Source of the DNA: Gracilariopsis chorda
Taxonomy: Eukaryota; Rhodophyta; Florideophyceae; Gracilariales; Gracilariaceae
DNA length: 44,147 nt
Direction: 5' to 3'
Assembly (NCBI GenBank): GCA_003194525.1
Contig: NBIV01000449.1
Span: forward strand, 1 to 44,147
Shown here: positions 1 to 44,147 of the stretch, piece after piece
Numbering within the stretch: the stretch's first letter is position 1
How the letters are laid out: every line of letters begins with the position of its first letter
Notes under the pieces: model-generated
What the model was told of the DNA's origin: nothing
Databases searched by the model: none
The model's input: the letters and a program-made list of their open reading frames with translations, nothing else
Position numbers and translations under genes: made by a program

Positions 1-2
1 CG

Positions 3-391
3 ATTCGGAGAGCGTGTGAGAAGGAAGAGATGAGGAACATCTTCTGCCATCTTGTTGATAACTACATTGGTGAGGAGAGGAAGGGGAATGCAGAAAAAGA
101 CTACGTGAAGAGTGCAGTGGAGAGTGCACAGGAGGTTGTTGCTCCGGAACGTGAGGTTTGAAACGAGATGGAGTAGTGCAGTGGTTGAGGAGGTTATGTT
201 GTGTGAAGATACGCAGTCAACTTCGTGACGTACACATCAAGAACTACTACGATGCAAAACGTACAACTGAAGGAGCTTTCAACAAGATGGTTGTTCGAAT
301 AGAAAAGATGGCAATGTACATACCATTTCAGTTTAAGAACAACTACAGTAAGCGTGAATTTTCGGTGAATGCAATAAGAGGTGAAGCGTAG
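3..391 (+). pseudogene. Unrecognised coding scrap at the left edge
   Basis: A reading frame is open from the window edge to a TGA at 159-161. A second frame is open from 158 to 391. The first is rich in Glu/Lys and looks protein-like; the second contains a segment with many Tyr, Lys and Phe. They overlap by a few bases, so they may be two parts of one frame-shifted gene whose 5' end lies outside the window. I recognise no domain in either. The frames are short enough that chance cannot be excluded. Confidence 0.2.
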
Positions 392-571
392 GCAAGACCA
401 ACCATGGAAGGCAACCCGGCTCTGATTGAGACAAACACTCAATTATGCCAAAAGCTGGCATTCCGTGTCCAGAACACTGTAGGTGGCTCGAAGACTCTAA
501 CAACAAGTCCAAACTGTTTGGTACGACTGCAAACCAAGACCTTGAATTGAATGAACAGAGGGAAGCCATGA

Positions 572-772
572 AAGACTCAGCACTACCGCAAGAAGGGTAG
601 CCACAATCATGCTCTGGATGATGACGGATGCTATATCTGTGGGAATCCATACCACCGAGGCTGCATACCTCCTAGACTCTTAGCTCCAGGAGGTTTCGAG
701 AGAACAAATCACGAACTCGAAGGCAACTTTGATCATTACTCTCTCTGCCCTGTCCTCGGAATGGAAAGTTGA
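572..772 (+). pseudogene. Possible PHD/zinc-finger-like fragment
   Basis: One frame between stops at 569-571 and 770-772 encodes Asp-rich sequence followed by CYICGNPYHRGC (first Cys codon 629-631). The spacing C-x2-C-x4-H-x2-C is that of the central part of a PHD finger (C4HC3). The upstream C-x2-C pair that a complete finger needs is not visible in this frame. There is a downstream Cys (SLCPV) before the stop. It may be a fragment of a chromatin reader or of a transposase zinc finger. No start codon is visible. Confidence 0.2.
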
Positions 773-779
773 GATAGAA

Positions 780-1550
780 AAGCACGTCTATTACGCTTTA
801 AACTTCTTCATTTCTTAGAATAGCTTGCCTTAGAAGAAGATGAACTTTGGGTGCCGCTTGTCGATTTTGTTTTGTTTTGCTTATCCAAAGTTTTAGGAGT
901 CTTTGAAGTTGCTTGAGCGCTACCTTTTCCCGAATTTGTCTCACTGTGCGTTGGTCGTACGTCCAACATGTCGCATGAGCCGGAGAAATGACTGTTGTAA
1001 AACCTAGACGTAGGGCATGATGGATTCCGGCAGTCTTTCAAAATGACTTGAGAAGATGCTTTTCGTGCTCACCATGACTGTTTCCAATAGAAATAGAAGT
1101 ACACATGATGTTGTGCGGAAATAAAGGCCAGAGTTTGCGCTGGAAGAGACGAAAACGGTTCTGATTTCGGTCAGTTCGAGGGCTCCTCCAAGGGTAGCGG
1201 TAACCCTGTTAACCGTTGATATGGGCACGCAACTTGCGACGCCGTGTCGATTGCAGAAGTTGAACACACTTTAGTAAAGCTTCCATCCAGCATCACAGGG
1301 AGATGATCACGATCCGTCCTGTCTCAAGGACTGCTCTGTTCCGTTCGTCTTCGCTTCCGCTAAAGTAACCAGCGAAAAGAGAGCTCTCTTACCTTGCGCT
1401 TTTCGCCTTACCTGTGTCCTTCTCTTCAAACTCCACATTTATCTACTTTACACGACTCTGAACAAATTGGAGTTTCGTTCGAATCCTGGTCAAGAAGGAA
1501 GCGCTTTTTGTGTCCAACGAGTTTGCCCGAGCTTGATCGCACGTTTCTAA
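780..1550. other. No gene recognised
   Basis: Short overlapping frames exist on both strands, including a Ser/Lys/Thr-rich frame on the minus strand at 808-1041, but none shows a motif or convincing composition. I see no RNA gene, repeat or LTR boundary here. Confidence 0.4.
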
Positions 1551-1553
1551 CGC

Positions 1554-2330
1554 ATGGAGATTCTTTGCAAAGGTGATGCGGTGGATATCAACTATCAGTT
1601 TATCGAGGCAAACGTGACCTACAGAGACACGCATAACCGGTTCTTTATTGGCAAAACGACAGCGGTGAACGCTGATGAAATTAATGCGCAAAACCTCTCT
1701 TCGCTGATTGTCAAACCCACTTTGATCCCTGATCATCACATATTTCCACTTTATGAGCATGGCATAAGTGTTGTGTCCGAGGCTGACGTCGAAGGAAGAT
1801 GGTTGAAAATACCAAACCTTTCTGCATATCATCCAGACCGGAACACCCACACTATACCTTCTACTTTTTGCAAGAGATAAAGATCTTGGAGGAAGTATCG
1901 AGATCGCCGCACCCGAATATTATGAAGTACTATGGGTGCGTTGTGAAGGGTGATCGAATTGGTGGGATCTATTTGGAAAATTTTGAAGAAACGTTATACG
2001 ACAGGACGTGGATGAGAAGACAAGCAGTGGAAAAAGAAGCAGTGATGGGAAGCATTCGTAGCGCTGTGCAGCACTTGCACTCGCTCGGCCTTTGTCATAA
2101 TGACGTTAGTCTGAACAACATTATGTTTCGCGAAGACGATAGTGTAGCACTTATTGATTTTGATTCATGTCGACGAAGTGGGGAGAAGATGGGAAGCAAA
2201 AGGGGAACGTGGGGCTTCTGTGACATGAGTGTTACGACTTCAAGTTTCGAGAATGACTTCTACAGCATACGAAAAAGTGAACGAGTACCTTGAGACAGGT
2301 CGACTTCCCCTTCCGGAGTGATGCATCGGT
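1554..2330 (+). pseudogene. Protein kinase relic, fungal-type HND/DFD family
   Basis: The frame opens at ATG 1554. Its C-terminal end (GRWLKIPNLSAY) fits the strand carrying the ATP-binding Lys in this kinase family. The frame then changes near 1850-1880, and the next frame continues with the alphaC-beta4 segment (EIKILEEV, then SPHPNIMKYYGCVVKGD), the catalytic loop HNDVSLNNIMF and IDFDSCRRSGEKMGSKRGTW. HND for HRD and DFD for DFG are normal in a fungal family of small kinases whose hallmark is HPHPNI...YxGC; this is family knowledge from memory. A second frame change near 2270 is needed to continue into a YEKVNEYLE-like helix. With no Gly-rich loop and two frameshifts I call it a pseudogene. 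Sequencing errors would be the alternative. Confidence 0.7.
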
Positions 2331-2818
2331 TGTACTTGAAACTGGACACTGGTGAATGGAATTTGTTACCTGATCTTTCGGAATACGAAGCGCTGAGCGC
2401 AGTGCAGGCACTATGCTTTAATGCTTTGCTTGGACAACGCATACTCCCATGGAGACTTGATGGCATTTGTCGACTGAGCATCAACCAATCAAAACGAGAT
2501 ATCTGCTGAACTTGAGACTGACGGAGGCGCTATCGCTCCAATACCACGATCAGAGCTTTGTGGAGCGTTGACAACGATGAGTGGAAGAGTTGGTCAAAGC
2601 TTTCCATGGAGCGAAGGCGCTCTGTATCGTTGAGAATGGTCCTGTTACCGAGCCAGTTGGTGATGGTACCGACGTTACCAAGTTTGGCGGCAGAATGTTT
2701 GTGGACCCGAAGTGTGTTGCAGTACTGGAGGTTGTGGTTTGGGTTAGTAAGAAGAATCTGCGGCGCTGATCTCACGGCGCGCAGCTCCTCGGGTGAGTCG
2801 CATATGGCGTGAAGAGTG
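2331..2818. other. Kinase 3' flank, unrecognised
   Basis: Short plus-strand frames at 2318-2509 and 2581-2769 look mildly protein-like, but I recognise neither. They may be degraded C-terminal parts of the kinase or unrelated scraps. No RNA gene or repeat is seen. Confidence 0.3.
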
Positions 2819-2946
2819 AGTGCGAAAAAGCGTATCGCAAATTGGCGCAGCGCGCGCCGTCACCGTCACCTTGGCGCAGTCGTGTAACTGCCCGCAAGTC
2901 CCCTGCGCCAGCTCCACCGCCCCATCGCCGACGTCGGCCCCCGCGT
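2819..2946 (+). repeat. Dispersed repeat, copy A
   Basis: This copy shares with 9166-9270 the blocks GTGCGAAAAAGCG, CGCAAATTGGCGC, GTCCCCTGCG and CCGACGTCGGCCCCC, in the same order and orientation. The middle of copy A is about 20 bp longer. It lies immediately before the P4-ATPase relic. It could be a small mobile element (SINE or MITE) or a shared promoter/5' leader; no terminal repeats or target duplication are evident. Confidence 0.6.
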
Positions 2947-3079
2947 GATCCGCTGCCCTCGTCGTCGTGCACCAGCTCCCCGTAGCGACGCCTCCTTCTC
3001 ACCGACGCTCCACCGCCTCCGTTCCCGCCCCGCGCCCCGTACGTGCGCGCCGTTCCAACCCATGCAGCAGCATGAGCTG

Positions 3080-3960
3080 CCGCTGTTCACGCCGTCCGCC
3101 ACTGGCGCCACTGCGTCGCCTTCGCTGATCTTTCGCGTCTTGCATCGCCTCAAACCGGCTTGGGCGCGCCGCTACTTGCGGCTCACTGCGTCGGGTCCGT
3201 TTGCAACGCAAGTATACGCTTCTGTCCTCTATTCCGCTCGTGCTGTATGAGCAGTTTCGTATGTTCTACAACTTGTTCTTTTTGCTTGTCGCGTGCTCGC
3301 AGTTTATACCTGCGCTTCGCGTCGGCTTTTTCTGGACCTACTTCGGCCCTCTTATCTTCGTCTTGCTCGTGTCTATGTCCAAGGAAGCCTTTGACCACAT
3401 TTCGCGCTCAAGCGAGACAACAGTCTCAACCAATTTCCATACACCCTGTTGCTGAGAGGAGAAGCTCCCAACCAATCCAACGCCGTCCGCATAGCCAGTC
3501 AGGTCATTCGAGTGGGCGATGTACTCCTGCTCGAAACCAATGATCGAGTACCGGCTGATTGCGTTTTGCTCAAGGCTATCCCTCCAAGCCGGCCAACCAC
3601 AAGTCCTTTGCCAACGATGCGCCAGACCCCACGGACACCTTGTTCATTCGAACCGATCAGCTGGACGGTGAAACTGATTGGAAACTGCGCCGCGCCGTTG
3701 CTGCTACTCAGTCTGTGCCGCGGGACGAGGACATTCTTTTCAGCGACTGCGTCCTCGAGGGGAGGCCCCCAAGCGCGAGATTTACGACTTTGTGGGAACC
3801 TTTGTTCACCCGTCCGGCGCAAAAGAGCCTCTTACGTTGGAGAACACTTTATGAGCGCTACTCAGTCGCACCGAGCGTTCAATTCTGTTCTTGAAGTTCT
3901 AATTTCGTGGTTCTGCGACGGGTGAGAAGTTCGTTAACCATGGTTTCGACATCGTTGATG
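3080..3960 (+). pseudogene. P4-ATPase (Neo1/ATP9 type) N-terminal relic
   Basis: Pieces in three frames line up in order with the start of a lipid-flippase P4-ATPase of the Neo1/ATP9 group. They are RYLRL near 3168; KYTLLSSIPLVLYEQF with membrane segments 1-2 (FFLLVACSQFIPALRVGFFW) from about 3207; an actuator domain entry [19 protein letters not shown] near 3510; and the DGET loop in [16 protein letters not shown] near 3645. A final piece, [20 protein letters not shown], ends in a stop where the family has ENTLW. About four frame changes are needed (near 3205, 3405, 3590, 3780). The phosphorylation motif DKTGT, the ATP-binding domains and the C-terminal membrane segments are not visible downstream, so about two thirds of the protein is missing. 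The family moves phospholipids across Golgi/endosome membranes. Confidence 0.85.
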
Positions 3961-4027
3961 TAAGTGAAGGGTGTATTACATGAACAATACTACTGACACA
4001 GACGTAACGATTCTCTGAGTAGCCACC

Positions 4028-4762
4028 ATGCACGCGCGCGACACGACAGCTGGGCGGTCAAAGCAGAAGACCCGACGCAGAGCTGATCGGCGCCTCAAAG
4101 GAAGTAGACTTCATCATGCCCATCATCACCGCCATCCGTCAAAGCTACCCCAAAATGCTCTTTTCGGGCGACAAGTTCCTCTCGCCCGTAGCCGAACAAG
4201 TGCTCGACGCCTGCGAAGACCCTATCAAGGACATCTCCGCCGGCACACTGCACGGCACACTGCACGAAACGCTCTCCCGCCGCAACAGCGTGCGTCCAAA
4301 TGCACACGCGCGAAAACACCCGCCACGATGAACAAGCTTCAACAATACGCCGACGTGACGGCCGACGCGGCGCGCAACCAGTCCCAAAGCATGACACACG
4401 CGCTCGACGCCGGCGTGAAACGCAGCCGCTGCCGCGCTTTGCTGTCCCTCGCACGAAATGTGGCCACCTCACCCCGCCTCACCATTGCCGCCAGTCCGTC
4501 GTTCACACAGCTCCACACCAGCTGCATTCATTCCCTCAGTTCGCACTTGATGTGCTGCTCACGCTATCGTCTCCGCGGGCCGCTCTTGCTTTGCTTTTGC
4601 GATAAGAGCGTCGACGTGTGCCTTCTGTTGCTCCCGATTGTCAAAGCCCTTGCACAATACCGGCAAGGAAACGCCGGTTCAAGTTCCATGTCCGGTGTCG
4701 AAATCTTGTCCTCTGAATGCTTAACGCTTGGCGGAGCGGACAGGGAGGCAGATCTCTGTTGA
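4028..4762 (+). CDS. Hypothetical basic ORF; overlapping frame more protein-like
   Basis: A 244-codon ORF starts at an ATG in strong Kozak-like context (GCCACCATG). Its product is Arg/Thr/Ser-rich and low-complexity, which argues against a real protein. The overlapping frame at about 4098-4331 encodes EVDFIMPIITAIRQSYPKML followed by an acidic helix-like stretch and looks more like genuine protein. The region may be another frame-shifted gene. I do not recognise either frame. Confidence 0.25.
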   Translation: MHARDTTAGRSKQKTRRRADRRLKGSRLHHAHHHRHPSKLPQNALFGRQVPLARSRTSARRLRRPYQGHLRRHTARHTARNALPPQQRASKCTRAKTPATMNKLQQYADVTADAARNQSQSMTHALDAGVKRSRCRALLSLARNVATSPRLTIAASPSFTQLHTSCIHSLSSHLMCCSRYRLRGPLLLCFCDKSVDVCLLLLPIVKALAQYRQGNAGSSSMSGVEILSSECLTLGGADREADLC

Positions 4763-5395
4763 GACGGCGTCGGTGATGGAGGAGGCAATGTTTGCGGTGA
4801 GAGGGTGAGGCGATCTCCATCAGATGACACCAAACTCACGGTTGCCAATTCCATTGCGGTGTCGCACTGCTCTATGACGGCTGCTCCTCATTGTTGGGCG
4901 GCTTGACAACAGCGTTGTGCTCGGGTGTGGCAGATGTGGACGCTTGTGTTACAGGCGACGGACTAGACCAAGGGGGGAAGAACTACATGAGGTCACGCGA
5001 ATGCCATGGCAAGGTTGAAGCCGTGGTTGTGGGGTGGAAAGGTGAGAGAGCTCAACGAGCATAGGGGCAGTGTTGGTCTCAAAAGAATACTGTGAGCACT
5101 GCAGAGGAAGGAGTACTGCGGAAGCCGGTGTGAAAGGCTGTGGTGATGAGAGTAGCTGCAACACGGAAGGAAGGGGCGGATCAGTGATAGAGACAAAGGG
5201 AGAGCGATGCGCCATTATGATTTCGTTTCACGCTTTGCGTTTCAGCGTCGCTCGCTGTTTCGCACAATCGCTCCCGCAATTCGCATCCACTGCACAATGT
5301 CATATAGACCTGCGGCGAAACGGAAGACGCCGTGCGTTGCATGATAGCACTTTCTCTAAAGCCCTCTCACACAAAACGTTTCGTAATAAGGGTAG
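4763..5395. other. No gene recognised
   Basis: Short antiparallel frames only. No repeat boundary, RNA gene or conserved motif is seen. Confidence 0.35.
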
Positions 5396-5920
5396 CACAC
5401 CAATGCTTTCGAACAACTCTACTCGTGTGGCAACTGTCGACGCTGTCGATGCGTTGGCGATAATGGTGTCGGTGATGGTGGCGTTGGTGATCGTGCTGGT
5501 GGGAACAACGACATTGCTGACGATGCTGCTAATGATGGTAGTGCTGATGATGGAACGGATATGGATAATGCCAATGTTGAAACTGCGGCTTCTGACGGTG
5601 TTGTTGATGGTGGTGGCCCTACTGAAGGTGCTGTTAGTGATAGTGTTGACAATAGGCATATGGTTGTCGCCCCCGCTAACATGGAACGAAAAGTCAATGA
5701 ACTAACGCGCGAAAACCGTAAGCTTCAAAGGTCCAGGCAGTATTACAAGAAGCGTTATGAGTCAGCAAAGCATGATTTTCATTTTCTTCAGACAGAGAAG
5801 CAAGAACAAGTGGCTAGTTTAAGCGAATCTAATCAGAAGCTCAGAGATGAGAATGAAGGGTTGAAGGAGAGACTCTCGAAAAGGCCTCGTACCACGCAAA
5901 TGTCTTTACATGGTCGATAA
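5396..5920 (+). CDS. Acidic plus coiled-coil ORF with upstream Cys cluster
   Basis: The frame is open from the stop at 5393-5395 to the TAA at 5918-5920; the first in-frame ATG is at 5561. From the ATG the product is 119 aa: an Asp/Gly/Ala-rich acidic start, then from NMERKVNELTREN onward a charged coiled coil of about 70 residues with Leu spacing like a leucine zipper, ending in a basic KRPRT segment. Upstream of the ATG the same open frame encodes a dense cysteine cluster, YSCGNCRRCRC, and a longer Asp/Gly repeat. A missing 5' exon or a truncated 5' end would therefore explain the lack of an early ATG. GAT/GGT trinucleotide runs encode the acidic linker. Composition suggests a nuclear or DNA-associated protein, but no family is recognised. 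It is one of few unbroken frames among the relics. Confidence 0.45.
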   Translation, partial: HTNAFEQLYSCGNCRRCRCVGDNGVGDGGVGDRAGGNNDIADDAANDGSADDGTDMDNANVETAASDGVVDGGGPTEGAVSDSVDNRHMVVAPANMERKVNELTRENRKLQRSRQYYKKRYESAKHDFHFLQTEKQEQVASLSESNQKLRDENEGLKERLSKRPRTTQMSLHGR

Positions 5921-6084
5921 GCTATATGTAGTACGCGTTTGCAATGTTTTGTGAAACGTTTTTTCGTCGTAAACAATCGTCTTTCTTGTTTTCGTCGAAT
6001 GTGACACGAGTTCAATGATAGCGACCAGCATTGTGGCACGGCCCGCGGATAAAACAGCGCGAGTGTGCGCCTGCCAAAAATGGG

Positions 6085-6300
6085 GTAGTGGACCAACTGC
6101 AGCTGGTCGGCCACACCGGATGGGTTGAATGGTCCTCAGGACGGAACGGTGTTTTTGTGTGCGATGCTCAGAGAATGGAGGCATTTGCACCTGCGCTCAT
6201 CACTCACAATGTCCGGCTTACTGGCGGTGGCTAGTGCGTACGGCAATCTCATTTTGTCCAGATCCTACGACAACAGCGTGCGGATATTCAAAAGCGCATA
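6085..6300 (+). pseudogene. Possible WD40 blade fragment
   Basis: Two frames give VDQLQLVGHTGWVEWSSG and, after a frame change, LAVASAYGNLILSRSYDN followed by SVRIFKSA and a stop. The GH...W start and the NLILSRSYDNSVRIFK end match the layout of a WD40 repeat. Only one or two blades could be present, so the assignment is weak. Confidence 0.35.
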
Positions 6301-6681
6301 GTTTGCGACTCAATCCCACCGACTCGTTGGTGTCGTCGTCGGTCTCGATGTCAATGATGTTGTTCACGCCCAGCTCGCCGTCCGTGCAGATGCGCGTGCA
6401 GCGCGAGCGCGCCAGTCGCGCACCATCGTCGCGCTATTTACTTCTTTAAATATCAACGTTAGCATATGAGACCATGGCACTTTGTTGTGCTCAATTTCAT
6501 CTTACCTTCGTCTGACATAATTGAATAAGAATGAATGTACCGACACCACAACTGCCAATTCGTGAACAAAAAAAGAAACTGGAATGTAATCCTCGTTTCT
6601 AACCGACGCAAACAAAGCGTCATCGAGTGAAAGCACGAATTCATCGGGTCCCATGACAGCCGTGGTTTGCTATCAATGCCT
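6301..6681. other. No gene recognised
   Basis: AT-richer DNA between a possible WD40 scrap and the 3' end of the VPS33 relic. Short frames only; no repeats or RNA genes seen. Confidence 0.35.
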
Positions 6682-8913
6682 TCATTCCACTTGCCTTTGA
6701 CGCCATTCGAACGGCAGTCGCTCCGCTCTGGTTATGCCGCCTACAAACACAATCACTGCATCAATGCCGTCTTCGTCACTACGAATCTCTTCACGGCGGT
6801 GTTTCTAATGTGGTGTGCCCTGGAGGTAAAAAGAGACATGTGTGGACAATATGGGGAAGAGAGCCCCATCATTCTTCGCATAAACCGGCCTCCACAAGTC
6901 GTACGCTGAGCGGCGTGTATCCAGAGTACGCCGCTGCCACTGCTGCCCTCGTGCCAGGATGGGCGGGTCGATCTTGATCGAGTTCGGTAATCAACTGCAA
7001 TGCACGACGCGCAAATTGCCATGAGTATTCTGCGGAGCGAGAGCGAGAGCGTCTTGACTCATCACTTGCTGAGGTCGCAAAGCTTCCAACGCTGCCAGTC
7101 GTAGAACCCGTCTCGCTTGGAACATACCGCTCCGTATGTCCTCCCCGAAGTTTGGAAAGATCCAACCGAGATTATTCCTCGGTGGTTATCGTAGTGATCG
7201 CACTAAAAGACCCGCTCTTTCCAAGTTAGCCAACAGTGGCATCACCCCTAACCCAAATATTGCTAGAATCTCTTTCCGAACGAAATCAAAGTCATCACTG
7301 TCAATTCCTGACGTGGTTGCGCTCCACAAACTGCATAGACGGAGCACGTGAGTGAGACTCTCCCCCCGTGCAATCGCATCGGTTATGTATGTACATCTAG
7401 GAGTGGCGTTTCCATCCTCAATCATTTCACGCTCCATTTCGAAACGTTGGCGAAAATCGTAGGAGTTGAAAGTTCTGGCAGCAACCTCATATCCCAAAGC
7501 AGTATGAACAGCTGCGAGAGAATGATCCGATGTGGCACCAGAAAGACTCTGCATCCAGTTCTGTAGTTTTCCCATTTCGGACGTCTCTCGATTTGGACGC
7601 GAGTCATAGTACCGTTGCAAAAAGAGTTTGAGACTGTACCGATTTGGCTGAGCGCAGCCGAGAAGGTAAGATCGCGCAACTGACCAAAGACGGGATCGAT
7701 GTCTGCTCGCAGGCGTTTTCGCGCTGCCACTGTCGTGGCCGGCGTATTGTTTTTTGATCTCAAGAGTTCCATAGCATCCTCAGAGATATTAGACGAAATA
7801 GGAAGATCAACAATGTTGTTGTGAAGACCGTTTACTTCATCCAGTAAACCCTCGTATGTTCCTTGAGTAAGAAGCGGGCTAACAACATCGCAGCCACGGT
7901 CAATAATAACCAGATTGACTGCACGGCGCTTTGAAGACTTCTCGACAACCTCGGCCAGTGTGGGCATATGAGATTCGTACTTGGTTTTATCCGCGGGTGG
8001 GTTAGTTAGCGCAGAATTAGAGTCGATTAGTGAGAAATTCTGATGAGCGGCAAATGCTGAAGCAGTCATATGACGGGTGGACACAGCTGGGGAAGATTGA
8101 ATAGAAGAAGGGAGCGAGTCAGAGTGTTGATGTTGGACGCTGTACATCTGGCCGTGAGTCTCAAGCAGCTCTTCCGCAACCGCAGCGGCAGCGGCCCCTG
8201 CTGATCGAATGGTGGCGAACTCGAGATTGAAGGATTTTGCCATGGACGAAAGGGTGGCGGCCGTTGCCAAGATGGCAGAGTTATCGCCATCAAGAACGAT
8301 CTGACGGAATGCTTGCGTCCAGTCGAGAGTGACTAGATTGGAGTCGAACGGAAAGATGCCAAACGGAAGCACGGTGATTTGAATATCTAATACGGCTGCC
8401 CTCCGAAAGGCCTTCTCGACAATCTTTGAGCGACGCGGCGTGGTCAAAACAAGAAACTTGGTCGGAGGTGGTTGTTGCACAGCGGCTTGCACTTGCGGTT
8501 TGGGGGTGTCAGACGATGTGGACACAACATGAGCAGCGTACCGCGCAGTGAGAATGAGTTGCACAATGTGGGGCGCGGCGGCGGCATTGACAGCGCGGAT
8601 GAGGGTGACGACAGAAGGTTGCGCAAGAGCCTTCTGCACGGCGACACTGGGCGGACGTTCAATGGGCGCTACATATCGAATGCCATGCTCACGAAGAAAG
8701 GTAGCATCCGAAAAACAACTCAAGCGGAGGGGCACGGCGGATGACGCGCTTGACAGCGCGTGGGGAGCAGCGCCATTTCGTGGACGCCGGCGACAGCGAC
8801 GGGGGACGGCTGCGCGGCGGCAGCTCTCACGCGGCACGGCCTTTGGAGCGGGGGCTGTTGCCGCGCGGCGTCGCGTCGAGTACGTCGCAGACGGCGGCGA
8901 GCTGTGGCTTGCT
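6682..8913 (-). pseudogene. VPS33: VPS33 (Sec1/Munc18 family) relic
   Basis: On the minus strand one frame is open from 8837 to 7422 and carries Sec1-family sequence: FLREHGIRYVAPIE near the N-terminus, then the hallmark LVIIDRGCDVVSPLLTQGTY, continuing EGLLDEVNGLHNNIVDLP. A one-base slip in a T5 tract near 7635 moves the protein into the frame 7620-7186. A further change near 7170 leads to 7165-6869, which holds the VPS33-type C-terminal motif YSGYTPLSVRLVEAGL. After an in-frame stop at 6869, LPPGHTTLETPP and then AVIVFVGGITRAE (another frame) match the VPS33 C-terminal end, ending at 6682. VPS33 is the SM-protein subunit of the HOPS/CORVET vacuolar tethering complexes. Length and order match a whole gene, so this is a decayed single-copy gene or an error-rich stretch. 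The extreme N-terminus is unclear and adjoins a solo LTR. Confidence 0.85.
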
Positions 8914-9084
8914 TGTGAGAGGTAGAATTAGAGAGCAAGTTAGAGAATTACAACGCAACTCCGAATTGAGACTGCATTCATTACTCTCCTTTATTAGGAT
9001 AACAAAACAATTAGAACATAGAGTCTGTAAAGGAGCGGCCGGCGGCACAGTGTGTGCTTGCTGCCGGGCACACACTTCTTCACA
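8914..9084 (+). mobile_element. Solo LTR of the C2 copia family
   Basis: 171 bp, starting TGTGAGAGG and ending TTCTTCACA, flanked by perfect 5-bp duplications TTGCT (8909-8913 and 9085-9089). It is homologous along its whole length to the C2 LTRs at 20833-21013(+28550) and 33600-33781, sharing for example AACTCCGAATTGAGACTGC and AAAGGAGCGGCC. A solo LTR is left by recombination between the two LTRs of a former full element. It lies at the 5' end of VPS33 in antisense orientation. Confidence 0.93.
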
Positions 9085-9165
9085 TTGCTGGCGGCGGTGG
9101 CGCAGCAGCGCCGCAGCGGCCAGCACGGCACCATCCGTTCCAATCAAAAAAGGGAGCCGCCGTGC

Positions 9166-9270
9166 GTGCGAAAAAGCGCGTCGCCAGACGGCACCACACA
9201 ACTCGCAAATTGGCGCGCGCATGTCCCCTGCGGCAGCCCCACCGCCCCACCTCCGACGTCGGCCCCCCGC
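9166..9270 (+). repeat. Dispersed repeat, copy B
   Basis: Partner of 2819-2946, with the same block order and a shorter centre. It begins almost exactly where the WD40 coding homology of the minus-strand relic stops (9271-9280). This suggests that the repeat inserted there or marks a rearrangement point. Confidence 0.6.
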
Positions 9271-10573
9271 TAGAGGTATGAAACCCAAAGCACGTACTCC
9301 TTGTGACCGACCAGTGGTTGCCCCACCGGCTCTCCGCTTTCCACCTCCCCACATGTGGACGGTTTCATCATCTGATCCGGACACAATATACTTTCCGTCT
9401 GAGCTCCAGGCCACACAGCTCACATAGTCCTCGTGTCCTACTGGCCTCATGTCCTACTGGCGGCTATCCGACGAGCTCTCCGCTGCGTGCCTCCCACACG
9501 CGCAATGTGTTGTCCGCGGAGCCCAACGCCACATGCTTTCCGTCGGAGCTCCAGGCAACGCAATGTACTCTGTGCGTGTGACCAACGAGCGGATGTCCAA
9601 CCGCATTTCCACTATCTGCTTCCCACACACGCACACTCCCGCCCGATCATTCCGACGCTATCAGACTACCATCAGCACTCACAGGCACGCATAGGACAAG
9701 TTTTGGTAGATGTAGCCGTCCTTTTCGCTCTTCCACCACTCCAACATAGGGTTCTCTGTCTGCATATCTTCTCGCACAATTTTCAATTGTTGTTCCTCAC
9801 TTGCTGTAGCTGTTTTGCTCGCTTCTAAGCAACATAGTTTCCGCAACCATGCCAAGATTCCAACCCTCTTCGGCCCATCAGATGGCAGAGCCATGGCCTC
9901 GGGGAAGCTTTTAAACTCCATTTCCGGGATCCGGTCTCGGTATTCAGCAACGTACTTGTCAACCAACCGCCGAAAACTGCCCTTCACATCGACCTTCTCA
10001 GACGCCTTTAGTTTGGCGATGTCTAGAATCAGGTCGTGCAGTTGAATAAACTCCCTGGAACCGTCGAATGTGAGTCTTCTCACGACAGACACTCCTTCGA
10101 GCCGATTTACAGCTTCTCGAGCTCCCTGTACTTTCTTCAAGCCCCACAAGTTTTTGAGCATCACAACGGGAACTATCTGCTGCTTTTGGAGAACACAAAC
10201 TCTCCGGTGCTTGCCCGGTGTCACAAGGGCTTTGATCTTGCTGCTCTCTGGCTTTTGGTAGATCAACGCATCGTGAGCCAGAATCGTAACATCTTTCTGG
10301 CACGGTCGTTGAAATAAAGTGCGCTTCCATTGCATCCTCATTTGATTCAATGGCTTTAGGATCATCATAATATGAAATATAATTGCTCGTGACTTCATGC
10401 TGTTTGAGACCGACACCGAAGTGCAATGAGGAATCATCATCAACAGCGATCGGAGCGAAGCTCAGGAGTGAACGAGATGTTCGTAGCCCAATAGTTTTAG
10501 CGAGCCTTTTCACTCTCTGAAGGGCATTCTCACTGGAAGAAACTGACTTCGGTATGAGCTTGAACGACTTCAT
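9271..10573 (-). pseudogene. NB-ARC/WD40 (NLR-like) receptor relic
   Basis: Reading the minus strand, ORF 10573-9998 starts with MKSFKLIPKSVSSSENALQR and shifts frame near 10320 into ORF 10443-9679. The second ORF has the ARC2 winged-helix signature of STAND/NB-ARC proteins: IVPVVMLKNLWGLKKVQGAR, then FIQLHDLILDIAKLK, then LEWWKSEKDGYIYQNLSYA. WD40 blades follow at once in other frames: VSADGSLIASE..VRVWEADSG (about 9690-9630), GHTHRVHCVAWSSDGKHVAL (about 9590), GHEDYVSCVAWSSDGKYIVS (about 9440) and the start of a fourth, VESGEPVGQPLVGHKEYV (about 9340). The P-loop NB domain expected upstream of ARC2 is not visible. NB-ARC/WD40 proteins (APAF-1-like architecture) act as oligomerising immune or death sensors. 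Here the N-terminal switch domain is lost and the propeller is cut short. Confidence 0.75.
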
Positions 10574-10621
10574 GATGTTCGCATTTCGCTAAATATCCAC
10601 ATGTCTACGTTTTCGTTTCAC

Positions 10622-13600
10622 TTATCTCGGTGATTTTCTTGTACTTTTTAAAGAGGTTGATCTCTGGTCATCTTCCATGGTCATGGAGTATTCCTTTTTC
10701 ACGGTTTTAGCGAAGGCCGAAATTTGTTTCACAATTTTGGTGGTTAAGCCCACAATACTTTGTATAAGATCAAGTGTTGCAAGAGGAAGCTGGGATACGT
10801 CAACGCAGGGATTGGAATACCAGAATAAGACCTCTTCAACCCGACTCCGAGTACCTTGCAAAACATTAACAGAGTTACTAATCACGATGTGATCAGCTTC
10901 TATGTCGATTGCGAGGTCCTTATCTTCAGGGTTGTTGTTTTGTGCTTGAAGAAGTGCTGCCCTATTGGGCTGGTGTAAACTTAGAAGACCAGCAAAAATT
11001 CGTAGCGCCGAACTCACGGTTGGAATTGGAGTTCCGTGAGCTGATGCAGAATCGTCTGACAATAATGATTCAGATATTTCAAAGACTCGCAAAGCCATGG
11101 CAGCCACTTGAATCAAAGTCTCCAGAATTGTTCTAAAACCGAGCATATCAAGGCAAACGTCACAAAGGATGTATTTCTTTTGTGCGTGATGTACCCGAGG
11201 TCGTTTCTGAATTTGGTTATGATCCATGGCAGATGACTGTGGTCTAGCTTCACCTCGAAGCGCTTGTGAGAATTCACGAACCCATCCACATCCTTCATCT
11301 ACTGCGCTCGACACATTCATTCCATTGAAGTACTGCAGAATTCTGAGACTTTCCACGATGCTGTTTCCGCGTCTATGCCTCGCAGGGAGCTCAACCCAGG
11401 GCTCCACTTCTATCTCTAAGTCTATAATTGACTGTAAATCAACGCCTCTCCGCCGCTTCAGTACCCAAAAAGAGAATGAATCGTTACTCATCCACTGAAC
11501 ATCTTTTCCCTTCCATATGACTCTTCCATCGCACTCATAGACCGTGGTAAGAAAAGTAAAGCAGACTTTTCGTGCAAAGCATTTCTTAATCGCGCCAACT
11601 TCGCTCGCAATGAGGATGGCTTCAACAGCCTTGGAAGCCACTGGTGAATCCACCGAAAATGGACCCACCCACCCTAATGCATTTAAAGCCTTTCACACCC
11701 CGAACGAAAGGCTTCCGTGCTTATGCAGTTCTTCAAGCTCATGGAGACATATATCTCCTAGATCATGCACGAGATTTTCTCCAACAGTCTGTAAGAAATC
11801 GAGCATTCTACTCTTTGCCTCGAAAATACTTCCTCTGTCCTGAACGGCCTCCGTTATAACACTATCTTTGCATCTGGTGATGAAGCGAAGCACTTGGTTC
11901 AAGCAAAACAAGAGCATCCCGGAAAGAGCCACAGTATCGGGTAGCATAGACCTATTTGTCGATGACTTGCGAAGTTTCCTTGCCAAAATGACGTATGAAG
12001 TTGTTCGGTCAAGCAAAAGAGCGGCAAATAATAACGAATGAATGATATTCGCAGTGTTCTTTCGATTAAACTCGCTCGTGCATGTACCTAGCAAAGACTC
12101 AAAGGACGACTGGATGTACGGCGATTGGTTTTCGACGCAAGCATGTTTACAAGGAGCATAATACTCCACGTTCCCATGCTTTTATTCGGATGACTGCTCG
12201 TATGTGAGCTCATCTGGAGACTCTGTCATGAAGATATCGTCTTTCTCGGCAAGGTCTTTTTCTAAGTCCGGGGAAACGTCAGTAAGTCTACGTCGTTCAA
12301 ACTCCCAACTTTCGGTCGTTTGGTCAAGAATCGCAAATAGCTCAGATAAGTGATACCCTGAACTCTTTGAAGCTAGACTTATTACTGGTTTTGATGTGAG
12401 TTCACGAGGCTCGCCATGCAGAAGCCAGCAAAGCTGTCTTGCCATTAACTTGTCAATTCTAACAAGCTCAATGTCCTTACTGGCCCTAGATGTAGAAACA
12501 TCTCTCACTTTCTGGGTGGCAATCTCATCAGGGACTGATATAAGGGAACAAATCACAGTTTCCAGGGACAGTAAGGGAAAGTACGGCACCGTTTCGTTTC
12601 ATGATCTGGAAGTGTGATAGGGGTCTTGCAGAGCTCGCAAAACAGCAGCCCTGACGGATTCAGCCAAATCCAAGCCCTTTTGAAACCCCCGTTTCCGCTT
12701 CTTTGTCTTCAAGCCATGTACATGAAGGATTTCTTTCTGTGCACGCTGTTTCTATAGCAACTCGTAAGCGAACTGCATAGCATTGAACATGCGATCGAAT
12801 TCCAACAAGCGTTCCAGAAAATTGGACAAGATCTTCATTCCGGACGTAGACTTCCTGCTCCTTAGGGCTCTTTCGAAGGTTTCGGCGCAGCTTGAGGATA
12901 CGTTAACAATTCCAACCAACGCTGCCATGCTTGCACCAAAAGAAGCTACTGCAGCGGCCAAATCACCCTCATCCATACTCATACTCGTGAGTGTCTCTGG
13001 AACATCCTCATCATCTTCGCGCTGAAGTTGATATGCCTCTGATCCCATCGACTCGTAGTCTACCGCTCGGTAAAGCGCCACACACACGACAGGCACAAGA
13101 ACTACAGAGGTTAGGACATCTGCAGAAATACTTTCAACAGTACACAACGCAGTCAAAGCTAATTTGATGGCCGATCCAGCGGCAACTATGGATGAAATCG
13201 CTGATAAGCTTTGGTCCCAAACAATTCCGATATCAATATGAATTGCATCACGTCTGCTTGAACTCTGACCATTCTCAAAGTTCAGAAATCTTTTGGGACA
13301 TCGTGAAAGTACTCGCTTGTCAAGAAAGTTTGCATCCCCTTTCAACCATCGCATAGTTGCCATTGTAGCAATATGCAGAAATCCGATGGCGATATAGTCA
13401 GCAGGAGACAAAGGAACGGACTCATCCATGATGGAAGTTGCATCCCGCACGGTATCCAGGTTCGCGGTCTCAACGACGCAAAGTGCGGTTTGCAAAGCTT
13501 TCTCTCTTTCTTTTTCATCCCCGAACAACAAATACTTTCGTAGCATTACAAAAAACTGTGCCATTCATCAGTCTTCATCGTAACGGCAACGCTAGTTTGC

Positions 13601-14420
13601 GGAGAGAGCGAAGCAGGCTTGACTAATACACCCTGCACAACCCAAGCTTTGAGAAACATTTGAGCAATGACTTCGCCCAGTCCTAAGTCCGCCACAATGG
13701 AATTAGTGGTTTCTGGGCATGCGTGTATTGCGGCTATAGCAAAATTTGCAAGAGCAGCAACATCTGATGGGGATCTACCACACAATGAAATCATTATGGA
13801 TAGCAAGCGCCTTGTGGCAGTTGGCTTGCCTCGTAGGGCCAAGGCAGTGGTAGGGGCTGGGTATTGATTTTGCATAGCAGCTGTCACTGCACGTCGCACA
13901 GGTGGGAATTGCAATCGTCTTGCATACGGTCTCGAAAGAAGTGAGGCGAATATATGAATATCGAGCCAGTCCAGCCGTGGGTGCGTAATTATGTATTTCG
14001 GTATAGGGTGCTTGGGATTGCAAAGATAGCACAAAACTGCTGAGAGCACGGGGAGAATGTCGTCCGATAACTTTCGAGACAGACTTTCTCGCCGGGTGTT
14101 TGCACTCCATAGACCTCGACGGCCGCTAGTGCGCACAAGCGATCTAACAACGGCCGGGAAATCCTTTTCGTCGACGACGGATAACGCATATTGCTGGGTG
14201 AAGCGAATTTGGTGTCGATGAGAGTTTGAGAGTGGTAGCGATGCTAGTGTTGCGAGCATTGGGACAAGCAGCGTACGATCGGCTGCGAGCAATTCAGACA
14301 GATTCTCAACAGCGTCATGAATTACGGATGCATCGTTGGGAAGAATGTCGGGTAGGTGAGACACAGTCTGATGGGGATGGATTTGTTCTCTCTCGAGCGA
14401 TAATCTTTTAAAATTGATGT
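10622..14420 (-). pseudogene. FANCD2: FANCD2 relic, 5'-truncated
   Basis: The best-matching segment is near 14380-14130: QIHPHQTVSHLPDILPND, followed by LLVPMLATLASLPLSN and DEKDFPAVVRSLVRTS. It fits the FANCD2 stretch around LPEIL...LTVPILD...LEDLPVIVKFLL. Downstream parts follow in family order: a helical solenoid, a Lys/Arg-rich linker (TKKRKRGF) and ALRIFAGLLSLHQPN near the C-terminus. A one-base slip in a T6 run at 13550-13560 joins ORF 14364-13546 to the next frame. From 13564 to 10622 everything is in one frame, interrupted by four in-frame stops near 12752 (TAG), 12598 (TGA), 12182 (TAA) and 11693 (TGA). About 200 N-terminal residues are missing. FANCD2 pairs with FANCI and is monoubiquitinated in interstrand crosslink repair. 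The paralogue FANCI was considered; the N-terminal match favours FANCD2. Confidence 0.7.
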
Positions 14421-14870
14421 GGTTGTAACTTTTTTGTACTTATTCGGTTAGAGAGTTTTGGACTCTTTTGCCGCGAGAGTTTGAGAAATATTAGTTTTGA
14501 ATCTTTCATATGCGATCAAGTCTCTTAAAATACTTGTCTCTGCCGAACAAGAAGAACTGTTTGTATTGTTAGGGTATGCATTGTTTTTGTGGTTGATTTT
14601 GTCTCCGATGTCGAAGCTCATAATGAGAGATCAGGAAATTGTAGTTAAGAGCCACGTTCAAATTGGAGTCTTCACGATAGAGTCTTACAAAGTACCTCTT
14701 CGGAATCCAATCTTATTGTTGAATTGCTTGCGCAAACGGTGAGCTGGAGAGCACTATCGGGGTGTTTCAGACTTGTTGGAAGCGTTATACGTTTGTTTGA
14801 GATATGTGTTCACCTGTGCGTTTGTACAAATTCAAGGTCAAAGCGCACTGACGGAGGCAAAATCAAGCTG
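14421..14870. other. No gene recognised
   Basis: AT-rich DNA upstream of the truncated FANCD2 relic. The missing FANCD2 N-terminus is not visible here on the minus strand. A plus-strand frame at 14497-14742 is hydrophobic but unsupported. Confidence 0.35.
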
Positions 14871-14875
14871 TGCTA

Positions 14876-15019
14876 ACGAGAAATTCCGCCTCTTTGGGCT
14901 GCGAAATGGAGGAATTCCTCCAAATTTCGGGGCCCAAAAGGGAGGAATTCCTCCAATTTCGGTGCTCAAAACGGAGGAATTCCTCTAATCTAGCAAAGCA
15001 AAAATGAAGGAATTCCTCA
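14876..15019. repeat. Palindromic tandem array, ~32-bp period
   Basis: The 14-nt perfect palindrome GGAGGAATTCCTCC occurs at 14908-14921 and 14941-14954, and degenerate copies lie at 14973-14986 and about 15005-15018. An even weaker copy precedes them near 14880. Start-to-start spacing is 33, 32 and 32 bp. The segments between palindromes are also related (AAATTTCGG..., then ...CAAAA), so the whole unit is repeated, as in a decaying minisatellite. Each unit can fold into a hairpin. Confidence 0.85.
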
Positions 15020-15029
15020 AATCCGGCGA

Positions 15030-16196
15030 CAGCAATGCGGAGCACGCACAAGTAGGAGAAACCCATCTGGCCCTCATGATGCATGGCGATAATGCCGCCA
15101 ATCTGTACGCGGCTATGCGCACACATACCGTCACATAACAATTGAGGAACGAGAAATTAATTTTTATGAGCAATTACAAGAATTGGACAAACGCGCCGTA
15201 TCGTCGTCTACCGGACTTCGACGTGCTTGCCGCGTCTTCTATACCCGCACCTGTCAACTTCTCGATGTTTTAATCGCACTCTCATTGTCTTCGATACCTC
15301 TTCGCACTCCTTACTTTATGGATCTCAAAAAGCTCAGCCGAAGTGGGACACACACAGTGGACATGGAAGGGGTCATCCATGCCGTTCCACCATACGACAA
15401 CCCCAACATCTGCCCCTCTCATAGTGACGTATGGCGACAACCCGAAAACCCTCCGGTTAGCCACCCGCCCACACATGAGAAAGATCGTTCTTCGTCTTCG
15501 CGTTCCTTCTGGAGCACTGTCACGTTTCAACGTTGAGACCCGGAACAACCGCAGACAGTGTCTCAACCTCAGGTTGGTTAGCCACAGCGACCTCTCGCGG
15601 ATCAGAAGCAACAGAGGGTGCTCTCCAAACATCCGGAACGACCTCATCAGTAGGTGAAGTCTCGACGATAGAACCACGCGAACGCGGTGCAGTAGGCGGA
15701 GAGGCGCCTGAAGAATCTGCGCGAGAACCCTTCGGAGGTGGTGGAATTTTACAATTAGCCAACAAATACACTCAGGATACTGAAAAGCTCGATCAAGAGA
15801 TATCCGCATAGCAGAACAGACAAACAAATAAAACAAAGCAAACCTAAACCGAGGTCACTCGATAAAGATACGACGGTCCAACTGATAACCAGTTCTTGAT
15901 CTTCCACGTGAGTCTTATTCCCAGAAAAACAACTGGATATGTTATCAGCTTGAAACAACTAATCCAGGTTACACTGTTCTACGTTTGGAGACCACTTGTA
16001 GTTCAAAACCCGGGAATGGGGGACACTCAAGGATAACCGAGTCGCTGTCCTCTTACGAGGTAGACTCAGCGGTTGATCCTTTGGTGTACCCAGTTGTCAG
16101 GTGTAGAACCGAAGATAGTTCGGAAATACCACGGAGGTAAAGAGGAACGGTAAAACCGGGAAACGGTGGAACACGCGTACGATGGACCAGTGCGAA
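15030..16196. other. No gene recognised; left flank of a solo LTR
   Basis: Frames at 15533-15811 (+) and 15520-15771 (-) are Ser/Pro/Glu-rich and resemble low-complexity linkers; neither is recognised. From about 15960 onward the DNA carries short hairpins like those of G2: CCTC/GAGG at 16049-16060 and CCGAA/TTCGG at 16109-16123. The 12-mer CCTCTTACGAGG is also present in the G2 leader at 35992-36003. This flank may therefore be an older relative of G2. Confidence 0.35.
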
Positions 16197-16201
16197 CCCA
16201 G

Positions 16202-17028
16202 TGTAGTGCAACGCCCTCAGGGAGGGATTCTTGGTACTTGAACGCTTTCCCGATATTATCGGTTGTGTAGTGTTTATATGAACCACGCCCCATTATGGTG
16301 GATATGGACACGTGGGACACGGTTTTGGGTCAATTGGCGGTTGGCCACAGTAGTGGATGTTGTCACGAAATGTGGAGTATTTTAGTTGATTTTATTTATT
16401 ATTTTCACACCCATTTCTGGGAAGCTAGTACTTTGTGCGACGGCGCACTGCCGTCGCACCAGTAAACCTTCCCTAACAAGGGACCCCAACCTGGGGAATT
16501 GGTTCTAGTTGTTACCGCTTGCGCGCGTGCTCTACTCCTCCTTGGAGGGAAACGCCGTGAACCACGGGACATCTAACCCCCTTGCACATGTAAAGGGACC
16601 CATCACTGGGAGTCATATTATTCCAATCGCATTGGTGTTTCGCCCTGTATAGGGATATTGTTACCGGCATCGCCGTTCGCCCCGGTCGCTCTCGCGACTC
16701 ACTTCGTCCTCTCTTCCTCCTCTTCGCCCTTACTTTTTCCCCTTTTTAGGATAGCACCTCCCGCTATCCCCGGCCCTCGTGTGCGCATCCGCTCACACTT
16801 CCCCACTTACGTGGAAACATACCTCTACTGAGGATCACACCCCGCTCACGCGGATACCGATTGTTCGCCTTCACCTCCCTGCGCGAGTCACGACAGGTGT
16901 CCCTGGTCTTACAAACCGGCTTCGCCGTGACACCTCTGGGAGGGCTCTACCCAACTGGGTTCACCTCCACGGAGGAAAGATCCCGAACGTCTTTTCGGTG
17001 TTTCTCTCCTTTGGGGCGTTGCACCACA
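16202..17028 (+). mobile_element. Solo LTR of the G2 gypsy family
   Basis: 827 bp, starting TGTAGTGCAACGCC and ending TTGCACCACA, flanked by perfect 5-bp duplications CCCAG (16197-16201, 17029-17033). It aligns end to end with the 5' LTR of G2 (35129-35955), which is also 827 bp, with only scattered differences. Homology stops at exactly the same bases, which fixes the LTR boundaries. It contains a 25-nt hairpin at 16435-16459 (arms GTGCGACGGC and GCCGTCGCAC, loop GCACT) and many CC...GG hairpins, for example CCCCA/TGGGG, CCTCC/GGAGG and CCGC/GCGG. Confidence 0.95.
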
Positions 17029-17033
17029 CCCAG

Positions 17034-17650
17034 AAAATAGGGCTATCCAAGGAAAGAACGGAGCTACCCGAAGGATCGTGCGGACAGCGAGAACAGACCC
17101 GACGGTGGGTGCAAAAGCAACAACAAACAACAAAAGAATACCCAATACAGGATGGATATCTGTAACACAGAAAAAATTGATTTCACACGACAGTTGGTGA
17201 ACACAGTACATCTTTAGTTGTACCGAGCGGGTATATAGTGCAAACCGATTGCAGTGACCCTCCGAGTGGAGTACTGCATGCTGAAAAGGCAATAAAATCT
17301 ACAGCCGCACCCCTTAGGTCAAACTGAACACTTATGTGCGACCGAAGACTCGGGTTGACTTTACTTGGAGCTAGCGACAGTGAGTTCGTGGTCACCTAAG
17401 TAGGTACACTACAGAAATAAATACTAATAATTAACAAAAATAGTGCACACCTGCTCAGGTCCACACACGTGGCTAAACCAGTGTCAGGCAGCCTGAGGGG
17501 TCGTGCCAAGTAAAACATAACATCACAGAATGGCGCTGTAGCACACGCGTACACGCGTCCATCATTCTGCAATCCACTCCAGATTCCTACCTTCCTAGGT
17601 GAGCTTGCACACACTAAACCATCCACTTAGTGCCACTCCATGTGAGTCCA
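17034..17650. other. Right flank of the solo LTR; no gene recognised
   Basis: Minus-strand frames at 17183-17395 and 17396-17626 are short and unsupported. The sequence may continue the element-like DNA seen left of the solo LTR. Confidence 0.3.
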
Positions 17651-17654
17651 ACTC

Positions 17655-18490
17655 ATATACCATAGAGCCATTGCGGCGACTACGTCTCACTTTTATGAGC
17701 TGCATCTTCACGGATTATCACGAAGACGCGTTGCTCCACAATATTTTGCAGCACGACGCGTAAATTGGTGATAAAAATGATCCCTTCGTCACTTTATTGC
17801 TTCCTTTCCTGCCGAAAGATCTTGGAACGCCATGGAAAACAACCGACGAACTTTTCCATATCCTTTTGCACCGCCTCTTGCCGCTTCGTCATATTATGTT
17901 GCATCTCATTCAACAGCAAATGGTTTGGTCCAACAAATTTAGCCCACAGCGGATATATTCAGTACACAAGAATGTAAAAAATCCACGATTGAAGCTTTCT
18001 ATCCACTTTGTAACCTTCCGGAATGTACATTTGGCGTCTGGATGCTAGAATGTCGTTCACCAAAAGGCTGTTGTCCAGGACAGTGATGTTCTTATTACTA
18101 CCACATCGTCCTGCGTATTAATGTCTGCAGTAAAGATTGCGATCGGAGAGGGTGTCACAGCTGATTTTCGCCAGCTTTCTCTCCTTTTGGTTGTCGTACT
18201 GCCCCTTCAAAAACCGAGTACAAGTTTTGCACTTTATATGCATACAATCGAGACAACCAATACAACCAGGGAATCTAGATTGGTTCTACTGTTCGATGAT
18301 CTTCGGCAGCTCATGAAATTCCGTCTCGTGTTTCAAAAAAAAGGGTACTTATTGGGCTAAGAATGCACCTCAAAACAAACAAAAGTACTGGCGTTGTGTC
18401 TTTGGTGCCATGCGGCACATTCCATCCATTTCGTAGTAAGATAGGTTGCTTAACAACCTACGCAGGCATATCAATACCTTTTGGTGAATA
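17655..18490 (-). pseudogene. PIF/Harbinger transposase relic
   Basis: Minus-strand translation, mostly in one frame with several stops, gives in order: an N-terminal helical part ICLRRLLSNLSYYEMDGMCR; HETEFHELPKIIEQ; the diagnostic FPGCIGCLDCMHIKCKTCTR (about 18270-18220); GSNKNITVLDNSLLVNDILA; IYPLWAKFVGPN; and KRQEAVQKDMEKFVGCFPWR. These match the PIF/Harbinger nuclease family (plant-type GFPGCxGSLDCMHWxWKNCP, DINVLDRSPLF, GIYPxWATFV, QEAxRKDVERAFG). The catalytic Asp of LDCMH and that of NxxVLD are present. The family moves by cut and paste. No terminal inverted repeats or partner Myb-like protein were found, so it is an immobile remnant. Confidence 0.85.
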
Positions 18491-19300
18491 GTGTAACCGT
18501 GGCATCCACATGCATCTTTTCGTTGCCACAGAGATGATTCTGCCACGACAAGATCGTCGTGGTATGCCAGTAGAGTGCGAGGGGCACATGAAAAATTTTA
18601 CGAAAGGTGGAGGCTGGGTAAACCGGGTTCGGCTATCGATAGTCCTCGTACCACTGGAAAGGACCTCGACTGATGTTGGGTGTATGAGAGGTGCGTTCCC
18701 CGTAGCTTGACATCTGTGTATCACATTAACTTGCAATTGCCTAGGCGCAAGCGAGAAGAGCTGGTAAAGATTCTTCTCCATCCTCCACTTTCCAGACAAC
18801 CATCACGTCCGAGGTGGACTGTGAAGGGGAAGGAGTGTCAGGCATGGTGCGGAACTCGTGGGGGGTCGGGGTTGGATTTTTGAATGTTGATACGAGCCAC
18901 TCGGGTAGTAGGGTGCTTCCATCGCCAATATCCAATGTACGGCTTACAAGTCGCACAGAGTCAGTATTTAGACTCTACACAGTAGACCTGCATGCCTTTG
19001 GAGTCCGAGCATATTGCTATTTTGCTATTTACATATAGCCCCAACAGTAGGCATTCTTTCACTGTATCACACATAGGAGCCATCATAATGCACCCATTCG
19101 TAAGGAAAACCCCGAACATGATTTGAGCCAGTGCTGCTAGAATCAAACTCATATATGAAGGGTCATTATTCATTTCACCCAAGGCATTGCTCCACAACAC
19201 TTCCTCACCAATCTCCATCACGCCGAGAATAATCCGGAGGCACATCTCTGTAAAGCAGCGCAGGAAACTGAACCTCAAGCCTCATTCACTATAGCAGTAT
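18491..19300. other. No gene recognised
   Basis: Minus-strand frames at 18961-19278, 18741-18956 and 18458-18799 lie directly upstream of the Harbinger relic in its sense and could be degraded N-terminal or accessory sequence. None shows a motif I can name. Confidence 0.3.
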
Positions 19301-19379
19301 ACCATGGCTCCCAAATCATTTCAAACCACCATCCGAAGCCAAAATCATCCTGATAATGATTTATCGCTACAAGCGATCA

Positions 19380-20820
19380 GCGGAAGTCAATATAGCGAAG
19401 CCCAAAGCGAGATGCAACTTCAGAGACGATCTCATGAAACCAAGCATTCACTACAACCCAAAACACAGAACCACATACACTGCTGACCACACAAAGCAAA
19501 GATTCCTCATTACTCTGCATTGCACATAGCAACTCCCAGTGGATCACTTTGACATAAAAACAGCCACTCCGCACGAATCTATCAACAAGATTGACTGGTT
19601 TATGTAGAACAATTGCCAACCTTGGATAACAAGTATCTTCCTGACGGAAACTAAGGCCAGCTACCACGCAAGTCTATGGGTCTCCGCCTGCGCCTTATTA
19701 TTTCAACAATAACCTCAAGAACGACCTCAGCAACTTCCCTATCGTGTCATGAGAATATACCCCCTGCCTTTAAACAAACGTCACTTACAATACATCGAAA
19801 GGAAGACTAATGACGACTCTCTAAGTTTGGCATCTCACCAACAACATATCGAGGATCTTCACAACACACTTTGCACCAAATACAAAGTTAAGAGACTCGG
19901 TAGCCCCACTTGCGTTTTTGATTGGACCACCCGTCGCACATCCAAAGGCCATACTCATGTGTCTCAGCCAGATACTATCGATTCCGTACTGATTCAGACC
20001 AAAGTGATGGACTGCAATGCCACCCTCACCACATATCACAGCCCCACACACCTGGATCAGCAAAATCCAGCTGATCCCACACGGCAGAACAAGCAAGACG
20101 ATGCAGACAGATTGTCATGGGCATACGCTATGCTACAGACAGCACCCGATCGGAAGTACTTCATATCACCAAACACCTCACCCAACACAAAAAAGAACCA
20201 GGACACCATCATTTCGAGGCCATCAAAACATTACATTGCTATTTGAAAGAGACACAAACATACGGACGTCTTTACACAAAACACAATCATACTTCTGCGC
20301 TACCCCTGCAGACAATCTATACCGACGTGGAATTTGCTAAGGCAACGAACTTCAAATCCTTCATAGACAACCATCACCTTATCGCAAACACTCCATATTT
20401 TTTGGGAGCCCGTCCTCCCAAATATAGTGGCTTTGTCAACTACTGAAGCCAAATACATCGCAGCATCGAATGCAACCCGACATTTAACCTGGCTCCGAAA
20501 TCCTTTAGTCTCAGCCACGATACCTTGTACAAAGCCAACCATACGCCACATCGGCAGTCAGTCGGCATAATAATTTCAATCAACTAAGCCGTCAAGAAAC
20601 GAAGAGATTACATTATTATTTGTAACTACTATATCCAGGATCACATAGGAAAAGAAAACATCAGCTTGAACTGAGTTCCCACGAATGAAAATATCGCTGA
20701 TATATGTACAAAACCATTGCACTGTGAATTACATACTGCACTACGTCAACTTCTCGAAGACAAGCCCTACCCGCTCATACACGTGAAGTTGCAACTGCAG
20801 ACTGTCAAGTATCCTCCAGC
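19380..20820 (+). pseudogene. Copia remnant C1: RT C-terminal half and RNase H
   Basis: Pieces in changing frames follow Ty1/copia order. HFDIKTATPHESINKIDWFM (near 19550) matches QxDVKTAFLxGxLxEEIYM. DDSLSLASHQQHIEDL and KYKVKRLGSPTCVFDW (near 19820-19910) match the YVDD-downstream segment. HHHFEAIKTLHCYLKETQTY leads into RNase H. VALSTTEAKYIAASNATRHL (near 20430) and ENIADICTKPLHCEL (near 20700) match the copia RNase H end. No LTRs could be assigned. C2 inserted just past its 3' coding end, so any 3' LTR should lie after 33781. It is heavily decayed and clearly older than C2. Confidence 0.85.
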
Positions 20821-20832
20821 CTCTTGCTGATT

Positions 20833-21013
20833 TGGTTAGAGGTATAAATAGAGAGAATTGCATTGTAATTCTCTGAATTACAATGCAAATCCGAAATGAG
20901 ACTTCATTCAGTACTGTCTTTCAATTAGACTTACAAAACATTAGAAGATAGGGTCTATAAAGAAGTAGCTGGTGGCTCGGTCTGTGCTTTCTGCCGGCCA
21001 CACACCTCGCCTC
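20833..21013 (+). repeat. C2 5' LTR, interrupted one base before its end
   Basis: Begins TGGTTAGAGG and shows end-to-end similarity to 33600-33781 and to the solo LTR 8914-9084. Its final base is at 28550, beyond G1. It retains the inverted pair ATTGTAATTCTC/GAATTACAAT found in the 3' LTR. Confidence 0.9.
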
Positions 21014-21636
21014 TGTTAAATTAGTTATTATTTACCTTTCTTTGAATATAGTGGGCTCTAGCATCAGTTCTATCGTACACAACCCAGCTATTTTTATTTT
21101 ACTCGATCTCTTAAAGAGATCCTTTACCCGTTTGCTATGCAGAACTGGCCTCAAAGCCGAGTTGGCATCTTTGTGACACCCTGTCAATATGACATGACAA
21201 CATGTTCATATCAGAGAAGTCTTGCTTGACCACGTGGACATATTAGATCTAAATTACACGTTGCCTACTACTGATCGCGTTGAGAAACACCTCACACGGT
21301 ATAGCAGGGATCGAAAGGTAATGGAAGAATCCCGAGGGAGTCGTGCAAAGTCATCAGTGGCACTCTGGGTCCACGCCAGATCATCAAGACTTTGTCTGAT
21401 GACAAGTCATCAAACGACTAGATCTGGCACTGAAACCGGTACACCAGTCGCATAAGGAGACAAGCACGAACACCAAGCATCATACCGTTTAACTCGGACG
21501 AATTCTGATTGACTAGTAGCACTGTTAGAACTAGAATAGAAACTCTATATAAACCCCGATGGATGTTCCGAACTTCTAACTTGGATCATCACAATCGACT
21601 TCCAACTAATTCAACCACTGCACCTCGGTTCCTAGC
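21014..21636 (+). repeat. G1 5' LTR
   Basis: About 623 bp, collinear with 27893-28544. The 3' LTR is longer mainly because of an extra ~28 bp at about 28291-28318 that repeats the AAGTCATCA motif. A TATA box TATATAAA at 21546-21553, conserved at 28453-28460, marks the likely promoter. The exact 3' end is placed by alignment and by the primer-binding site. Confidence 0.93.
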
Positions 21637-21638
21637 TT

Positions 21639-21649
21639 TGGTAGCATTG
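21639..21649 (+). other. G1 primer-binding site candidate
   Basis: TGGTAGCATTG lies 2 bp after the 5' LTR. The first seven bases equal the TGGTAGC start of primer-binding sites complementary to an initiator Met tRNA 3' end. Identification of the tRNA is an inference. Confidence 0.55.
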
Positions 21650-21781
21650 CAAGTAAGTATTGCGCTTACCTGAAACTGGTGACCATCCAGTCTTGATGCA
21701 TTTTGCTTCACAAAAATTCGCCAATTTTGGATGGGCCACAGAGATCCAGATCGTACTGACGGTTGATTTCTGACCAATTGC

Positions 21782-22561
21782 GTGTTTGCAGTGAGCCCAA
21801 TACTCCGATCCAGCTTACCGAAGTCCTCGCCGTCGGTTTGCACCAACACCAACATATCGTCCGAACCACCATCAACACCGCCGCCCCGGCCACCCATGAA
21901 CCTCTCCAGTCTTAGAGCCTCTGTAGCTGACCGCAGGTTCTTCTTCAAACACGTACGCCTTCACCCGAACCAGTTGACAACCTCGTTTCGCTTCAACCCC
22001 TGATGCCTCTTAGTAAACCACCATACCCCAAGCCAGTAGACATAGTCCCAGAAGTCTCAGACGAACGTCAACAATCTTTATTTATAGAAAAAGAGAAAGG
22101 AGTTCAAACAGTCGGGGAACTTATTCGTCAAGCGTACGACTCCGCCAATCAGAACCACAGAGGTGTCCTGCCGATCAGTGACGCCGGAAACATCAACCTC
22201 TACCCTGTGGCAAAAGATTGTATCCGTCGCCCAAGAAAGCGTACACTACTTCATCTGCTTCGTAGACATAGGTATGACTACTACAATTTACGCTTCAACA
22301 GCTGTGTACAACTTGAGAAAACCCTCCACGGAACCACACACAAGAATAAGGTGTTGTCCAAGACGTTACCCCCTGGTTGTTTTATTTGCCGTATACCGTC
22401 GTTTGACAACTAAAAGCATTACTAAGACCACTCATAAGGTAACAAGCATCGTCTGGATAAAGAAAAGTAACGAAGACGTCAACAGAATCACTTCAACGGC
22501 CGTTATCAACCTGTTAAACACAGTTCAGCGAAAAATAAAAATTGGTCGATCTACACTTTAA
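21782..22561 (+). pseudogene. G1 leader ORF remnants, function unknown
   Basis: Between the primer-binding site and gag G1 has about 1.25 kb, long for a chromovirus. Frames at 21782-22003, 22003-22413 and 22163-22561 overlap. The change from SDAGNINLYPVAK to KIVSVAQESVHYFICFVDIG near 22210 looks like one frame-shifted protein. I recognise no family; it could be a pre-gag accessory ORF or a captured fragment. 22562-22916 holds nothing visible. Confidence 0.3.
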
Positions 22562-22916
22562 GCTACCGTTTGTGGCTGTGTTCAAGCTCCCACTGCGCCA
22601 AGATTACCAAAATTTGTAAAGGGAGAAATAGCCGTACAGAGCTTATTATCTTCCCAATCTCTTGACCCCTGGTAACCTCAGCTGAAGAAACTCCACTCTA
22701 GGCACTCCGATACGCGTCCACGTTCTCACAGCGATATTGTTTGGACTCGAGACCTCGACCTTCCCATTGAATGCCTGAAAACAATTTATCACATCATACT
22801 GTTTTATTCTCTCAGAATTCCAAAGAATCCGCAATAAAACTAACGGGATCCAAATGTTTGGCCTGAAATTCAGATCCATTTGGCTAGGTTGTTTTTGATT
22901 CACCTCATTCCGCTCA

Positions 22917-23750
22917 ATGTCGAGCACTCTGAGCAGTACAGCGCACTCACTGCAGTCTCGCGTGAACCACATCATCCAAAATCTGGGACGAGCGCTGGAA
23001 GATACACGTGGTAGAATGGAAAGACTGGAAAGAGAAGCCGAACAGAAGATCTCATCGCTCAAGTCCGCTCTCACCCTCCTCCTGAGTTCTAGAGGCGAAT
23101 CTTCTTCCACATCAAATATCAACAAACCCCCTGTGCTTATTAGAAAGCAGAACATTGATAGTTGGATCACACATGTCCGGAACTATCTGGAAGAAACCTC
23201 AAACGACAAAGCACTCCCCATAAAGCTCAGCTATATTGGTTGAGCAGCTCATGAGTGGTACCTCCCCCAAGTAAAAACTGGAACAGACTTCACAAATTCG
23301 ACGAGCTATTTGATGTTGTGGAGACCTATTTCAGAATAATGAACAAGGAAAACCCTGCTCGTGATATACTGAGCAAGTGGAATCAAATGAAAGACATCCA
23401 GCAGTACAATAAGGATTTTCTGAAGATCATACTGGATATTCCCAACATCAGTATGGAAGAACAGGTAGACAGATACATAAGGGGACTGAAGAGATTTATT
23501 TGAAAAGAGCTTTGTACCAAAGAATACGACTCTGTCACAGACGCCATGAAAGATGCGGAAAGAGTGGAGTCAGCATACAAAAGAGGGGGTTCCAGTAGAT
23601 TTGGCAGAGGAGCGGGTGGTCACTGGCATAATAATGGACCCGTAATAATGGAAACTGGAAACGTGAGGTTAGAGACGCTTACCGCAGAAGCCAGAGAAGC
23701 TGCTGGAAGAACAGACTTTGTTTCCGTTACAGAGAACCAGGGCACAGAGT
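22917..23750 (+). pseudogene. G1 gag
   Basis: The frame from 22917 opens at an ATG at 22918-22920 or upstream near-cognate codon and encodes a coiled-coil start (EDTRGRMERLEREAEQ), then WITHVRNYLEETSNDKALPI and a stop where the family continues with capsid sequence. After a frame change at about 23250 the frame 23255-23503 carries the retrotransposon capsid pattern: FDELFDVVETYFRIMNKENPARDIL, here quoted only by its key features, an aromatic-rich helix followed by a YNKDF and PNISMEEQVDRYIRGL block. A third piece runs to 23752. No CCHC zinc knuckle is visible in the surviving sequence. Gag forms the virus-like particle. Confidence 0.75.
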
Positions 23751-23936
23751 GAACGACCCGCGCTGCCCAAGAAACTCTCAGAGACACCGACTGAAATTTC
23801 GTCAGTTACAGTTGAAACCAACGTAACCACAGAAGCAACCAAGATCTCCAAGATTTATATCGAAATCAAAGAACGCACGAAGCACCCGAGTGCGAATACC
23901 AAATTAGACCATAAGAAATACAGACTTTTAACATGA

Positions 23937-26900
23937 ATCCTCGCATCACCGTTTGAAACCCCAGCCCCAGGACTGCTACTTGCACAAGTACGCGTAAACG
24001 GAAAACTCTGTAAATTGTTGTTCGAAAACGGATCCGAAATCAGATACGGCTGAAATTCTTTCTTTAAACGCGTGGGATTTCCAACAGTCAAAATGAACTA
24101 CCAAGCAGAGATGGGGAATGGATCAACTACCATTCTAGAAGATACTGATAAAGATGGTGTTACATTGGAAATAGGACACCTCAAAGAGAAGAGAAGGTTC
24201 GCTATCTGCCCATTAAACGCATATGATGCAATCCTTAGAAGAAAACTGGCTTCACCAGTACCACCCCTATGTTACCACCAAACCAACTTCATATCATTTC
24301 CCCACGAAAATAAACAAGTTGTAATTAACGCTACCTGGAAATGAAAGAACAACATGACAACAATCAACACTATCAAGAAATGCATACAGAAGAAGTTGCC
24401 AGTATTTGCGGTTCTTGTACGCCCCCAAAATCAACCAAAAAAACAGAGATACAAAACCCCAACCTAAAGTCATTCTTAGATGAGTTTAAAGATGTATTTT
24501 TGGGCCTCCTCCCAAAAACACCACCCCCGAAGCGAGAACAAGACTTTAATATCGACCTACTGCCAGCTTCTACGCCACTCAAGAGAGCAGTATATCGAAT
24601 TTCAGATAAATGAATTACAGAACTACGTGAGTAGCTCGATGAAATATTTCAACAGGGTTTCATCCAACCAAGTTGAAGCCCTTGGGGTGCACCTGTACTA
24701 TTCGTCGCCGAGAAAGATGGATCATTGAGCCTATGCATTGACTAGTGAGGAATAAACAAACTGACTGTGAAGAATAGTTAACCCATACCCAGGATTGATG
24801 ACATATCCCATCAGCTAAGTGGCCCTAGAATATTTTCAAAAATAGATCTTCGTTCAGGGTACCATCAAATAAGACTCTCCGAACAGTCAATCCCGAGAAC
24901 AGCCTTCCGCACAAGATACGGCCCCTTTGAGTTCTTCGTACTTCCTTTTTGGTCTTAGGAATGCACCAGATTCATTTATGAGCTTGATGGATACGGTACT
25001 GAGAGAACACATAGACGTGTTTGTCGTAGTATATCTAGATGACATTCGTATTTTTAGTAAGAACAAAGGAGAACATTTGAAGCATCTCAGATGTGTACTT
25101 AACACATTTCGCGAGCTCAAGCTTTATGGGAAGCTTTCAAACTGTGTTTTCATGAAGCAGAAAGTTGAGTATCTCGGACACATTGTGAGTGCAGAAGGCA
25201 TATCCATCGAAGCGCAGAAGGTTGATGCAATCTTGAATTGGAGTTCACCTTAAACTAAGACCGACGTCCAGGCATTTCTGGGATTAGTAAACTACTACCG
25301 AAGGTTTCTCAAGAACGGTTCCGAAATATCTAAACCCTTGACGAAACTATGCGGAAGATCTGAATTTGAATGGAAACAAGAACAAGGTGAAAGCTTTGAT
25401 TCCTTGAAGAAAGCTATCACGAGATCCCAAGTACTATCGCACTTTGAACCAAAACTACCGATCATCGTAACTACCGATGGTTCTCAATATGCCATTGGGC
25501 CGTTATGGAACAGGTTGAAGAGAATGCTCAACGACCTGTAGCATTTTCATAAAAACAATAGACGGCGCCGAACAACGTTATGCAACCCAAGAAAGAGAAA
25601 TATTGGTTGTAATACACACGTTGAAGACATGGAGAGTGTACGTTCATGGCCAAACATTTACATATTACACTGGGCATTACCCTTTGACGTATCTAGGATC
25701 TCAACCAAACCTATCTCAGAGACAGGTACGCTGGCTGGAAACAATCGTTGAGTTCGACTTCTGTTTTCAGCCAATCAAAGGGAATTCGAACGTTGTTGCA
25801 GGTGCTCTTTCGAGATAGCCAAAACATGCTTGGAACACTGAAGTAATTAACCGGTCATTACTTTAGGAAGAAATTCTCAGAACCTCCAAAGTCGATGGTA
25901 TATCCCAGCTTGGTGAAGTATCCAAAAATGATACGCGCCCATTCATCAACGGATATATGAACGAAAAGGAATTCCAAAACCTATACAAATCTCTATAGGG
26001 CTCATTCCACAAACAAAATGGATTTTTGTATAGGGAAAGATGACTCTGCATAACAACAGTAGAAGTACGACTAAAGATACTACAGGGCTACCAAGATCAA
26101 CCTATATCAGCTCACTTAGCATTTAAGAAAACATATGAAAAGATTCGGAGACTACACTACTGGAAATAGCTACGCCAAACGATTAAGGAATACGTCGACT
26201 CATGTCTGAAGGAGCAAGAAACGAAATCAGGAACCACGGAATCCCAGAGTCAACTACAACCACTAACTCCTCCAAGAAAGAAGTGGGCCCAAATAATAAT
26301 AGACTTCATCACACAGCTTCCCAAAACGAAACATGGGAATAGTGCATTGTACGTGATAGTAGACCGCCTATCCAAGTGGGTCAGCACTATTCCCACAACA
26401 TCAGATGTCACTGCAGTCCAGACTGCACAACTCTATTCTAAACACGTAAACGGACATCATGGCCTCCCCGAAGTAATTATCTCTGACAGGTACAAGAATT
26501 TTATGAGAAACTTTTGGCAGGAATTATTCTGTCTTGTCAGTACTAAAATAAGGAGATCAAAAGCATATCACCCACATACAGATGGTCCAACCGAGGTAAT
26601 GAACAAAAACATTGAAGAAATGATTAGATCATACGTCAACCCTAAGCAATGTGACTGGGATGAACGGCTCATAGATTTCAAAGTCCCATACAACTCGTCA
26701 CATAACTCAACAACAAAGTGTAAATCCTTGTTCTTAACGAATGGGGACGACCCAAAAGTACTACCGCTCGATACCATCATTTCAGAAAATGATACAGACC
26801 TGAATTTTATAGAATTCATGAAGCAAGCAACCATTGAAGCAAGAACACAGGTTGAAACACAGAACCGTTACTCCAAGTCATGCACCGCTAAGAATCGGTC

Positions 26901-27290
26901 CCCCTGCACATTCCTAGCGCCACAGAAAGTCATGTTGTCAGCAAAAAACCTCAATGTGGACCACATGGGAAAGACGTCCAAACTACTAACTCTATATTGT
27001 GGACCGTTCAGGATCACAGAAAACCTTGGTCCAGTAACATTTCGTATAGACTTGAGTCATACACTGAAGTCAAAAATTCATGAATTGTCCCATGCTAGTG
27101 TTGTCAAGCCTTACCGAGAAGGCAAATCAATTCGTCCGGAGCCAGATCATCACACCCCTGTAACATTGATGGATGGGACAGAAGAATATGAAGTAGAATG
27201 TATTGTCAACCACAGAAAACGGGCCAGACGATTTGAATTTCTTGTCGAATGGTTTGGATACCCAAGTGAAGAGAACATTTAGATGAAAGA
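23937..27290 (+). pseudogene. G1 pol: PR, RT, RNase H, IN, chromodomain
   Basis: Protease (about 23970-24060) has the active-site segment as LLFENGSE, so the catalytic Asp of D-S/T-G is replaced. RT (about 24560-25260) keeps VVYLDDIRIFS, with YLDD at 25032-25043, and QKVEYLGHIVSAEGI. The connection domain has DVQAFLGLVNYYRRFLKN. RNase H spans about 25390-25820 and keeps QPIKGNSNVVAGALSR. Integrase (about 26060-27150) shows H2C2 remnants, IIDFITQLP, VDRLSKWV, IISDRYKNF and HTDGPTEVMNKNIEEM, so the D,D,E triad positions are readable. A chromodomain start, YEVECIVNHRKRARRFEFLV followed by EWFGYPSEENI, ends at a TAG near 27280. At least eight stops or frame changes are seen across pol. Confidence 0.92.
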
Positions 27291-27393
27291 TAGAGACCTC
27301 ACGAACTGAAAAACACTCCTCCAGCAGTAAAAAAAGATGAATCGGCTCGTACCGAGAATGAACTAAGCGTCGCCGTCTCAAAAAACCTTGAAG

Positions 27394-27843
27394 ATGAATC
27401 ACAGCACCAATGTCCAAGGCACAAGAGAGTTTTACAACAATATTAACCTCGGCGGAAGATCGTTATACCACTGGATGGGTGAAATTACTGGCATTGAAGC
27501 AATCAGGCTACGTCTTTGCTGGGCAGCCTGTCATGTCTCCTTCTCACTCGCCCAATACCGTGGATCCTTCTACACCGACGAGAATGACATACTGCTGCAC
27601 CGACTCTTCTTCAACTATGATGGTGGAATTCTGACGATTTTGGATGATACGTTTGAAATGCATATCGTCTACTATATGGTCGCGCGTTATGGACACCTCA
27701 CGGGTGAACGAAGTTTTACGCAGGAAATTGGTGAAGTCCTGAACCGCTTCGAGGATGAAGGTCAAGTCCCACTCACCAGGGAACCTGAAACTCAGCGAGA
27801 CCTGTTCCCCGTTCCCCCCGAGTCTGGGTTTGTGCGAGTCTAA
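27394..27843 (+). CDS. Unexplained open ORF between G1 chromodomain and 3' LTR
   Basis: An uninterrupted 150-codon frame starts at ATG 27394 and ends at TAA 27841-27843, 50 bp before the 3' LTR. The product is moderately acidic near its end, rich in Tyr/Phe/Leu in the middle (RLRLCWAACHVSFSLAQY, LLHRLFFNYDGGILTILDDT), and has no evident signal peptide or strong membrane segment. The neighbouring gag and pol of the same copy are riddled with stops, so an open frame this long stands out. Its position is where other LTR elements may carry env-like or captured genes, but nothing identifies it as either. Chance is possible. Confidence 0.4.
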   Translation: MNHSTNVQGTREFYNNINLGGRSLYHWMGEITGIEAIRLRLCWAACHVSFSLAQYRGSFYTDENDILLHRLFFNYDGGILTILDDTFEMHIVYYMVARYGHLTGERSFTQEIGEVLNRFEDEGQVPLTREPETQRDLFPVPPESGFVRV

Positions 27844-27880
27844 TAAAATCTTCGTCACGAGTCGGTTTGACTCTCCTGTT

Positions 27881-27892
27881 AGGTGAAAAAGA
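27881..27892 (+). other. G1 polypurine tract
   Basis: AGGTGAAAAAGA abuts the 3' LTR start (TGTTAGAA at 27893); 11 of 12 bases are purines. It is the expected plus-strand primer for reverse transcription. Confidence 0.6.
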
Positions 27893-28544
27893 TGTTAGAA
27901 TTAGTTATTATTTACTTTTCTTTGAATATAGCTGGCTGTAGCATCATTTTTATCGTACAAAACCAAGCCAATTTTATTCTACGCAATCTTCTGAAAAGAT
28001 CGCTTACCCATTTTCCATGCCAAACTGGCCTCAAAACTGAGTTGGCATCTTCGTGACACCCTGTAAATATGACAAGATAACATTTTCATGTCAGATAAGT
28101 CTTGGTTGATGACGTGGACATATTGGCTCTAAAGTACACGTTGCCTACTACTCAGAGCGTTGACAGAAACTTCACACGGTACAGAAGGTATCGAACGGTC
28201 ATGGAAGAATCCTGAGAGAGTTGTGCCAAATCATCACTGGCACCCTGGGTCCATACCAGATCATCAAGATTTTGTCCGATGACAAGTCATCAGCATTGAT
28301 GGAATTTGCCAAGTCATCAAAGGTCTAGATCTGACATTGAACCTGGTAAACCAGTCGCGTACGGAGGCCAACACCAACACCAAGCATCATACCGTTTAAC
28401 TCGGACGAATTCTCATCTACTAGTGGAACTGATAGAAGTAGACTAGAAACTCTATATAAACCCCGATGGATGTTCCGAACTTCTAAATTGGATCATTAAT
28501 ATCGACTTACAACCAATTCCACCAATGGTTCTCTGTTTCTAACA
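27893..28544 (+). repeat. G1 3' LTR
   Basis: 652 bp, TGTTAGAA...TTCTAACA, with TATA box at 28453-28460. It is followed by GTCTC (target duplication), then the last base of the C2 5' LTR. Confidence 0.95.
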
Positions 28545-28550
28545 GTCTCA

Positions 28551-28895
28551 TGGTCGCATCACTCACCCATCCCTCGACCGCAACCCCGAACTATCTCTAT
28601 TTCCACGCCAACCCCTTGCCCTCACCCTTACCACCGCCAATCGAAAGCCTTCCCTCTCGACATCAAACGCGTATTCCTCTCCTCAACGAAGCTCCGCAAC
28701 GCACATCTCATTTATCGCAACCCTTTTGAGATAGTGGAATTCATTTTTGGACGCGAAGCCTACAGGCTCTACTTGGTCTTTACTACTCAGCTCTACAAAT
28801 TAGTTTTCTACCTTGGACATTCCACCACCACTTTCAATCTGAAGCAGAACAGCTCGCAAGCCGAGTACCTGGACGGGAATGGAGTGGGCACTTGA
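28551..28895 (+). other. C2 primer-binding site and open leader frame
   Basis: TGGTCGCATC follows the restored C2 5' LTR directly, as a primer-binding site should; the matching tRNA is not identified. From the same base a frame is open for 114 codons to TGA 28893-28895. It is Pro/Ser-rich at first, then KLRNAHLIYRNPFEIVEFIF, GREAYRLYLVFTTQLYKLVF, and so on. It has no in-frame ATG and no recognised family. 28896-29366 shows nothing coding and is presumably untranslated leader. Confidence 0.45.
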
Positions 28896-29366
28896 ATTAA
28901 TCCTTAAAATTTGATATCACACTGGATAACCGGCTTAGCTGGGGTGTGCTCTGTCTGGCTTTGGTGGCACAGTGTGTCGTCGTTTGGCCAAAGCTCTTCA
29001 ATAATCCTCTTTCTTTATTAACCAACAACGCCGCGCTCGATTCTTGCAATGACCTAGAAGGGGTCAACTGGTGGAAGCTTATCTTGAGTTAGTAGCCTCC
29101 CTTGGATGATCAGTGGGGACTAAACGCACCTCACTTTTGTTAGCGCAGAGCTTGGAAGGCTGCAGAAAGTCGCAACATACCAGGAGAGATTAATCCGGGT
29201 CCAGCCGGCAAACATCTAAGGTAGTGCAGATAGTTTCTCCTATCAGTGGGCCCGAACAGAAGAAGAATCACAAAAGGAACCTCGCTAGCTAGATGTCCAG
29301 CAGACTATCAAAAGGAACCTCGCTAACCAGAGATCATCACCCCCATTTTACTCTTAACACAAACAG

Positions 29367-30412
29367 ATGAGTGGAAGTAGAGAAGAAGGCGAGAGAACAA
29401 TCCTATGCCTTAAGGGATCTGCGGACTACTGCACATGGAGAACATATGTTCGAGACAGAATGGACGCTGACCAAGTTCTCTTTGAGTTAAGAGATGCCCA
29501 CCCATTGAAAATTGAGAGCTCCGCCCAAGCTCCACGCCTATGGGATTAAACTCATAGAAAAGCACGATCACATTTTGTGCAGAACCATGGTACTCCGCCA
29601 GTTGTTGCCGTGTCAGAGGTTCTTGAAAGACCGTAATGTTCTGCATTACACGTTCGGACCAAGCTTGAGACTACTTACAAAAAGGAAAGCATTCAAACGA
29701 AGATGAATCTTGGACAACGTCGCAACAGTCTTGTGTTCAAGGATGACGGGAATATTCTCGAGCATCTCCATGATATGGAAACAATATTACTTGAGCTTGC
29801 TGGTCTTGGAGATCCATTAACCGACAAGGAGCAAACAGCTTGTTTGTTGAGAACCTTACCAGACTCATTAATGGAGATCACATTACTCACAGATCCAATA
29901 ACATGGAACAAGACCAGGTGGTCTCGTTGATAAGATTTGAAATGGATCACCGCAAACACCTTGATTTCGCTAGTACCATCAAAACTGCTGGTATACAAAG
30001 TGGTTCCCACTACCACCATATAGCCACGCAGAAGTCCAGAATCGCAATCTTAAGGGCACTTAGGAGATCCAAACCGATTCGATGCTGGGATTGTGGAACG
30101 CTAGGCCATATTCAATCCAAGTGTCGTTGGAGAAAGCAATCGACGCCAAACGAGGATTACCGGAAACGATCTTCAAACCGATTGCGTAATAAAAACTTCA
30201 GATCGAAGGAATGGGACTCCAACGGAAGAAACTCAAGCAAGCCCAACCTCGACAGACAGAACACCGAAACTCGTGGGTTTGTTGCTAGAACACAGGCGAA
30301 CATATCTGTTCAAGAACATGAGGCACTTGCACGGCTGGAACGTGGCCCTAGTCATGGTTTCGTCAACGATAAAGCCCTCTTCGGGATTATAAAGCCATGG
30401 CGAATGATTTAG
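29367..30412 (+). pseudogene. C2 gag
   Basis: ATG 29367 starts a copia-type gag (UBN2-like): GSADYCTWRTYVRDRMDADQ, then after two in-frame stops LETTYKKESIQTKMNLGQRR, ILEHLHDMETILLELAGLGD and KEQTACLLRTLPDSLME in the same frame. A frame change near 29910 leads to ORF 29840-30412 with the nucleic-acid-binding zinc knuckle CWDCGTLGHIQSKC (C-x2-C-x4-H-x4-C, near 30082-30123). Order and spacing fit a normal copia gag. The stops prevent expression of a full protein. Confidence 0.88.
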
Positions 30413-30429
30413 TGCGTACATGTGACAGA

Positions 30430-33335
30430 GAATCTGAGAAAAAAGGGACAGGAACGATCATGTTGCCTTTCAGAGATGGAATCTGTTTACCTGCAAAGCA
30501 AAGTGCCTCTTTTGATTCCAGCTTCGTATCTCTATGAGTACTTTCAGATTATGCTACTGTCACATTCAGCACTGATGATAACTTTACCGGGTTTATCATA
30601 AAGTATTCTAGAAACCAAGCACTGCTTCACCAATTCACAGTGAAAAACGAGCTTTATCCACTACCAAACCCAATCCCTCCGCTTCGAGCTCAGGCCCGTA
30701 TTACAGCACCTGGAGATACTGCAAACGACTGGCACGAAAAACTACGACATCCTGGAAAAGACCAACTATTATCCATCGTCCACCAGTCCAACGGTGTACC
30801 AGATCTGTCGAAATCTGATGTCCAAAACATCCATTGCACATCATGCTTAGAAGCAGGATCGAGATGTGCTCCACTACAAAGATCCTCATCCTTAGTGACC
30901 TTCTTACTGAAGCTTATGCACACAGACCTAACTGGTCCCATTTCCCCACTGTCATTATAAGGATCAAAGTACATGCAGGTTCTCTTTGATGATGCCACAA
31001 GAGCATCATCGCTTTACTTCCTATCGACTACATCACAGTTCTTCGTCTCCATAAATTGGTAAAAGGCTCTCATGAAAAATGAACAACGAAGGAACCGTCT
31101 ATACCGCGTTCGCCTTGACGGAGCGGACGAGAATAAAACGAACGAGTTCGGCACTTATGCATTGGAGAACGCAAAAATCCTTGAATACACACCAATTTAT
31201 GCACACGAGTCGAACTGCGCTGCTGAGAAAATCATGAAGGATTTGTGGAAGACGGCTCGAAAATTTCTCTACGCATCCCAACTACCTCAACAGCTTTGGG
31301 AAGAAGCCATATCCCATGCAAATTGGACACGGAACCGCCTAACAAACTCCAGGATCGGCATGAAGGTTCCTTACGCGGAATAAATCTGTAAAAATCCCGA
31401 GTCCTCCACTCTACTTAAGTTCAGACAAGACGGTCAAGCCTATATCTATCGTTCTGATACGGCACCGAACAAAAAGTTACTACCCCGATCTTTGAAAGGA
31501 CACTTCTTTGGAATGCAAAGCACTGAAATGCTATACAGAGTTTACATCCCTTCCACAGAGAAGTTGATCATGGTCAGGCAAAAAGAATTCAAGGTATGAC
31601 AGGACTATCTACCATCCATCAACACGCTACTTGACTTCTCGTCCTTGGGCTGGACAGAAGCTGAGCAGCGACTCGATGAAGAAGAAGAGAAGTACCATGA
31701 AGCCACTCTCTCGCACTGCTTAGTTGCAAAATCTCGCTTGAAGCATGGAAGCGACTCGTTTAAGGTACCGAATAACTTCGAGGAAGCAAGAAAGATTCCC
31801 GTATTGGCGGAAGCAATCAAAAGGGAATACGATGCTTTCTTTGAAAGAAAAAGTTTCAGACTCATTGAAAGGAAGGCATGAATGAAACCTCTTCCCTTCC
31901 TGTGGACTTTAAACGGGAAATACATAAGTATAAGTCCTTCAAAAATTCTCCCCAAAGCTCGATGTGTCTTAAGAGGTGACATGCAAAGACCATATTTGTA
32001 CTACGATCTTGAAAATCTGTGCGCACCTGTGGCTCGGCTTGAAACATTCCGACTAGCCTTGGCCAAGGCAGCCGCACAGAAACTGCTTTTGGAGACAATG
32101 GATATAAGAAACGCTTACATATACGGTAACTTAGAAGAACTCTTGATAATGGAGCAACCTCAGAATGCCTCTGGCTTTTCTTATCTTCCTGGTAAAGTTT
32201 TCTTACTGTTGAAATACATTTATGGTGCAAAGCAAGCGGGACAAATTTTGGGGTCTCTGTTGCACATAGAGGTAGTTCGACTGGGATTTAAGCAGTCGAA
32301 AACGGACAGTGGGCTGTATATTTACAGTTCAGGAAGTGGCACAATCATTATTGTTTTCTCTGTAGACGACAGTCTGACTCTGTCCTATTCAAAGTCTCTC
32401 TGGGAAGACTTTAAGGCCAAAATGAAGAAACTGTTTCAGGTAAAACTTCTTAATGAGGCCAAGTCTTTCATTGGTCTGGAACTAAAAAGATATAAGAATG
32501 GCATCCGTGCAAGCCAAGGGAGGTATGTGGAAAAGTACTTCGAGATCACAATTTCTGCAATGCAAACCCAGCAGAGACTCCATTACCGTCTCCTGGTACA
32601 GTTTCAGTGACAGGTCATAGTGAAACAATTCTTCCATCATTGCTTCACGCAAAATACCGTAAATTGGTTGGTCACCTGATGTAATTGGCACTGGCATCGA
32701 GGCCTTATATTATGTTTGCAGCATCAATGTTGGCGAGACAGTTACACATTCCCTATCAGAGGCACCTTGCACTGACAAAACGCGTCTCAAGATACTTGAA
32801 AGGCACAAAGAACCTTTTTCTCTACTTCCCGTCGGAAAGTCATACTCCAATGGAAGCATCATGTGATACAGACTGGTCTGGTTGTCGCGGAACTAGAAAG
32901 TCTACAAGTGGCATAGTATTGAAGGTGAATGATGAACCCGTGTTATGGACGACGAAGAAGCAAACAATCATTCCTTTGTCCTTTAGAGAAGCGGAATAAA
33001 CTGCTTTGTCCTATTGTGGGAACCTGCTAACGTGGTTACGAAGACTGTTTTGGGAGCTTCAGAATGGTACCATTGTTGATAATGAAACGAATGACATGTA
33101 TCCAATTCGTATTAGTACCGACAGCTCCACTGCAAATTCTATTATGAATGCGTCTAAGACTTCTGAAAGAAACAAACACATTGAACTGAAGTTGCACCAT
33201 GTTAGGGAACTTGTGAATTCTGAGGTCTTAATTATCTCTCAGATATCAAGCGACTTTCAATCAGTGGACATTATCACGAAAGTTGGTTCTCAAAACCGCT
33301 TATATAATATTTATATTCTTTACAGTTTGAGATAA
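30430..33335 (+). pseudogene. C2 pol: IN, RT, RNase H
   Basis: GAG-pre-integrase domain 30640-30957: WHEKLRHPGKDQLLS and CTSCLEAG (His/Cys zinc site). Integrase follows: LMHTDLTGPI, then RLDGADENKTNEF and HESNCAAEKIMKDLWKTARK, preserving D, D and E positions in changed context. RT 31645-32610 has one in-frame TGA at 31879-31881, then CAPVARLETFRLALAKAA, MDIRNAYIYGNLEE and the catalytic box as FSVDD instead of YVDD. RNase H 32685-33335: SRYLKGTKNLFLYF, CDTDWSGCRGTRKSTSGIV and TTKKQTIIPLSFREAE followed by a stop. The order IN before RT is diagnostic of Ty1/copia. The protease region (about 30410-30560) is too decayed to show its DSG. Confidence 0.92.
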
Positions 33336-33586
33336 TTTCTTTTTACTACATTTCTAACCTGTCTTTTTCCTTCTTTTTGTTTTGTCAATGTTTGCAGAAC
33401 TAATTGAAAGTGACCTTGAGAAAATCAATATAAGTAAAGGCTGTACCTTTTCCTATTGTACGCATATTTTTTTCTAATACATTTTCACTGGTACAAGGGG
33501 TTTTTAACGGTAGCTGTTAAGCTACCAACTTTAGCAGAGTTTTTATCTTGTATTCTCTGTTCCCACCGCAAAACATTTAGAGGTAT

Positions 33587-33599
33587 TTGGGAGGGATGG
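33587..33599 (+). other. C2 polypurine tract
   Basis: TTGGGAGGGATGG lies directly before the 3' LTR and is mostly G/A, as expected for the plus-strand primer. Confidence 0.6.
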
Positions 33600-33781
33600 T
33601 GTGAGAGGTAGAAGTAGAGAGAGTTACATTGTAATTCTCAAAATTACAATGCAACTCCGAATTGAGACTGCCTTCGGTACTCTCTTTCACCTAAAGTTAC
33701 AAAAAAACCAGAAGACAGAGCCTATAAAGGAGCGGCCAGGGGCGCAGTCTGTGCTTTCTGCCGGCCACAAACGTCGTCTCA
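33600..33781 (+). repeat. C2 3' LTR
   Basis: 182 bp, TGTGAGAGG...GTCGTCTCA. Contains TATAAAG at 33723-33729 as possible promoter and an internal inverted pair around TACATTGTAATTCTC/AAATTACAATG. Followed by GATT, the target duplication shared with 20829-20832. Confidence 0.93.
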
Positions 33782-33785
33782 GATT

Positions 33786-34146
33786 TGCAATTCTCTGCAG
33801 TTTAAGTCAGAATTACAGTAAAAGGTAGCATAAAGCACCAAGCGGTGCGAGATCACGAAGTAAAGAAGATATTCATAGTCTTTCTCTCACAAAATTGACA
33901 AATTCTGACTGCGAACCTTTAAAAGGTCTTAAGGTGGCAAAGGGCTCAATTTGGCTGAACCACGACCCCCTTCTTTGAGTTTGTTAAACAAAAAAATCAA
34001 CTCTTAATTGATCTCCCCGATCTCGAACCATGCTTTTCATATGCCTATTGGAGACTATACAAGAGTCCTGAGACACCAAAGTGCGCCTCTCGGAGACTTT
34101 TGTGAAGTCCTGAAATATTAACGTGTGATATGCCATTTTCGATACG
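33786..34146. other. Post-C2 flank, no gene recognised
   Basis: By the nested model this is the continuation of C1 past its coding end, perhaps its 3' LTR. I could not pair it with any other sequence in the window. Confidence 0.3.
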
Positions 34147-34465
34147 GTGCAATACTGTAAAACAAAAGCTGACCAAGCAAGGCGAGAATCCGAGGAAGCA
34201 CGCCACCGGAAAGCAGCGAAAATCGTACAACAGCACTATTTTGCAGCCAATGTCTCCCACGCAACATCTATCAGCAGTTTCACCGTATACTGCATTCTAA
34301 AATCAATGAACATTCAAGCCAAACCAACTCTTCAGCGATTACTTACCTCTACCGTGCACTATACAGGCGGCAAGACAATTTTGTCTTCCCCAGAAGAAAT
34401 CATGCTCGTAGAATGCGCTATCATTGCATCAGAACACAGTATTACAACGGGAGGACATAACATGC

Positions 34466-34837
34466 TGTGAGAAATGCAACCCTCACACCATCCTGGTAAG
34501 ATGATGAGAAGAGTTTAGATAAAAGGGATCATCTCACCATCCTTGGGGATGGTGAAAAATTCATGCCTTTCTACCACTCCAAGGATGGTGGAATGGTTGC
34601 TTACAATGCCGCATTGATGCGCGCATCTTAAAATAGTTATAATGGAGAACGAGGACTAGCGTCTTTCTCCTCCGGTATAAAAGGGAGGGAACAGAGCTCG
34701 TCCCTCGCTTCTCGTCTGTTCCCCAACCCACCTTTCTACATCAACTTGTCTTTATTAAAAAAAACTACTATAGTTTTTTCGATACTAACCGTACCTACCG
34801 CTGTATCACTTTTTCCAATAATCGAGTTTTATCGACA
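34466..34837 (+). mobile_element. Solo LTR of a third LTR family
   Basis: 372 bp from TGTGAGAAATG to ATCGACA, flanked by perfect 5-bp duplications CATGC (34461-34465, 34838-34842). It has a TATA box TATAAAAG at 34676-34683. It is unrelated in sequence to the C2, G1 and G2 LTRs. The reading frame of the surrounding transposase fragment resumes across it, which supports the boundaries independently. Confidence 0.88.
34486..34590. repeat. Inverted-repeat cluster in the solo LTR
   Basis: CACCATCCTGG (34486-34496), CACCATCCTTGG (34535-34546) and its perfect complement CCAAGGATGGTG (34579-34590). In addition 34535-34554 forms a hairpin with arms CACCATCC and GGATGGTG around TTGG. Repeated, invertible 8-12 bp motifs upstream of the TATA box could be regulator binding sites or RNA structure. 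Confidence 0.8.
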
Positions 34838-34990
34838 CATGCGCTTGATAATATCACAAGTTGCGAATAATGGCCATAGAACCTTCACAAATGACATGCA
34901 GTCCGTGTATGCCTTAAGATAGTCTCGCGCACGGAATCAACCACTAACAATGCGCAGAACTGAAAAAGAATCCATACACATATTTGCGCA

Positions 34991-35128
34991 CAAAATCAAA
35001 GACATCTAAGAACATTGGTTGATGTAATCAACCAGGTGAAGGCATGAATGCCAGATAGTTTCATGGACACACGAAAATTGCAGAATCTCTACAAAACCGC
35101 TATTTCAGCGCGCTATAGTAGTCAATAT
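34991..35128. other. Short spacer before G2
   Basis: Nothing recognisable; the last five bases, AATAT (35124-35128), should be G2's target duplication, whose partner lies outside the window. Confidence 0.4.
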
Positions 35129-35955
35129 TGAAGTGCAACGCCCTCAGGGAAGGATTCTGGGTACTTGAACGCTTTCCCGATATTATCGGTTGTGTAGTTT
35201 GTATATGAACTACGCCCCACTATGGTGGATATGGACACGTGGGACACGGTTTTGGGTCAATTGGCGGTTGGCCACAGTAGTGGATGTTGCCACGAAATGT
35301 GGAGTATTTTAGTTAATATTATTTATTATTTTCACACCCATTTCTGGGAAGCTAGTACTTTGTGCGACGGTGCACTGCCGTCGCACCAGTAAACCTTCCC
35401 CAACAAGGGACCCCAACCTGGGGAATTGGCTCTAGTTGTTGCCGCTTGCGCGCGTATTCTACTCCTCCTTGGAGGGAAACGCCGTAACCCACGGGACATC
35501 TAACCCCCTTGCACATCTAAAGAAGCCCATCCTTGGGAGTATAATTGTTCCAATCATATTGGTGTTTCGCCCTGTATAGGGAGTCCTGTCCACCGGCATC
35601 GCCGTATCTGTTCGTCGCTCTCGCGACTCACATCGTCCTCTCTTCCTCCTCTTCGCCCTTCCTTTTCCCCCTTTTTACGGTAGCACCTCCCGCTATCCGC
35701 GACCCTCGTGTGCGCATCCGCTCACACACCCCCACTTACGTGGAAACATACCTCTACTGAGGATCACACCCCGCTCACGCAGATACCGATTCTTCGCCTT
35801 CACCTCCCTGCGCCAGTCGTGACAGGTGTCCCTGGTCTTACAAACCGGCTTCGCCGTGACACCTCTGGGAGGGCTCTACCCAACTGGTTTCACCTCTTGA
35901 GAAGAAGATCCCGAACGTCTTTCGGTGTTTCTCCCCTTTGGGGCATTGCACCACA
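35129..35955 (+). repeat. G2 5' LTR
   Basis: 827 bp, TGAAGTGCAACG...TTGCACCACA, collinear with the solo LTR 16202-17028 and identical in length. The long hairpin is conserved at 35362-35386 with one G-T wobble in place of G-C. The pyrimidine-rich stretch at about 35630-35680 (TCCTCTCTTCCTCCTCTTCG) is shared too and may lie near the transcription start; no clear TATA box was found. Confidence 0.95.
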
Positions 35956-35958
35956 AAG

Positions 35959-35971
35959 TGGTCTCCCGACC
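35959..35971 (+). other. G2 primer-binding site candidate
   Basis: TGGTCTCCCGACC begins 3 bp after the LTR and would pair with a tRNA 3' end ...GGTCGGGAGACCA. Its first bases also form the 3' arm of a hairpin ACCAC/GTGGT at 35950-35962 that spans the LTR boundary. The tRNA is not identified. Confidence 0.5.
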
Positions 35972-36060
35972 TAGAATCGATTTTTGTTTTCCCTCTTACG
36001 AGGTTTGTTTTTATTCACCGGAAGTTCCGTGATCGTTTCCCGTCGTAACGGTATTTTGTC

Positions 36061-38235
36061 ATGTCGAGAAATCCCTCCGATGCGGAGCCAGTGGTTACGC
36101 GTAGTCGCTCCCGCTACAACGCGGACACTTCCGAAGTTCGGTTCGTACCCCGTATCCCTATACGGACAATTTCCAGCCGTGCTGGCGCCGCTTCATCGCG
36201 GAATGATACCCCCGACCGGGAACCCCGGAACCTCCTTTTGCCCTCGTTATCACCCCCGCAGGGGAATGCATCATCGACTCCGGCTGTTGCCGCAGTGCCC
36301 CAGGCACCCCGGCCTGCTCCCGCTGTCGCGGCTTTAAGCCCACGTGGAACGGGCGATAACAACCCCCAGGGGAGTTCCCTGGAATCCCAGTTCCGCGCTC
36401 TGTGGACCGCCCATGACACCCTTGTAGGGGAACTAAAATCCCTCCAAGAGGTGGTCTTGGCAACCCCCGTAAAGGAGGTCGCCGAGGAACTCCGTATTTT
36501 ACGGTCTGACGTCAACTCCGTGTTGGAGAGTTTGGGACAACCCGCCACCTTCATCGAAGGAGTTGAAGCCAGATTTGATCGGATTGGTGCCCGCCTGGAG
36601 ACGCTGGAGCAGTTCGTATTCATGGACAAACCATCCCCGGGTGATCCGGTAAACGAGGCATCGCACAACGACCAACTTGCTGGGAGGAAGAAACGCCGTC
36701 ATCGACGGAAACACCACCGAAAATATTCGTACTCCGATTCTTCGACATCGTCGGACTCATCCCGAAACCATTCGGTTAGCTCGAGCTCCTCGGACTCCAA
36801 CTCGGAGGACGAGAAGCGACGCTACTCCTCCCTCTCGAAGCGGTCATCGGCCACTGAAGGTGTGGTACGAACCCGCCAGAAGTGGAGAAGACACCCCGGT
36901 CTTCGGGAATTGAAACCGACAAACCCGGATTACCGGAAGCTTTTATCATACCGGTACTACCGGCTCGAAGACTCGTCACTTGGACGTACGCCCCGTGGTA
37001 CTGGAAAGGTGCGAGAATGCATTAAGCGAATGCAGCTCTCGCTCCACAACCAGCATTTTACTGGAGAAGACCCAGTCCTAGTACTAGATTTCCTATCGCG
37101 CTTTGTAGCGGAGGCCGATATCCTCGGTATGAATGAGGGACAAGCCTATTTGGCTTTACCGTATTTCTTACGGGGAGTGGCGGAGGACCAATACACCTCT
37201 GTCAGAGGATCTTCTCGTGCCTCCGAGGGAGGAGTTACTTGCTGGCCGGAGGCTGTGCAGTATCTTCTGCACTCCTACGCCACCAACACCGCTATTCAGC
37301 AGGCTATCCTCGCTTTGCGAGATACACGCCAGCGTGCTGGAGAGACCGAGACCGATTACTCGGTGCGCCATAACAAGGCATTCCACAGATGTGGTAACGT
37401 ATACCCCGCTGGGGAGCCCAGTACCATGTTCATCGATGGTCTTGACCCGGCAATCCGGAGTTTAGTTACCCGTTATCGGGAGGACAAGCGGAGGATCACC
37501 TATCTCGAGCTGGTCCAACACGCCCGAGCGGAAGGTGATGCACTTCGTGCAAGAACTCCGAACAATCGGTCTAAATCCGCCAAGGCGTTGTTGCTGGAAA
37601 GCGAAGCTTCTTCACTCCCGCTCACCGCGGATAGGAACCTTGGACAGGGATTTCATACCGTGCATTTGGTGCAGGAGGATGGTGTGTCGATACCCACAAG
37701 TGATCTACCGTCAACGACGGAGATAACCCGTGATACGGGAACGGAAGACCCCGTTTTGTACGGTGGTAACAGTCGGGTTCAACCCCAACGACTCCCGTTT
37801 TCAAACGGTCAATCCCGTTATCAACGGCCTGGATGGACTGACACCCGCCCTGCGGTTCGCTTCTCCGATACTCGGAATAATAATCCGCGTGTCGCGGTAT
37901 TGGCTCTGATTTGCCACCTGTGCTATGCCCATGGCCATACCTCACCTCAGTGTATTTGTTCACTGAAGGATATGGCCAAGGTGGTGGCAAATTATGAGGC
38001 CCTCACTCCAGAGGAGAAACGTTCCGTCCCGACGGCTTCCTACCTCCGTGCTAAAACGGACTTTTCCCATGCCCTACCACAGACCCCGCATGCGTGGCAA
38101 GCTTCATACACCCCGATTCGGGAGATCACGCAACCATCCGTTGCAGCCCCCGCTTATGCGGATAGAAACCCCCGTCAACGGGATGAAGCACTCGTTGTCG
38201 AGGAAACCAACCCACCGCCGAAGGCGGAAAACTAA
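36061..38235 (+). CDS. G2 gag, intact 724 aa
   Basis: ATG 36061 to TAA 38233-38235. The product has a basic start, a Pro/Ala-rich region, a predicted coiled-coil around residues 115-195 (LRILRSDVNSVLESLGQ), and a strongly basic then Ser-rich segment at about residues 207-265 (KKRRHRRKHHRK, then Ser/Asp repeats). A capsid-like helical domain spans about residues 320-500 (ALPYFLRGVAEDQYTSVRG, AILALRDTRQRAGETETDYS). A zinc knuckle CHLCYAHGHTSPQC (C-x2-C-x4-H-x4-C) lies at residues 617-631. It is longer than typical Ty3 gag because of the N-terminal and RS-like parts. Gag packages element RNA; the knuckle and the RS/basic region are the likely RNA contacts. Confidence 0.93.
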   Translation: MSRNPSDAEPVVTRSRSRYNADTSEVRFVPRIPIRTISSRAGAASSRNDTPDREPRNLLLPSLSPPQGNASSTPAVAAVPQAPRPAPAVAALSPRGTGDNNPQGSSLESQFRALWTAHDTLVGELKSLQEVVLATPVKEVAEELRILRSDVNSVLESLGQPATFIEGVEARFDRIGARLETLEQFVFMDKPSPGDPVNEASHNDQLAGRKKRRHRRKHHRKYSYSDSSTSSDSSRNHSVSSSSSDSNSEDEKRRYSSLSKRSSATEGVVRTRQKWRRHPGLRELKPTNPDYRKLLSYRYYRLEDSSLGRTPRGTGKVRECIKRMQLSLHNQHFTGEDPVLVLDFLSRFVAEADILGMNEGQAYLALPYFLRGVAEDQYTSVRGSSRASEGGVTCWPEAVQYLLHSYATNTAIQQAILALRDTRQRAGETETDYSVRHNKAFHRCGNVYPAGEPSTMFIDGLDPAIRSLVTRYREDKRRITYLELVQHARAEGDALRARTPNNRSKSAKALLLESEASSLPLTADRNLGQGFHTVHLVQEDGVSIPTSDLPSTTEITRDTGTEDPVLYGGNSRVQPQRLPFSNGQSRYQRPGWTDTRPAVRFSDTRNNNPRVAVLALICHLCYAHGHTSPQCICSLKDMAKVVANYEALTPEEKRSVPTASYLRAKTDFSHALPQTPHAWQASYTPIREITQPSVAAPAYADRNPRQRDEALVVEETNPPPKAEN

Positions 38236-38260
38236 CTGAGGGAGTCTCCCCTTTGGGAGA
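38226..38260 (+). promoter_or_regulatory. Possible -1 frameshift signal at the gag/pol junction
   Basis: The pol frame is -1 relative to gag and is open across the gag stop. The last gag codons are GCG GAA AAC TAA, giving a near-consensus slippery heptamer GGAAAAC (38226-38232) right before the stop. Twelve bases further lies a perfect hairpin with arms TCTCCC (38245-38250) and GGGAGA (38255-38260). Another hairpin, CCGCC/GGCGG, occupies 38215-38227. Pol has no nearby ATG, so expression as a gag-pol fusion is plausible. The P-site part of the heptamer is not ideal. Confidence 0.55.
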
Positions 38261-41200
38261 GGCGTCCTCAAGAACGAGGCTGTTGGCGCCCGAGGCGTCC
38301 TCGCCTCGCTCCCCGGTGAAATTCCTCTCGAGAAAAGACACCGCTGAAGCGAACTCTGCGCACCTCGGTGTGTTGCGTCGCCCGTGGATACAGAGTAAAA
38401 ATCCCCGGATGCCCAGTAGGGTCTTGGTCTTGGCCAAGCGCAATTATAAGGTCTATGCCGACCTTGGCCTTGATCCCCAGTTTATGGTGAGGTTTCTCAC
38501 CGTCCTGGATACAGGTGCAGGCCCCAACTTTGTTGTGGAATCATTGTTACCCCCGCTTGTGCGGTCTCGTATCCGCTCTAACGCGGTCCCCGACATTTCG
38601 GATGCGAACAACAATCCATTACAAACGGTGGGCACAGTGGACCTCGTCGTGAGACTCGGTACCTCTGTGGTGAAGTTGGAATTCATCGTTTGCCATTCAT
38701 TGGCAGCACCAGTCATACTGGGATGTGATTACTACGACAGATTTGTCGATGCAATCAGGCCCCACCTCAGGCGTGTAGAACTTGACGACGGATCGTCGGT
38801 TCCGATTGTTCGCCGCCCGCTAAAGCGGTCCTCTCGGAAACAAGTTACGCTCCCTGCTGCGCAGGAACCACCGCCCGCGTCCCGCGAGTCCACCAAGCTC
38901 CGCGTCGCTGCCTCGGTTTCTATACCGGCTGAGTCCCAAGTCTGGGTGCAGGTAAATTCCCGTCAACACGGTCTTTGGGTTATACAACCCCTCGCCTCGT
39001 TGTACGAGAAATCCCAGCTGGCGCTGGCTAATGGAATTGTCTCCATTTCCCCGGATGTTCCTTTCCGGATATTGGTTGCCAACCTTGGCAAACACCCCCA
39101 GTATCTGGTAAAACACCAAGTAATTGGGAGTGTAACCCCCCATCCTATGGGAATGCTGCCAACGAAGATGACAGCCGCCGATGTACTCGGAGTTACCACC
39201 TCTTCTGAGGAGTTCGCCCCGCCGTCCTATGACGTCAAGTCTAAGGAGGGGGAGGAAACCGCTACTTCAGCGTCGAACATACCGAGTAACTCGGAATTGC
39301 GAACCACACCTGTTCCACAGGACAATGCTCCATCGAGCAACGACCAGATTGATCCGGAAAAAGCACTTGAAGCGCTGGACTTCAGCCACGTGCCAGAGTC
39401 GCACCGCGACAAACTACGTACTATGTTACGGGAATTCACCCCAATCTGGGATGGCTCGCTTGGCGAGATTAATGCAACGGAACACCGGATCGATTTAATC
39501 CCCGGTGCGCGACCGGTTGCACAACCCCTTTACAGGGCAGGTCCGAAAGCTCGGGAAGAGGAGCAGTCCCAAGTGGACAAGATGCTCCGCGCAGGTGTGA
39601 TTGAGCCCGCTCAATCACCCTGGGCATCCCCAGTTGTACTGGCTTTAAAGGCCGACGGAACCTGGAGGTTCTGTGTCGACTACCGCCGGCTCAATGCCGT
39701 GACTGTTAGGGACACGTACCCTATCCCTCGTATGGACGAGTGCATTGACTGCCTTGGAGACGCCACCGTGTTCACGGCCCTTGATGCCAATTGGGGATAT
39801 TGGCAAGTACCTGTCAGACAGGAGGATCGCGACAAAACCGCATTTACGTGCCACGCAGGAACGTACCGCTTCAAGCGGATGCCATTTGGGTTAACCAACG
39901 CCCCCGCTACCTTTCAGCGTGCAGTAGATATTCTACTCAACCGCTTTAGGTGGCGGAGTTGTCTGGTCTACCTTGATGATATTATCATCTTCTCCAACTC
40001 GTTGGACGACCATCTCACTCACGTTCGAGACGCGCTGACCGTACTCCGCGATGCGGGAATTACCGTCAAGTTGAGGAAATGCGAGTTTCTCACGGATACT
40101 GTGAAGTATCTGGGTCACATTATCCGTCCTGGACGGTTAGCGATCGAGAAAGCTCGAGCCAAATCGCTCGTTGAGGCGAAAGAACCCCGTACTCAAACGG
40201 AACTGCGCTCCTTTTTGGGGCTGGTCAACATCTATCGACGGTTTATCCCGAACTTTTCGGATACTGCGGCGCCCCTAAACGCGTTGTTACGAAAGGGGAA
40301 TCCCCTAAAACTGGGAACATTTACGCCCGAACAATCGGAAGCTTTTAACTCCTTGAAGGAGGCTGTCACATCAGCACCAATCCTACATCTCCCAAAACTT
40401 GGGTTGCCATACTCCGTAGATACGGACTCGAGCGACTACCAAGTCGGGTGTGCTCTTTTTCAAACCACCCCCGAGGGGGAACGACATCCAATTGGTTATT
40501 GGTCGCGATCGCTCAATGTTCATGAGCGGAACTACTCCGTATCGGAGAAAGAGTGCCTCGCCGTCGTATGGGCGATGACCACTCTGCGCCCCTACCTTAT
40601 GGGAGTTCACTTCACCGTGTACACGGATCATTCCTCATTGAGGTGGTTGATGAATATCTTCGACCCGTCGGGACGCCTCATGCGCTGGAGACTCCGCCTC
40701 GCGGAATATGACTTTCAAGCCATTTATAAAAAGGGTGCGCAGAACACCCAGGCCGACGCTTTGTCGCGGTTACCCACAAGTGGGGAAGCACTCCCAACGG
40801 AGGATGATGAAGTCCCATGTTTCATGGCTATAGACGCGGATGATCCGGAATATGCCGTCGAGGCTAGGCCAGAAAACTGGGACGAGGATGCTGATTTTGA
40901 CGAACTACTCGCATCGCGAGATAAATCTGAGAACCCGTTACCGGGAAACTTTGTACCGGTATCACCCGAAGAAATGATCCGAGAACAATTCGGTGACCCA
41001 TTCTGTACGAGAATTCGTGCCCGTATCAACGGTGGTGAAGGTCTCCCTTTCGGGGTAAACGACAAAGGCTACCTCGTAAGGAAGGTCGAAGCCCGTCCAC
41101 AGATTGTGGTACCACGTTCCCTGCAATCGCGGGTGTTACATCTATCACACTACGCCCCCATCGGAGGTCACCCAGGTGGGAGGAAACTCTACCTAACCCT

Positions 41201-41650
41201 GCGAAGGGATTTCTATTGGCCCGCCATGGCGGTGGATTGCTACGCAACTGTGCGGTTCTGTAGCGAATGCGCGAAGAATCGCGTCAAGCTCTGCAATCAT
41301 GCGAAGAAGATGAAACTATTCCCCGCAAGGGCGCCACTCGAGTTTATCGCAATTGATGTTCTCGGACCACTACTCACCACAAAACGTGGAAACAAGTTTC
41401 TACTTGTCATCACCGACCGCTTTTCTAAGCTGGTACGGACTGTCCCTCTTCGGAGGATAACCGCTCTCACGGTGGCCCAGGCTCTGGTGACGCACTGGAT
41501 TTTTGTCTACGGTCCCCCTGTGGAGGTGCTCTCCGATAGCGGGAAACAGTTCGTGAGCAAGTTCTTCCAGGATGTTTGTCGCATCCTGGATGTCAAGAAC
41601 TTGTTCACGACTACCTTACCACCCCCAGTGTAATGGGCACGTTGAACGGT
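38236..41650 (+). CDS. G2 pol: PR, RT, RNase H and integrase up to its frameshift
   Basis: Frame open from inside gag to a stop at 41631-41633 (numbering from the near-cognate TTG at 38253). Protease: VLDTGAGPNFV, Asp codon 38508. RT: AGVIEPAQSPWASPVV, GTWRFCVDYRRLNAV and LVYLDDIIIFS with YLDD at 39969-39980. RNase H: YSVDTDSSDYQVGCALF near 40408, YSVSEKECLAVVWAM, AQNTQADALSRLP. Integrase: HYAPIGGHPGGRKLYL with FCSECAKNR (H2C2 zinc), first Asp in IDVLGPL (41355), second in LSDSGKQF (41535). The catalytic Glu region HPQCNGHVERFNRTLLAA is reached only after a one-base shift in the C-run at about 41620. All enzymes needed for copying are present and open up to there. Confidence 0.95.
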
Positions 41651-42180
41651 TTAACCGGACGTTACTCGCGGCGTTTACGTTCCTACGTTGCTGACCACCC
41701 AACGAATTGGGATCTCTACGCTGATGCGGTAACCTACGTGTACAATACGCAGGTACACCGGACTACTGGAGTTTCGCCATTCGAGTTGGTTCTATCTAGA
41801 CCACCCCCGCCTGTGGCGCTGGAACCCCAAGCTACCTTGGACAATTTCCCATCTGTGGGTATCTACCGGCAGCAATGGAAGCAATGGCTTTCCAAGCTGG
41901 TCCCCGCTGCGCGGAAGTCTATGGCACGGGCCCAAGCCGCTTACAAGCGGGATTTTGACGCTCGCTTGCGAGGAAAGAACCCCCCGATTCGGGCAAATAA
42001 CTACGTCTTCATCAGGAAGGAGTACTACAACCCGGAACGGGAGAAGCGTCACAAACTCTCGCCTGTGGCGGATGGACCCTTCAAGGTCATCTCTGTTAAC
42101 ACCGACACTGTCGTGGTAGAGATGGGCGACACGCACGAACGGATTTCCCGTGATAGTATTGTCCTTGCCCCTCCTCCCTC
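41651..42180 (+). pseudogene. G2 integrase C-terminal part, after a second frameshift
   Basis: A second one-base shift near 41670 (in GCGGCGTTTAC) brings in LRSYVADHPTNWDLYADAVT, VYNTQVHRTTGVSPFELVLS and the SH3-like GPFKVISVNTDTVVVEM domain, which is the usual integrase end of chromoviruses. Two frame changes within 60 bp around the catalytic Glu disable this copy's integrase unless they are homopolymer errors. Confidence 0.88.
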
Positions 42181-43755
42181 TTCAGAGGTAGTCCTGGATC
42201 CAGGCAAACCCGTTTCTACGGACTCTGCAACACCGGAACCATCCGGGAGTACTAGGCCTACGGTGCTACCACACCCCAGCCGGGGACTCTCAGACCTACC
42301 AACCCTGTCGGATTCACCGGCTCAGCCGGGTAATTTGGGCCTCTCAGCGCCCGCCCCTACCACGCCCGCCCCATTGGCGCGCATTTATACCCGCCAAGCG
42401 GGGAATGTTATCCCTTATCCCGCCACTCCGTCTAAGGAGGGGGAGGAGAACACTCGTTTTCGAGGATCGATATCGCCGTCGCAACGGGAAACACACCGTA
42501 TCATACGGAACCACTCACCGTGGAGCACGGGTATGTCACGCAACACTAATCCCCCGTTCCGGGCAGTGCTGTGCAACAGGAACCAGACGCGCAGTCCCCG
42601 CAAAAGCGGCAAATTACACCGTTTGTCACGGGAAAACGAGAAGCCTCCCTCCAATACCGCAGCAGCGGAAAGGCAATCGCCCGATCCATTCCCCGGAGGC
42701 ATCTCCACAAACGCGGAAAATATTACCGTGCTACACGGGAAGTTGAAGCGCAACTACCGCACACCCCTGTCAGGAAGGATCCCCGATAAGGGAGCATGGT
42801 GGACTATTGCACTCAATCCCCTCAGCAGGGCGATGCCTCGAAGCCGCCGTTGGCGGAAGTCCCCGCGGAAGCGGTTCAATCAGGTCGATCAGCCCCGCGC
42901 CCTGCGGAAAAGAGGCGCCCAGATACACCAGCGCCGCTGGGAAATCCCCACAGCCCTCCTGGGGAAAAAGGCAGCCAAGCCGCAGCCGAAGGTTCAGGCC
43001 CTGGCCTCCGAGCGCCGGAAACGCCTCCCGTCGTCGACGGAATTGAAGCCCCCGTTCCGAGTAATAATTTTGCGCCACCTCCCGCTACGCTGCGGGGAAG
43101 AACCAAGGAACTCGGAAAAAAGCGCACGCCATTGCACGCTTGAAACCGGTCATACCGGACGCTGCTCCTCCGCGTGGAGACGGTGCACCGCACTTAGCGG
43201 CCAAGCCCCTGAAAAGGGTGTCATCGGCACCTGCCCGGCACCCCCCAAAGGGGAATTTTGACCAAAATACCGGTGTACCGGAGTTAGCCCCAGGCAACCC
43301 GTCAGTAGCCGGGGGACACCACGGCATCGCCAGAACGTATGGTGCAGAGCGCCTCGTGCGCCTGGCAGGGAGGCGGTTTGCCACCCAATTACCGTGTCGC
43401 ACGGGACCCCCCAGGGGATTGTGGAAATGCCGATTCCGCAGGAGCGGTCATCTTCCCGCAAACTCGCGGTTCGTGAGCTCAACCGCGAAGGCGGAGCCCA
43501 AGTACCCCGCCGACTGGCGGTTTCGCCCGCAATACCGCGAAAACGGAAATGAACCTGCCCCAATGGGGGAATGACTTGCCGGTGAAAACCGTGGCACCAC
43601 ACACCCTCTTGCGGGATATCTTCCCACATGAGCAGGCGGCCGCTATCACAGCGCACGGCAACGCCGGAGTTATCGCCGAACACCCTGCTAAGGGACATTA
43701 TACCGCACAGCGGGCAGCCCCCGCAAGGAAGTACAACCACCACCCGGCACGGCCG
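42181..43755 (+). other. G2 long Pro/basic-rich tail between integrase and chromodomain
   Basis: About 1.5 kb separates the integrase end from the chromodomain, where most chromoviruses have little. It reads as Pro/Ser/Thr-rich and Arg/Lys-rich protein in shifting frames: 41576-43261, then a convincing Pro/Ala/Glu-rich frame 42796-43143, then 43140-43574. No stable domain is seen. Hairpins are especially frequent: CCGTA/TACGG 42496-42508, CCGCC/GGCGG 42844-42856, CCGC/GCGG with GGAA loop 42863-42874, CCGGT/ACCGG 43146-43158 and 43270-43281. Confidence 0.7.
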
Positions 43756-43762
43756 GCAGGTC

Positions 43763-43935
43763 TACGAACGAGAGTTCGTAGTAGACCGACTTGTCGGACA
43801 CATCTGGGACCAGGATGGTATTCTCTACAATACCGCGTCCGCTGGTACGGGTACGACCCCAGTGGGGATACGTGGGAGCCAATTGAACACCTCCCACGGT
43901 CGCAGGTCCTGCGATACCACCGTTCAAACGGGAAC
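43763..43935 (+). pseudogene. G2 chromodomain, frame-shifted
   Basis: YEREFVVDRLVGHIWDQDG in one frame is continued after a shift near 43825 by YRVRWYGYDPSGDTWEPIEH and LPRSQVLRYHR in another. It carries the chromodomain aromatic cage pattern (Y...W..W...WEP..L). Chromodomains steer integration towards marked chromatin. The first codons sit in an 8-bp hairpin with a GAGA tetraloop (arms CTACGAAC 43762-43769 and GTTCGTAG 43774-43781). Confidence 0.88.
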
Positions 43936-44147
43936 TGCAGCCCCAGCCACGCTGGTTAATGCCCAAGTTGGGTAACGTTGGCGCGCGAGCGGAGAGCGAT
44001 AGGAAAGGATAACAAGGCAAGGTCCGTCGAAGACGGGAACTCAACCGAGAAGCACCGTTCTGAACGGGAACGTTTATTCAAGGGAGCAGCTAGCTCCCGA
44101 CAATACTACACTACACTAACTGGCATAGCCAGGGAAAGAAGAACCAG
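43936..44147 (+). other. G2 3' untranslated stretch
   Basis: No coding sequence. Hairpins at 44055-44067 (CCGTT/AACGG), 44082-44098 (GGGAGC/GCTCCC) and 44120-44132 (CTGGC/GCCAG). A purine-rich AGGGAAAGAAGA near the window end could be part of the polypurine tract, but the LTR start is not reached. Confidence 0.5.

Follow-up and report, generated by a model that had tools for sequence, protein, structure and literature searches.

Element G2, a Ty3/gypsy LTR retrotransposon at 35129..44147 (+) of the window, i.e., of the whole 44,147 nt stretch of Gracilariopsis chorda DNA analysed here (contig NBIV01000449.1), is densely filled with short perfect hairpins, and this texture resembles an undescribed structural code under natural selection. 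We counted 69 perfect 5-bp CC...GG stems with loops of 2–4 nt, compared with 3.1 ± 1.7 in 60 dinucleotide shuffles and with a mean of 3.6 and a maximum of 9 in 200 shuffles. The excess claimed in the first-pass annotation is therefore real, and all 19 stems named there were found letter for letter in their places. Its expectation of 2–3 random stems was about right (3.1–3.6 in the shuffles), but its hand count of “well over a dozen”, while correct in pointing to an excess, strongly underestimated its size. Control stems of the form GG...CC occurred at chance level (2, vs 2.5 expected from 60 and 2.9 from 200 shuffles), and among the 16 possible starting dinucleotides only CC (69), CT (13, shuffle maximum 6) and CG (10, shuffle maximum 8) exceeded all 200 shuffles. 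Hairpins of 4–5 bp starting with CC number 148 and occupy 18.9% of G2 vs 1.3% of the shuffled sequences; CC/GG pairs at hairpin spacing are themselves in excess.

In the coding parts, 19 CC stems in gag and 22 in pol exceeded all of 1000 codon-preserving shuffles (mean 1.6, maximum 6, and mean 1.65, maximum 7, respectively), which bears out the earlier suggestion that synonymous codons are chosen so as to preserve the stems. The hairpin content of coding gag is no lower than that of the LTR. The element is GC-rich (0.557), as an origin by chance, base composition or codon usage would have it, but both types of shuffles fell far below the counts and GG...CC stayed at chance; we ruled out a composition or codon artefact on these grounds and regard this origin as extremely improbable. 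The neighbouring DNA lacks the texture, as had been noted before, with 3 stems (loops 1–4) in 1–15000 and 3 in 18001–35000. A single further cluster in the window (8 stems with loops 1–5, in 16001–17000) lies within and just upstream of a hairpin-bearing solo LTR of the same family as G2 (16202..17028, +).

The unit common to the clade is a stem of 4–5 exact Watson-Crick pairs closed by a loop, usually of 3–5 nt, and recurs once per 50–90 bases in the three stretches measured. Examples on the + strand of G2 are CCGTA-ttt-TACGG (36492..36504), CCGCC-gaa-GGCGG (38215..38227) and CCCCC-ga-GGGGG (40468..40479). The hairpin CCGCT-tca-AGCGG (39866..39878, +) is identical in L003, a copy of subfamily A2, and reads CCGAT-tca-ATCGG at the homologous place in family B; CCAAG-ctac-CTTGG (41827..41840, +) corresponds to CCAAC-ctac-GTTGG in L003, and CCGTA-tca-TACGG (42496..42508, +) to the same stem with the loop cca in the A2 copy L056. 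The 87 CC stems of G2 with loops of 1–8 nt comprise 38 distinct arm sequences and thus do not represent one miniature hairpin that spread, as the first-pass annotation had considered. Its alternative of a palindromic site with a single motif fails as well, as the inner pairs are free and complementarity alone is kept. In 83 of the 87 stems there is no outward extension. Hairpins are not regularly spaced (uneven gaps, coefficient of variation 0.68–0.78) and show no preference for a codon phase (15, 14, 10). An apparent preference for A after the hairpin was discarded as largely background, since in the L003 frame 21 of 39 hairpin GG have A as the next base, as do 93 of 229 other GG.

G2 belongs to subfamily A1 of family A and was assigned to Ty3/gypsy by the order reverse transcriptase (RT), RNase H, integrase together with its LTR features. 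A single pol frame (38253..41633, +; 23 CC 5-bp stems with loops of 1–4 nt) contains the Pfam domains RVT_1, RT_RNaseH, Integrase_H2C2 and rve in this order, the latter two being the zinc and core domains of integrase. Upstream are the 5′ LTR (TGAAGTGCAACGCC...ATTGCACCACA, 35129..35955, +), which bears hairpins too, a putative tRNA primer binding site (TGGTCTCCCGACC, 35959..35971, +), so named for its position after the LTR, and a gag frame of 724 aa (36061..38235, +; 21 such stems). LTRs of this family have TG...CA ends and a short target duplication, seen at the solo LTR as CCCAG at 16197–16201 and 17029–17033. As read from the sequence, Gag contains an Arg/Lys-rich stretch, GRKKRRHRRKHHRK (36682..36723, +), which we take to resemble basic RNA-binding peptides, and a CX2CX4HX4C zinc-knuckle pattern, CHLCYAHGHTSPQC (37912..37953, +), at which there was no Pfam match. 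A further reading frame on the 3′ side (41576..43261, +; 16 such stems) includes the stretch LSPVADGPFKVISV (42056–42097), presumably similar to the integrase C-terminal GPF module. The copy is truncated by the contig end, and no second LTR was found in 35000–44147. The former label “chromovirus” finds no support for G2: no Chromo domain was detected at E ≤ 0.001 in the frames of this copy, which are broken, nor any Chromo match in gag and the 3′ frame even at E ≤ 1, while the neighbouring element G1 does contain one. Neither Rfam and tRNA searches covering the window nor a comparison of Gag with PDB sequences gave a result.

Among the elements examined, the texture is limited to one Ty3/gypsy clade, comprising families A–F of this genome and L062 from another record. 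In the RT tree, from which L061 and L063 were left out for having short RT matches only, the families with texture fall on one side of a 100/99 branch (9 rows with vs 7 without texture). All seven families tested exceed codon-preserving shuffles, with z ranging from 3.4 (F) to 14.8 (A). Nine more distant elements that we examined lack the texture. Among L057–L061 and L063, CC stem counts were inside the shuffle range, and for stems of any sequence only 1 of 36 cells exceeded the maximum of 40 shuffles (L061, 4-bp stem with 4-nt loop, 18 vs 16). A search of viral contigs with RT alone gave no match, and one with an alignment found a single distant element, without texture.

Whereas the geometry is common, preferred bases and loop length vary by family. 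Families A and B have CC...GG at the stem base and a fixed span, family C favours C in pairs two and three, family D uses a 4-bp stem with a 4-nt loop and a G-C closing pair, and L062 is hairpin-rich almost without a base rule. Family F is weaker (perfect stems at 1.75 times the codon null), and the narrow count for family C (CC, 5 bp, 3-nt loops) is 3, which codon shuffles reach (maximum 3). By eye, the CX2CX4HX4C pattern is present in Gag of A, B, C and L062, as is a basic stretch ahead of a Ser-rich tract, weakest in C. These family rules bear on evasion of host silencing, in which self-structured sense and antisense strands would hinder the pairing of small RNAs. Both strands would then have to fold, so that only Watson-Crick pairs would help, and the strand symmetry and the spread of hairpins over the whole element fit. 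However, this leaves the family-specific rules unexplained, for instance the CC that opens the stem, and G1 and L080, LTR elements of the same genome, are free of the texture; we consider this explanation quite improbable.

Comparison between families revealed the compensatory stem changes that the first-pass annotation had proposed to look for. Where both sides of a pair had changed, the new pair was Watson-Crick in 525 of 1336 cells (39%), vs 1210 of 5507 (22%) in a shifted-partner control, and covariation was above this control in 24 of 24 (overlapping) comparisons. Between families that are 63–66% identical, hairpins recur at homologous places, in 11 of 50 cases from A to B (0.8 expected) and in 7 of 49 from A to C (0.37 expected). 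Between A1 and A2, at a local divergence of at least 8%, changed sites made up 73 of 577 in stems, 44 of 193 in loops and 483 of 2412 in the rest (shift-null p = 0.0025 for fewer changes in stems); this comparison rests on three pieces, two of them using the decayed window copy, and the effect is gone at a divergence of at least 15% (0.240 vs null 0.248, p = 0.42). Private mutations of single copies were not depleted in stems.

Such data also address a mutational habit of the reverse transcriptase, by which short fold-back template switching rewrites one arm to be complementary to its partner and perfect hairpins accumulate without function. Template switching is reported as a source of perfect hairpins (PMC8794818). 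The strictness of Watson-Crick pairing and the transversional double changes that skip G.U intermediates are consistent with it, and so is the finding that changed A1/A2 hairpins often differ at several stem sites (one, two and at least three differences in 5, 8 and 13 of 26, counting both directions). On the other hand, one-arm overwriting between families was not seen: differences confined to one arm made up 43 of 95, 16 of 116 and 3 of 115 hairpins with 2, 3 and 4 differences, compared with null fractions of 0.39, 0.14 and 0.05. Private changes destroyed rather than created hairpins (4 net gains vs 26 losses from 103 single changes, 1 gain vs 3 losses from 13 clusters), which is weak evidence, as most of them probably arose after insertion. 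Moreover, CC/GG is in excess at hairpin spacing as such, and coding gag is no poorer than the LTR. Overall, we find this habit a rather unlikely cause.

The pairing rules are strict. Relative to the codon null, stems with a single G.U were found 1.21-fold, with A.C 1.20-fold and with other mismatches 1.21-fold, compared with 2.81-fold for perfect stems. Evolved one-sided changes led to G.U in 658 and to A.C in 722 cases, with similar background rates. Hence G.U is treated like any other mismatch, unlike in ordinary RNA structure; L062 alone leans to G.U (1.39-fold vs 1.03-fold for A.C). A reading in terms of the minus strand, suggested by an excess of A.C over G.U (1.46-fold vs 1.14-fold), was dropped because that excess vanished under the codon-preserving null. 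Inner A-T pairs are taken almost freely in A1 (0.42 of pairs vs 0.44 in the background).

These rules weaken the earlier suggestion that ordinary RNA structure serves in packaging or in escape from RNAi, and with it a selected secondary structure of the genomic RNA whose stability would be the trait, be it as dispersed packaging signals or as genome-scale order. Covariation and the density across coding and non-coding parts argue for it, and GNRA tetraloops in A2 lie above column expectation (11 on the + strand vs 4.3; 9 on the − strand). Dispersed packaging signals also have a precedent in RNA viruses (PMC6281560). The RNA reading is countered by the intolerance of G.U in both standing stems and evolved changes, by the acceptance of A-T pairs despite little added stability, by flanks that are not tuned for RNA folding (stem probability 0.448 vs 0.441 with shuffled flanks, mean over 97 A2 stems, p = 0.65) and by GNRA loops without strand bias (21 on each strand among 350 tetraloops). 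Altogether, we judge it unlikely.

The reading we lean to, if with somewhat less than even confidence, is that selection preserves the hairpins as docking units, spread over the element, for a nucleic-acid-binding protein of its own. A red-algal Ty3/gypsy clade would thus maintain an element-wide array of mini-hairpins, and the most plausible candidate partner is Gag, which carries a basic stretch and a zinc-knuckle pattern. Docking may serve in packaging and/or in coating the element's RNA and cDNA. Since exact Watson-Crick pairing is all that counts and the two strands look the same, single-stranded cDNA is probably the target of at least some of the selection, unless RNA and cDNA are both under it; the untuned flanks argue against an RNA version of docking. 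A bolder form, possible but doubtful, is a hairpin code read as DNA, in which up to about 150 exact mini-hairpins per element, of family-specific size and lettering, would be recognised on single-stranded cDNA (possibly RNA) by the element's own nucleocapsid, letting families tell their own genomes from those of related families that share the cell.

In G2, one tiny structural unit takes up nearly a fifth of some 9 kb, across coding and non-coding parts, by rules that shift between sister families. If Gag is the partner, capsid–genome co-evolution could be read here with unusual clarity, and models of dispersed packaging could readily be put to the test in retroelements. Should the trait act on cDNA, to which the strictness of pairing points, single-stranded DNA intermediates would be indicated as a target of selection, one that to our knowledge has been little considered so far. 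If the cause is mutational, a hairpin-writing reverse transcriptase would come to light.

In the open-licence literature searched, we found no account of hairpins of this kind in retrotransposons, including Ty3/gypsy, and we know of no virus with a comparable hairpin density. Pervasive internal structure paid for by synonymous choice is a feature of the genome-scale ordered RNA structure of RNA viruses and constitutes a likeness to G2; here, however, the unit is uniform (11–13 nt), without wobble and lettered by family. With Ty3/gypsy (Metaviridae), G2 shares the RT/RNase H/integrase order, TG...CA LTRs, a 5-bp target duplication and a CCHC gag, and differs in that no chromodomain was found in this copy. 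Template-switch hairpins (PMC8794818) are similar in their perfect Watson-Crick stems and multi-base compensatory changes without G.U steps, whereas here one-arm overwriting is missing, base rules apply and, among the elements examined, one retroelement clade alone is affected. Packaging signals of RNA viruses consist of many small dispersed motifs with a common recognition feature for the coat protein (PMC6281560), and the CC/GG base with a fixed span in families A and B may be likened to such a common feature. They differ from the hairpins reported here, in which only exact Watson-Crick pairs count and wobble is not tolerated, stem length and stem letters instead of the loop carry the common feature, and the bearer is a clade of LTR retrotransposons.

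The element G2 (35129-44147, forward strand, cut off by the contig end) is a Ty3/gypsy element with RT, RNase H and integrase domains and a Gag that combines a basic stretch with a CX2CX4HX4C pattern. By sequence, its LTR spans 35129-35955, and a putative tRNA-type primer site was assigned. The first-pass annotation had called G2 a chromovirus; however, the domain search returned no chromodomain, and the real chromovirus of the window is the neighbouring LTR element G1, whose integrase carries an SH3-like and a Chromo domain (26347-27282). Among the best 120 of 6482 RT relatives, the closest with eukaryotic names came from two red algae, Agarophyton chilense and Chondrus crispus. A solo LTR of the same family (16202-17028) lies inside a clean 5-bp target duplication, CCCAG (16197-17033 overall), and shares 91.7% identity with the G2 LTR across 828 aligned bases. 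By eye, the termini of both LTRs form an imperfect inverted repeat of ~15 bp (TGTAGTGCAACGCCC / GGGGCGTTGCACCACA in the solo LTR), exceeding the usual TG...CA. The window also holds a Sec1-like host gene whose Gracilaria domingensis relative is partial, covering 44% of the query at 82% identity; a gracilarioid red alga is thus the likeliest host.

The 19 short CC...GG hairpins originally listed for G2 each proved exact at their coordinates, and the claimed excess withstood the dinucleotide-preserving shuffles suggested along with it. Perfect 5-bp CC stems with loops of 2-4 nt numbered 69 in 35129-44147, vs 3.1 ± 1.7 in 60 shuffles and 3.6 (maximum 9) in 200 shuffles, whereas GG...CC control stems were not raised (2 vs 2.5 and 2.9 expected, respectively). 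The CC...GG spacing peaked at 8 and 9 intervening bases (139 and 155 pairs vs 38-70 at spacings 11 to 24); the first two inner pairs were perfect in 65/139 CC-N8-GG sites and all three in 43/155 CC-N9-GG sites. In 83 of 87 CC stems, pairing ended exactly at CC/GG. With 4-bp stems included, 148 hairpins made up 18.9% of the G2 sequence, vs 1.3% in shuffles.

In 1000 codon-permuting shuffles, which preserve protein and codon usage, gag averaged 1.6 CC stems and never exceeded 6, and pol averaged 1.65 and never exceeded 7; the observed counts were 19 and 22. The longest frames of L003, L004 and L010 (family A, to which G2 belongs), L021 and L025 (family B) and L026 (family C) likewise exceeded all 300 shuffles in CC 5-bp stems with loops of 1-4 nt; restricted to 3-nt loops, the three stems of L026 were reached by codon shuffles (maximum 3). 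Hairpin starts used all three codon phases (15, 14 and 10 in L003), as had been noticed for G2. CC 5-bp stems with loops of 1-4 nt were sparsest in the LTR (4.8 per kb), followed by pol (6.8), the solo LTR (8.5), gag (9.7) and the tail (9.8), and densest in 3′ non-coding sequence (13.5). The texture thus belongs to the element as a whole.

This hairpin texture is real, strong and clade-wide among the elements examined. From 4766 first-look candidates in the 91.3 Mb assembly, 108 family copies were scored. The 20 loci of family A carried 32-44 CC 5-bp stems each, and the seven of family B (L021-L025, L028, L031) 18-19. In family C (23 loci: L026, L027, L029, L030, L032-L050), which like B comes from this genome, 20 loci held 9-11 and the three shortest 4-6; the expectation across all three families was 0.6-2.4. 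The base rule differs from family to family: A and B call for CC at the stem base, whereas in C the outermost base is C, T or A and the next two pairs favour C. Family D (ten loci, L067-L076) favours 4-bp stems with 4-nt loops (37-47 vs 8-11 expected; a G-C pair closes 33/54 tetraloops in L070). Stems of 4 bp with 3-nt loops are the favoured form in families E (L078, L079) and F (L077), at 26-28 vs about 8. L062, with 22 stems of 5 bp and 3-nt loops vs 3 expected, accepts almost any base sequence. It lies on a contig filed under a bacterial Robiginitomaculum MAG (JALZUP010000409.1), is a Ty3/gypsy element of the red-algal clade, has a 99-residue RT fragment at 73% identity, and probably represents host DNA binned together with the bacterium. 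At 35-44% RT identity the texture was absent, both in the same genome (L080 and G1, the latter as first noted) and elsewhere (L057-L060, L064); L061 and L063 lacked it, too. Any-sequence stems summed over six geometries stayed within 40 shuffles in L057-L061, L063, L064 and L080. In the RT tree, a 100/99 branch separates the nine texture rows from the others. Three other 5-kb host-genome stretches (L051-L053) held just 1, 1 and 3 CC 5-bp stems; a fourth (L054) held 27 and contains a family A copy. Directly upstream of an A2 LTR, L055:1-330 has three further CC hairpins, possibly from another texture-bearing element.

For families with 63-66% nucleotide identity, hairpins occupied exactly homologous places in 11/50 (A-B), 7/49 (A-C) and 7/19 (C-B) cases, vs 0.8, 0.37 and 0.30 expected from shifted maps, sometimes with rewritten stems (CCGCT-tca-AGCGG vs CCGAT-tca-ATCGG). 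The compensatory substitutions that the first-pass annotation had proposed to look for were found: where both pair members had changed, 525/1336 cells were Watson-Crick, vs 1210/5507 when partners were displaced by 3 or 6 bases (24 overlapping comparisons). Within family A, the pol pieces of L010 (subfamily A1) and L003 (A2) differ by 0-2% up to 2.4 kb and by 14-29% past 2.7 kb, a pattern suggestive of recombination between subfamilies. At local divergence of at least 8%, differing sites numbered 73/577 in stems, 44/193 in loops and 483/2412 elsewhere (stem conservation, shift-null p = 0.0025); at 15% or more there was no stem effect (p = 0.42) and loops were still high. In the 3′ part, many hairpins kept the stem with an altered loop and some were rebuilt (CCAGC-tac-GCTGG vs CCTGG-at-CCAGG). 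Private single-copy mutations hit outer stems (7/4562), inner stems (14/5618) and loops (6/3413) as often as other sites (108/52695), and 116 such events caused 29 net hairpin losses vs 5 net gains. The window copy itself (cut out as locus L001) has lost hairpins, with 57 of 74 L010 hairpins intact. Taken together, these observations suggest selection while the lineage replicates and neutral decay once copies have inserted.

Perfect hairpins can also arise by fold-back template switching, as reported in PMC8794818. That such switching writes the hairpins here remains a rival, given the small number of private mutations and the frequent multi-site changes in hairpins that differ between A1 and A2 (1, 2 and at least 3 stem sites in 5, 8 and 13 of 26 differing L003/L010 hairpins, both directions). 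However, it predicts one-arm differences, which do not prevail between families: they amounted to 43/95, 16/116 and 3/115 for two, three and four differences, vs null fractions of 0.39, 0.14 and 0.05.

An RNA hairpin selected for stability should accept G.U at least partly. Against a codon-preserving null in seven families, perfect stems reached 2.81x expectation, and single-mismatch stems 1.21x (G.U), 1.20x (A.C) and 1.21x (other); L062 alone leans the opposite way (G.U 1.39x vs A.C 1.03x). Evolved one-sided transitions yielded G.U in 658 and A.C in 722 cases, at background rates of 0.149 (C>T), 0.150 (G>A), 0.172 (A>G) and 0.182 (T>C). Inner A-T pairs were used near background (0.37-0.42 vs 0.43-0.45); thus, weak pairs are readily accepted, unlike wobble pairs. 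Native flanks did not help the hairpins in RNA folding (0.448 vs 0.441). GNRA loops showed no strand bias (21 on each strand, of 350), although A2 exceeded the column-based expectation (11 vs 4.3). A DNA hairpin, a two-strand need or a recogniser of Watson-Crick geometry fits better than an RNA-stability hairpin. No report of such hairpins was found in the open-licence literature searched. The best reading is that they are selected docking units: the element's own nucleoprotein, as a conjectured binding partner, would dock on dispersed hairpins, and selection would act at least partly on their DNA form.
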